Of a stretch of 64,000 bases of DNA, positions 1 through 64,000 are shown one piece after another. The position numbers and the translations under genes were made by a program. Numbering within the stretch: the stretch's first letter is position 1; each line of letters starts with the position of its first letter. Source of the stretch: Tubulanus polymorphus (lineage: Eukaryota > Nemertea > Palaeonemertea > Tubulaniformes > Tubulanidae); assembly GCF_964204645.1 (NCBI RefSeq), contig NC_134033.1:5118231-5182230 (forward strand). Reading direction: 5' to 3'. The notes under the pieces were generated by a model that saw only the letters and a program-made list of their open reading frames with translations, was not told the DNA's origin and made no database searches.

Positions 1-499
1 AATTAGTCATACTCGACGATGATTGGCTAATTGGTACGAAATATGCATATTCTAAACAGGCTGAAACCAGCTTCGATGCGACCCGCGCGTCACGTGGGCA
101 TTTGACACATTTCACGTGACTTTTCTCATTTTCTACTGAAGGTCATTGAATCTGTATCGGAATCTGTTCATTTCAGATATACAGTAAACCCCGAATCCTA
201 ACAAAAATCATTTTCAGATTTATTTTACGAACTTTATCTCGGATGACGCTTACCTCGGAACGAAGAACTGATAAAAGAAGAGGTGAGAACACGCGCCATC
301 GAAATATTATCAGTGTTGTTTATAGTTTCGTGAAATTGTTTTTTTTTTCAAATTCGTGATTTTATCGATTTCGTTGCGCGACACGCTCATTGAGAGCTGT
401 GTTTATATTGGACGGGTTAGAATTGGACGCGCGCCGGACAGACAAAAAGCTGATTTCAGCACAAACGATCAGTTTAATTGTGTTATACAATGTAACTTT

Positions 500-640
500 A
501 TTCAACATCGTCAACCCGTTTTCTAGAAGACTAATTATAACTCCGAAATACGTTATCGGTATTTGCTGCAATTGTTGGCTCGTTATAAGCACAGTTTCTA
601 TTTTACCGCTGTCATCGTCGTCTTACTTGGTTTGTGTTGG
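500..640 (+). pseudogene. Fragment of LDLa-LRR-7TM receptor (ICL2-TM4)
   Basis: A short open stretch encodes the second intracellular loop and TM4 of the receptor whose broken copies lie at 1.6-3.7 kb and 62.2-64 kb. It reads NIVNPFSRRLIITPKYVIG, then a TM4-like stretch ending in a serine run. The flanks do not continue the receptor on either side. At this point it is better preserved than the 1.6-3.7 kb copy, which has lost about 13 nt in TM4. It is a third, partial copy or a displaced piece of one; there is no sign that it is expressed. Confidence 0.7.
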
Positions 641-659
641 TTCCCTGAAAAGTCAATAG

Positions 660-1600
660 CGAACAGGTCCATACTCGCTACAAAACGAAGTGTTTTATAG
701 AGACGCAGAATATTTTGAGGTATAGGATACATGGGTAACTAGCTCAGATATGTGTTGTCCGTAAAATCATTGTCCGTAAAATATAGAAATGACCACTCGT
801 GAATTTAGATATATGTATTGTGCATTTATTACCGGCTGGTCTGGATGAGTGTGGAGGTACGAATGGCGATGATCGAGGAGGGGTACTGTTGTGGTATGGA
901 TTCTCCACCTATGTTATGGTCGCGTATATCTACCAGTGTTATGGATCCGGGTTGGGTTCTCCAACTAGCGTTGTGGTAATAATTCCTCTCGACGATGTTG
1001 CGAGGGACACTCTCTTAGGTCGGATCTCAGTCCTTGGTCTTGACTTACACAGCTCCCAGATATAACTTAACAATTTCTAAAGTTATCTTTCGTTTATTTT
1101 CTCTTACCAGATGTATACAAGATCATTCCCCGGAACTGTCGTGCTAACTAAAACATCCCTATTTATGTAACTTTCTCTTTTGTAGCGTGTGAAGGTCCTC
1201 TTCCACACATAGCTTGGAATTCATGGCTTTTGACGTATTCATACGTTACAACATTCCTCCCATCCATGTATGGGCGATGACGTATCTGCACACGTCACAA
1301 TTTTCTATAAATATATTTTTTGCACTCAACAGAGTCCATGGCCGCACCATATTAGGTTTACGATTAGGTCTACGTAGACACATACGTCACTTCCAGACTT
1401 GTTTATTTATATAATTTCTATTTATGTTCATGTATGTACATATCCACGCAGGTTGTCTGGTACTGCAATACTGGCCATGAACTCCAGCTTCCGTGCAATA
1501 CTTGTTGATATTGTTTAACCGCTGATAACTGAACCCTACTAATATGTTCCGGAAGCTTTGTCGGTATAATTCATGAAAGCCCAATAATATATGTCCTAAA
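660..1600. other. No gene recognised
   Basis: I find no coding exon or recognisable repeat here. An AT-rich TATA-like stretch lies near 1307. Any 5' exons (signal peptide, further LDLa repeats) of the receptor that follows would be expected here, but none could be identified. Confidence 0.4.
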
Positions 1601-1607
1601 AGTCTTC

Positions 1608-3703
1608 ATGATAGATTGTAGTGGAAGTCTCGAAGAAGATAAATTGGTCACTAATATGACAGTGAATCCCGAGGTTTACTGTAATTATGACAATCACGGT
1701 ACGTCGCATTTCACAGATCTGTGTAAGGAATCGGATAAACAAAGATGTTCGCTCAATTCTCCTCACTGTTATTCCCGACACGAAAGGTGTATTTTAGAAA
1801 GCATACCGAATGGTTTCCCGGTATGTAGAAATCTTGAACATATACTCTCGTGTAATGACTTCGAATGCGCGGCTGGTTATGTTAAATGTCCGGCATGTTC
1901 CTGTATACCAATCAGGCACGTTTGTGACGGTCGATCCGATTGTCCTAATTCAGAAGATGAACGAAACTACGAGACTTGGTCGTGTCCGGGAATGTTTAAA
2001 TATGGCCAGGAAAATCCATGTATTCCGCAATCTGAAGTTTGCGACGGTGTCGTAAATTGTAAACATAACTCAGATGACGAGTCATACTGTAAGGTCACGT
2101 GTCCTGGTCGTTGTAATTGCCGGGGTCATTTCATCGATTATGCAAGTGCTCTTTTATCAGATATTACTGGTCATTTTACAGAATCAACTGGGTTTTGATT
2201 TTGTCAAATAATCGAGTCGTATTTAACGAGTCGACGTTCAACTCTTTCATTTACCTTCGTTTTCTCGATATTTCGTGTAACAATTTGTTTTTACATCGTG
2301 CCCAACGCGTTTTCTAATCTAAACAATCTATATACATTAGACCTGACTCACACAAATATTACATCATTATCTGCTAATACATTCGCAGGTTTGATCGGTT
2401 TAAAAGAACTATTTCTTATGGGAAATCCGCTGCAACATTTAGAAGACGGTTGTAGTTTCCGAGGTCTGACATCACTCACTGTTCTCGATCTTCACTCGAC
2501 TTTCTATATCGGTTCTTGGCGAAAATGTATCTAAAGGTTTATCCGCATTACAGTCGTTAGATAACAGCAATAACAGATTCCATTATATTTCCAGCTATGC
2601 TTTTTCTGGATTAGTTGGACTCGAAATTCTTGACCTCGTCTACAATTCCGAAGTAATATTTGTAAAAAGAAACGTTCTTGGCGATCTTACATCATTGAAA
2701 TACCTCGCTTCGGATGCTTACAAATTTTGCTGCATGGCACCGAATGTTGACCGATGTCTTCCCGAAGCTGATCAATTTTTGACCTGATGGGTAACACTGT
2801 ACTGAGAGCCATCATCTGGATGACTGAATCTTTCAGTTTTCTCACTAACAGTATCGTTATTATATTTCGCGTCCAAGCTTTGCAGATGGAATCCTCGGGA
2901 ACACGTAACAAATCTTCAGACATCCTCATCATAAATATTGCCGGTTGTGATTTTCTGTGATTTTTCGGTCTATTTGTTTTTGATCACAGGAGCTGACCAC
3001 GTCTTCAAATGTGTTTATCATCTGAATTCTGAAACCTGGACGGATAGTTAATTATGCCGTCTCTCCGGGGTTATTGTCACCGTTTCGTACGAAGATTCCT
3101 TGACTCTTCTTTTATTTCTAGCGCGTCAGAGATATTCAAATATCGTCAACCCGTTTTCTAGAAGCCCGATTATAACTCCGAAATACGTTATCGGTGTTTG
3201 CTCGTTATAAGCACAGTTTCTATTCTACCGCTGTCATCATCGTCTTACTTCGGAGACAATTTTACGGTACATCCGGAGTTTGTTTTCCTATGAATTTACT
3301 GACGATCGACGTCAATGGCTGGCACTATTCATTCACTATTTTTGCCTTATTTAATGCGGCCATATTGGCTACGATAATGACGACGTACGCTCAGATGTAT
3401 AGACTCGTATCTGGAAGTTGGACGGGCTCGGGTAGAGCCGATTCTACCGAACTGGTTTTAGCTCGAAGGAGTTTAGTAATCAATCTTTGTAATCTATTTT
3501 GCTGGCTACCGATAATAATCGTTCAGTTTTGCGCAGTATTTTCGGTCGAGATACCGAACCAGGTGGCCGCTTGGCTGGCCGTTCTATTTTTACCGATCAA
3601 CTCGTCTCTGAATCCGCTTCTTTATACAATACTAACTATCGATATGAAATCTATTCGTGAACGCAATAAAAGACGACTAGGATTGACGACATCCAGTAAA
3701 TAA
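1608..3703 (+). pseudogene. GRL101/relaxin-receptor-like LDLa-LRR-7TM GPCR, decayed copy 1
   Basis: Without introns the sequence encodes, in order, two LDL-receptor class A repeats (about 1840-2100), leucine-rich repeats (about 2190-2690), a Cys-rich hinge (FCCMAPNVDRC, about 2730), TM1-TM4 in several frames (2800-3250) and an uninterrupted TM5-TM7 block with a short basic tail (about 3290-3703; motif NPLLYTILT in TM7). This is the domain order of glycoprotein-hormone/relaxin-type receptors such as snail GRL101. Compared with the copy at 62.2-64 kb it has a 1-nt loss near 2187, a 1-nt gain near 2287, small indels near 2450-2530, a ~10-nt loss near 2777 and frame loss near 2959. Two LDLa cysteines have become Tyr (NYETW, MFKYG). 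No single frame gives a working receptor. The lack of introns suits a retrocopy or a naturally intronless subfamily. No signal peptide was found. Confidence 0.85.
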
Positions 3704-3709
3704 ACAATA

Positions 3710-5360
3710 TAAAGTTACATCTGTGTTCAGTATTTAATTACTGACGTACGAATCCGATTCATTGAAACGTTTCCTTAATCCAAAACGTTACGATTCAAAT
3801 TTCTCGAATCGATTTAATGTTCGTTTGAAATGAAATTGAATTCAAGCAAAGACTATGTAAAGTAAACATGTCAAGGCGACTTTACCGCAGTAGTTACTGT
3901 TTATCCCACTCAAGAAATATACCAGATCAGACCACCTGCTATTTCTACTCTTAGTAGTTTTCACATAAAATGAGAATAACTAATTGACATTAAAAAAGTA
4001 CCGTAGTTTAATTGAAAATGAACTAGAATTTATTCTTATTTTGAGTAGTTGAAAATACAAACTACTCTCAAATAGGAGTTTTATTCGAGCCTGGAAATAG
4101 AAAAAAACCTACCTTGTTTGAATTCGAAAATAGTTTATTTGAAGACAAATTGAACCAGATTTTGGAAGTTTCTTTAATATTTTTGGAGAAGCTCTTTAAA
4201 ATAGTAGAAGCTACTCTCAAATAGTATCTGTAGTCACATCTGCAAACCAAACCAAATCGGTTCAATCATACCGGTCGGAGCAAGTGTATTTTTCATCATT
4301 AAACCTAATCGTTTGGCTAAATAAATGCTTCTCGGAAAATGACCCAATCTTCTTAACCTTTATTGACTGGTAATGATTTACAACGATTGCTTTTTCGTAC
4401 GAAAAAATATTGAACAAACTTCTGTTTGCTTTTTTGGATAACAATCTTTTTATTTCCAACGAAAACAACATTAACAACACATTAACTAACCACAAATCTT
4501 TTGATATATTCTAGTTTTAATTCAGTTTTAGTTCAGTCGAGCGCAGTTTATCGGTTTATACGAAAATGACCGAAAAATGCATATTTGATGGCCCGGTTAG
4601 CTACTACGCGTCATTGTTTCGTTACGGGTTCGAACCAAGGACTCGTTGGTCGTGGACGGCTTGTAGTGTCCTGTTTCTCTGAACGGCAGGAATACTGTTT
4701 TAGAGCTGACTGGGTTGTCGATCAGGTGACTCGTCTCGTCGGCCTCCGAGTTGAAGTGCTGATCGTTTTTCAAAGCTGAAATAAGAATGACGCGGTGCTG
4801 ATATTACAGAAGCTAGATACGTCATTTGGCAGTCGAATACGTTGATTCAATTTCATATCAACGTCGAGTCGAAAAGTCATGTCACCAGTTTATCATATAG
4901 AGATGTACTCCCCGAAAAAGTAAAATCGACGTCCCAATTCGGCACATAATTCAAATGTCGGTTGTTAACCTCGTTAGAATGTACATAATCCGACTACTCA
5001 TAACTGGGCGAAGATTTCCAATGATAATGATCACAAGGTTGTATTATGACAGTTGTGAAATGTGTTACTGTAATATATAGGAACAACTGAATATTTCTGA
5101 AGTTGAATATTATGATATCTTGTTCATTCCTTAGCAGACGATGCGATACGATAGTTCCCTGCGTTACGTCAGCTCCCCACCTATCAACCCTATTTCCACT
5201 AGATGGCGAACTAGTCAAATCTGGCTGTTTATACTGCATCAGCACGCTCTAATGCTCCCTTACAGACCTCGATATACGCCTCACTCGACATACGTTTCAT
5301 AAAAAACGCAAGGTATGAATGATTTTAAATAAATTGAAATTGGGAATGGCAATAATTTGT
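3710..5360. other. Intergenic, no gene recognised
   Basis: The stretch lies between the receptor pseudogene and the last exon of gamma-glutamyl hydrolase. I see no supported coding exon. A B-box-like GTTCGAACC at about 4628 may be a tRNA-derived relic. The rest is AT-rich unique-looking sequence. Confidence 0.4.
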
Positions 5361-5363
5361 ATT

Positions 5364-8300
5364 TCATGAATGATGAATGGATAATGAATAGATAGTTTTC
5401 AGACTTTTTGAAATAAAATCTATACGAGCTTCACCTTCAAGTGTCAGGAAATTAGCGAACTGTTGACCGATACAGTTGTATTTCGGCGTCCAAGGCATCG
5501 GGAATCTCGAACTAGACCAGAAACTGTATTTATCAGAATGCCACTGTGTCGCGTAAAACGGGTAGTTTTTAGCTGCCCGAAAAAGAACAGTAATAAACAA
5601 GATCGGAATTAGTCAGGAGCAATTCCGAGTAGAATTTAAGACATTAATTTCGGAATCTCAAAATTCAACTCAATATTTACATCTCAAAAATGCATGGTAT
5701 GATTGATAATACGCACGGCAGCTCAATTATTCTAAATAAATTGCAATTAATTATTGATAATTAATTCTTAATTAACAGATTGATTTTACCTTCTACGGTT
5801 GAAACGATGACCTCCCCGGAGTTGTCGATCGTCGACGAAATGACGTGGAAGAAATCGGTCAGGCGCGAGTCGCTGTTGAAGTCCTTCAGGCGAACTCCGT
5901 AATAATGCAAGTGAAACATGGTCGTCTCGCTGACCATTATATTCAAAGCGTCGTTAGTCAAGCAGCTCAACAGACGACTCGACGATATATCTGTGCGAAA
6001 AAAAAATACGTTACATTCAAAAATTCCATCCCTAAAAAATACCTTCATTTATAAAATCCAATCTCTAAAATATACGTTAATTTCAAAATTTCCATCTCTA
6101 AAAAATAGGTTAATTGCAGAAATTCCATCTCTAAAACTACGTTAATTTCAAATGCCTATCTCTAGAAAATACGTTGATTTAAAAAATTGCATCTCTAAAA
6201 ATACGTTAAATTCATAAATTTCATCTCTTGAAGTTCTAAGAATCGATAGTTTTTGATAGCATTTTAGACATTTTGGCTTCTACGGTGGCTACTCTTAGAT
6301 ATGGTTATTTTTGAAAATTTCATTCCTAAAAAATACGTTAGATTCAAAATTCGATCTCTTGAAAATATGCGGAATTAAAAAGAAAATCGAAAAATTCAAG
6401 AAGTCGCCGATTCAAAACGCGTAAATCGAAAGATTCGACATTAATTTCGATTTTTGGGCCATGACTATAATGCGGAAGGATCTTGATTCTATCAGGTTCG
6501 AATCCCCGCCGAGGATCTTGAATCAGGAAGATGGAACTCTAATTAAATGATGGTCATTTTCTATCGAGCTTAATGTTAATTGTTATTAAGAAATAGTAGT
6601 TTTGCGGCCAATCCAACAGTTATGAATTAGATTGTACCATACGATTTACTTTTGAACTATTAACAACATGCAAAGTGTAACAGGGAGCTAAATGAATATT
6701 TCCGGTGTTCTTTTTCTACCCGTTGATAATTCCAGTTTTCTGTTCATCTGATACGCGTCGACTCGAGTTAGTAGATTCTGACCGGTGACGTAAGCGGTGA
6801 ACGTCTGAAATCCGGCGCACAAACCAAATATCGGGAAATACGTCCCGCCATCGTTCAACTGAAATATACAACACCTACAGAGAGACTGAATGAATTAGTC
6901 AAACTGAAAAAAGTCGCACTTATAGTAAATCTTCTGAAATATACAACACACATATTAGGGACCCGATGATAACTAGTCATTGTTGTAACTGGAAAAAGAG
7001 TCACATAAGATCTAGATGTAAGCCTCCTAATCCCCAGAGTAAAGGCTTTAGAATTTATGATTCTTCAAAAGGCAAAAAATTTAGAAAAATGATTATATCC
7101 CCAGGACGCCTCCGTAGCACGATGCCAAACGAATGCTGCGACCCAGTTTTGCCCAGACGAGTCAAAATACTAGGTATACAATCTACAGCCTGGATCCTGC
7201 AGCCCTCATAGATTTTTTTTCGCTATTCTCCTTATTTTTGTCATCGAGAGATCTCCGTGTTAAGCTCTTCGCCCGAGACATTTCTAAGTGAAAATGAACT
7301 ACAAACACCAGACTTTAGATACTTTATCAGCGCGCTTTCATAAACTGATCGTCCACACTTCACATGTGTTCAGAACTTCACCTGAGACATTTTCCTTGAA
7401 AATGGACTACAAACACCAGATATTCGACGACATTTCATCAGTTCACTAACAAAAACTGATCATCCACACTTCACATTCAGAACTTCACCCGAGACATTTC
7501 ATTCAAAAATGAACTACAAAAACCATACATAAGACAATTTATCGGCACACTTTCAAAAACTAATCATCTATAATACTCATTGTGTTCAGAACTTCACCTG
7601 AGATATTGTTAATTGAAAATGAACTTCAAACACCAGATATCAGACATTTTATCAGCGCACTCTCAAAAACTGATCGTCTACACTTCACATTGTGTTCAGA
7701 GCTTCACCTGCGACATTTCTAATTGAAAATGAACTACAAACACCATACATTGGACATTCTATCCGGACACTCTCGACAAGAAGCAAATTAATCTTAGCTT
7801 ACTTGGTCAGGTGTTAAGTGAAGTCACAGTCGGCTATCTCGGAGGATATCTGTGACCTTGCTTGGTCATATGATACCATAGGTGATGCAAGCTGATATAG
7901 TCATATTGTCACTATAAAAGCTCTATCTGGAAACATTTTTGAGTTGATGACCAATGTAATAAATGTTCAATTTCAGAATCAATAGTCATAGCTCTCTATT
8001 GAAAATGTTGTTTTTTGTGTTGATGACCATGTAAATGTATGATTTCAAAATCGAAGATGGCCACCAGTTGGCTTAATTAGATGACATAATAAGTCATTCG
8101 ATTTCACATTCTCATAAACAAAATGTATGTGGAATATCATGTCACTAGATATCGGTGAATATTTTGAAGATGGTTGTTCAGAGACTTCAGAATGAACTGA
8201 ATTATGAGATTGAACGATTAAAATACGATGGAATGTCTCGATCAAAATCAAGTCGAAGTCAATTTGATAAAATCCGCTACTGGAATGTCGAATACGTACC

Positions 8301-11009
8301 TGAATAGCTAGTTTGATCAGTCTGTGAGCGGCTTTAGCGTATCCAGAATTCAACGGATCGTTAGTCAGAGCACCGGGCAGTATTAACCTATATATATATA
8401 TATATATATCAATACACAGAAACAAGTTATTTACCCACAATAATCGTTATATTGAAATAGCTGCGCCATAATTCCATTTTTCAAGTGGGATTTGGTCCGA
8501 ACGTCTAATGCTCATTGAGGTTTATCTCATGGTCGATGTTTTTTAACTAATCAGTTTTAGTGGATGGATGGTTTCGGGACTTGAAGATCAGTTCAAACTT
8601 CATTGAAAATGTACTAATTTTGACAACGGACGATCTACTGCTCGCCACGCCACCTGGTGGGATAGCTGGAGTTGCGGTTCATTGTTTGAATGGTAATTTT
8701 GTGACAAAAAGAAATAGGAATTACCCGTTGATTTGTAGCACGAGCTCTTCGTAATATTCGTCCGGTTCGTCGACCCTGCAAGAAAATAAACTAAAATTGA
8801 CGTCTCATCCGAAAAAATGAAACCCTCAAAAGCGCCTAGAAAATTGTGCCACCAAGGCAAGGAAGGATGAATTGACCGTTTCATGTGCGATCTTCGTAAC
8901 GAGGGGGGAGAGACAAAAGGTTTTTGTTGACCGTTATATTACCATGGTTTATCCCAACGAACGGTGGCTGATAAAAAGCCATACAAAATCACTCGACAAA
9001 AAAATGTCGCCATAAAGAAAATAAATTAGCATAAAAATATTCGTAAGTGAAAATTATTGCGCTATGAAAAAAAGGAAACCGCGTTCAAAATGTATTGATT
9101 AGTACCTAAAAATTAGTATATACCTAATTTCGTCATGACAAGTTATCGATTTCGAAATATTCATTTGAAATAATTCTACTGCGAAACATAAATTTCATTA
9201 AAATTTTCATGAATGAAAACAATTTCGGTTTTTTAAAATTTACAATTTTGTCAATTACTATTCTCAGCAGCCACGATAGCAACGCGCACGACGCACGGAA
9301 AACGTGTTTCCTCGCGTTTCCCTGTGTCGTGTGCGCGGTAACGAAAAACATGGTTTCGGGAAACAATGTTTCCGGGATCTAACATTTTTTTTGTAACGGA
9401 CGTGTTTCCGCGTTCGTCTGTCGTCGTGTGGATTGGGCATCTTGGTCTTCGGGAGTCAGCGGACTAATCAAGGCGACTGGACTATACATGATAGATTTAA
9501 TCAGGGCGAAAAACACTTCGAAGATATTGTACGTAGAATTATTTTAAGCGTTAATAAGATAAAAACCCACTTTGTACAAATTGAGAGAATTTCAAAATAG
9601 AGAATTTATTTATTCAAACAATCTAAAATATAAAATACACGACATTTCAATCTGACCCTAGAGATCATAGTCACATAGATCGAAACGTCGTGTATTCTAT
9701 ATTTCAGATTGTTTGAATAAATAAATTATCTTTTTTGGAATTCTTTTTATTTGTTAAAAGTGGGTTTTTTATCTTATTGATCGTTCACCGCGTTTGAGTG
9801 CGGTAAATTGTACTCAAGCGTTGTTTAAAAAAGATGAATCTTTTCCAAATAAGACCTAGGTAAACAATCTTCAATACATATTCTAGTAATATCATCATAA
9901 GCGCAGGCGATTCGAAAAACCATCGTTTCTAAAAATAGATTTCCTTGAGCAGCTAGACAATTTGAATCGCTTCTTTTTGTTCGACGACTTTTTTGTCCGC
10001 TACCTACCATATCGGTGTAACCAAGGAGCCGCCCATCTGCGCGAATCGTACCACGTGATCGTACACCGCTTGTTCGCCGTTCAGCTTTTCCGTTTCGTCG
10101 AACACGTATTGAGCCAGAATTCCTAGAAACAAAAATCAACACGCATCGTGTAGAGGTAAGCTACACTCTGATCATGGGCAGATATAGAGGGGTGCGGGGT
10201 GCACCGACCTTAACAGTGTCCGAGAGCCCTTCTTTCACTCATCCTCCTCCCTCGGCAGGGATTCGAACCTGATTGCATCGCTTCACTCAGCCGCGGAACG
10301 AACCCCTGCCATACTAGATCGAGTGCGCAGGTACATGCGCGGGTACATGCGCAGCTTTGACGCGCGAAAACTTGCGGCACCAATCAGATTGCTCGTTGTA
10401 TAATCGCTGAGGTAAATTTCACGGAAGAACTATAAATTGGTAAACCCGGACTAAACTAAAACGGGATTTCTGATCGGCTAATAATGACATCATCTAAGCA
10501 GCGCGTGTAGCTGCGCACTCGGTCCCATTTTTTAATCTAATACATTTTACTAATACAGGTTATATAGTTTCGCAGTGTTGCCAGATGCCCTGAAATGTAG
10601 CTAGAATAGGTTTAGATTTCAACAAATATTTCTGGACCATCTGTTGATTAGAGATGAGTCAGGTGTGACGATAATCTCTATGGAGAGTTCGAAATGTCTC
10701 TGATTTAGAATTTTTTTATGAACAAATTTTGCTTTTAATCTCTTAAAATTTGTTAATAGTGTCATGTAAATCTCTGCATGCTATTCATTCACAATCATTA
10801 TTCCATCACTTATTATTATCACTTTTTATTGATTTTTCCATCAAAAATTGATCATCAAAGATTTCTATTTCAGAAACACGACCGCTCTCTACTCACCAAT
10901 CACCGGGCGTTTTCTGGGTTTTCCCCTCTCGTTCACGATTAAGTCGGCGTTAACTAGGTCACTCATACCGTCCGCTTCGAATGTGAGGACAAACTGGGGC
11001 GATACGTAG
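5364..11009 (-). CDS. GGH: Gamma-glutamyl hydrolase
   Basis: A peptidase C26 enzyme that removes poly-gamma-glutamate tails from folates, normally lysosomal or secreted. Seven coding exons in phase, in reading order: 11009-10897, 10122-10008, 8775-8725, 8387-8300, 6858-6720, 5990-5790, 5572-5364; the stop codon ends at 5364. Landmarks are RKRPVIGILAQY near the N terminus, INGLILPG at an exon 3/4 junction, nucleophile Cys in FGLCAGFQ (exon 5) and catalytic His in ATQWHSDK (exon 7; the usual form is QWHPEK). All junctions have GT/AG and matching phases. The seven exons encode about 304 residues, near the family norm. The start is unsettled: the first exon begins mid-codon at 11009. The first in-frame ATG (10966) gives about 290 aa without a signal peptide. 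A possible upstream exon, 12145-12072, has a good donor and the right phase but also no signal peptide. Introns carry minisatellites and a (TA)n run. Confidence 0.88.
6003..6375. repeat. Minisatellite, ~35-bp unit, GGH intron
   Basis: About nine degenerate copies of an AT-rich unit of roughly 33-40 bp containing CCATCTCTAAAAAATACGTT. The array lies directly upstream of the exon ending at 5790, in the intron between exons 5 and 6. Confidence 0.75.
7262..7785. repeat. Tandem repeat, ~110-bp unit, GGH intron
   Basis: Four to five copies of a unit of about 105-115 bp, each beginning near AACTTCACCTGAGACATTT and containing AACTACAAACACCAGA and AAACTGATCATCCACACTT. It lies in the intron between exons 4 and 5 of gamma-glutamyl hydrolase. 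Confidence 0.8.
9545..9785. mobile_element. Hairpin MITE (~240 bp)
   Basis: Two arms of about 95 bp are reverse complements around a short centre. Both contain TTGTTTGAATAAATAAA (or its complement), and both ends read AAAACCCACTT or its complement. There is no coding capacity. The structure is that of a non-autonomous inverted-repeat element in a GGH intron. Confidence 0.75.
10245..10530. mobile_element. MITE-like element, truncated copy
   Basis: This stretch begins with GGGATTCGAACCTGATTGCA and contains CACCAATCAGATTGC and GTAGCTGCGCACTCGG. It is an inverted copy of the element at 26755-27075, but only one terminal repeat is recognisable here. It sits in the intron between GGH exons 1 and 2. 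Confidence 0.55.
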
Positions 11010-11414
11010 CTAAAAAATAAAGATAAATTTGTTAAAGCCACGTTCTATTTTCAACGCATGTTAGGCCTATCGGGAATCGCCAAGGCCTGGGTCCAAATCA
11101 AGCCAAGGGCAATTTCGTGCATGGAAAAGATATAACAAATTTTCGTTTCCATAGCTTGTGAAGGCCGGCCTTTATCGAAACAGCACATATTTATTCACGC
11201 CTTTTTAATTAGGATCTATGAATTTATGCCGAGGAAATTATTTCTGGGAAATCTTTAAACAACAAAATGTACTTTGAAATATCTGAAAGTCGTTTTTGTA
11301 ACACAGCAGTGGTGGGAGCGAAAAACCCTTTCAAATTATTTGAAAAGTGAATTCAATTTCTGCTCCCGTCTGTCAGGAGACGTTTGAAGAGACAAAACTA
11401 TATTCCATTACACG

Positions 11415-11880
11415 TAGAACAGAGCCGATTCACAGTCGTGGCTTAAATCCGAAAGTGGTCTTAAGTCTTGATACCGGCTTTAACTTGTCAGATTGGCTGT
11501 AGAACTACTTAGAATGATCTTAAGTTGTTAGAGTGGCTATAGAAAATGAGCTTAGACCGGTCTTAGGATGATAGATTGACTATTGTAGAACAAGAATGAG
11601 CTTAACCGGTATTGAGATGTTAGAATTTTGGTTGTAGGACTAAGATGAGCTTAGACTGGTCTTAAGTTGTTGGACCGACTGTCCTAAAATTAGTTAAGAT
11701 CGGTCTTCAGTTGTTAGATTGGCTATAGCAGAGATGGATTTAGACTGGTCTTTGTTGTTAAATCGGCTGTAGAACCAAACTGAGTTTAAACTAGCCAAAA
11801 CATTTTAGATAGCTAGATCACTAGATTTGTCTTCTACTGGTCCTTAATCTGAGCCGTCACCGCACAACTGGATTCAGGAT
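11415..11880. repeat. Degenerate repeat array, family B (~60-bp unit)
   Basis: Six to seven degenerate copies of a ~60-bp unit with the core GACCGGTCTTAAGTTGTTAG. The array is bracketed by CACAGTCGTGGCTTAA on the left and its inverted relative near 11850. The same family, bracketed by CAGTTGCACAGT-type ends, occurs at 15193-15345 and 44935-45545. Confidence 0.65.
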
Positions 11881-12384
11881 CCTATATTGAATTGATATGT
11901 TCATTAAAAATAATATTTAATGGTAAAACCGAAAGGGAAAATAAATATTACTTACTTAGTGTTGGTTGTTGCTGTTTTGTGCAGGCTGACTAGGTGCGTT
12001 GGTGTGTAGGTGTAGGCCGACCGTACGTGAGAAGATCCGACGCACTATACTGGCTTATAACAAGATCTTACCTTGAATTTATGCAAGACCAAGTCCTGCG
12101 TGGTCGAATGAATTCGCTGTACGCCTGATTTGATGATTCTGTCATGTCCGAAACTATATAATGCTAGTATACGTAGTATTACGAGGGCCTTCGCTGCGCG
12201 TAGAACAGGGGAAAATCCGCGGTCAGGATATAATCGTAAGTTAGTACAATTCGGGCATCCTGCAACTCGAGATGAAATGAAGCCTTCGCATCGCGGAATC
12301 GTGCATTCATCTCCTTAGAATCGATGAATGATACGATGAATGATATCTATACTTTCTGTTCGACTACATACAGTTCGATTTACA

Positions 12385-13020
12385 GTTCTGGACCCAGTTC
12401 CACAGTTGCGAGTTAAGATTTGACTCTGAGTTAACTCACTGAAAATGAACTAATTTTAACTCAGAGTTAACTCTAACTCACAACTGTGGAAGGATCCTGT
12501 GTGCTTAATTTAACCCCGAAACCAGTTCCACAGTTGTGTGGATTTAATTTAGCTCAAAAAACAGTTCCACAGTTGTGTGGATTTAATTTAGCTCAAAACA
12601 CAGTTCCACAGTTTTGTGGATTTAATTTAGCTCAAAACACAGTTCCACAGTTGATTGGATTTAATTTGACTCAGAATCCATTGCCACAGTTATTTGAATT
12701 TAATCGGACTCTGAATCCAGTCCACAGTTGTGTGGGTTTATTAAACTCTGAATCCAGTTCCACAGTTGATTGGGTTTAATTTGACTCTGAATCCAGTTCC
12801 ACAGTTATGTGAATTTAATTGGACTCTGAATCCAGTCCACAGTTGTGTGGGTTTATTAAACTCTGAATCCAGTTCCACAGTTGATTGGGTTTAATTTGAC
12901 TCTGAATCCAGTTCCACAGTTATGTGAATTTAATCGGACTCTGTATCCAGGTCCACAGTTGTGTGGGTTTATTAAACTCTGAATCCAGTTCCACAGTTGT
13001 GTGGGTTTAAGTTGACTCTC
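12385..13020 (+). repeat. 39-nt minisatellite array (family A) with a hairpin at its left end
   Basis: Roughly 14-15 copies of a ~39-nt unit with core CCAGTTCCACAGTTGTGTGG lie upstream of the transporter's coding exon. The left end (12385-12492) is a near-perfect ~108-bp hairpin whose arms carry the same core, suggesting the array grew from the end of a small inverted-repeat element. The unit length is a multiple of three, so part of the array (12486-12779) stays open and would encode repeated LCGFNLTQN-type peptides. I treat it as non-coding because an acceptor (TATTGCAG) immediately precedes the transporter ATG. Confidence 0.85.
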
Positions 13021-13068
13021 AATTTATCTCAACTGTTATCGATTAAAACGTATTTCTTCCTATTGCAG

Positions 13069-14487
13069 ATGACGCCTAACGACGATTCGATAGTGGACGA
13101 AAAACCACCGCTTGTCACGCCATCTGGTAACGAAGCTGCGAACGAAAGCCGCGTAACGCGTTTCCTATCTTCGACGGCTCTAGTCAAAGTCATCGCTTTC
13201 AACTCCGTATTTCTAGGCGCGTTAGTGACTTCGGTAGTCATCCCGATTCTACCGGCGCTACTCGTCGACTTCGAAAAACAAGCGGCTCTGGCAAGCGGTG
13301 TCAACTCGACGACCGGAAGATCGGCCGAATTCGAATTCAACGGTCACCGCGAAATGCGCGCGCATCGTAGCGGTAAAATTGTAGAAAAAACCAGCTACAT
13401 ATTTCTAGCGAAACCGTTCAGTGAAATGCTGACGAATTTGTTCACCGGAAAACTCGTCGATTCGTTCGGGTTTCGAATCCCATTATTACTCGGTTCGGTG
13501 ATGAGCATCGTGTCCGTTATCGGGTTCACTTACGTCGATACGATCTTGCTGATGACCTTGATGCGGATAATAGAGGGCGTCGGCACCAGTTTGAGCGTCG
13601 TTTCGTCGCTGGCTTTGGTCACGTACGTTTTCAAAACGGACGACGAGCGAACGAAAGCCATCAGTATCGGTTACATGGGTTGGTCGGCAGGTGTCGCTCT
13701 AGGTTACCCGTTCGGTGCCGTGACGTACTATTTCTTCGGGCGCGACGTGCCGTTTTTGACGCTAGGGGCGCTGTCGATTTTGGACGGTATTTTACGGTTC
13801 GTCGCGCGACCGCCCGTTAAATCACCGACGACTGATCGGACAAAATGCGCCACGAAATCGAAACAAAATTTGACGGAATTTCTACGCAATCCCCACGTGA
13901 TTGTAATACTGATCCTGTGCTTCACGATGTACACGATAGGTGGCGTGTATTTGACCGTTACGCCCGATTGGATGCTGCAAGACTTGCGCGCCACCATGTG
14001 GCAGGTCGGCGTAATACTATTGATCGGCGCAGTTTTTCAAACGGCCATGAAATATTTCGTCGGTTGGTACGGAATTTGGGTCGGCCGTTGGGTGTGCGCC
14101 GTCGCGGGGTACCTCATACTCGTCGTAGGTCTGTCTACCTATACACTACCGCCATCTATATGGGCCCTGCTGGGTCCCGATCTGGCGATGCGGATCGGCT
14201 ACGCTGCCAACGCGTGCTCGCTTACGTCCTTACTGGCGCTGGTTTGCGAACGTAATTTCCCAAGCCGACAAGGCTCGGCGTTCGGTATTTATAACGCTAT
14301 TACGAATCTAGGTTTCGTCGTAGGGCCACTGATGAATATCGGCCTTTTACAGGTGTTAACTACGACTTGGTGTCTGAGGGTGTTCGCGGGTTTGTCTTTG
14401 TTGTCGGCTTGTTTGGCCGTATTTCTCAAATTCGCTGAGGAGGGCAATAAAGATTCGGACGTCGACGAATTGGTAGAGCCAGAATGA
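13069..14487 (+). CDS. SLC18-like vesicular transporter (MFS)
   Basis: A 472-residue, twelve-helix major facilitator related to the vesicular monoamine/acetylcholine transporters (SLC18), which exchange cytosolic amine for vesicular protons. Seen: an acidic cytosolic N terminus, TM1 ending VIPILP, a luminal loop with sequon NST, MFS motif A (GKLVDSFGFR) after TM2, GYPFG where VMATs have GPPFG in TM5, and an acidic tail. I start at the ATG at 13069, directly after the acceptor TATTGCAG, implying a non-coding 5' exon; an open extension to 12997 runs into the minisatellite and is rejected. The coding region has no intron, unlike most SLC18 genes. By eye, the TM1 aspartate used by VMATs for amine binding is Gly, so the substrate may not be a classical amine. 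Its GC content is higher than that of the flanks. Confidence 0.82.
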   Translation: MTPNDDSIVDEKPPLVTPSGNEAANESRVTRFLSSTALVKVIAFNSVFLGALVTSVVIPILPALLVDFEKQAALASGVNSTTGRSAEFEFNGHREMRAHRSGKIVEKTSYIFLAKPFSEMLTNLFTGKLVDSFGFRIPLLLGSVMSIVSVIGFTYVDTILLMTLMRIIEGVGTSLSVVSSLALVTYVFKTDDERTKAISIGYMGWSAGVALGYPFGAVTYYFFGRDVPFLTLGALSILDGILRFVARPPVKSPTTDRTKCATKSKQNLTEFLRNPHVIVILILCFTMYTIGGVYLTVTPDWMLQDLRATMWQVGVILLIGAVFQTAMKYFVGWYGIWVGRWVCAVAGYLILVVGLSTYTLPPSIWALLGPDLAMRIGYAANACSLTSLLALVCERNFPSRQGSAFGIYNAITNLGFVVGPLMNIGLLQVLTTTWCLRVFAGLSLLSACLAVFLKFAEEGNKDSDVDELVEPE

Positions 14488-14639
14488 GGATCCCATTTGT
14501 TGTAACACTCTACTTCAAACCTGAAATCTCTTGTAAAACCTAGATATAGTAATCATGTTTTTAAGACGACCTAGTTCCATAGTAGTGAGTTAAACGTTAA
14601 ATCAGTTCATGTTCATACATCCAAATATTTTGATTAGAG

Positions 14640-14905
14640 TTTAGGGTCATGGACCCAGTTCCACGGTTGTTAGTTTGAGTTAACTCTGAATTAAAGTTAG
14701 TTCATTTTCAATGCGTTAACTTAACTCGGAACTGTGGAACTTGGTTCGTCCTCAATTAGTTATCTCGGAGCCGAATCTTTAAACTGATGACCCAATTTCG
14801 CAGTTGTAAGTTAGTGTCAACAGTTGAAATCAGTTCATATTTTATTGTTATAACTCCTCTGGGTCCAGTTCCACAGTTGTGAGTTGACTGCGGAACGGGG
14901 TCCTG
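14640..14905. repeat. Family A hairpin and partial unit
   Basis: The stretch 14650-14750 is a hairpin with arms starting GGACCCAGTTCCACGGTTG, matching the one at 12385-12492. A further partial family A unit lies at 14865-14900. It follows the transporter stop codon by about 160 bp. Confidence 0.7.
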
Positions 14906-15192
14906 GCCGGTTTCAGAAGATGGATTAAAACTCATTAAACGACTTCTCTTCGTCAATTCACTTAATAGTTAATCCTATCTGTGGCTTCTGGATTAAGATT
15001 CGACTGTACAATTTAGAATTAGAGTCATTTCGTTATGACGTTTTCATTGCCGCTGCTAACTTAACGCCAGCATTTTCCAAATAAATTGGAAATTCTATTC
15101 TGTATAACGCCATGTTTGCTATAAAGCCCCGTTAGCATTGGTCCCGTGGTATTGTAAAGTTCTTCAACTCTATTTCATTTTCCAAGTTTTCA

Positions 15193-15345
15193 ACCCGGGG
15201 CCCAGATTCGCAGTCTTGACTTAAGGCCAAAAGTTTTTTAGATCTATAAACTTGTCTGACCGAAATGAGCTTACACCGGTCTTGTTAGATTGGTCGTAGA
15301 ACTAAGATCGGTTTTATATCTAAGCCATAACTGTGCAACTGGCCC
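15193..15345. mobile_element. Family B MITE, single copy
   Basis: The ends are inverted repeats: GGGCCCAGATTCGCAGTC on the left, and ACTGTGCAACTGGCCCC on the right. They enclose one or two family B units. There is no coding capacity. Confidence 0.6.
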
Positions 15346-17000
15346 CAGCAATCGAATCGAAAGGTATCAGACATGGATCCGGGATTTAACTAAAGAATCA
15401 TTTCTTCCTCACTATTGTGGAACTCGGTTCACAACTGTGGCAGCAGGTCGACATTGTTAAGGAAACAATTTGATTAATCTATTTTATCAATCAAACGTAT
15501 ACATGACACTCATAACAGATCTTCAAGATAAGGTTGATTTGCAGATTGCAAAATGTTTGTTTTAGAATTTTTCAGTAAAATTTTAACATTGAAAATATTA
15601 CTTGCTTGTAACTTCAAATTCCGGGGAAGGGCCTGTAGTTTCATGGAAGAACATCTCGGTTCATGATTGCTATCGGTATTTTAGTCAATACTTGGTCGAA
15701 TGGTTCGGACCAGTAATGGCTTAGAATTAAAAGTCATATGGTAAAAGATCATTAGACTAATACAAGTTACGACTGCATAATTGGCCCTAGTTTTCTTCCC
15801 GTTTCTTGTTGGTCCTCCTGTGATTTGAAATTTCAAATCGAGAATTTCATTTTTTTCAAACGGTTCTCGGGATGACGAATTCGTCTCAGAATGTCTCAGT
15901 TTCTCGGAAAGTCTCAGACACTAGTTTTGTTTCCGTGCTTAACAAATTGACTTTTAAAAACGAAATCGTTTTGTTTTTGCTGTTATTTTAAATGTTTAAA
16001 ACAACCATAAAATTACATCTAGTTTTTTTTTATTAATAATGCGGGAGAAATAGTGTAACTTTTTGTAATGGAAAAATAATGTCTCTTAATGTAGCGAAAT
16101 TTCGCTAATTCTTTTGCTATATTTTCAGAATAAAACGATTTTCGAAATAAAACGATCTAACAATTAGGTCAGGGTCACACAAAAAGAACGTCTTGATATC
16201 GTTATTTTTATGGATATTTAAAAGGACTGGTCCAACAAAAATGTTTTCGGCCCGTCTTATCAGTTACGGCTATAAACAATGACACAAATGACAAGTTTCT
16301 CCTAACTGGCTTGAATATTTTGGAAACTGCAATACAATTTGTTATGTTATCAGTTCCTTTCTATAAATGCGTTGTCTGTTGTGGTTGGCTTTTGATCAAT
16401 TTCATTTAGGGTCATCGTATTAATTGGCCAGTGGACAGGCATTTTAGCGCTTACTTCGATAAAGGTTGTCAGCCGGCTCAAAGTTCTATGCAAGGTCAAT
16501 TTTACAAACTAAACCCCTAACATAGTGAAATTTGGACCATGGGCTGTCCAAACATTTTTATTTTTTTACCGCAACTCAACACCCCGATAATAATTGATTG
16601 CGCCTTTGAGCATTACATCAGTTGAAAGGGCGCTGCAATTACTAGAATCACATCACTATCAATGCTGTTGTTTCACCTTACGTTGCGGGTGGAATCCTTC
16701 CATCCATCTTCAGAGTTGATTTGAATATGAGTTATATCAACTATAGTAGAATTCCACCCGCAACCCAAGGAAAAACAATATCAGGAGTTATTTAGATTTA
16801 TACTGAGGTGTTTCTCTAAATGACATCATATACTTAACTTTCATTAGTCATTGCAGTTCTGGAATAAACAAATTCAAATGTGCTCTGAATTTCTCCGACG
16901 ATCAATAGTATACGTGCATATGTACTTGTGATAGATATTCTTTCACTGTGAACATTTCTATCTTAAAATCTGAAAGAAAAATAAACAACGAGTTATAATC
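15346..17000. other. Intergenic, one small palindrome
   Basis: No coding exon was recognised. A 95-bp palindrome at 16675-16772 has arms starting TTGCGGGTGGAATCC. From about 16840 the sequence begins to resemble the leader regions upstream of the GPCR first exons further on. Confidence 0.45.
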
Positions 17001-17790
17001 TATACGCGCAACGATTGGCAAGAAACTAATGATGAAACCGTCGTACGGTTTTTGAATCATTGTTTTTTAGCGGTTGCTTAAGGTACAAGTGTGTTCGAGC
17101 TGGTCCACTAACGAGCAAACCGCTGAGCGTGGATAATACCGGACAGCAGAGAGCTTCAGGGGCGCGGCGCAAATCGAAACTACGAAATAATGATACAGCC
17201 GAACGGACAAGACGGTGTTTTACCCCAGGAACGCTGAGGAATTCCAAGCGAGCCCGTTTTTCGTGTTGGACGGAGTCACCCAGAATAGGTACCGCCACCT
17301 CAAACTCGCAAACTCGTCTACCAGCATCAGATCTTACCATACATTTCGGGCTCGCTGATTCGGATACGCTGTCACCTAGTTGGTTTTGTATACGGGCCTA
17401 GTGGCTTCCCTGTACTTCGGTTACCGTGTTCGAATACAACCCTCTAGCAGTTATCTGGTTTTTGAAACATAATCCATGCTTTTCCGATCGACCAACGTCG
17501 TCGATGTCATAGTACTTTGGTTGTCACTGCGCTGGCAGTCGAATCGTCCGACAATTAGATCGCACTCAAGATTTCCCGTTCTCGAATTTGCTTCACTATA
17601 CGGCGGCAGCGAACGAGCGCTTAAACTGTTTTGCGAGATGTTGGTTCTGAACGATCTGTTTCGTGATTTTCGCGTATTGGGTCCCAATGGAACATCGTGG
17701 TTGCGTCAAACTAACTATTGGCGTGAACATTTCACTATGACAGTTTATATGATTTTCTATCTGTTTATTTTCATCGCCCAAAAAAATGTG
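17000..17790 (+). pseudogene. Orphan leader plus first exon of melatonin-receptor-like GPCR
   Basis: Here is an upstream copy of the leader and exon 1 found in both complete GPCR genes. Open reading from ATG 17638 gives the same N terminus (MLVLNDLFRDFRV, sequon NGT) and the start of TM1 (MTVYMIFYLFIFI). Where the intact copies continue VVGFFGNLL and a GTAAGT donor, this copy switches to unrelated sequence (AQKNVP). It has no TM1 end and no donor, so it cannot be the first exon of a working receptor. It is a truncated tandem duplicate. Confidence 0.75.
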
Positions 17791-18654
17791 CCCAAACTCA
17801 AATTCAATGAAAAAAGTTCATTCTTCAATTCCGTTATGACGCCATATTTTCCATTAGTCCCAACAATGGTATAATGACGGACTTTGACTATTTTTTTCAC
17901 ATTATTCATTGGGCATCGCATTTATACTTAGAATTAATAGATCTAAACGTGGTCGGAAATTCTCCAACAATCAATTATATATTTGGAATACTTCTTTTAG
18001 TACTCGTTGATATTTCTAGTTATCTCATTCTGAAAAAAAGTAAATATCGAGTTGCAATCGATACGCGTCGCAAGAAACTAATGATGAAACTAGATCCGTC
18101 GTGCGATAGTTCTTAAACGGTTACCCTGTATTCGGTACAAGTGTAAACCGATCTGGTCTCCGCTAACAAAAGCAGAGTTTGGATAATACCGAACAAAGAG
18201 CTTGAACGCTCGTCGCAATTGACGTAATGGTCATGTGATATAGCCGAACGAATACTCCAGCATCGCCGAGTATCATATTTCGTTGTGAACGGAACGACCC
18301 GGATTAGGTGCCGCTACTAAGTGACTCGTCCAATCGTGTCGCACCAGCTCCACTAGGAGAATTCTTCGAGCTCGCCGGTTACGCGTCGGCCTGCGGGTGG
18401 GCTTTGTAGTTGGCTCCCCTGTATTTCGTGAACCGTGTTCGAATGGTAGCTAAATCCCGGCTATCTGGTTATCTGAACGATTGGTTTTCTAAATGCTTTT
18501 CCGATCGACGAACGGCTTGCGTGTCGTCGTACTTTCGTGGTCACTGTGCTGGCAGACGAATCGTCCGGCAACTCTATCGAGCACAAGGTTCCCCGTTCGC
18601 AAATTCGCTTCACTTAACGGTAACAGCGAACGAGCATTTAAACTGTTTTGCGAG

Positions 18655-21600
18655 ATGTTGGTTTTGAACGATCTGTTTCGTGATTTTCGCGTATTGGGTC
18701 CCAATGGAACATCGTGGTTGCGTCAAACTAACTATTGGCGTGAACATTTCACTATGACAGTCTATATGATTTTCTATCTGTTTATTTTCATCGTGGTCGG
18801 ATTTTTCGGAAATCTACTCGTAAGTAAACTATCTGGATCCAGTTCCATAGTTGTGTGTATCTAATTTGAATCGGACTCCTGTCCCACCACGGTGGTGTGT
18901 TATCAATCTAAGTCTGGACCCAGATCCACAGTTGCGTGGGTTTCGTTACACTCTGAACCCAGTATAACAGTGTTGTGTGGGTTTAATTCAACTCTGGACC
19001 CAGTTCCACATTCTTGTTTCGTTCACTCTGACTTTGAACCCAGTTTCACAGTTGTGTGGGTTTACTTTTTCTCTGCACCCCCAGTTCCAAAGTGATGTGG
19101 GATAAAGGTAAATAACACGTTCCCAAATGTTTTGATACTTTCTCAGTTTGTATCAAAAATATTGCCAATTTCTGGTCATTGAGTCCTGAAAAATGATAAA
19201 TTTACAGCGCAAAATCGTACAAACGTGTCAATTATACTTCTAAACACTTTATTTGCGGACCAGTTTATGAATTGAGCGTGGGCCATAGAGCGCTATATCC
19301 GCCTGTGATCTCGACTTTCAATTTATTACGTAAGCTATTCGTGAACAAAATGCGGCCGGCGCACAATAGAAACTTCGCTCTATGTATTCTTTCATTACCG
19401 CCGACAAAGAGGACCGATATTTCGCAAATTGGATTCGGGAGGTTTAAACCTCCCAAGGTCAAATCACTAAAATTGTGACCTTCGTGGAGATTATCTAAAT
19501 AGCCGATGGTAATCAAATTTAGCAGAACTTTTTACCCAAACGTTTAATGGTTGAAAATCTTTCAATGGCATTCCTAAGTATTTGATGAAAGTTGAGAAAT
19601 CATAAGATATTCATATAACCATGGACTCTAAAACCTAAATCGTTTAAGAGTCCCTGGTATAAAAAAAAAACTTTGCATAACGAAGAAGCAAAAATTCGAA
19701 TCTGATTCATCTGTTTGGAATTGATTCTTATGAAATGGAAACAAATGCGTGAGCACTACTCATTGATTCGTTCATTATTGTACTATATGTTTCATTTGTT
19801 GACCGTAAGACGTTGACATTATGTCAATTTCATTCAATTTACTTTGCGGCTTTACAACGGCTATTTCACTGGTTCTGCGTGATGAGATAATTCTGATTAA
19901 AGTTATTGTATTAATTTCTATATGTATATACGTAATGATACTCTTTCTGAATAAAGGATGCACGTTATTCGAATCCCCACCATTGTTCTCTACAATGTAC
20001 GTTAATCAAACTCACGATAAAACCAGAGCCAAAACCATGGACTCAATAAAGAAGAATCCGTGGTCAAACATACAATTATAATTTCCCCGTTAGTTCACTG
20101 ATGCCGGCAGTTTCTATCGAATGCAAGGATTCTAGCCAATCAGAGAGGCGCATGCAAACATCCATTGGCATGTAAGTTATAGTACAACTTAGACAATAAT
20201 CAAGGTGCGAGCCAATGTCAGTAACTAGAATATGTTCTTTCATCAAATATATATAACTCAGCAGTAGTCAGTTAGTTGAGTTTGTTTGACTTGTTTTGTA
20301 TTTCATCAATAAATCTATTTTAAAGTACAAACTAAACGCTTGAATTGCTTATAACACGACCAGGTATGAATTAGAATAGATTGGCTTAATATTTCGAATG
20401 CAAATTTGGCGATTAAGCAATCGGAAATTCGAAGTGCTTGAGAAATTTTGCAATACGCCCATTACTTCGAATAGCGATAAGTTCATTGACACATGTGACC
20501 ATTGTTTTGTTACTTTCGATAGCGATTCGAATAAGCTATGCGACAGCTAACGACAGCACAATCGCAATATCAACAGAAGTTCATTTTATCCTACATGATG
20601 AGGCTAAATTCAGTGAAATCGATCGTGTTCTGAAATATATATTTTCCTGGATACATTTTGTTTATTGTAGCTATTCTATGCGGTTTATACATTAACCTGC
20701 TATAACATATTGACCGTTTTCAAGAACCCAAAAATTACAATTTTCTGGGAATCTGTTTTTTCCAAAAACAACCCAAACCCGAAATTGTGTACAGTTAGTA
20801 CGCAGCGTATATAATATCGGATTAGAGAATATTGAAAAAACTTAGAAAAAGTTCAGTGAAGGAAAATAAGCTCAGCAGTGACAAATTGTCATTTCATCTC
20901 CTTCACGTGATTAATTGATGTCCAAATATGTTCTACCGTGAAAACTCTGCATTTAGCGTCAAACGAATTTTTGTATACGTATCTCAGGATGCATGCTCTT
21001 CAAAAAGGTAGCCTATTAGGAAAAAACTTATCCGGTAAAATCCTAATTTGTCCTAAACGATATTCCAACTATTATTTTGTTAATTATTCAACTATCATCA
21101 CTAACTGGGTAAGTTAGTTGAACTTACATAAAGATATATCATTAGGGACACTTCAATTTCATACCATTCAATATCATAAGGGAACAAAATTCTTTGAAAC
21201 TTGGTTAATGGTAGTTCTTAAGACTAGGTTTTGTTTCCGGAATTTACTAAATGTACCAATTCTAATAATTCACTCATTGAAGCTTCTATACATCAGAAGC
21301 GAAAGCTCGTGCGTCGAAATAAATAGTTAACCTTTAAAGTACTACTCGTCTCTTCATTTAAATTCAAGAAATATAAGTCTTTATTGATTCTTTTTTTGTT
21401 GGAATATGCATAACTTTTTCTGGGCAAATTTCTATATTCTGTCAAGTCATGGACGTTTTAGAGTCCATGGTCAAGGTATTTTGGCTATAACGAATATAAC
21501 TAACTCCCTGGGGCAACGATGTGGCTGATGAAATGATCTCTCCCATTGTAATCCCACCATTTAATTACTCATTGTATAACAACTCTCACAATTAAGCCTC

Positions 21601-24600
21601 GGACTCTTCAACGAATTATGAGTGCATGCTTTAGTATAGGCTCTGATATAGAGCATATTGTCTTGATTTAGAACATGTATGCATAAACTCTAGGCTGCAA
21701 AGAAATACGTATTCAGCGGCTCTAATCGAGTTAAATCTTTCGTGATAGATTAACACAGAAAGGCGGCACCCAATCGCTGCTTATTGACATTAGGCACAAG
21801 TCACTGTTATGTTCATTAGTAAAACTAATATATAATTACAAGTGAGGAGGGAAAATGTATAAATTGAATTTATAAATGAATTTATAAGAATTTAGCATGC
21901 ATCGGAGTGCACTTAAATTGGATTATTACAAAATAACTCACTTCAAAATTTATGATATTGTTTCATTGATATTTATTACTTTAAAGCGATTCACTTTAAG
22001 AACTTTGGTCAACAATAAGTCTGACCTGCAAATCAAATCATCGGGAGACAAAATACTGTTTCAAAAAATCATATTGCTAATACATTCCTAATCTTAACCT
22101 TTCGCCATAAACCTACTGGATTTAGGGCCTGGGGTAAAATCTAGGTAAAATCCTCACTTGGCGATTTTTCAAGAACATTTGAAAGCACGATATTTATTCA
22201 AACATATTCATCCACAATACAACTGCAATATATTTAACTGTGCATTGATCTCTTTTGATGAAATAAATCTTTAAATAAATTCATAGAATAAATGAAATTA
22301 ATGAACTTTTTATTCATACTATCTTTTCATATTCTTATTCATACTATATTTTAATTCGAACTAAATAACTCTTTTTAACTTGTGGTATAGTATGCTTATG
22401 ATATGGATTCGATTTACGTATCAATATTTTCATGTTGACGGGGGCCTGATGATGGCTAATAGCATTAGCCGAAACATTGCTCGTAGAACATTTGATTTTT
22501 AGCTGAATTCATTGTGGGATTGGTCTCGTTATTCACCATACACGGATATTGTGTATTTTCTTCTCATTTTCATGTTGGTTTTGAACAACTTAAATTTTGC
22601 GATTCTAATCCCTTATTAACTTTAGATGACAGTAATACCTTCAATTTACATGTAAAATATGATCACTGCTGAAAGTGTAATAAGGAATATATATTTACTC
22701 CAGTGACAATATTTTGATTCAAAGATTTAATTCAATCATCTAGTCCGAGTCTGTATGGTAAAACCTCTGGCTAACCAAGAGCTAACCGAATACCGACAAT
22801 AGAAGGTGGTCGCTTAAAAATTAGTTAATTTACGCAACAGGAATCTATCTTGATTTCAAGGGCACTTCAATTAATCGTTTCAATAGTGACCACTGTAAAT
22901 TAGCCAGTAGTTTCAACGACCGAATTCAATCAACCGATTCGTATCCTAAGAATGAGAATTGTATCTAACCACAGTAGTTATTCCTCATCAAACGTTCGTT
23001 CATCATATTATACATCTATACATCATTACTATCATCTTCAGTTAAAAGAAGTGCAATAAAATCTTGAATCTATGAGTTGAGTTTTTTTGAACATAATAAA
23101 TTGTGTTGATTTTATGTTAGTTAAATCAAATATTGGGAATATTTTACCGGGGGATTTTTACTTTGGGGATAATAAGCTAAATTATTTTATATCATCGGTT
23201 TTCATTAAGAAAAAAAAACAACTATTAATCTTAACTACACTTATATTCCTTTTGGAACATTAAGATTCTTTCATTGAATTTAATATGTTATTTCGTACAT
23301 AGTTCATCACAGTGCGTCATTCACGCTTAAATGTACAAAACGTCTTTACAGAGTTCAAAATATAAACCAACAATCTCATCTCAAGCATGTACTAGCGCTG
23401 ACGCTATGGGATAAAACCAAGTCTCGATTCATTGCCTAAAATGTGGGTACATTCATTCAAATCAGGACTAAAATACGCTTATATGAATATCTTGCATGAT
23501 ATCATTTTACATTACGGGTGTCTCATAGGCCTAGTTTTACTTGTACATTGTCATCAATTGATTAAACATCCCAAGTAACTTCTTTATTTACTTATGGCTT
23601 AATCACTGGTATTCAATAGCTAGTCGGCTATAGAAAGACTAACCCGATAAAATTCTATTAACCGTTCGTCCAGAGTCGAACACTCGCGCGTTAATTCGCA
23701 ACGATTTTAAAGAAAGAAAATGATTGCATGAAATCTACTTTTCGTATCAATCGGCGTCCAATCTCTTAAACCATCCTAAACACAGTAGTGTAGTAGTTTG
23801 TGTCTATTTGCTTTTGCTGATGTCATTTAACATAACAATGGAAATGTATTCGTTTATTTGGAAATTATATGAAGATATGGAGTAATCATGTGACAAATCA
23901 AATTATTACTGCAAGGCAAAACATAGCGCACTTCAGATATATGATATGGCCTTAAAGACTTTTCATATATTAACAGTCCAGTTTAACGTCTATTGATATG
24001 AATGGTCCAGTTTTGATATGACTGTCGCAACAGTTGGAATAAAACCTATGAAATCTAGGGGCATTTATCTCATGAAATTTAGATTTGAGATAATTGTATT
24101 GTATTGTATGAGGATTAAACATTTCAATGGCTGGTGATTATTTGTGATGAAGTAATCAGTGAGATGGACTGTGATTGAGGCACTCGGGTCAGATAATATT
24201 TTTAGATAAAACAGTGCATTTGTTAAAGCAGAACACATGATTTTAAACTATATATAAGTAGCTAAACCGTTAATTTTCATTCCTAACTTTTCATCACTCC
24301 CGATTATCAAAAATAATTCAACAGTTTGATTAACGGATAGTTGCAGTTAACAACATTTCTATCTGATAGAGAAGGTATACAGGTATACAGAGGAACAAGA
24401 AAAGAACATCCAACTAGACACTGAAAAATCTTTATTCGGGTTTTTTACCTGGGGCCTTTACCTTGGGGTATATTTAACAAGGGGATTTTTACTGAAAGGG
24501 ACCTTTACGGGGCGAGTTTTTACCCGATCACATCGATTATTGAATGACATGTTCGATAAAATCATGACAAAAACTGGTATCACTGGTACAATTTGCTAAT

Positions 24601-27600
24601 TTTCGCTGTTCGGGTGGTTCTGTAGACTATTGGCTATACCGTTGGTAACTGACTAGCTATTTGTATCACTGATCGGACTGTGAAAATATAGCTTTGACAA
24701 AACCACAACGAGAAATGAATCAAATGCAATATTTTACTCGAAAACGAGCTTAACCACGGAATCAGTAACGTTTTTTTACAGTCCATGGCTGAAATGACGC
24801 TATTGAAAAAATCAATGAGAAATACTGCCTCCGATTTTTATGACGAAAATATAGGAATGAATTCTGAACAGAATCAAATCAGGTTGTTCTTATTGGTATT
24901 GTGTATACATTTATTTCATTTATTAGATATTTCACGTAATTCGTGTAATTAGGAAAAACTCGATCCAATAATTGGTTTTTCTTTCGGTTTTACGTAATTT
25001 ACAACTTACCAAATATGGACTACATGGTTTGACATTAAAACCAGCGAGCATTATGGTATCAAGTTCAACCAAAATTGATAACGATCGGCCTTTCGTAGAA
25101 TCTCCCTGAAGGTCACAATTTTAGTAAATTGACCTTGGGAGGTTTAAACCTCCCGAATCCAATTAGCAAAATATCGGTCCTCTATGTCGGCGACAATAAA
25201 AGTACCCTGCGCGTAACTTTCTATTGTGCGCCTGCCGCGTTTTGGGCACGAGTAGCTTACGTAATCTTAATTGAAAGTTGAGATCACAGGCAGATATTGA
25301 GGTCTATGGCCCACACATAACATCATAAATTGGTCAGGAAATAAAGTGTTTTGAGGTATAGATGACACGTTTGTACGATTTTACACTGTAAATTTATCAT
25401 TTTTCAGGACTTAAGGACCAAAAATCGGCAATATTTTTGATACAAACTGAGAAAGTATCAAAACATTTGAGAACGCGTTAAATCTGGATCCAGTTCCACA
25501 GTTGTGTTGGTTTAATTTGACTCTGGATCCAGTTCTAGAGCTGTGTGGGTTTAATTTGACTATGGGTTTAATTTGACTGGGTTCAGTTCCACAGTTGCGT
25601 GGGTCTAATTTTACTCTGGATCCAGTTCCATGGTCGTGTACGTTAAATCTGACCGTAAATACAGTTGTGACTTAGTCAACCTGTGGAATTCTGTGTATAT
25701 ATCTTATATTCTATGTGGGATGTCTATCACCCATGCGGTTTGACACTTTAATCCATACATGTCGATGAAGAATCGGGTTAACCTCTTGCGAAACTGGGTC
25801 TTGGATCCATTTACACACCTGCCAATCAAACCATAAACCCATACTGCTCTGGATTCAATTTTATTTGGATCAAGTTACATAATACTCACCACCGAATCTT
25901 ACTTATTACTTTTTCCTCTTCATTTCTGCGGTAATTTTCGTTTACGGGCGTATACTAGCATATTATGCAAATTTTTCAGATTATAGCGGCGATAATGACC
26001 AATCGCCGTCTCCAGACATCCGGCAACGCGTACGTAATCAATTTAGCGATAGCGGATTTGGGAGTAACGCTTCTGGTCGACGGTAATAACGTTGCGGGTA
26101 AGTTAAAAATCACTTCATTCAATTTTACTTCAATTGGGATCAATTTAAGTTTATTCGACATTGATTACCACGAATAACGCATCTGTTCGGAATCCGAGAT
26201 ATCATTGCTAGTAAGACCAGGGGCGGATCTAGGGAAATCGGAAGGCAGGAGTCCAGAAGTAAAGACTAAGGTTTTTTTCAGAGAAAGGCGGGTGTCATAT
26301 AGGGGTGGGATCATGGTTTTAGTTAATTTTGAAGAAGAGATGCCATTATCGGAAGTATTATTTTCCAATGTGCAGGTTTGAACAATCCCCCAGGGCGACC
26401 TCAATGGGTCCGGACCCCTGACACCATCCCTTAAATCCGCCCCCGTAACAAAATCGATATCATCTTATTTTTGCATTCGATACGTTCACACTTTCACACG
26501 AGGGTTCAATTTTCATTCACATTGCCAATGAGGGCAATGATTCCAACTCACCGATTTTTGTTACATATTATAATTGCTGTATCGCACTCAGTGTCATGTT
26601 TCGTCACTTTCGTTCACAGGAGTTTTGTTCGGTCACAAAATCTACATCGAACTGGAGTTGGAATGGTTGTGCTACCTGTGTGGCTATCTATGCGGTGTAT
26701 TCTGTTTTACCTCATCCTTCAGTCTGGCCGCCATCGCAATAGATAGGTAACATTCTCATCGGCCGGGATTCGAACCTGATCGCATCGTGAGATGAAACCC
26801 TGCCTGATAAACCCTAGTGCGCAGCTACAAGTGTAGCTTAGATTAAGTCATCATATTAGCCCCGCGTTATTTCAGCCCGGGTTTTTTCCATTCATAGTTT
26901 AACCGTGAAATTTGCCTCGGCGATTATACAATGGCAATCAGATTGGTGGCGCAGGTGTTCTTGCGGCAAACCTGTGCATGTATCTGCACACTCGGGTCAG
27001 AGAAGCAGGGTTTTTGCCGTGGCTGGGTCAAGCGATGCGCCATCAGGTTCGAACCCCTACCGAAGCGAGATGGATAGGTAAAAATTATTACTTAATATTG
27101 AGCGGGTGGGCTAAGCTAATAAAAATGACAAGCTAGATCAACCTGTCCCGTGGAATCTTGAAAATGCAAGACCTGCCTTGTTTTGTGCATTACGAAGTTT
27201 TTACCGATTTGCGGAATGCGACAAACATACCATTCGTGCCAGCTATTGCTCTGCATACACTTCGAGATATTCCCCATTTGAACCAAAAATGACATACAGA
27301 CGCCCAGTGGCGTTTCCATAGACTACAGCTATGTCAGTCAAATATGGAGATACAGCAAAACTCGGGAAACTAAATAACTCACCACATCATCTCGTAAATT
27401 CTTTTAGTTCAAATTTATTTTTCCACTTCAGTTTGCCAAAAACAAGTAGTCATTTGGATAACTTTCGTTTCTTTTCACAGTCCTCGGTGACGACTTATCC
27501 GAGGTTGACTTTACAAGGTTGGCTCCAATCGGAATCGTTGCAAGTGCGCTGAGTATTTTCCTCCGATTTTTTCCGTAGGTTGTTCTTTTTGTGCCACAAC

Positions 27601-28212
27601 AATTTCTACCGCAAGTACTACTCGATGAAAACGACCGTTTGCATGTGTTTGGTGATCTGGTTATGTTCGTGTGTGTTGCGGTTCCCGATGATATTCGGTT
27701 GGTTGAAATGCAGCATCGTGTTCGACGACAAGGTCATGTTGTGTTTCTGGGATCGTCTGGCCGGATTCTGGTGTTCGTTATTCAACATGGGTTGCTTCGT
27801 TCTACCTTTACTCATCGTGTTCGTCGCCTATAGTCGTATATTTATATTCGTCTGGCGGAGCAAACACAAATTGAGCGCGTTCTCGGCGCCTGGTTCGGCG
27901 GCTAATAGAATGGGTAGCGGTAAGGCCGACGATACGGCAACCAAACTCGCGAAAAAATTTTTCATAATATTCATCGTCTTCGTCATCATGTGGATGCCGT
28001 GGGCGGTGATGAATATGGTCGGTACGACAAACCGCCATCCAAAATGGGTGGTGTTGGTATTATTGAATTTAGGTCACGGAAATTCGGCCGTCAACAGCTT
28101 CATATACGGAGCGACTAACCGCACGTTTCGCAGAGCGTACGAGGATATCTTACTATGCAAATTACGTGACAGGAAACGCACTCTTAGTAGTCGCACTTCG
28201 AGTACAAACTAG
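18655..28212 (+). CDS. Melatonin-receptor-like class A GPCR, gene 1
   Basis: A rhodopsin-family receptor of 347 residues in four exons: 18655-18819, 25980-26097, 26620-26746, 27579-28212. Phases are 0, 1 and 2, and every junction has GT/AG. Exon 1 holds the extracellular N terminus with sequon NGT and TM1 (GFFGNLL). Exon 2 completes TM1 and carries TM2 (NLAIADLGVTLL). Exon 3 is TM3, ending IAIDR; the splice falls inside the DRY-equivalent, which reads DRL. Exon 4 holds TM4-TM7 with LFFLCHNNFYRKYYS after TM3, MPW in TM6 and NSAVNSFIYG in TM7 instead of NPxxY. The loop after TM3 and the end of TM7 most resemble melatonin-type receptors; the ligand is unknown. Intron 1 is 7.2 kb because of the TIR element at 19114-25479. 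No disabling change was seen. The start was chosen because the codon and its context are shared by all three copies of exon 1. Confidence 0.85.
18835..19105 (+). repeat. Family A minisatellite, intron 1 of GPCR gene 1 (left part)
   Basis: About six copies of the 39-nt unit in sense orientation, right after the exon 1 donor. The array is split from its continuation at 25485-25680 by the TIR element, which appears to have inserted into it. Confidence 0.8.
19114..25479. mobile_element. 6.4-kb TIR element, no transposase seen
   Basis: The two ends are reverse complements over about 410 bp (19114-19525 and 25060-25479), with small differences. The outermost bases read AACRCG, then TTCYCAAATGTTTTGATAC. 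Each end is flanked by AAAT (19110-19113 and 25480-25483), a candidate 4-bp target-site duplication; one base more (TAAAT) is also possible. Both flanks are family A minisatellite, so the target was the intronic array. The 5.5 kb between the arms is AT-rich and has no long reading frame, so the copy is non-autonomous or badly decayed. Inside, 20099-20356 looks like a solo LTR. The arms contain the palindrome GGGAGGTTTAAACCTCCC. Confidence 0.8.
20099..20356 (+). mobile_element. Possible solo LTR
   Basis: The stretch begins TGATGCCGG and ends TATAACA. It has a CCAAT motif near 20139, a TATA box (ATATATAAC, about 20250) and an initiator-like AGTCAGTT some 20 bp later, then AATAAA near 20309. This order of signals is typical of an LTR. 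No clear target-site duplication was found, and no internal retrotransposon sequence lies beside it. Confidence 0.35.
25485..25680 (+). repeat. Family A minisatellite, intron 1 of GPCR gene 1 (right part)
   Basis: About four to five copies of the 39-nt unit, in the same orientation as 18835-19105. It is the other half of the array interrupted by the TIR element. Confidence 0.8.
26219..26444. mobile_element. MITE in intron 2 of GPCR gene 1
   Basis: It begins AGGGGCGGATCTAGGG and ends with the inverted, slightly diverged CCCTTAAATCCGCCCCC. There is no coding capacity. A half copy with the same end lies just after the stop codon of GPCR gene 2 (about 33925). Intron 2 of gene 2 lacks it, so insertion followed the gene duplication. 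Confidence 0.7.
26755..27075. mobile_element. MITE in intron 3 of GPCR gene 1
   Basis: The terminal inverted repeats are GGATTCGAACCTGATCGCA on the left and the complement of ATGCGCCATCAGGTTCGAA on the right. Internal motifs are shared with 10245-10530. There is no coding capacity. The GGTTCGAA ends resemble a tRNA B box, but no cloverleaf is present. Confidence 0.7.
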
Positions 28213-28219
28213 CGGATAC

Positions 28220-29120
28220 AAGATGGTAGAAAGGGATGGGTTCACCCATATCTTGAGGGGCACGGTTCAGAAAGAAAGACACATGAGAGTCTTTGAATCG
28301 ATTTATCCTGTTGATAACAATTTTAGACATTTTTGCTTCTACAGTGAATTAGAATTCATTTCTTCTACAAATTCTACTTTAAATGCATCAGAATCACTGT
28401 AAATCACTAAAAATGAGAGCAGATTGGATTTTCTAATTTTCTGCATGTTCCTCGATCGATCGGGATGATCAACGAAAGTCGTCACACAAGATCTACGTAC
28501 AGAACATTGTCAATGCGCTCTAATGCAAAATATTGATAGTTCAATGTCTTCTAGTGTGTTTAGCACATTTACAGTGCCCTTTGTAAACATTCGAAACACA
28601 TATGAATTACTGTGAAACTACGAGCATACGATACAGCATTCGCAGCGCCCATTTGTAAAAAAAAGAAATTGAGATAAACGTGACCTATGCTCTACCTCTA
28701 AAGTGTATTCACCCATTGAGTAAGAATGCACCAATGAGAAACTGATATATCCAGATTATACGGCCGAAATAAGAATTTTTTTCGTATCCATAACTCTCGC
28801 TGCGAGTGCAGCCATCAGTAATTTCGAGACGACGAAGTACAGATTATATGACTTCAACAATCGATTTCTTTTTCAGCATCGAATAATTTCAAAATTCCGT
28901 TTCAACGTCATCCATTTCAAGTGATCATTTCTTCTGTAATTATATTGTTGTCTTAGATGTTCCCTGCCTTTTCTTTTTGTGGCATATTTTCAGATAATTA
29001 TTCATGAAGGTCCTCCATCACGATCTCTCGGGAGAGGTCGCGATGTTGTGCCATCGGATTTTTGCATGAGCACTTTTTGAAAAAGGCACTTCGACCAAAA
29101 AGGGATGGGTTCGAAACCAC
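28220..29120. other. 3' flank of GPCR gene 1, no gene recognised
   Basis: AT-rich sequence with no supported coding exon or named repeat. The stretch presumably holds the 3' UTR and polyadenylation site of gene 1, but no signal stands out. Confidence 0.35.
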
Positions 29121-29129
29121 GGAACTCAT

Positions 29130-29850
29130 GCAACGACTGTATCCGTTGCTCATGCATGCCCACTCGGGAAGTTGTTCCGTATGCTCGACATCAATCTAAG
29201 AATTTGAATAGTCACGCCCCCTGTGAACATAGACTGAAACCAAGGACAATAAAACTCACCACAATCATAAAAATGTGATTAGCTATGATTGTGTAATTTA
29301 TCGTGGAAAAAATGCACAGGTATCAATATAATATGGAACACTAAAGTCAGCTATTCAACGCCCCTGGCCTGGTGACCATATACAAAACCAATGACCTTGA
29401 TGCTCACCACAATTAGAATTATGTCTTAAGCTACCACTTCGAAATTGATTGCTTTGTTACAAAAATACACAGGTACCAATATAAATAGACAAATTGTATT
29501 AATTCAATCTTCAACTCCCTCAAGTGGCAAGAACAAATAATTGGGTGGTCCCAATTCTATGTGAATTTCTTTTTCAACCTACGAATTGGGGATGCCAGTA
29601 AGATGGCCGTAAAATGCTTGATAAATGACTGATCGCAAAACCCATCTGATATGATAAAGATCACCTTCCAAAGAATACCCATCACAAATTGCATTGAAAA
29701 ATGGCAAACCATTCGGAAGCTAAAGGTCTTTAAACTTCAAGCAAAAATTGACCCTGTGTACACTAAAAAAAAAGTTAAACAGAACAGCCATCTTGATTCT
29801 GATCGACCCAACTTTTCTCATGCTGATGAACCATTGGGGATATAAATACG
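29130..29850 (+). mobile_element. Pearl-like repeat element, copy 1
   Basis: A left end with ATGCCCACTCGGGAAG is followed by two tandem units of about 150 bp (each with CCCCTGG or similar, CAATGACCTTGA and ACTCACCACAATCAT). A unique right module contains AAAGAATACCCATCACAAAT and CTGATCGACCCAA. Copies with the same order lie at 34575-34850 (partial) and 36710-37800. A ~150-160-bp tandem core between two different flanks is the layout of bivalve pearl and related Helentron-associated elements; that assignment is inferred from layout alone. Confidence 0.65.
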
Positions 29851-30500
29851 TATTTATGATTTTAGATACACTAATGTACTGAGTATGTAGGCGGCCGGCC
29901 TGGTTAACTTTTAAGTCAAGCAGAAATGAGGAACAAGATATCAATTTTTTTCTAGCCTAACATGGCTTTTGGTGGATCACCTGTTGTGCTTACATGGTAA
30001 GAATTCCGAGTACAGAACAGCCACAGAGATTTCACCGCGTCGTAGCAATAATGCGACCTATACTTTCGGCAAGCCAAACTAGTTTGAAACGAAACCCAAC
30101 TCTAATCTGGCGTTGTCAATCTTAGGAGCGGTGTGCGGTGGACGGTTCGCTTCGCTGGATGAACGTCGATGTTTCTAGTTAGCTGGACTATCGTAACTAA
30201 TAGTTGAATACAGCTACGACTACCTCGGTCTAACTCATTTCAATAACAGTGTCGGCCATCTTAGAACTAGGACCGAACTACAGCGATCCGTTTAGTTGCT
30301 TGGTTCTTCACACTTTTTTAATTCATTTGCTTTACCTTACCATCGGGTTTTCCAAGAATAATCCGATTTAACCTAACGACGGGACTCTTTACTGTTCACG
30401 GTGTCATTTTGGAGGAAAATCGCGACTTGATTCCCAGTTTGCTACTGCATAGGCTTGACGGCCAATGTAACTGAAATCTCAATACACGCGCTGCATCACT
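29851..30500. other. No gene recognised
   Basis: No supported coding sequence or repeat. The region lies between the pearl-like element and the leader of GPCR gene 2. Confidence 0.35.
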
Positions 30501-30509
30501 ACCTGAAAT

Positions 30510-31257
30510 AACTTAATTCAAACATAGTCTGAAATTCTCTGACGATCAAAAATATGTATGTATTTGGAAAGATATTCGCTTACATTTCGAGCTACCTTAA
30601 TCTCATGAAAATTAATATTCATTCGTAATCTATACGCGTAGTTTCGCAAGAAACTAATGATGAAACTAAATTCGTCGACCGGTTACTTTTAAACAGTAAT
30701 ACTTTACGCGCAGGTGTCAACCGATCTAGTCAGCTAACAAGTAAAAATACCAGTTAGTGAGCTTCCAGGCTCTGCACAATCTGACGTAACGAAATAATGA
30801 TATAGTCGATCGAATATAGTACGGTGTTAATCCTGAATCGCCGAGTATTTCGGAGCGATGCAGAGTCCATTTTTTGGAGTGGACGGAGTGGCTCGGTGCG
30901 GGCGTGCGACGTTACCTCAAAACTAGCCGAATCGTCTACCGTCTTCAACCTTCGATCTTACGATAGATTTCGGGCTTGTAACCTCGGGTGCACAGCGGCC
31001 TGGCTGGCTTTGTAGTAAGCTTACCTATATTTCGTGAGCCGCGCTCCCTCTAGTAGTAACGTGTCTGTTTTTTCGAAGCATATCCATGCTTTTCCGACTG
31101 GCCAACGACGTCGATGTCGTCGTCGTCCTACTTTGGTGGTCACTGTGCTGACAGTCGAATCGTCCGACAACTCTATCGCGCACAAGATTCTTCGTTCCCG
31201 AGTAGATTCGATTCATTTTACGGCAACTCCGAACTAGCGCTTAAACTGGTATGCGAG
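30510..31257 (+). promoter_or_regulatory. Duplicated leader/promoter region of GPCR gene 2
   Basis: This sequence, including CGCAAGAAACTAATGATGAA near 30640 and GTCGAATCGTCCGACAACTC near 31152, recurs upstream of the first exon at about 17900-18654 (gene 1) and 16990-17637 (orphan exon 1). The similarity runs up to the start codon. It probably contains the promoter and 5' UTR. No TATA box stands out, and the transcription start is unknown. Confidence 0.5.
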
Positions 31258-33915
31258 ATGTTGGTTCTGAACGATCTGTTTCGTGATTTTCGCGTCTGGA
31301 GTCGAAATGGAACATCGTCGTTACGTCACGGTAACTATTGGCAGGAGCATTTCGCTATGACAGTTTATATGATTTTCTATCTGTTCATCTTCATCGTGGT
31401 CGGATTTTTCGGAAATCTTCTTGTAAGTACAATATCTGAATCCAGTTTGACAGTCGTGCGTATTCAATTTAAAACTGCATTTGCGAGTCTTCAATCTTAG
31501 TCAAGTCTGGACCAAGATCCACAGTTGTGTGGGTTTAGTTTAACTCTGAACCCTTCATCAGTGTGGATTTTATTTGACTCTGAACTCAGTTCCACGGTTA
31601 TGTGGATTTTATTTGACTCTGAACTCAGTTCCACAGTTGTGTTGGTTTAATTTGATTCTGAACCCAGTTCCACAGTAGTGAAGGTTTAATATGATTAAAG
31701 ATCACCTTCCACAGTTGTGTTGGTTTAATTTGACTCTGAACCCAGTTCAACAATTGTGTGGGTTTAGTTAAACTCTGAACCCTTCAACAGTAATGTGGAT
31801 TTTATTTGACTCTGTGAACTCAGTTCCACAGTTGTGTGGGTTTAATTTGACTCTGAACCCAGTTAAACAATTGTGTGGGTTTAATTTGACTGTGAACGCA
31901 GTTCCATAATACTTGTCACCAAAAATCTTACTCATAACGTTTTCCCTTTTAACTATGATAAAATTTTTCATTATATGCCATATACGTCTGTACGTAACAT
32001 TTGCATATTATACAAATTATTTCAGATCATAGCAGCCGTAACGACCAATCAGCGTCTCCAGACATCCGGCAACGTGTACATTATCAATTTAGCGATAGCG
32101 GATTTAGGAGTGACGCTACTTGTCGACGGTAACAACATAGCTGGTGAGTTAAATATCATTTTTCACTTTATAGTCACTGATTAATCGACCTTTTTTGTTT
32201 TCACTTTGGGGCCCACGAGTATTTCGTTCGATATATCACAGGGGGATTTATGGGGGGGGGGCTAACAAGGAACGCCGCCCCTATTTTGTCATGATAACAT
32301 AATTGCTTGTTACTTTGTTTTGAGAATCACTCCAAACGCACACAAAATCATCCATTTTCTTACACATATCTCTCGCTCTTCGTGTACCAGTATTACGACT
32401 AGGCCTATGTTTTGGGCCCTTCCTATTCTAAGTACTCTTGGTATTAATACAAACCCGTTTTTCGTTAGATATATTAAAATTGCTGTGTCGCGCACTCAGG
32501 TCATGTTTTGCCATTTTTCGTTCTCAGGGGTTTTGTTCGGTCACAAAATCTACATCGAACTGGAGTTGGAATGGTTGTGCTACCTGTGCGGCTATTTATG
32601 CGGTGTATTCTGCTTCACGTCCGCATTCAGTCTGGCCGCTATTGCGCTGGATAGGTAACTATAGAGATGTCGAGGGTTAACTAATCAAAATTACAGGCCA
32701 GCCACTTGTAAAATCACCGGGAATTCTGATCCCAAAGAATTTGAGGATCCAAGTCCAATTGGTTTTTAGGCATTACAGAGACACTTAACTAATACGGTAA
32801 CGGTGTAATTAAAGATACTTCGGGCGGGTGCCTTCAGCTCATCTCTTTCTTCATTTAGCACCTAGGAATATCTTAACTGAGCCCAAAAAAGGTCTATATC
32901 CGCTGAGCGATGTCACCATGCATTACACCTAAGTTAGTGAAAATTGGATACCCGGTCAATCATACTGTTACGATAAGAAGTGACCGTGGACGCACCAGGT
33001 ATCGAACCCGGGTCACTAACGTGAAAAGCAAGTATGCTAACCAGTAGACCACGAGTACAATTGGCCATTGACTATACAGTCTGTCCTATAAGCGTAACGA
33101 CATCACTAGGCCGTCACTTCCAATTCAGTTTTCCAAATGTGAAAGTAGTCATTCGAGTAAGTAGTTATAGTCATTCACAGTTAGAGTGAAGAGTTTTGCG
33201 AGGTTGACTGTACACGCAATCAGAATAGTTGCAAATGTGCACATTCTTAACTTTTTTTCCTCTCCAATTTTTCCGTAGGTTGTTCTTTTTGTGCCACAAC
33301 AATTTCTACCGCAAGTACTACTCGACGACGACGACCGTTTGCATGTGTTTGGTGATCTGGTCCTGTTCGTTTGTTTTGTGTTTCCCGATGATATTCGGCT
33401 GGTTCAACTGCAGCATCGTGTTCGACGACAAGGTCATGCTGTGTTTCTGGGATCGTCTGGCCGGATTCTGGTGCTCGGTATTCAACATGGGCTGTTTCAT
33501 CCTGCCTATAATCATCGTGTTCGTCGCCTATAGCCGTATATTTCTATTCGTCTGGCGCAGCAAACGCGAATTGAACACGTTTTCCGCACCAGGCTCGGTG
33601 GCTAACAGAATGGGAGGTGGTAAGGCTGACGATACGGCCACCAGACTTGCGAAAACATTCTTCATAATATTCATCATCTTCGTCATCATGTGGCTGCCTT
33701 GGTCGGTGATGAACATCGTCGATATGACAAACCGCTATCCGAAATGGATGGTGCTGATTTTCCTGAATCTAGGTCACGCCAACTCGGCCGTCAACAGCCT
33801 GCTATACGGAGCGACTAACCGAATGTTTCGCGAAGCTTACAAGGATATCTTACTATGCAAATTACTTAACAAGAAACGCAATGTTCGTAAACACAATCCG
33901 AGTACCACAAGATGA
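31258..33915 (+). CDS. Melatonin-receptor-like class A GPCR, gene 2
   Basis: A tandem paralogue of gene 1 with the same four-exon structure: 31258-31422, 32026-32143, 32528-32654, 33279-33915. Phases and exon lengths are identical except for three extra bases in the last exon, giving 348 residues. It shares the N-terminal MLVLNDLFRDF with sequon NGT, NLAIADLGVTLL in TM2, IALDR with the splice inside the DRY-equivalent (DRL), FLCHNNFYRKYYS, LPW in TM6 and NSAVNSLLYG in TM7. Changes concentrate in the N terminus, the third intracellular loop and the C-terminal tail. Introns are short (603, 384 and 624 bp) against more than 7 kb for intron 1 of gene 1. Intron 1 carries a family A minisatellite and intron 3 a tRNA-derived SINE. 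No stop or frameshift was seen. Confidence 0.87.
31500..31915 (+). repeat. Family A minisatellite, intron 1 of GPCR gene 2
   Basis: About nine to ten degenerate copies of the 39-nt unit, sense to the gene, filling most of intron 1. Gene 1 has its array at the same place, so the array predates the gene duplication. Confidence 0.85.
32800..33060 (-). mobile_element. tRNA-Glu-derived SINE
   Basis: Read on the minus strand, 33055 to about 32985 resembles tRNA-Glu: A box TGGTCTACTGGTTAG, anticodon loop TTTTCAC (anticodon TTC) in an imperfect stem, and B box GGGTTCGATACC. A tRNA-unrelated body continues to about 32800. The mismatched stems and the intron 3 position of GPCR gene 2 argue for a SINE rather than a working tRNA gene. 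The family is not identified. Confidence 0.6.
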
Positions 33916-33924
33916 CGAAAACAG

Positions 33925-34570
33925 GGGGGTGGATCTAGGGCCCATTTCCTACATCACTGCGGGTCATTTTGTTTTAGAATCACAGTCACGGACTCTAAAA
34001 CTATAGGTCATGCTTTGATGCTCGGTAAGGCGATCCATTTTCAAATATCCATGTTTGTACGTTAATACAGTAAACCTCGCATAGCTGGGACTTTAGAAAC
34101 AATGCAAGCGAAATCAGAGTTAAGAAAACATGTTAAGTAGTCATAAAAATCACTTAATTTTTGTCCAAAGTTCGTTGCGTCCGAGTAAGGCAAGGCTTAC
34201 TTAAGCGAAGAAGGATTTGCCCCCTTATTTAAACTAAGGCTGGATCAGCTCCTAGGACCAACAACAATGTTCCCATCTACTCAGTTCGAATTGCTCAGCG
34301 TTGACTTGAGTCCATAAATGGCCAATACTTGTCTTGATAAGTTCCTCGATTGGCTACGGACTGTGACTGGACAAATAATTTTTTGCTGCAAACGATTAAA
34401 GTCAATTGAAGAATTAAAATTGATGAAGATTTTCAATTACTTTATTGAACACTTGAAGACAAGTTTAGAGACGGTTAGTTTTACACAAATTTCAGAGATT
34501 AGAAATCACAATCGGTGGTAGTTATGAGGTCAAATGTAAAGAAATAGATCGAAAAGAGTTTTCCCAGAAG
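33925..34570. other. 3' flank of GPCR gene 2
   Basis: A half MITE end (GGGGGGTGGATCTAGGG) starts about 10 bp after the stop codon. The rest shows no coding exon. Confidence 0.4.
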
Positions 34571-34574
34571 AAAC

Positions 34575-34850
34575 TATAAGGCATCCAGGGACACCATGCC
34601 CACTCGGTGAAATACCTGACAATCTGGGAATTTCGCTATTCAATCCCTGCTGGTGACGAAAACAGAAACAAACGACCTATAAAAACTCTCTGCAATCATA
34701 TAACGTATCATGATCTTAAACTTTGCGATTGATTTCGGTAACATAAAATATATGTATAGGTACCAATATAAATGATAACACCCACGTTATTTCACTATTC
34801 AACATCCTCTATGGTGGGAACAAGACTTGGTCACCCCGATACCATGTGGT
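34575..34850 (+). mobile_element. Pearl-like element, partial copy 2
   Basis: It starts with CAGGGACACCATGCCCACT and continues into one to two of the ~150-bp units. The right-hand module is missing. It is related to 29130-29850 and 36710-37800. Confidence 0.55.
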
Positions 34851-36700
34851 AAGGATATGTGTCCTTTGACAATGCTTAAGACAATAATCGTCAGATATCA
34901 AGAACAAATACAACGATATAAATAGCACTTCATAGGTTAAGGAGTTTATTTGACGCGAGAGCTTTTGCTACATTTTAGTAGCTTCATCAGGCGAATGAGT
35001 GACTCATTCATTCACCCGACGAATCTACTAATCGTAGTATAACTAGTTAACCTACTATTCGTCGGGTTTTATTTATTTTAAACCAGTACGAATCATCAGA
35101 TATTAAGTTAAAATACGTCCACATCCCCTCATAATAAAAAACCACCTTTTCCCCATCGACGAATGAGGACTGATGAGACTGATATGGTTACTGATCGCGT
35201 AAAATTGACAAAATCCTTTCTCGGGATTCCTTTCCATCACAAAGTTCAATGTACGCTGTAAAACACAAACGGCAAAGAAGCATCTCCGGCCACTTTCACG
35301 AACATTTTTAACTAAAATTTCAGGTGTATTCGCTATTGGTTACTGCACGTTATCTATGTCACGAGGACAACAATTCAAACTTAACTGATTTCAGCTTAAA
35401 TCTTTTTATGAAACTGAACCCAGGCCACGGAATTTACACCAAAAATGATATAATTTTTAGGGGGATATATTCAAATACTCAAACAGTCGATGACTCAAAC
35501 GATTCAGTAAAATTCCGATTAGTTACTTATCATGACACCCCATTAACGACTTCACCAATTCAGCAAAATTATCATTACCGGTAGTTAGCTATTACATATT
35601 CCTTGTAGATCAATATCTTCAAGTCATGACCAAGCTTACGACAACAATGGACTCGGCAGTTACACAAATAAACTGATTACAAATTCTATAGCAGTTTACA
35701 AAAGTGACCTGGCCGATTAGGAGAAACAAGGTATCATTTTTGTTTCGCAATGTTTACTAATGATGACCTTATCATCTTCAATAACTTCAATTGACTCAGT
35801 TAAATTATGACGAGATATTTAAATGACAACTTTTGCATTGACAATCACTACAATCACGATAAGTCACTTAGTAGCTATAACCTTTGATTCGTGATTAGCT
35901 ATAATTCGCAAAACCCCGGGAATGTGTCTTGTAAAATACTTTCTATGATTGTTTGGGTTAAAAGCATAGGAGGCAGTTCTAAAAGACCTACTTTCGTCTT
36001 TACTCTTTAACCCTACCCCAACCGTAGAAAGAGTCTATTGTATCTAATGATATGTTTAGCAATACAAATATCTGAATAAAAAAACTTGCATTTCTCTAAA
36101 CTTAAACCGAAATCCCCAGTCCTGACGGGTTTAGCTAAGTATCTAAGACCGTGTCTTAGAAATAAATTATACGCGCACATAGATCGATAAGAATAAATTA
36201 TGTTAATGAGCTAAAATAAGGTGTCTTCTCGGAGATCTACTCTGGGCCATCGCTGTTGAACCGGGCTCCGTTAAAAAAAAAAAACACGTGATCGTGGTAT
36301 TGAGTTAGCCTATGATGGATGACGCCCGCGAGGCTTCAGTCCGCCGTTTCATGATCCGTAGTTTCTTTTCCTAATAAAGCTTTCTGTAAAGAGAAAGGGT
36401 AACATGTCATTAGTTCACAGCCTGAGTGTTAGCTACATTCGAGTCGAGTCAACCTTCCGCAGTCAGTTGCTATTAGAATTTAGCTTTTTTTGGAACAGTG
36501 GCAGATTTAGGGTACCTCGCAATAAGGCAGGAGAAAATTGGAAATTAATAATGTGAAAACTTTTCAAATCTTTTAACAGGGAAAATTAAGTGATTATTTG
36601 CCCCAAACAATTGTTTTCTTAGGGTCCTGAATAGTGTTTCAAATATTCAATTTCGATTTAAATGGACGTGAAACTTTTTGTGAGATAACCCATGGTAATT
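34851..36700. other. Intergenic, no gene recognised
   Basis: An 86-codon open stretch (35324-35584) follows an acceptor-like TTTCAG but resembles no known protein. I do not call it a gene. A small hairpin lies near 34940-35060 (GCTTCATCAGGCGAATGAG). Nothing else was recognised. Confidence 0.35.
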
Positions 36701-36709
36701 CTTTAACTA

Positions 36710-37800
36710 GGGGTCCAGGGACACCATGCCCACTTGGGAAGTGGTTTCAAATGCTCAACAATCTAACAATTTCAATATTCAACGTCCCCTGGTGACCATT
36801 TACAAAAACCAATGACCTTAAAACTCACCACACTCATAGAACATGTCAGCAGCTACGATTTTGTAATTGATTGTGATAACAAAATATGCCTCGTTACCAA
36901 TTTAATATGGAAATACTAAGTTATTCTACTATTCAACGCCCCCTGGTGACCATATTCAAAACCCAATGACCTCGAAACTCACCACAATCATAGAACATGT
37001 CATGAACTACAACTTTGCAATTGATCATGGTAACAAAATATGCCTAGGTACCAATATAATAAGGAAATACTAAGTCATTCTACTATTCAATGCCCCCTGG
37101 TGACCATATTCAAAACCCAATGACCTTGAGACTCACCACAATCATAGAACATGTCATGAACTACAACTTTGCAATTGATCATGGTAACAAAATATGCCTA
37201 GGTACGAATATAATAAAGAAATGCTAAGATATTGTATTATTCAACACCCCCTGGTGGCCATATACGAAATCCAATTACCTTTTTTCCATATACCAACTTT
37301 GCAATTGATTGTGGTTACAAAATATGCATTGATACGAATATAATATAGAAATACGATAAGATATTGCATTATTCAACGCCCCCTCGTGGCCATATACAAA
37401 AACCAATGACCTTGAAACTCACCACAATCATAGAACACGTTATGAGCTACAACTTTCTAAATGATTGTGGTAACAAAATACGCTTAGGTATCAATATAAT
37501 GTGGAAAAACTTTTTCCCACTTACGAATGAGTACTGCTGACACCAAGATGGCCGCCAATTGCGTCATAATTGGCTGATGAAAAATACCTGTCTCAGGTAT
37601 AAAACATCCCTTTCCAAAGAATACCCATCACAAATTGCAATGAGAAATGATAAACCAGTAGGAAGCTACAGGACTCAGAATTTGGGCCAAAATTAACATT
37701 TTAGGGCACTAAAAAGGTCATAGGACGGCCATCTTGAGTCCGATCGACCCAATTTTTCTTATGCTGATGAACCCTGGGGGAATTCACATATATCCGAAAG
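36710..37800 (+). mobile_element. Pearl-like element, copy 3, with five tandem units
   Basis: The left end CAGGGACACCATGCCCACT leads into about five tandem units of roughly 135-155 bp, each with CCCCTGGTGACCATAT or a close variant. A right module follows (37510-37800, with AAAGAATACCCATCACAAAT and GTCCGATCGACCCAA) that matches 29570-29850. This is the most complete of the three copies. Confidence 0.7.
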
Positions 37801-38053
37801 ATCAAGGTAATTGATCAACGCGTCTTCAAAATTTCCCTCAAAAAGTTCAAAAATGTGTAAAAAGTGCTCATTTTGGCGAACAACAATGGCTGCCAGTCGG
37901 CCATCTTGAATCTGACAGGGCCAGTTTTTGGGCTGAAAATGTGTCTAGGGTAGATACATGTGTAACCCAAATATCAAGACATTACCTTGAAGCGTGCCTA
38001 TTCTAAAAAAACGTGCCTATTCTAATAATTCGGCCTACCCCTTTCTAAAACTT

Positions 38054-38752
38054 CTAAATCCCAGCTTCCGCAAGATACTTACACGCTAGCTTCGACTTGA
38101 TAAGACTCTTCAACTTCGGCAGATCGGCCCAAGTCTCCAGCCGCAACCGGTCACCGGCGTCGACACGCACGTTAGCCGGCGCCGTAAACACGACGTGTTC
38201 CCAAGACGGCCGCGAACGAACGCCGTGTATATCCATCTTATCGTCGACGAGCACGTCGCCGCCGACGACCGTCTTATCGGTGGTGAGGATAATCCGACGC
38301 AGCCAGTCGCTACCGAAATACTGTTCGATCCACGCGTACTTCTCGGGCGCGCAGTGCTCGTACGACGTCGTCACCGGGCTCGTGCAGATGAACACCTCGA
38401 CGCCGTCCATCGCCGAGAGTTCTTTGACGGCGGCGACCGCGCCGACGATCGGTTCGTTGTTCAAGAAGAACCCCTTCGCGTGCACGACGTCCATGATGCG
38501 GTCGGCGAGGTCGTCGCGCAGCCCGCGGTATTGTTTGTTCACCCAGAAGCCGCGGCGCTCGTCGAGCGGCACGAACGGCTCGTCCGGGTTCGCCGCTCGG
38601 TATGATTCTAACAAGTTCAGCTCGAAATCGGCGAGCACGCCGTCCATGTCGACCAGCACGACCACCTTTTTACGCTCGTGTATCGGCCCGTTGCGGCGTC
38701 TCGTACCGACGTTGTTACGGCTACCATCGTCATTGTTGACACTTGATGACAT
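38054..38752 (-). CDS. NT5C: 5'(3')-deoxyribonucleotidase (cytosolic NT5C type)
   Basis: A HAD-superfamily phosphatase of 232 residues that dephosphorylates (deoxy)nucleoside monophosphates. HAD motif I is DMDGVLADF (nucleophile Asp35, acid/base Asp37); motif II is ICTSP near residue 120; motif III is the Lys in TTDKTVVGGD; motif IV is LVDDK. The cap-domain segment RRGFWVNKQYRGL and the substrate-side PSWEHVVF also match the family. The first 28 residues (Ser/Asn-rich, then basic) are extra; they do not look like a clear mitochondrial signal, so a cytosolic location is inferred. The gene has a single exon and is markedly GC-rich, with G/C-ending codons, unlike its AT-rich surroundings and unlike the multi-exon vertebrate gene. 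No stop or frameshift is seen. A retrocopy that stayed functional is possible. Confidence 0.9.
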   Translation of the reverse strand: MSSSVNNDDGSRNNVGTRRRNGPIHERKKVVVLVDMDGVLADFELNLLESYRAANPDEPFVPLDERRGFWVNKQYRGLRDDLADRIMDVVHAKGFFLNNEPIVGAVAAVKELSAMDGVEVFICTSPVTTSYEHCAPEKYAWIEQYFGSDWLRRIILTTDKTVVGGDVLVDDKMDIHGVRSRPSWEHVVFTAPANVRVDAGDRLRLETWADLPKLKSLIKSKLACKYLAEAGI

Positions 38753-38759
38753 GTTCGTT

Positions 38760-39470
38760 CACGCACATGCGCCAGCGGCCTTTTTCGCGCTGATTTTTTC
38801 TTTTTTTCGAAATACCAGTCAAATCCTAGATAATGAAATAAAGGACAGTAAAACTTCGTTATAGGCTAAAGAAACACCGATTAGAATTCGATCCCAAAAG
38901 TTAAGTTATTCAATGGATTGCACAATTCCTATGACTGACATGCCGATCTGTACATTTACAGATAATGAGGTCATCAGATTCATTATAATTCTAAAATTGA
39001 GTCATTTTACGCTTTACAAGAGGGCACACTACACTATTTACTTATATACGGTAGCCTACTCTGGTAAAGTTAAATTTCTAGTGCAGAGGACAAGACCAAG
39101 GGTCAAAAAGTCAAAATTCCTATCAGCCAGCAGTAATTAGTCAAGTATACAGAGGCTAATTATCATAGGCACTGGACTGGACTGGACTCGGAGTTATTAG
39201 TCATTAGTGGTATATCCATAGGGCCCAACATTCATATCTTTTGTAAAAAAAATCTCATAGACTGGTATTAACTTTACCGGGGGAGGGGGGTAAACTCAAT
39301 TGAAAATGAACTTATTAAGCCCTTGGTAACAGTTAATACCAGTCAATAACACCTGGCCCTGGTATTCAAAAGATATACTACAACTACATTGTTGTCAGGA
39401 CCCAGGAGTGTGGGCTTCACTGCCTTCCTTCAGATCGTATGGAAAATAAACAGCCATGATTTTCAAAACG
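38760..39470. other. 5' flank of NT5C; small palindrome
   Basis: The first 100 bp upstream of the start codon presumably hold the promoter. A palindromic piece at 39261-39345 has arms ACTGGTATTAACTTTACC and its inverted relative around TTGAAAATGAACTTA. A similar one lies at 43600-43680. No coding exon was recognised. Confidence 0.4.
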
Positions 39471-39472
39471 AA

Positions 39473-39863
39473 GTGGCTACTCGTACGGACCCGTACGAAT
39501 AATTCCGTGGGCTATTCGTACGCACCCGTCGGATAACTGTGGAATTATGTGTACGGGAAGGTATAGGGTTAGGGTAAGGTGAGGCAATATGTAGTTAAAA
39601 CATTAGACTGACTGTCAGCGAGCTCGGTGGTCTAATGGAATGATGCTGCGCTAGTAATTTTCTAGCCCGGGTTCGAGTCTCGCTCGATCCGCTATTTTTC
39701 TCTAACTCTATTATCCACACTTTTCTTGAATTTTCTAAGTCGTGCACCTCTGTACGCATGCGCAGCGTTAATCGGCCAATCAGCTACAGTTATTAGCGTA
39801 CAGATCCAAGTTCCGTACGAATAGCCTCCAGACTAATCCGTACGGGTCGGTACGAGTAGCCAC
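39473..39863. mobile_element. Palindromic element containing a tRNA-like sequence
   Basis: Arms of about 50 bp are inverted repeats starting GTGGCTACTCGTACGG (39473-39523 and 39815-39863). Inside, about 39617-39692, is a tRNA-like sequence: GGTGGTCTAATGG (A box), a GCTAG/CTAGC anticodon stem with loop TAATTTT, and GGGTTCGAGTCTC (B box). Position 33 is not U and the acceptor stem pairs poorly, so I read it as a tRNA-derived relic captured by the element. Confidence 0.65.
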
Positions 39864-40300
39864 AGGGACTTGTCACGATTGATAATGGATGAGACCAATG
39901 ATGGGGGTACCAGTATCCCTGCTACTGTATAATAAAATAACAATGGTGGCAAAAATACGACCATTTTGCTGTCCACCATAGAATCGGTACACCTCCAATT
40001 TGAGCTATCTCTCGTCCAAAAACGGTGATTTCGTTGTGAGATAATTGTCCTAGGTGGTGGTTAAAGGCTCGTTGGAAGCAGAAAGTCTTCTAGGTTGTAT
40101 TAAAGCTTATTTCATGTGAATCGGTTGAGAATTTTGGAATTACAGTCGATTGAAGTGGAGAAGTCATTGTCAGATTGACAATTTGTTGCCACCCTTGTTT
40201 TTTATATTATACAGGGATAGTGGACCTGGTCATTGATATTGGTTTTATTCATTCACTATCAATTGTGACAAGTCCCTGTGCGAGTAGCCACAGCGTTTTC
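39850..40300. mobile_element. Second palindromic element, abutting the first
   Basis: Imperfect inverted arms of about 100 bp start with CGAGTAGCCACAGGGACTTG on the left; the right end is the inverted relative near 40250-40295. The left end overlaps the right terminus of the neighbouring element, and the 11-bp GTGGCTACTCG end is common to both. There is no coding capacity. Confidence 0.6.
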
Positions 40301-43040
40301 AATTCAAAAATGATAAGCACCAGCTCGGGACATATTTTCGTAAAAACAAATAACAAACGTCCAAGATATTACATTTGATTACTCACCAATTAATGAAGAC
40401 CAGATTTCTCCAGTGAGATCACTAATATTAGGCAATGAATGTGATGCAATCCTCTTCTGAAATTCGATGACATTCGCGTCAACAGTCTTTCAAACATTGA
40501 ATTGAATTGACTTGAATTGAACATTGCGACATCGCTTAGGGAAAAAAAATACACAATGTTTGGATATGGAAGCCGGAGTTAAGGTCGGTTAGTACACAAT
40601 GTTTGATTGCATATGAAGGTTTACCTTACGAAGGAATCCGCATAGAACCCGCTCGCCTAAACTGGCACGGTTGGGACCTTGGTTTTTTCACCAAATTAGG
40701 CGTTTACCGCTATTTCAAGAATCGCGAAGGTCAATCGAAGAAATAGGGAATTTGTTGATCTTGAGGCGATCAAATTGGCCGCGGATTGCTAAACCAGCGC
40801 CGGAGGACCCTGTGAACCCATGAATCCATCGCCTGTGTTTGCTTCCTTTTAAACAATATATCAGACACAATTTCACGTTTCTGATAAACTTTTGAATTCC
40901 GTGCGAAACTTTCCTCCGTTTCTGTTCACTGCTATAATTGCACCGTTGCACGTGGCCGCTTGCTGAAATGAAAACTATGGCCTCTGGTCATCGAGTGATG
41001 ACTACTCCAGTAAGTTTACTGAGTACCAAAAAGCCAAGCAATTATGGACACTATTGCCTGTAATATTGTCTTATGCTGTGTTACTGTACTTTTCAAATCT
41101 AGTATATAAATAGACGGATAACAAGTTTTACAACGGTATCTACAGTTCAAACTATCACTTTCAAACTAAAGACGGTAACTAAATTGAGTTGGGACTATTT
41201 TTGCAGTCTTCGGCATAATGGGGTACCCGCAGTGCTACTGTTGCAATCGAGCATTCCACTTATGGCAGGTGAGAATCCGTCAGGTTTGCTAGTAGATGGT
41301 TGGTCGTCCCCGTTCGATTTCTTCTAAATTTCAATCAAATCTAAATGAACTCTTAAATAAATCAATTATTTATGAAGACTATATCGGTATCTAAGTAGAA
41401 GAATGAGTAGTTTTGTGTATTTGGGGGGTGTTGTGATAATATATGGATTGATGAGTCCAAAAATCCAGTTCTGATCATTGAAAATGAACTAATTGTGACA
41501 ACGGACGAACTACTGATTCACGGATCGTGTTTGCACTAATTCCAAGAGTATGAATCTAAACTTCGTTTTTTTTTCTCTATTCATCTAGAAAAAAACGGGA
41601 TATCCCCTGTCAAAGATGGGTTCTGCCGCGGTCTTGATTCTATTAACAGAAGTTCCGTAGTAAGTCTCAGATAATGCACTCGCGACTGTGTGACGAATGA
41701 TCGATGCCGACCATTATATATGAGGAAAAACCGGACAATGGAATGTGTCATCTGTACTCAGGCTCGTGCCAGAATTTTAGTCCGACTTCACTGCTATTCT
41801 ATAACTACATTCTAAACAGTAAGTACACTTCTCTCTACGTCCAGTCAGATCTTCAATCTTCAAAAAGAACATTTAATCTTGTTCATTAGATTGGTAGATG
41901 TGATTTCATTTTTAATTTATTATGATGCGGCGTACCCTCGCGAACTAATCACACTTGGCCGGAACGAAACAGGGGGTTGGAATTTCTAAATTGGAAATTA
42001 AGCACAAACTACATTTGAATAATCGGTCGAATTTACTGGGTTTTTTTAAAGATCTAAGAACATAATTGGACATTTCAGTTCCGGTTCACACTAACAATCT
42101 ATCAACCAACCTGAATGGTTGGGGTTAGGCCTAACTCGTGTTGGCTGCCCAATCTAAATACATCGAGATTTGGAAATATATATATACAATAAAGGTTGAA
42201 GATCACACTGTCTCTAACCTTCTACATCTTTCAACTATAACCCTCTACATTAATAGCTGTTCCTTTGTACAAAGTTTTCTCTTATCATTGTTGAATCGAT
42301 TGGTCATATTGCATGGCATTCGTAAGACCCCCAATTTTTGAGTACCCATAATTGCAATATTCAAAAGGGTACTTTTTAATTTGTCCTACAAGTATTTGGG
42401 CCATGAGAAACAAGGTTTATTTTAGGCCTAATGTGAAATATTTATTTTCATTGTGTGACAATTATGCCTACCATTACTACTGAACCTACGACTACTACTG
42501 AGCATAGCAACGGCTCATTACGAACCTATTATTTCATCTCAGATATGACACAACTGGCTAGAACTGTGTTAGCGCAATCATAGAAAGTTGATGGCAAAAT
42601 CCATTAAAGAAACTCGTAAAATCATGTTTCTTTCTATCAAGAGAACAAAAAGACAAAACAGACGCTTTTATTCTTATCTGAATCTTATCTTCGGTGAGTG
42701 AGTGACGTTTACGTCTGAATTTCTTGTTTGAAGCCGTTGCAGTCGACGTATTCGGCTTCTATTTGCTGAAAAAGTATCGTAGAATTGCGTTGAATTATTA
42801 CGCAAGTTCGACACGAATGCCTTTCTTACGATAAGGAACAAGTGTGCTTATGAGTAGTAAGAATTTGTGGACATTTAGAATTTTGTTCTACATCGTAATT
42901 TTCTACTTTGTCACAAGGGCCAATATTCCAATATTCTACCTGTTCCTTGTCCCTGCTACAGCCCGATGGACACGACGCAAGGAAACACGGACATATGGAA
43001 TCAAACATAACGTAATAAAACTACGCAATAAATCGCGAGA
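40301..43040. other. Intergenic; one weak promoter/exon candidate
   Basis: TATATAAATAG (41102) followed by ATG at 41212 and a GCAG/GTGAGA donor about 60 bp on could be the first exon of a small gene encoding MGYPQCYCCNRAFHLWQ. No following exon was assigned with confidence. An open stretch at 41704-41820 has a possible donor (ACAGTAAGT) and two or three cysteines. Otherwise nothing was recognised. Confidence 0.25.
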
Positions 43041-43043
43041 GAC

Positions 43044-43315
43044 GAATGAAATATGAGTCCCACAATCACAAGTTCAAAAGAGATTTTAAAACATAAAGAA
43101 TTTATTAAAACCTCGAATTTTCGGTTTTATCCTAAAAACCACTAGTGCAATAGTGTGTGTCGTTCTTTTTACTGGTATATATACTGTGAAATGTCATAAT
43201 TTTAGTCACTCTTGAGAATGGTTTTTAGGATAAAACCGAAAATTGGAGGTTTTAATAAATTCTTTATGTTTTAAAATCTCTTTCGAACTTGTGATTGTGG
43301 GACTCATATTTCATG
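43044..43315. mobile_element. Hairpin MITE with ~95-bp arms
   Basis: The arms (43044-43143 and 43218-43312) are nearly perfect reverse complements beginning TGAAATATGAGTCCCACAAT. The short centre is unique. The 14-mer ATGGAATCAAACAT occurs on both sides (42994 and 43313). Confidence 0.8.
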
Positions 43316-43690
43316 GAATCAAACATGTTTGATCTCGCTCGGAAATATTGTCCCCGAAACCGTGTTTCCTCGTATCTCCTAAAGCCAAACGCACACGACA
43401 CAAGGAAAGTGGAATGATGATGGCTGTCAGTCAACAGCCGACACGTCGTTGTTCATATTCAATAAATTACATGGTATAAAAAATTCGAAACGCGGATTAG
43501 AGTGTTTCATTCGACTACTTTCTGTCTAATGTTTCTGAGTTCGCCTACGTCGTGTCCGCCAGGCTTAAGTACGGGCCTGGGTTCGACTTTGTAGACTAGT
43601 ATTATGTTTAAACCGGGGGCTAACTGAAAATGAATTAACTTAGGCCACGGGTTAAAGTCAATACCACTCTATAAAAGCGGGCCCTGGAAT

Positions 43691-44875
43691 TTAGCTTCGT
43701 TTTAGACGCCTACACACCTTTCCACTGGCGATTTCCTCCTTCAGTTTCACCAACGCGTCGTTCAATCTGCAATCGTTGTAAACGTCTTTTCCGAACAGCG
43801 GCATCAAGTTCAGTTCCATTGTGGTGATATTACCTTTCTTGCTGTCCCGAATGATCTGAGCTTTGATGAGATATGAGTCGTCCCTGGTCATTATATTTAC
43901 GACGGCGTCGTTCAAATCGATGCGAGTGACGTAACACCTACCTGCGAGAGTACCCGCTTCAATTTCAGTAACAGAAAACGAATACACGTATACAAGATGA
44001 TGTCACTATTCGTGATAGGTTCCCGGTGCCCAGTTCCACACGTTTGTATGCCGTGCCCAGTTCCACATGGATGTATGTATGATTTACACAACTGTGGAAC
44101 TGGATCCAGAGTCAAATTAAACCCAAACCACTGCGGAACTGGGTTCAGAGTCAAATTAAACCCACACAACTGCGGAACTGGGTTCAGCGTCAAATTAAAC
44201 CCACACAACTGTGGAACCGGGTTCAGTGTCATTTTAAAGCCACACAACTGTGGAACTGGGTTCGTAGTCAAATTAAACCAACCCAACGGTTGAACTGGGT
44301 TCAGAGTCAAATTAAACCCATACAACTGTGGAACTGGGTTTTTCAAATTAAACCCACTCAACTGTGAAGTGGGTCACGTTAGTCAAATAAGAACATAGTT
44401 TTAAAAGATTACCCGTCTTTGTTTCCGTAGTGCGTTTTTCACGATTTCCCACTGAAGTTGATTGGTCATCGGCGCTTCGTCTTTTTACGTCGATCGCTAC
44501 ATGATTAAATCCTTCTGCTCCACTGAGTGACAGCTCGCTGGACACGCCCACAATAATCTACAATTCGAATTGGACACAAAACGAGGGATGAATTTCAGTT
44601 ACATTGACATAAATGAGATTAGAGCGAAAGCTCGTGCGTCAAATAAACTAGTCACACCTAAAAAGTATTTTACCCTGCAAATCTTCTCAAGGAAATTAAT
44701 AGGAAATGCACTATACTCGGGTTAATCGGTCTGGGTTACGATGTCACCAGGTTCGAATACCTGCCCGCGGCGCGAGGATCCTATTTGTAAGGTTGTCGCC
44801 GATTTCAAAGGAGATATTTCTACTTTTGAATGTACTCACGTAGAATGCGCTGACGATCAATATATTCCGGTTCAT
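43691..44875 (-). CDS. Small secreted protein of unknown family, three exons
   Basis: Three exons fit in phase: 44875-44840, 44557-44413 and 43941-43691, with GTGAGT and GTAATC donors and TTGTAG and TCGCAG acceptors. They give a 143-residue product. It opens with a signal peptide split by intron 1 (MNRNILIVSAFY, then IIVGVSS), has a basic middle with possible dibasic sites (VKRR, REKR), and a conserved-looking C-terminal part with three cysteines (GRCYVTRIDL, YNDCRLNDAL, KVCRRLKRS) and one sequon (NIT). I do not recognise the family. A secreted ligand or small extracellular protein would fit. Intron 2 carries a family A minisatellite, in sense with the gene. The exon structure is my inference; transcript evidence is lacking. 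Confidence 0.55.
44028..44370 (-). repeat. Family A minisatellite, intron 2 of the small secreted gene
   Basis: About eight copies of the 39-nt unit, reversed relative to the other arrays and thus again sense to its host gene. Read on the minus strand the array stays open and would encode LCGFNLTLNPVPQ repeats. Splice sites on both sides argue that it is intronic. Confidence 0.8.
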
Positions 44876-44934
44876 CCTGACTAACTCGCGATATCGAAAA
44901 AACAATTGATCTTCAATTTCCGCACTACAGAAAT

Positions 44935-45545
44935 TTCAGAACCCAGTTGCACAGTTACGTATGAGCCTTTTTATCGACCAGATTAGTCTAGCCCTTTCGT
45001 GAGCGGGCCGTAATTCATATGATAAGAGCAAGTTCTAAGCTGACAACTTAAGACCAGTCTGAACTAAACTCATTTCTAGGTTTACAACCGATCTAACAAC
45101 GTAAGTCTAGTTCAAAAACTTATCCTGGTCCAATAATTTATCTAACAACTTAAGCTTATTTTGGTTATATAACAACATTTCAAGAACGTTTAAGCTCATA
45201 TTGGTTCAACAACGAATTCTACAACTTTAACTTGTTAGATTCGTTATTGGACCAAAAAGCAAGTCTAAGTTCAAAGACCAACAACTGGAGACCAGGGGCC
45301 GGTTGCAGTCATGGCTTAGACTTAAGACCAGTCTAAGACCAACTTAGTTCCATAACTTATCTAACAACTTTAGACCAGTCTTAAGATTTAAGACCACTTT
45401 TGGACTTAAGTCACGACTGTGCAACTGGCCCCCGAGTCTTAACTCATTCTACAGCCAATCTAACTGACTAAGCTTTTTTCGGTTCTAAAGCTAATCTTAC
45501 AACTTTATTAAGCCGGATCTTAATTGTAACTGTGCGACCGGATCT
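44935..45545. repeat. Family B repeat cluster with nested MITE
   Basis: Degenerate units contain CTTAAGACCAGTCTAAG and AACAACTTAAG. A complete inverted-repeat element is nested at 45295-45440, with ends AGGGGCCGGTTGCAGTC and the complement of GACTGTGCAACTGGCCCCC. Outer ends near 44941 and 45530 are again CAGTTGCACAGT-like. It is the same family as at 11415-11880 and 15193-15345. Confidence 0.65.
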
Positions 45546-45549
45546 GCAG

Positions 45550-46790
45550 CAGCTTCGACTGCCGAAAAACGATACATACAAATTCACGAAGCTCTGAAAG
45601 CCAATTGAAATAAGAACGGGCTCTAATGAACTTATGTACCAAAGCTTCGCTTCGCTTTTTCAATACGATCTTAATGAATTAATTTGTCAGCGCGGTTTTC
45701 AAAAGTCAAATCGTTTCGAGTGCTAGCAGGTGGCTAGTGCGCGCGGCGTTCAAGCTGCCACTCATCCGTCAACGAGGATCATTGTTTTCCGGAGTTCCAC
45801 CAGTCATTAATCGTATAGTTTCTCGTTTGACGAAGCGGTCGGAAACAGCGAATGCCGTCGTTGTCTTATTTCTAATTAAAACGAGTTTCTATATGGACAG
45901 CCAGCTGCGTTTGCGCCCTCTGTATTCATTCCCTTATTGCTGTCAGTTATGCTGACATATTCTCGGTCAGCCGTTTTTAAACTATAGTGATTCATACTAA
46001 TGTACGTATATTGTAAACACGATTCAATAAGTCTCTTACAAATCGGTAGTTTGGCTCCACTGAGAAAACTGAAGTTTATAATCAAAATCGTGCAGAAAAC
46101 TAACGGCATGCATCTCACTACGCGCTGTCTCCGATCACAAGAACTCTGTCGGACTGATTTATTTCTTTCCCGATTAAATTGATAAAATATCGACGAGTCA
46201 CTGATGCGCCGTACGATGATTAGCCGATTCGTCACGTTTCAAAACGCTCAGTATTTTACAACTTTAGCAATAACCGCCACGGCGTAACCGTATATTTCCT
46301 ATTTTATGATCCTCCGCCTAGCACTTTAAATAACCGCTAAGATATCGCGGCTCTTTTCCTAATTAGTTATTTTCCACCACGTTTTGATGGGAGAGCAGGG
46401 GGAAAAGAAGTGAAAAATATATTTCCATATTATGGGCGTTTTGAAATGGAAGGGAACAGTAACAAAAGTGGATATAGAATTTCTCGATCGTTCGAGCGCT
46501 ATTGGCAGAACAGATAAAAAAGTGTTTTGTGTCGAGGCATTACGTGGCTTTGCTTTGGGTACAGATAATTCGAGTTGTATGCGAGAAAAATTTCATCGCA
46601 GATTGTTCAAAATCAGTAATAATACAAATAAGACAATTTCGTTTTGATTTGCATTGCAAACTGTTCTAAAATTTCATTTTATGATAATTCGATCATAAAT
46701 GAATTTGAGTAATCGTTCTAAAATATCATTTTAATGAGGACATATATAGAATATCTTTTATCTTCACTGTGCATATTTGAAATGTATACA
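45550..46790. other. Intergenic, no gene recognised
   Basis: There are open stretches here (for example 45737-45955, and 45876-46235 on the other strand), but none resembles a known protein or has convincing splice context. No repeat was identified. Confidence 0.35.
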
Positions 46791-46794
46791 GGGC

Positions 46795-47030
46795 CAGTCT
46801 GGTATTATCTAACCGGTGGTGCCGGTGTCCATTGAATCGCGTTATGACAAACTCATAGTTCATGTTGTGTCCTGTTATTGTCCTCGGTCTTTGAAATCAT
46901 GTAATGCGTGTTCGATTTGAATTGAACCAATTCTGAGGATTAATTCTCAACATTGGTCGAATTCACCATACACGCGCATACATGTCCAGTCCTCTGGCGC
47001 GGTAAGGTGAGTGTTGAATCTCAAATGGAT
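46795..47030 (+). repeat. Left arm of the ~11-kb inverted repeat
   Basis: It begins CCAGTCTGGTATTATC and contains CGGTCTTTGAAATCATGTAA and GAATTCACCATACACGCGCA. It is a diverged reverse complement of 57590-57845. The similarity continues inward as the exon-like modules. Confidence 0.75.
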
Positions 47031-47144
47031 TTATCTATAATCTCATTTGTATATACTTTATTTCGCTTCACCTTCTTACCAATACTTTTTAAAATACTTA
47101 ATCGTTTTATTTAAAATCTTTTTCAGATCAGCAATTTTTTTTTT

Positions 47145-47655
47145 TGATGCCAATACAACGTTTCGACTAAAACCGACACTGTTGACTCGAGACTTATCGA
47201 CGAAATTCGTAGAAAGCTCCTAAAATGGGTGGTGAGTTTTCGGAGTTTACTAGTGGATATTACGGACAACGATTTTCTTGTATCGAAGCAAATCTCACAG
47301 TTCTAATCGTATTCATGGCGTTTTTTTAGATTAGCCTTTCTTCTTCGGAACTCATTGCGGTCAATGCCCCCGCCAAACCAACACGTATGCAAGGGACGGC
47401 AGTTCTTGCTTACTTCATCAGGACCTGATTGCTGTCAATTCTTGCTGACTAAACCAACAAATACGCATTGGACTGCATGCCTTCCTCACTTCTCCAGGAC
47501 CTGATTGCTGTCATTTCTTGGACACTCGCTTGGACAACCCGATCCGATAGGCGATTCATCGGATCTGTGTACTGTGCCTAAGATAATCATAGCTTTTATG
47601 GGAGATACACGTTTAACTGATCGAAATAATTCACGGAGCCACATTAATGAATTGG
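47145..47655 (+). other. Exon-like modules A and B, left-arm copy
   Basis: Module A runs from the acceptor TCTTTTTCAG (about 47145) to the donor GTGAGT at about 47230. Module B runs from the acceptor GTTTTTTTAG (about 47330) to AATTG/GTGAGT at about 47655 and contains GACCTGATTGCTGTCA twice. Both correspond in order, spacing type and splice borders to minus-strand modules at 57.3-57.4 and 56.97-57.19 kb. Coding capacity is poor. Confidence 0.5.
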
Positions 47656-47659
47656 TGAG

Positions 47660-49300
47660 TAGAAGTTTTAATTTTGATGTGTAGGCAACTTAAATTCGAT
47701 CGGATTTAAGCTTGGTATAAACAGATTGACCCTCGGCACCGCAAAATTAGACTCCTATAACTCCTCCCTCTTAACTCGAATTGTTTGAATTTGTATGTGA
47801 TAACTCGATTTTAGAACGGAATAGAGATTAATTTTTGATAAACTGTTATACTATCATTAGACGCTTTAAAACAAACGAGATGTTCGTTCACACAGCGCAC
47901 AAGTTTATAAGTAGACGTATATGCTGAAGCTTGATGAATATAAATAGAAAATATCAACAGCTAAGGCCACGCAAAAATACACTTGTTTCTAGTCAGCCTT
48001 TCTTTAAAAATAATGGCGGGTTTTTATTTTGACTTCCTTTTTCGGAAAAAAAGAAAAGGCCATTTCACAAATCCCAAAGTGACGAGGTAACAATCTTTTT
48101 TCTCTCATTTTGCAAAAGGGGAAATTTAGGGCTTAACGACCTTGGGATCATGATGGAAGGCACCTCATTACCGAAATGCTCACATGCCACAGTAACAATT
48201 GAGAAGCGACCGTGAGACAAAAACATTAAAAAGTCTGATCAGTTTTGTTTTTCGCGATGCGTGCGGGAGCGTTTTACTCTTTTTAAAAGAAACTACACAG
48301 ATTTCAGCATGCCAGATTTTTTCTTTTTTATCTTTTTACTGGCGAATCTTTTTTGATGCAAGCGGAAAATTAGCGTGGCCTAACAAACATTTTACGCGTA
48401 ATTGCAAATATGCGTGATATAAGATTTCTAAAAAGTCATTTAGGCTAATGTTTCAAACGTGAATACGACAGGTTCGCTTTATAATTGATCGAAGTTTTTC
48501 CAAAAAAGAAAACCACATATATTTTACGGCTGATTTTCTAGTTTAAATCCTAGAATAAGGCACTCTTAATTTGAATATGTAAACCGTAGGTTGATCGTCA
48601 CTAGGAAAATTTAAATTCAATAGTTGTCGAAGGTTCTGGTTAATCATTTTCAAATCTATGGATATGCAATAAGTGGCTAGTTGATTAGTTGTTAGATTTT
48701 TGCCCTTTGGGTATATTCAGGCGAGCGAAAATAGGGTCAGCGTGTTCTAAATAACGGAACTTGCTGATCAAACGGGCAGCAGGTTTTAGTAGAATCATCA
48801 ATGATGTTACTAACTATCGGAAGTGCTTCTCCCTAAAAACATTACAGTATTGTACATGTGAGCTGCAGTTGATTAGTTCTTTTCCTGAATTCAATGTGTT
48901 TATCATTAATCCATCTATCTATTCGGCTTCAACTTTCATGAAAATTTAAGTTAAATCAAAAAAAATTGTTAATTATCACAATAACACCAAATCTATCATA
49001 GAAAGTGACGCAACGTTTGTGAACGAGTTTTTCTAGTAACTTACTCACCGATCAAGTAACAAATGTTTCCCTGCCTATTTGTCTAACAACAGTAAATTGA
49101 ATTCATCGATAAAAGTAGAAATGTCAGATTCATGGCAATTGGACAAAATCTAATCGATATATCTATTGGTGCATTGGTTCTAAAATTTGAGTTCCGATCC
49201 AAAAAGAGAATTTCTCAAATAATTTAAGTTGGGAGTTTCATGATATGATCCATATATCCATCGGAAATAGCAAAATTGGATTAACTGACAAAATATCTTG
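47660..49300. other. Left-arm interior, no gene recognised
   Basis: AT-rich sequence between the exon-like modules and the recombinase 5' fragment. No coding exon is seen. Confidence 0.35.
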
Positions 49301-49309
49301 ACATATGAT

Positions 49310-49545
49310 GATCGGGTTTGACTATTTCATGGAATGGCTTCTTATTGTAATATAATATCATAAAAATGTACGGTTCCTCCGAGTTCGGAGATCGTGGCGT
49401 TTTACTACAAAGAGTTGTTCTAAAAGAACGCAACAGATGTCGCCTTCGCTAATCTACACTTGTCGTAGAGTTTTTTTAGGAGACTTATGAGGCCAGCTCG
49501 GTGGGCGCAGGGCGGCGCTCCGGCCAACTGACGGATTCGGGTTAA
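49310..49545 (+). pseudogene. 5' fragment of tyrosine recombinase gene, left copy
   Basis: This is homologous to the first ~230 nt of the recombinase region at 54440-54680, in opposite orientation. It includes GACTATTTCATGGAATGG and an ARWAQGGAPA-like reading corresponding to ARWAEDGAPAHRR. Stops interrupt it, and it ends near 49540 where other sequence begins. Confidence 0.7.
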
Positions 49546-49559
49546 AAACGGCTGTTGCT

Positions 49560-49860
49560 CTGCAGGTCAAAGTTGATCTAGCGCAGCTATATTAACGTTG
49601 TATCGGGCCAGTTCCCTGGCGACAAGCGCCGTTTCTGGTCTATTGGATCAGTGTTCGCACGTTCCATGTGCCGAATTTGATCAATGTATCTTTCTTTGGT
49701 CGACCGCCAGGTGGGGATTCCTGCCAGCCGCGGTTTGCTGGCCAGGTGAAGATGAAGCAGGCTATGTTTGAGACACCTTTTCTAGTCCCTTCGCCAGCAG
49801 AGGGGTGAGCAGAGTGGATCCTGAAAATCAGGGCTGCTCAGACACTCAGGGGGCTGTCGA
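49560..49860 (-). pseudogene. LINE 5' end and endonuclease fragment
   Basis: On the minus strand a leader with a Gly/Pro-rich segment (PPGGRPKKDTL) leads to KFGTWNVRTL, then, after frame damage, RPETALVARELARYNVN and IAAL. This is the start of an exonuclease/endonuclease/phosphatase domain as in RTE-like LINEs and CFDP2-like proteins. The similarity stops near 49560 at the junction with the recombinase fragment, and no reverse transcriptase follows. Confidence 0.6.
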
Positions 49861-50254
49861 CCTCCATTTTTGCTTCATTCCATTGAGAGAGCGACCCTAT
49901 GCCCTATCGATACTTTGGAAATTCTTGTGTTCCTAGAGTAGGTAAGTGAAGTGTGAAGCCATCCGAAATAGTCAAACCAATACAGTTTGTGATAGCGAGG
50001 GTCCATCTGTAATGCAGTTATCAATCAATGTCTAGGAACCATGGGCCCCTTCAGACATTTACCATTTTATGCATTGGTTCAAATACTGTTTCGAATCAAT
50101 CATATTAGACACGCTGATTGTAGTGATTTTTTCTTGCTATAGCGGTTTAATTTTCTTGCTGAACGCTAAAAGATTGTAGACGTGTCTAAATGTTATCCGT
50201 CATAACCGTCTTTTGACTTGGAAAATTTTGCTTTTAATCAATCAATCAGGGGTC

Positions 50255-51235
50255 AACACTAAATACCCTGCGCCTCACCACTGTTGACGGTGCCCGCGTC
50301 ACGCATGGGTGAACACTAAATACCCTGTGCCTCTCCACTGTTAACGGTGCTGGCGTCACGCTTGGATGAACACATGTCTCCCTACTGTTGACGGTGCCGG
50401 CGTCACGCTTGGGTGAGCACTAGATACCCTGTGCCTCTCCACTGTTGACGGTGCCCGCGTCACGTGTGGGTGAACACCTGTGCCTCCCTACTTTTGACGT
50501 AGCCGGCGTAACGGTTGGGTGAACACGGTGCCCGCGACACGCATGGTTGAACACTTAATTTGGTTAGACACTCCCTACTGTTGACGGTGCCGGCGTCACG
50601 CTTGGGTGAACACATGTGTCTCCCTACTGTTGACGGTGGGTGAACACTAAATACCACGTGCTTCTCCACTGTTGATAGCGGTTCCGGCATCACGCTTGGG
50701 TGAACACTAAACACCCTCCCTACTTTTGAAGTTGCCGGCGTAACGGTTGGGTGAACACGGTGCATGGTTGAATCACTTAAAACCCTGTGCCTCTCCACTG
50801 TTGACGGTGCCGGCGTCACGCTTGGGTGAGCACTAGATACCCTGTGCCTCTCCGCTGTTGACGGTGCCCGCGTTACGTGTGGGTGAACACCTGTGCCTCC
50901 CTACTGTTGACGGTGCCGGCGTCACGCTTGGGTGAACACATGTGTCTCCCTACTGTTGACGGTGGGTGAACACTAAAATACCACGTGCTTCTCCACTGTT
51001 GATGGCGGTTCCGGCATCACGCTTGGGTGAACACTAAACACCCTGTGCCTCTCCACTGTTGACGGTGCTTGCGTCACGCGTGGGTGAACACCTGTGCCTT
51101 CCTGCCTCCTAAATACCACGTGTCTCTTCACTGTTGGTGGCAGTGCCGGAATCACGCTTGGGTGAACACTAAATACCCTGTGCCTCTCCACTGTTGACGT
51201 GGCCCGCGTCACGCGTGGGTGAACACATGTGCCTC
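50255..51235. repeat. 58-bp minisatellite
   Basis: About 16 copies of a GC-richer unit of roughly 58 bp with core TCCACTGTTGACGGTGCC and GGGTGAACAC. Several copies are shortened or partly duplicated. Two orphan units occur at about 54870-54975. Open frames in it are by-products of the repeat. Confidence 0.9.
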
Positions 51236-51484
51236 TAGACTCTAGATTTACACTTGCCGCAGTTTTGAACAAAAACAGAACAGAATGGTTTCCACAGTAA
51301 TTATATTCAGAATCTGCCATCAAGAATGCTGTCCTATTTCCTTGCTGAATCCCACTCGTTGCTGGAGACCAGAAAGGCCATCACGTCTTCATTTATTCAG
51401 CTCACTGAGAAAGTACAATCAACATAGCTTAAGTCTTCTTTGTTGGGAGAATCGTTAAGATGATGATTTAGTGTTAAGTCTGGT

Positions 51485-51770
51485 AAACGAGGGATCATCT
51501 GTTGGTCGGAAATAGCAAAAACCAGGCTAGTGAAAAGTCCATTTCCGTCATGAATTCGCCGGTGGGCCGGAGCGCCATCCTGTGCCCACCGAGCAAGTCT
51601 ACTGAAAAAACTCTACGACAAGTGTAAATTAGCAAAGGCGACATCTGTTGCATTTTCAAAACCACCATTCGTAGTAGCCACAATCTCCGAACAACCCGGA
51701 AACTAACACATTCATAACAGTATTACAATAAGAAGCCTTTTCGTGAAATAGTCAAACCCAAACTTCATGG
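51485..51770 (-). pseudogene. 5' fragment of tyrosine recombinase gene, middle copy
   Basis: It has the same orientation as, and close similarity to, 54440-54680, including CCGGGTTGTTCGGAG, the Arg-Trp-Ala segment and CGGTGGGCCGGAGCGCC. It is truncated just before the sequence for the catalytic part. It marks the left edge of a direct repeat (51485-52850) matching 54440-55975. Confidence 0.75.
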
Positions 51771-52850
51771 GACCGTTATATCGACCCTGGACCAATCAGA
51801 TATTTCATTCATAATTTCAGGCAAGCAGACGATCTACACTAATTAGAATCAAAGATTTAGAACAAAATTGCCATTGTGTTTATTGAATACGACCACCTTC
51901 ACTAGCCTATAGCTCGAATACTCTTAGGTGCTGTATCAATGTCTATGGTTGGAAACACCTATAATCTCGGAAACAATTTATTCGGAATATTATGATTCTA
52001 CCGTTATCCGAGTTTGCTGTAACGAGGATTCACGCTGTAGCGAGGATTACACGCGACCTAACCTGAGTTCCCTATACAACAAACAGGTAAAAATCGTTTA
52101 CTCACCAATTATTGAATGTAGTTTCATGGATCATTACGATCTTTTCCTAGTTATCTTCTCCTTCTAGGAGATATGACATCCAGATACAGCCCTAAGATCT
52201 GTCCGGTCCAGGTTGGTTTAGTCAGCAAACATCGAAAGCAATGATTGGGTCCCGAGGAAGTGAGGATTGAAGTCCACTAAGTACTTGTTGCTTTAGTTAC
52301 CACGCAATGACAGCAATCGGGTCCTGAGGAAGTAGAGCTTCTCTGAAAAAGACCAAAAAAAATCATCACCGTTATGATTTTTAATTTGACTTGATACATT
52401 GTAGTCTGCTATATGCGGTATTAAACATATTCACCCACCACCAATTTCTGTATGGAGCATCATGGGTTATTTTGAAAATGTTTGGGGTCAATTAGTGTCA
52501 GTTTAGTCAGCCTCGAGGTGAGAAAAGCTGATCCGAAACAGAAAACAATTCCATATTTAACAAGTTTTGATTCTGACTGGAATAAATATTCTTCCTGTCG
52601 GTTTAGTCAGCACAAATTGGCAACGTTAGCAGGAATGCCTTATCTAGAAAAGCAACCAATGGTTCAATCAGATTTGACGCTTATTTGTTATATCCAGTTT
52701 TGAACACCAAACAGTTAGGCTTTTTACTTAGATTTCTTGGAGTAAGGATTTCTGCAAGAAAAATATTGGGAGGGCAGAGGAAAAAAAATTTAAAAAAGTT
52801 TTCCTAACAATACGCGTTTTAAAATGAAACGGAAGAGGACAGAAAATTAC
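51485..52850 (-). repeat. Direct repeat copy 1 (recombinase upstream region)
   Basis: It matches 54440-55975 over its length in the same orientation, with small indels. Shared landmarks on the plus strand are GGCAAGCAGACGATC, CACCAATTATTGAATGTAG, AGTAGAGCTTCTCTGAAAAA and GGTTCAATCAGATTTGACGC. It holds exon-like modules at about 52092-52345 and 52440-52550 (minus strand). Confidence 0.75.
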
Positions 52851-52854
52851 AATT

Positions 52855-53295
52855 TTTGGAACTAAAATTTCCGAGTAGTACTTTCCGAGTAGTTTTATTC
52901 CAATTTGGATTTATCGCCAATGGTTTTTCTATACGACCCGGCCCTGCGGTATTTCATTTAGCCACTGGCGAAATCCATCTTTTTACGTCATAGCAGACCC
53001 AAAAATGCAGCTATGCGGGGCAGGTGGGTGGGATTCCCACCATAGGAAAGGGTAAGTACTACTCGGAAGTACAAATTTTAGTTTCAAAAATTGTAATATT
53101 TCCGTCGAGTACTGTACCCTTTCCTATGGGTTTTGCTAGACTAGCCTAGCACAAGGATGGTGGGAAAGGTAAATAGAAAAACCACCGCTCAAACGCAAGG
53201 TAAAAGAGCACTTACCCAAGCACGGAATGGAGCACTGTAGCACAGGGAAGACCGGTTGGCCACAGTGAGTCCGTCCAGCTCAGGGGTCCCCTCCC
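52855..53295. other. 3' region of the recombinase unit
   Basis: This holds a ~40-bp inverted repeat pair, ATAGGAAAGGGTAAGTACTA near 53042 and its complement near 53112-53135. It may be terminal or subterminal sequence of the recombinase element. It contains no gene. Confidence 0.4.
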
Positions 53296-53299
53296 TGTT

Positions 53300-54680
53300 C
53301 TACGCTAAAGAGTCCGATCCGAAAGAACGGACACATTGAGCCATAACAACAGGACCGAGTGATGCTAATGAGCACAACTGGCCTGAAACATCCCGTAAAT
53401 AAAATGACGTGGATGTCGATGGAGAATTCCAAAAGGCGGCCCGACAGACTTCTTCGAACGGAGCACCTGAAAAGGCTGCGCAGGAAGTAGCCAAAGACCT
53501 CACTTGATGAGAAACAACTCCCTCCGAGGAAAGATTCTCTTTCAATAAAATGTCCTTGATCAGTGAAGAGACCCATCGGGCAACTGTGTCCCGAGAAATA
53601 TCACTCTTCAGGTGATCCAGCAGCGGAATAAATAACCACTCCCGCGAACCCCTTTGTGGAGCAGAGCGATCTAAATAGAAACACAACGCCCGGACAGGAC
53701 ATAATGTCCTGTCCAGAAGACCAGGTTCCACTCGATGTTGTAGGGCTTCAATTCGCCATTGACGACCAACCGAGCCTGGCCGTTGGTTCTTTGCCAAAAA
53801 CTCCAAAGCAGGCCGCAGCGAAACAAATTCCTTCGCTGGGCCGAAGACATTATTATGACCTTGTCGCACTGGAAGCGCGTGAATCTCAGAACGACGGGCC
53901 GAGCAAGCCAAGAACAGCAAGCATTCAGTCTTTTTTGACAAATTCGCAAATGGCGATGCAGAAAGAGCTTCAAATGGAGCCTCCATTAATATCTTCAAAA
54001 TTACAGACAGATTCCATGGTGGAACTATCCTCGGTACCCGAGGCCGGTAAACAGAAAACCCTGCAACAAGCTGGGATATCCGATGATCCCCTGTTACATT
54101 TGGTCGTCCAGAAGCACGCAATGTATGCGGAGTGGTAACCTTTAATAGTTATAACCTGCAAACCTTTTACTACAAATAGATGCAGTAAAAATCTGCCAAT
54201 TGAGCTACAGAGGGTGAGCATGGATCAATTTCCCCTGCAGCACACCAATCCGCAAAATGACCCCATTTGGCATCGTAAATGGTACTTGTTGATGGCCGCT
54301 TAGATCCTGCGATAAAAGAGGCAGCCTGTTCCGAAAAGCCTAAAGCTGACAAGGATCGCTGGACAATTGCCAGGCGAGTAGATTTAAGCAGTGGCTGTTT
54401 GGGTGACGCCGAAAGTTCCCCTGAGACAGAAGCGATGATAAATTCGGAAGAATCCTGGGGTTGTCGAATTCGCCGGTGGGCCGGAGCGCCGTCCTCTGCC
54501 CACCGAGCTAACCTCCCGAGTGTTCTGAGAAGGCGACATCTGTTGCGCTTTTCAGAACCACCCTTCGTAGTAGCCACAATCTCCGAACAACCCGGAAACT
54601 TACACATTAATAACAGTATTACAATAAGTAGCCATTCCGTGAAATAGTCAAACCCAAACTTCACGGGACCGTTATATCAA
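53300..54680 (-). pseudogene. DIRS-type tyrosine recombinase, frameshifted
   Basis: Read on the minus strand, the N-terminal SAM-like part includes GSKRPSTSTIYDAKWGHF and DPCSPSVAQLADF, and continues in a second frame from about 54196 with LLHLF and ITIKGYHSA. From about 54121 a third frame runs unbroken for 273 codons to 53300. It carries the first catalytic Arg (SARRSEIHAL), the His-x-x-Arg pair (HQVRSLAT), a Trp (AAFWNSPST) and the nucleophile Tyr (SFYLRDV). The pattern fits YR domains of DIRS/Ngaro retrotransposons better than Cryptons. The first break looks like loss of one T in a T run; the second lies near 54125. The catalytic residues survive, but one continuous protein cannot be made. 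No reverse transcriptase or RNase H lies nearby, so the element is incomplete or of an RT-less type. Confidence 0.75.
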
Positions 54681-55975
54681 CCAGTTATAACCCGGCTTAT
54701 CGTCCTTGACCGATCATATATTTTATTCATAATTCCAGGCAAGCAGACGATCAAAACTAATTTGAATCAATGATTTAGAACAAAATTGTCTTATGTTTAA
54801 TGAATACGACCACTTTCCCTATCCTTTAGCTCGACTACTCTCAGGTGCTGTATAAATGTCTATATAAGGTGCATGCATGGGTGAACACTAAAAACCCTGC
54901 GCATCGCTTCTGTTGACGGCGCCGGCGTCACGCATGGGTTAACACGAAATGCCCTGTGCCTCCCCACTGTCATAGCCAACTTTTACAATCAGTTCGTTTA
55001 ATGGACAGTTTTAGCATTATTTGAGCGTGATTTAGTTTTCCTATTTTCATGCGATTTATTTTGTAGGGTACCAATGATGTCAGGAAATCGAGGACTCGTG
55101 GCCCGAAGATGTGCAAGGTTTAAAAATGTCTATGGTTTCAAACACCTATAATCTCACACAGTTTATTCGGAATCTGAGTCTCCGTATCCGAGTATGCTGT
55201 AACAAGGATCCATCTGTGTTTAAAAGAGTTTACACGCGACCTAATCTAAGTTCCCTACACACAACAAACAGCTAAAATTGTCTACTCACCAATTATTGAA
55301 TGTAGTTCCATAGATTATAACGACCTTTTCCATGACATCCAGGCTACAGCGCAAAGATCTGCCCTGTCCCGGTTGGTTTAGTCAGCAAGCACCGAAAGCA
55401 ATGATCGGGTTCCAATGGATGTGAGGAAAGTGAGTCCAATGAGTTTTTGTTGGTTAGGTCCAATTGACGCATTGACAGCAAGCAGGCCCCATTAAGCGAG
55501 GAAGGCAATAAGTCCACTACTGTTGGTTAAGTCCAGCACGCACTGACAGCAATTAGGTCCCGAGTAAGCGAGGAAGGTCTGAAGTTCACTAGGTATTTGT
55601 TGGTTAAGTCCAGCACGCACTGACAGCAATCAGGTCCCGGGTAAGCGAGGAAGGTCTGAAGCTCACTAGGTATTTGTTGGTTAAGTCCAGCACGCGCTGA
55701 CAGCAATCATGTCCTGAGGAAGTAGAGCTTCTCTGAAAAAAAAACACATAATAATAGCAACGTTAACAGGAATACCTTATCTAGAAAAGCTGGTTCAATC
55801 AGATTTGACGCTTATTGAAGTTTGTTACATCCAGTTTTGTACAACAAACAGGCTTTTTACTTTGATTACTTGGAGTACGGATTTTTACAAAAAGCTAAGT
55901 GGGAGGGCAGAGGAAAAAACAGTTTTCTTTACAATAGGCGTTTTGAAATGAAACGGGACAGGACAAAAATACGAA
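54440..55975 (-). repeat. Direct repeat copy 2 (recombinase 5' end and upstream region)
   Basis: The counterpart of 51485-52850. It adds two orphan 58-bp minisatellite units (54870-54975) and an expanded run of about four to five 77-bp units (55370-55730), each with GACAGCAATCAGGTCC and GGTTAAGTCCAGCACGC on the plus strand. Confidence 0.75.
55290..55730 (-). other. Exon-like module B with expanded internal repeats
   Basis: On the minus strand the module opens after TTTTTTTCAG with AGAAGCTCTACTTCCTCAGG, passes through four to five 77-bp units, and closes at ACATTCAATAATTG/GTGAGT. The copy at 52092-52345 has the same acceptor and donor with about two units. The 77-bp unit is not a multiple of three, and no frame stays open throughout. 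Confidence 0.45.
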
Positions 55976-56967
55976 TAATTTTCTTTTATCATTTGAGTAT
56001 TTTCAACATAAAATCTTCAGAAGAAATTAAAAAAAGAGTAAAAATTGTGTTGTAATTGATTTAAATAATTGGCGAAATGAAAACACTAATTTTTTGCAAA
56101 TTGCAAAGATAGAAAATTGAGTTTTACACGTTACTAGATTGAAAATGAAGACGGACAAAAAATTTTTTTAATTTGATGACATTTGCAGAACTCTGGGAGG
56201 CAGCTCCGTACCCCAATTATTTGAAAAATTAGGTTGGTTACTCTTAAGTTGGGTAGAGGTAAAAGGAGGTAATGTGTCTAAAGTCAACTTGACTTGAGAG
56301 CACATCAGGTGGTCTAATTCAGTCATTCTCGGTAGTACATGCCTACCATAGATAATAACCTGAATAAATTATCTGATAAATATACACATGAATATTCTAC
56401 TTTAACGTAGGAACGTTATGGCTTAACCAGAGTCTCTAAAAAAACACTTCCGTCATTTTTGAAAGAATGCCTCGACAAACATCGATTCACGTATCTTCAG
56501 TTTTAACCGAGAACCTTAGTGTCTGATGTACCACAGTTTATTACAGTAGGATCGTAGAGCGGCGGAGATCACTGCGGAGACAACTACTTCAAGGAGTATG
56601 GGTGAACTTCATATATTACTGTAAACACCGAAATATTTTCTATGTAATTCAACTAAGTTCCAACTACGTATATGTTTACAGCTCTTTAGCCGTTGAGAAA
56701 CTTGACACACAACAAAAAGAGGTTTCTGAATTTGGTGCAATATCTTACGAAGTTCGTTGGAATATTAGAAACGGTTCTATATTTTTTTCTAGTGAGACAC
56801 ACGCCTAGCTCTAAACAATGACTATGCAATGACCACACACATTTCGATTTAAGAGGTTATTATGGGTCTACTGTATCCGAGTTTGCTGTACCGAGGGTCC
56901 TTCTGTGTGATGATGCTTAATCCCGACCCAAACTAAATATCCTATACAAGATTAAAATTTGTACTCA

Positions 56968-57395
56968 CTAATTCATGGGCGGAACTTCATGGATAATTTC
57001 GACCAGTTATGCTTTCCTTGGAAGATATGATAATCAGAGCAAAGACCTGTCGGACCAGATGGGTTTAGTCGGCAGGCATCGACAGCAATCAGGCCCGAGG
57101 GGAAGCGAGGTCCACAGTACACTGTACATTTGTCGGTTTAATCCGCTCTATTGACAGCGACCCGGTTCCGGTGAAGATGAGCTCATCTGAAAACGATACA
57201 ACCAACGATCACCATGATTATATTTTAATAATAACTCTATACATGTGCTTTGGGGTCCAGCATTAAACAATACCAAATCTACTCACCACCAAGTTGTACT
57301 GTGTGAAGCATGGCGGATTATTCGAAAGGTCTGGCGTCAACGGTGTTGGTTTATTCAGCCACGCGATACAAGCAGCAATGCGGTATTGAGTGAAC
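56968..57395 (-). other. Exon-like modules A and B, right-arm copy
   Basis: On the minus strand, module A opens after TTTTTTCAG near 57412 and ends TTGGTG/GTGAGT near 57290; its third frame is open and includes LNKPTPLTPDLSNNPP. Module B opens after CGTTTTCAG with ATGAGCTCATC near 57190 and ends CATGAATTA/GTGAGT near 56968. The order and borders match the left arm at 47145-47655. Confidence 0.5.
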
Positions 57396-57589
57396 AATGA
57401 CTAATCTGAAAAAAAAAACAAACAATTGCATTATGATTTTAAGTTTTTAAGATCGCCGGTTTATAAGGGAATGCGAATTCTCGAAGCCTACCTTCGAACG
57501 GTAGATTCGTTAATCTCTTTTGAAACTGGTGGGCCTAATTCGTTGTTCTCATTCGATTTGGTTTAAAAATTCAGTAGATTTGCAAATCC

Positions 57590-57845
57590 CTCTCAAGATT
57601 CATCCCACCTAACCGCCCGCGCGGACTGTGTATGTATGCGCGTGTGTGGTGAATTCAACGAATGTTAAAGAATTAATCCTCGAAACTTGTTCAATTCAAT
57701 TCGAACGCGTATTACATGATTTCAAAGACCGAGAACAATGACATGACACAATGTGAACTTGTGTCCTAACACGGTTCATTGGACAGTGTAAATGCACTGT
57801 GAGACTACTACGTAGCAATGCTGGATAATACCAGACTGGTACTAT
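57590..57845 (-). repeat. Right arm of the ~11-kb inverted repeat
   Basis: A diverged reverse complement of 46795-47030. Its outer end contains AATACCAGACTGG, and the inner part GGTGAATTC. No clear target-site duplication was found outside the arms. Confidence 0.75.
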
Positions 57846-58134
57846 CCAGGAAGAAAGCCACTAAATATTTGGATGGATATATGAAAGCTGTGGGTACTGG
57901 AGTGTGTAATGGGTAGTGTAGTGTGATCTGTGTGCATTTTGGTGGCCAGCACACAGATCACATTGTTCATTGGGGTTTAGTCCAGGACTCGCGAGATTTT
58001 CAACAACACGGAAGTAACGTGTAATAAATGATGACTTGAAGTGCATGACTACCTACCACCCCTCATTATTGTTGGAAAACTAAACGTTCCGCACTGACTA
58101 AAAATTAGTAATAATAATCAATAACATTTTAGAA

Positions 58135-58573
58135 ATGGCCAGAATTTTAACTTCGGTTCTATCTCATTTTTATTTTACAATTGCGATTGGTATAATTTTT
58201 TTTTTAAACGGCCGTAAAGGCTTCTTGTTTCGTCTGCAATTCACTGCAAATAGTTACGCAACTACGCACATTTCAGTGTTTTTGGCAGCTGTACACTCAA
58301 TCGGCACCGTTCGTGACTAGCTTCACTGCGGAATTATCATTAATTAACATCGCCATATCACATCATCAACTTATATTGTGCCTTAAAACCCTAACAGCCG
58401 AAATAATTGAAATACACACACGATTTCTATCATTGAAAATTGAGAGAATGGCCGTGTTTGTGTTCTGGTGTTCTGCTGCTTCGCGTAAATCCCGCGGGGT
58501 GGCGCCACCGCGCGGAGTGGGGCCGATACGTCTAGCATTCCAACCTCAATATCTTAACAATATCTCAATATCT

Positions 58574-58654
<81 letters not shown>

Positions 58655-59943
58655 CCAGTACACACCAAAACGATACGTTTTGACATTATTTCAAATACTT
58701 TCACCATTCGAATTTTCCATCGTCTATAACTGGAACCGAAAAAACTGAATTCGAACAAAATACAACGTTAGAACGGTTTGCAATCGATTTACTTTTCACT
58801 GAAACCGAACATGAATCGTAAAACAGTTTGCAATATATCATCAACTAGTTGAATGGTTATGTTCAATACCCCAGACCAGATTCTAGTTGGATGCAATTAA
58901 ACCATGTAAAATGAAAGCGTTTTAAACGAAATTACCGGACAAAACCAATTTCATAATTCAGCGAACTTAAACCATTCTGGATACATGAATATTATAAATT
59001 CACATATACGTGCATTTCGTAAAATTCATCATTTGGCATATTGTTAAAAAGTACTGAGCGTAAAGACACATGGCGAATCTAGTCGACGTATATTAATGAT
59101 ACAATTTGACGCTATTCATTGATAGTTTTTATTGTTTTCATTGTTTTTAATCATCGGTTTTTCAATCAGTTACTTTTTGGAGTCGACTTGCAGCGATGTA
59201 TATCTCGATATGTCGATATAAATTTGGCGACTTTTCAACTTGGAACGAGACAATTGGAGGTGCGTTTATCGCGTCAAATTTTATCGCAAAAGCATTTATC
59301 ATCTTAAGGCTTAATTGAATCGATTGAGACAATGTCAGAAACTCGTCTTTGGATTTAGGAAAAATCTCTGGCTTTTTGGTCAAAGCTTCTATTCCGGATA
59401 TATTGATCCTATTATCCTGTTTCAAGAGAACAAACTTTAGAATTAATGAGTTCCCGTTGTTTTAATATTATGCCCTGTAAAAACTAAGATAGAATAAAAA
59501 AATGCTGTAATTTCGACCGCCAATCAAACAAAACATATCCGTGCTTCGATTTCCGATTTCAAAATCAAACACCTGTTTCCTTCCCGAAAGGTGTGTGGTG
59601 GGTTTGGAAAGGACGCCCAACAAATCAAAACAAATCAAATCAAACTAAAGCTGATTCAATCCCTACTTTAATATTAAAATGATCCGATTTTTCCTGTAAA
59701 GTCAATGGTTTCAATATCGTAACTTTGTTGGCGAATATTTTGTAGATTTTGTGATTGATACTGCGTCAAAGAATCTGCCGTCATCTGATATCAATCCACT
59801 AGAACCAGTTACAAGAACAGCGTCTGAAACTCACTGCGGTTTGAAATGTCTTATGAATCGTGAAGGTTATTTGTTCGTCATCAAACGACAAAATAACATC
59901 GTCAAATTTCGTTTATATAATACGGATCTAATTGCAGGTTGAT
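58135..59943 (+). CDS. Possible small secreted protein, two exons
   Basis: Exon 1 (58135-58213) encodes a strong signal peptide (MARILTSVLSHFYFTIAIG and more hydrophobic residues) and ends at C/GTAAAG. Exon 2 starts after TTTTGTAG at 59746 in matching phase and runs to a stop at 59943. The joined product would have about 91 residues. The second part has a Cys-x-x-x-Cys pair (THCGLKCLMNREGYLFVIK), loosely like a PAN/apple module, but too few cysteines for a full one. A weak donor (GCAG/GTTGAT) just before the stop would allow further exons. The (TA)n run lies in the intron. This is a tentative gene. Confidence 0.3.
58576..58650. repeat. (TA)n microsatellite
   Basis: A run of about 75 bp of alternating T and A, nearly pure. 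A shorter TA run is at 8388-8408. Confidence 0.97.
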
Positions 59944-60898
59944 AAATGGCAACAAGCCACTGATGAAATCATCAATCGAGATCAGTCTAGATTCAGACAC
60001 TTGTGAATAGTCTAATAATGGATTTTACATTTACATTTCAATGTGCCTATTCTAATGGCATTTACAGCGTAATATAACGTAGCGTTTATTCAAATCGATA
60101 ACGTCAGTTTACGACCTATCTCAAGAGAAAGTACGAAACTTCATGTATTCTAATTTTCTAAATCGATTCTCAATAGATGCATTTCGTTTTAAATCTTTTG
60201 GATATGCATAATACTGGCTTTCAATCTTATCATCCATATTCCACGTTTGGCTATCCAACAAACAATGCCAATTCTTGATTGCACCCTTTTCAACATGTCA
60301 GCCGGAAATTTGTCAGAAAATTTGAATGAAAAAAAGCAGATTAGAGTTTTCCAAACGTCCTGTAATGATTTTGCTTTTCTCCTACGAAATTGCCGTCTTT
60401 TTGATGATCTCATGTTCTATTCGGGTATTTAAGAACTGTATTGTTGTATTGTTTCAACATCTATTTTTCAAGGGAAACTCGTGTGTGATGGTGACGGATT
60501 CGAAGGGTCGGGAAGGGGAGTGGGGCGTCGGTGCTAATTTGGTATTTTGAAAATTCATTACGATTGTTATCAATAAACGTAACCTGCCTAATGTAAAGCG
60601 TTGTGATTATTGTGTATCATCGTTTTGCGAGAAAGAGCTATTTTCGAAAATTCCTCGATCAACTGCAGTTATGCATTGCAACGTTATTTCCGGCGCGAGG
60701 TACGTCATCTATCGCGGTAGAAACAGCTATTATCGATAAACAATTTTAAAAAAACAGCGTCCCCGATAGATAGAAACATGGATTAACTAATTTTTTTCAT
60801 CGGGTTATGACCATTTTTGTACCGGCTAATTTCTATCCTATCGAAATACGTATATTCATCATATATTGAAGTGTCGGGCGATTAAACGGTTGATTACT

Positions 60899-61246
60899 TT
60901 AATTGAACACAACGCCTAAGAATTGGACCATTGGACGGTTCATTTTGATCTGACATTTTTCTTCCTGTAGAACATAACCATCACAACCAGTAGGAGCAAA
61001 ATTACGATATGAGCTACCAACTGTCAACTGATTGTTATAGTAATAAGCGTATGCTACTACAGTAACCGGTCCACCTGATGTAATCAGGCTGACGACAGAT
61101 CGACCGCAGTATGAACCAGGACAATACGGGCCATAGCGTCTAGCTGTGAAATTACTACCATCAAATATATATAAACCATACTTTAGAATAAGACCAAGTG
61201 CCTTCAAATTGATACAATTATTGAATTCTAAGGGCAAACAGCTCTG
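60899..61246 (-). CDS. Probable terminal exon of an extracellular Cys-containing protein
   Basis: An open stretch of about 115 codons follows an acceptor-like GGTTACAG at about 61247 and ends in a stop at 60899. It is rich in Gly, Tyr and Val, with Cys at FNNCINL, YCPGSYCGR, TGCDGY and EKCQIK, and the sequon NFT. Codon use and composition look coding, and the Cys spacing suggests one disulfide-bonded extracellular domain. I do not recognise the family, and no upstream exon was assigned; a signal-peptide exon would be expected at higher coordinates on this strand. Confidence 0.4.
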   Translation of the reverse strand, partial: QSCLPLEFNNCINLKALGLILKYGLYIFDGSNFTARRYGPYCPGSYCGRSVVSLITSGGPVTVVAYAYYYNNQLTVGSSYRNFAPTGCDGYVLQEEKCQIKMNRPMVQFLGVVFN

Positions 61247-61249
61247 TAA

Positions 61250-62190
61250 CCTGTCTCGCTATATACAGCAAGGGTCAAAGTTTCTTTAACTTATATTAAA
61301 TATTTCATTTAACTTCATTTCTATGTATAATGATATATTTTAATATTTAGTGGAAATAAAATGTATCATTATATTATTATTACTGCCAACGTCCGCCTTA
61401 AACTATTGTTAATTGATTGATAAGTATTCATGTATTTCATTCAAACTGTGTTTGTATGAATTTTGTAAACTACCTGAATACGTATATCATGCGTGAAGCT
61501 GTTTTTGTGCTCTGTGCAAATGTAAATTTCTGTGGAGCAATAAACTAATTGTAATTGTATACTTCGCAAGGGAACTTATTCGTTTGAACAAACATTCAGA
61601 GTACGCTCAACCGGTTTTCTCTGATGAAAATGATTGTGGAGTTTTATCCCGAGTTACTTCAGTAAAATTACTACCACTTCCATGAAGTTACGGATTAGAG
61701 TTGGCAAAAAGCCAAACAAATGGTACTTAGGCCATTTTAGATCACGGATTTCAAAGAAAAAGTCGGAGGGCGAAAATAAAAATCTATCAAAAAAATTATA
61801 GACAGGAAAAAAAGAAAGGTGAATTTCTCTTTTAATTTTTAATTTTTTTTCCACAAAAAAAAAGCTCAAAAGGACTGCAAAAAAACAATCGAAAAAGGGT
61901 GAAAATCTAGATCGATTTTCATCAAATAGTGGGAAAATTGAAAATGAAATTATTGCAAATCATGAGGCTGGAAATTGAGATGAACATTTTTTTGACTCGA
62001 TATGCATTTTGCAGAATTCTGGTTGTCGGATCCATACGGACTCCAAGTAATTAAAAACTTTCTATTATAGTCGTGGTAATAATGCGATAACTGTAATTTT
62101 ATCACATGTTTTTCGATCCAAACAAATTCAACCACGTTTTAGGGTTTCCATGGGTCGGCAAAAATATACATTGGCTCGTTCGTGTAAAGC
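61250..62190. other. No further gene recognised
   Basis: AT-rich sequence with long A and T runs around 61740-61880. It separates the Cys-containing exon from the second receptor pseudogene. No coding exon is supported. Confidence 0.35.
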
Positions 62191-62196
62191 TTTTAT

Positions 62197-64000
62197 CTAT
62201 TTAGATGATGTCAATCCTAATCGTCGTTTATTGCGTTCACGAATAGATTTCATATCGATAGTTAGTATTGTATAAAGAAGCGGATTAAGAGACGAGTTGA
62301 TCGGTAAAAATAGAACGGCCAGCCAAGCTGCCACCTGGTTCGGTATCTCGACCGAAAATACGGCGCAAAACTGAACGATTATTATCGGTAGCCAGCAAAA
62401 TAAATTACAAAGATTGATTACTAAACTCCTTCGAGCTAAAACCAGTTCGGTAGGATCGGCTCTACCCGAGCCCGACCTACTTCCAGATACGAGTCTATAC
62501 ATCTGAGCGTACGTCGTCATTATCGTAGCCAATATGACCGCATTGACCAAGGCAAAAATAGCGAACGAATAGTGCCAGCCATTGATGTCGATCGTCAGTA
62601 AATTCATAGGCAAACAAACTCCGGTTGTACCGTAAAAATTGTCTCCGAAGTAAGACGACGATGACAGCGGTAGAATAGAAACTGTGCTTATAACGAGCCA
62701 ACAAATGCAGCAAATACCGATAAAGTATTTCGGAGTTATAATCGGACTTCTAGAAAACGGGTTGACGATCTCTTACGCGTTAGAATTAAGAGAAAAGTTA
62801 AGGAGCCTTCGCACGAAATTGTGACAATAACCCCGGCTAGACGACATAATGAGCTATCCGTCCAGGTTTCAGAATTCAGATAATAAACGCCTTTGAACAC
62901 GGGATCAGCTCCTGCAATCAAAAACAAATAGACCGACATCAGAAAATCGCAACCGGCAATATTTATGATGAGGATATTAATTTGAAGATGTGTTACGTGT
63001 TCCGGAGGATTACATCCGCAAAGCTTGAACGCGAAACATAATAACGATACTGTTAGCGAGAAAACTGAAAGATGCGATCATCCAGATGATGGCCCTCAGT
63101 ACAGTGTTACCCATCAGGTCAGAGCAGGTCGAAAATTGATCAGCTTCGGGAAGACATCGATCAACATTCGATGCCATGCAGCAAAATTTGTAAGCATCAG
63201 AAGCGAGGTATTTCAGTGATGTAAGATCGCCAAAAACGTTTCTTTGTACGGATATCACTTCGGAATTTTTTACAAAGTCTAGAATTTCAAGTCCAACCAA
63301 TCCGTAAAAAGCGATATTCGAAATATAATGGATTCTGTTATTGCTGATATTTAACGACTGTAATGCGGATAAACCTTTAAATGCATATTCACCGAGAAAC
63401 GATATAGAAAGTCCGTGAAGATCGAGAACAGTAAGTGACGTCAGACCTCGGAAACTACCGTCTTCTAAATGTTGCAGCGGATTTCCGATAAGATATAGTT
63501 CTTTTAAACCGATCAAACCTGCGAATGTATTAGCAGATAATGATAATGGTTTAAATTAGAAAACGCGTTGGGAACGATGTAAGACAAATTAGCACCCGAA
63601 ATATCGAGAAAACGAAGATAAATGAAAGAGTTGAACGTCGACTCGTTAAATACGACTCGGTTATTCGACAAAATCAAAACCCGAGTTGATTCTATAAAAC
63701 GACTAGTAATATCTGATAAGACAGCATTTTCACAATCGATGAAATGACCCCGACAATGACAACGTTCGGGACAGGTGACCTTACAATATGACTCGTCATC
63801 TGAGTTATGTTTACAATTTACGACACCGTCGCAAACTTCAGATTACGGAATACATCGATTTTCCTGACCACATTTAAACATTCCCGGACACGACCAAGTC
63901 TCGCAGTTTCGTTCATCTTCTGAATTAGGACAATCGGATCGACCGTCACAAACGTGTCTGATTGGTATACAGTAAGATGCCGGACATTTTACAGTACCAG
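62197..64000 (-). pseudogene. GRL101/relaxin-receptor-like LDLa-LRR-7TM GPCR, decayed copy 2 (cut by window end)
   Basis: The same intronless domain order as copy 1, read inward from the right edge: LDLa repeats (about 64000-63760), LRRs (about 63690-63200; GNPLQHLEDGSFRGL), Cys-rich hinge (FCCMASNVDRC), TM1 (about 63080-63010), TM2-TM3, and TM4-TM7 ending NPLLYTILT and a basic tail at 62197. Its defects differ from copy 1: a stop in the second LDLa (CIP then TAA, where copy 1 has Gln; about 63845), a shortened LRR near 63545, a stop at about 62986 just after TM1, a ~4-nt insertion near 62970, and a ~10-nt loss at about 62770 before the second intracellular loop. The second half (from about 62760) stays open through TM4-TM7. 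The 5' end lies outside the window. Confidence 0.85.

Follow-up and report, generated by a model that had tools for sequence, protein, structure and literature searches.

The window analysed here, a stretch of 64,000 nucleotides, corresponds to C9:5118231-5182230 of a host assembly of 267.8 Mb in 77 contigs. Its two ends are occupied by broken, inward-pointing copies of an LDLa-LRR-7TM (GRL101-like) receptor gene, at 1608-3703 (+) and 62197-64000 (-), in which the open frames reach 175-191 codons, whereas intact genomic copies have frames of ~1,100 codons. The receptor family is very large, with 423 first-look 7TM candidates in the genome, among which the 7TM exon was scored in 150. The receptors also possess a CUB-type exon of ~420 codons, separate from the 7TM exon (domain assigned by eye from sequence), and their expansion in tandem arrays with this CUB-type exon spans C4-C12. 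Within the window, a common minisatellite occurs at five sites (12505-13039, 18825-19107, 25478-25666, 31497-31906, and 44082-44390), and a 149-aa frame at 43912-44361 (-) reads as NPVPQLCGFNLTL repeats.

An earlier note on this DNA had described two recurring exon-like modules, A and B, each at three sites. Comparison of the window with itself by BLAST establishes both as real repeats (51988-52515 against 56858-57363, E=2e-21; 47411-47513 against 55724-55621, E=1e-19; 51938-52324 against 55125-55489, E=7e-66). The three sites of A (47.2, 52.5, and 57.3 kb) stand, but B is present at four (near 47.5, 52.2, 55.5, and 57.1 kb). The 47 kb copies lie on the plus strand and all other copies on the minus strand, and the two sets converge. 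A third module, P, had been overlooked; it precedes A as a conserved block ending in the exon 1 donor and provides the strongest self-BLAST match linking the sets at 47 and 57 kb (46826-47021 against 57785-57596, E=1e-43). On sequence grounds, P starts a gene-like unit in which A and B are the predicted exons 2 and 3. In the window, the plus strand carries one such unit (46.79-47.65 kb), and the minus strand carries three that are partly truncated (R1, R2, and R3; 57.79-52.1 kb).

In the plus-strand unit, the P block with predicted exon 1 spans 46788-47006 and is followed by the donor GTGAGT at 47007-47012; it is 82-89% identical to many copies on C9 and C22 and 80% identical to the opposite-strand 57785-57596. 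Predicted exon 2 (47127-47231), aligned with 12 other representatives, is preceded by TTTTTCAG and followed by GTGAGT, and predicted exon 3 (47330-47654) contains two ~76 bp tandem units. With a slash marking each border, the unit reads in order AAG/GTGAGT, TTTTTCAG/A, GTG/GTGAGT, TTTTTTAG/A, and TTG/GTGAGT. R1 comprises a P block with predicted exon 1 (57609-57785, -), predicted exon 2 (57287-57405, -), and predicted exon 3 (56969-57186, -), the latter two placed by alignment and border listing, and its borders read TAG/GTGGGA (a weakened donor), TTTTCAG/A, GTG/GTGAGT, TTTTCAG/A, and TTA/GTGAGT. R2 lacks exons 1 and 2; its predicted exon 3 (55290-55732, -) is expanded by 77-bp tandem units and has an intact CAG and GTGAGT. 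In R3, predicted exon 2 (52439-52532, -) has a broken acceptor (TTTCGG) and the donor GTG/GTGGGT, and predicted exon 3 (52106-52342, -; alignment and border listing) retains both CAG and GTGAGT. Across the window copies, AG and GT are kept at nearly all borders, and these copies are old, partly decayed members of their family.

Between R2 and R3 lies the truncated 3′ fragment of a DIRS-like retrotransposon with a tyrosine recombinase (52843-54466, -), which the recombinase ORFs at 53.3-54.66 kb overlap. The fragment is 86-92% identical to DIRS-like copies on C5, C7, and C11 (L080-L082), elements with RT/RNase H-like and tyrosine-recombinase frames whose domains were assigned by eye; a Pfam search of the recombinase ORFs gave no domain at cut-off. 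The N-terminal part of the ORF at 54170-54664 belongs to a neighbouring local repeat rather than to the recombinase. At least 141 copies of the fragment exist in the genome, on all large contigs, and it is absent from all ten of the long module loci inspected in other parts of the genome. The recombinase is an inserted element unrelated to the modules.

The local repeat (GAATTCGCCGGTGGGCCGGAGCG...) is present at 54466-54863 and as an inverted pair, at 49305-49538 and 51552-51768, on either side of a minisatellite with ~47-57 bp units (GGTGAACACTAAATACCCTGTGCCTCTCCACTGTTGACGGTGCC...) that occupies 50247-51240 and has an outlying copy at 54876-54970. The same repeat occurs 3′ of the modules at four other loci (L027, L030, L032, and L033), and at some of them it forms an inverted pair ~2 kb apart.

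The module family was mapped by DNA searches and exhaustive pattern scans of the genome, which located 51 P-core and 44 exon-2-donor sites, with none for the reversed-pattern controls. Approximately 85% of these sites are on the window's chromosome, C9, mostly between 0.8 and 5.8 Mb, with few on C22, C8, C33, C12, C6, and C11. P is the best-conserved piece and stands alone at several sites (C8, C12, and C33), while isolated module copies are found on C6, C8, and C11. The copies vary in extent and in decay, and their alignment revealed neither a common sharp terminus nor a sharp 5′ boundary. In the copy at 0.82 Mb (L033; C9:817000-821500), the TTAGGTTAGG seed of intron 3 is expanded into a TTAGG tandem run, and at L025 a LINE-type element bearing a reverse transcriptase is inserted in the exon-4 region of the module copy (4315-6229).

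The earlier note had credited the modules with little coding capacity, and none could be recognized. Exon lengths take all three residues modulo 3 among copies that are ~92% alike, and the copies compared share no stop-free frame and show no codon-position bias at variable sites. In four of five copies, the longest ATG ORFs are close in length to those of shuffled sequence, and an 86-codon ORF in one copy (fraction 0.028 of shuffles, uncorrected) is not shared by the others. With exon lengths that fall in every frame and no ORF retained, the family looks non-coding, and coding exons or a small peptide are rejected on these grounds. Conserved RNA structure was also rejected as a candidate: an Rfam covariance-model search gave no significant match, RNAalifold found P and exon 3 to be no better than shuffled, and the marginal signal of exon 2 (-1.9 kcal/mol, z=-4.3) is too weak to use.

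Conservation of the splice borders was assessed in 13 genome-wide exon-2 representatives less than 90% identical to one another. In this sample, the acceptor hexamer TTTCAG and the donor hexamer GTGAGT both have a mean conservation of 0.987, against 0.765 and 0.764 for the other 6-column windows; 4 and 3 of 188 windows, respectively, score as high or higher. Among the six representatives less than 80% identical, the exon-2 borders score 0.972 against 0.701. The exon-3 donor (0.917 against 0.712) is the best of 121 windows, with 0 of the 120 others as high; the exon-3 acceptor is equalled or exceeded by 20 of 133 windows, a weaker test because internal repeat units enter that alignment. In a deeper set that includes copies from C6, C8, C9 (5.8 Mb), and C11, the donor ranks first of 203 windows, a conservation that is partly due to query selection because the pattern that led to these four copies contains the donor, and the acceptor scores 0.875, with 18 of 202 windows as high. 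Because the copies are kin through segmental duplication and not independent trials, all of these ranks are descriptive and are not p-values. The exon tests use local hits because whole-unit alignment forces non-homologous ends together; in the whole-unit alignment, the exon-4 acceptor shows no conservation.

The proposal that borders are better kept than interiors therefore holds between old lineages, but not among recent copies, in which exon identity (0.90-0.94) is approximately equal to intron identity (0.87-0.97). Owing to this equality, no constraint on the exon interiors is seen. Some copies have broken sites, such as the acceptors of R3 and the C8 copy, and no spliced-form retrocopy crossing the junctions was found among the best 40 candidates. 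The resulting picture is one in which splice signals and the putative promoter core are retained in the long term while exon interiors are little constrained, and the retention of the borders suggests that splicing matters.

One alternative is that the modules are the remnant of a repeat or transposable element with functionless splice-like motifs. Although the variable extent and decay of the copies, the solitary P blocks on C8, C12, and C33, the isolated copies on C6, C8, and C11, and the parallel evolution of exon and intron in recent copies are all consistent with such a remnant, the concentration of the family on one chromosome rather than genome-wide, the lack of a common sharp terminus in the alignment, and the survival of donors and acceptors beyond the remaining sequence over deep divergence count against it, and it appears to be the less likely reading.

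A second alternative concerns the receptors beside which many modules are found, namely those with the CUB-LDLa-LRR-7TM (GRL101-like) architecture. Of the 42 strong exon-2 copies, 24 are head-to-head (divergent) with a CUB exon and lie 1.3-4.7 kb upstream of it, and 18 of these 24 additionally point at a 7TM 3′ end on the opposite strand less than 6 kb downstream, with many modules antisense toward the 3′ end of the preceding receptor. The fixed head-to-head position is a property of these 24 copies and not of the window copies, near which there is no CUB exon, or of most receptors. Modules accompany only a minority of the C9 and C22 receptor genes, and 12 further CUB upstream regions contain no full module within ~1.5 kb.

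The modules could instead be alternative 5′ leader (UTR) exons of the receptors, with P as the receptor promoter and exons 1-3 joined to a far-downstream coding exon on the same strand. Ten copies do have a CUB exon on their own strand 12.8-15.4 kb downstream, but ~24 copies face away from the CUB exon closest to them, and no gene or exon is evident in 9.3 kb of one such interval, where module and CUB exon are 13 kb apart; this also speaks against a hidden coding gene there. At three loci, a pattern scan places the P-core in sense at a distance of ~440-450 bp upstream of the CUB start codon, with a further, diverged case at L066; the CUB promoter of L066, however, has a local TATAAAA-like core of its own (by eye). 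At C9:3444487, another GPCR frame lies on the same strand as the module, starting ~1 kb past the exon-3 donor, whereas no receptor on the module strand follows the window, 1.62 Mb, and 2.46 Mb copies within the sequence inspected. Conservation of the last donor leads one to expect a further exon, as leader exons would have it. On balance, a role as receptor leader exons is doubtful. The suggestion in the earlier note that the modules could serve as 5′ leader exons for the recombinase, with which they share a strand and a neighbourhood at 52-57 kb, can be dismissed, as the modules are mostly on one chromosome and the truncated, multi-copy DIRS-like fragment is on all of them, sits here between two module units, and is missing from the other module loci examined.

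The reading that we favour, at a probability of roughly 0.6, is that the modules constitute a multi-copy family of spliced, non-coding genes that was amplified along with the GRL101-like receptor arrays. It draws on the observed anatomy, copy number, geometry, border conservation, and lack of an ORF, and the repetitive non-coding transcript envisaged in the earlier note is compatible with it, given that splice borders outlast the interior of modules devoid of coding capacity. The full unit would consist of P (promoter and exon 1), exon 2 (A), exon 3 (B, with 77-bp tandem units), and probably additional exons, with the predicted exons joined by short introns of ~100-200 bp, and the family would have spread by segmental duplication along with the tandem CUB-LDLa-LRR-7TM receptor arrays. 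A promoter-associated divergent non-coding transcript fits because of the presence of P, the canonical short introns, the absence of an ORF, and the strand opposite to the receptor. The family is predicted to be transcribed, spliced in vivo, and functional: most likely, P would drive the divergent transcript, and what matters would be splicing rather than sequence, for example if an antisense transcript in the receptor spacers were stabilised or terminated by splicing.

GRL101-like arrays have been implicated elsewhere in chemosensation (PMC6267866) and in snail resistance loci (PMC12297450). Since the modules are linked to arrays of this type, a regulatory role is worth checking. If the modules are transcribed, a single genome would offer dozens of natural replicates that keep their splice signals and promoter core as the exon sequence drifts. 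This would allow a direct test of whether selection preserves the splicing or the transcription of a non-coding RNA and not the sequence of that RNA. If they are not, the module family would be a decaying passenger of segmental duplication.

Clusters of GRL101-like receptors are exemplified by SudRes2 of Biomphalaria sudanica, which resembles the present arrays in its tandem LDLa-LRR-7TM receptors, but has a C-type lectin where the receptors here have an N-terminal CUB-type exon, and the genome here has hundreds of candidates; the passages considered make no mention of non-coding modules (PMC12297450). DIRS-like tyrosine-recombinase retrotransposons account for the neighbouring recombinase. 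Repeat-rich spliced lncRNA genes have short tandem units in non-coding exons and splice sites conserved more than the exons. The module exons are similar in both respects, but unlike such genes, they exist as dozens of copies that cluster on a single chromosome. Among clustered protocadherins, a protocadherin alpha antisense lncRNA is known. Plasmodium var genes are also associated with an antisense lncRNA (PMC6305453). In contrast to both, the units described here are separate, multi-exon, and predicted to be spliced, lie at a distance of ~1-4 kb and not within an exon or intron of the receptor gene, and are paired with only a minority of receptor genes. As in both, clustered and similar surface receptors have members paired with opposite-strand non-coding units, which here are predicted. 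By analogy with these antisense lncRNAs, one might guess that the module RNA regulates the receptors; the more specific and improbable extension of this idea is that a promoter element shared across the huge GRL101-like receptor family could drive a separate spliced antisense non-coding RNA beside many members and thereby help to set receptor choice, as an animal analogue of the protocadherin or var systems.
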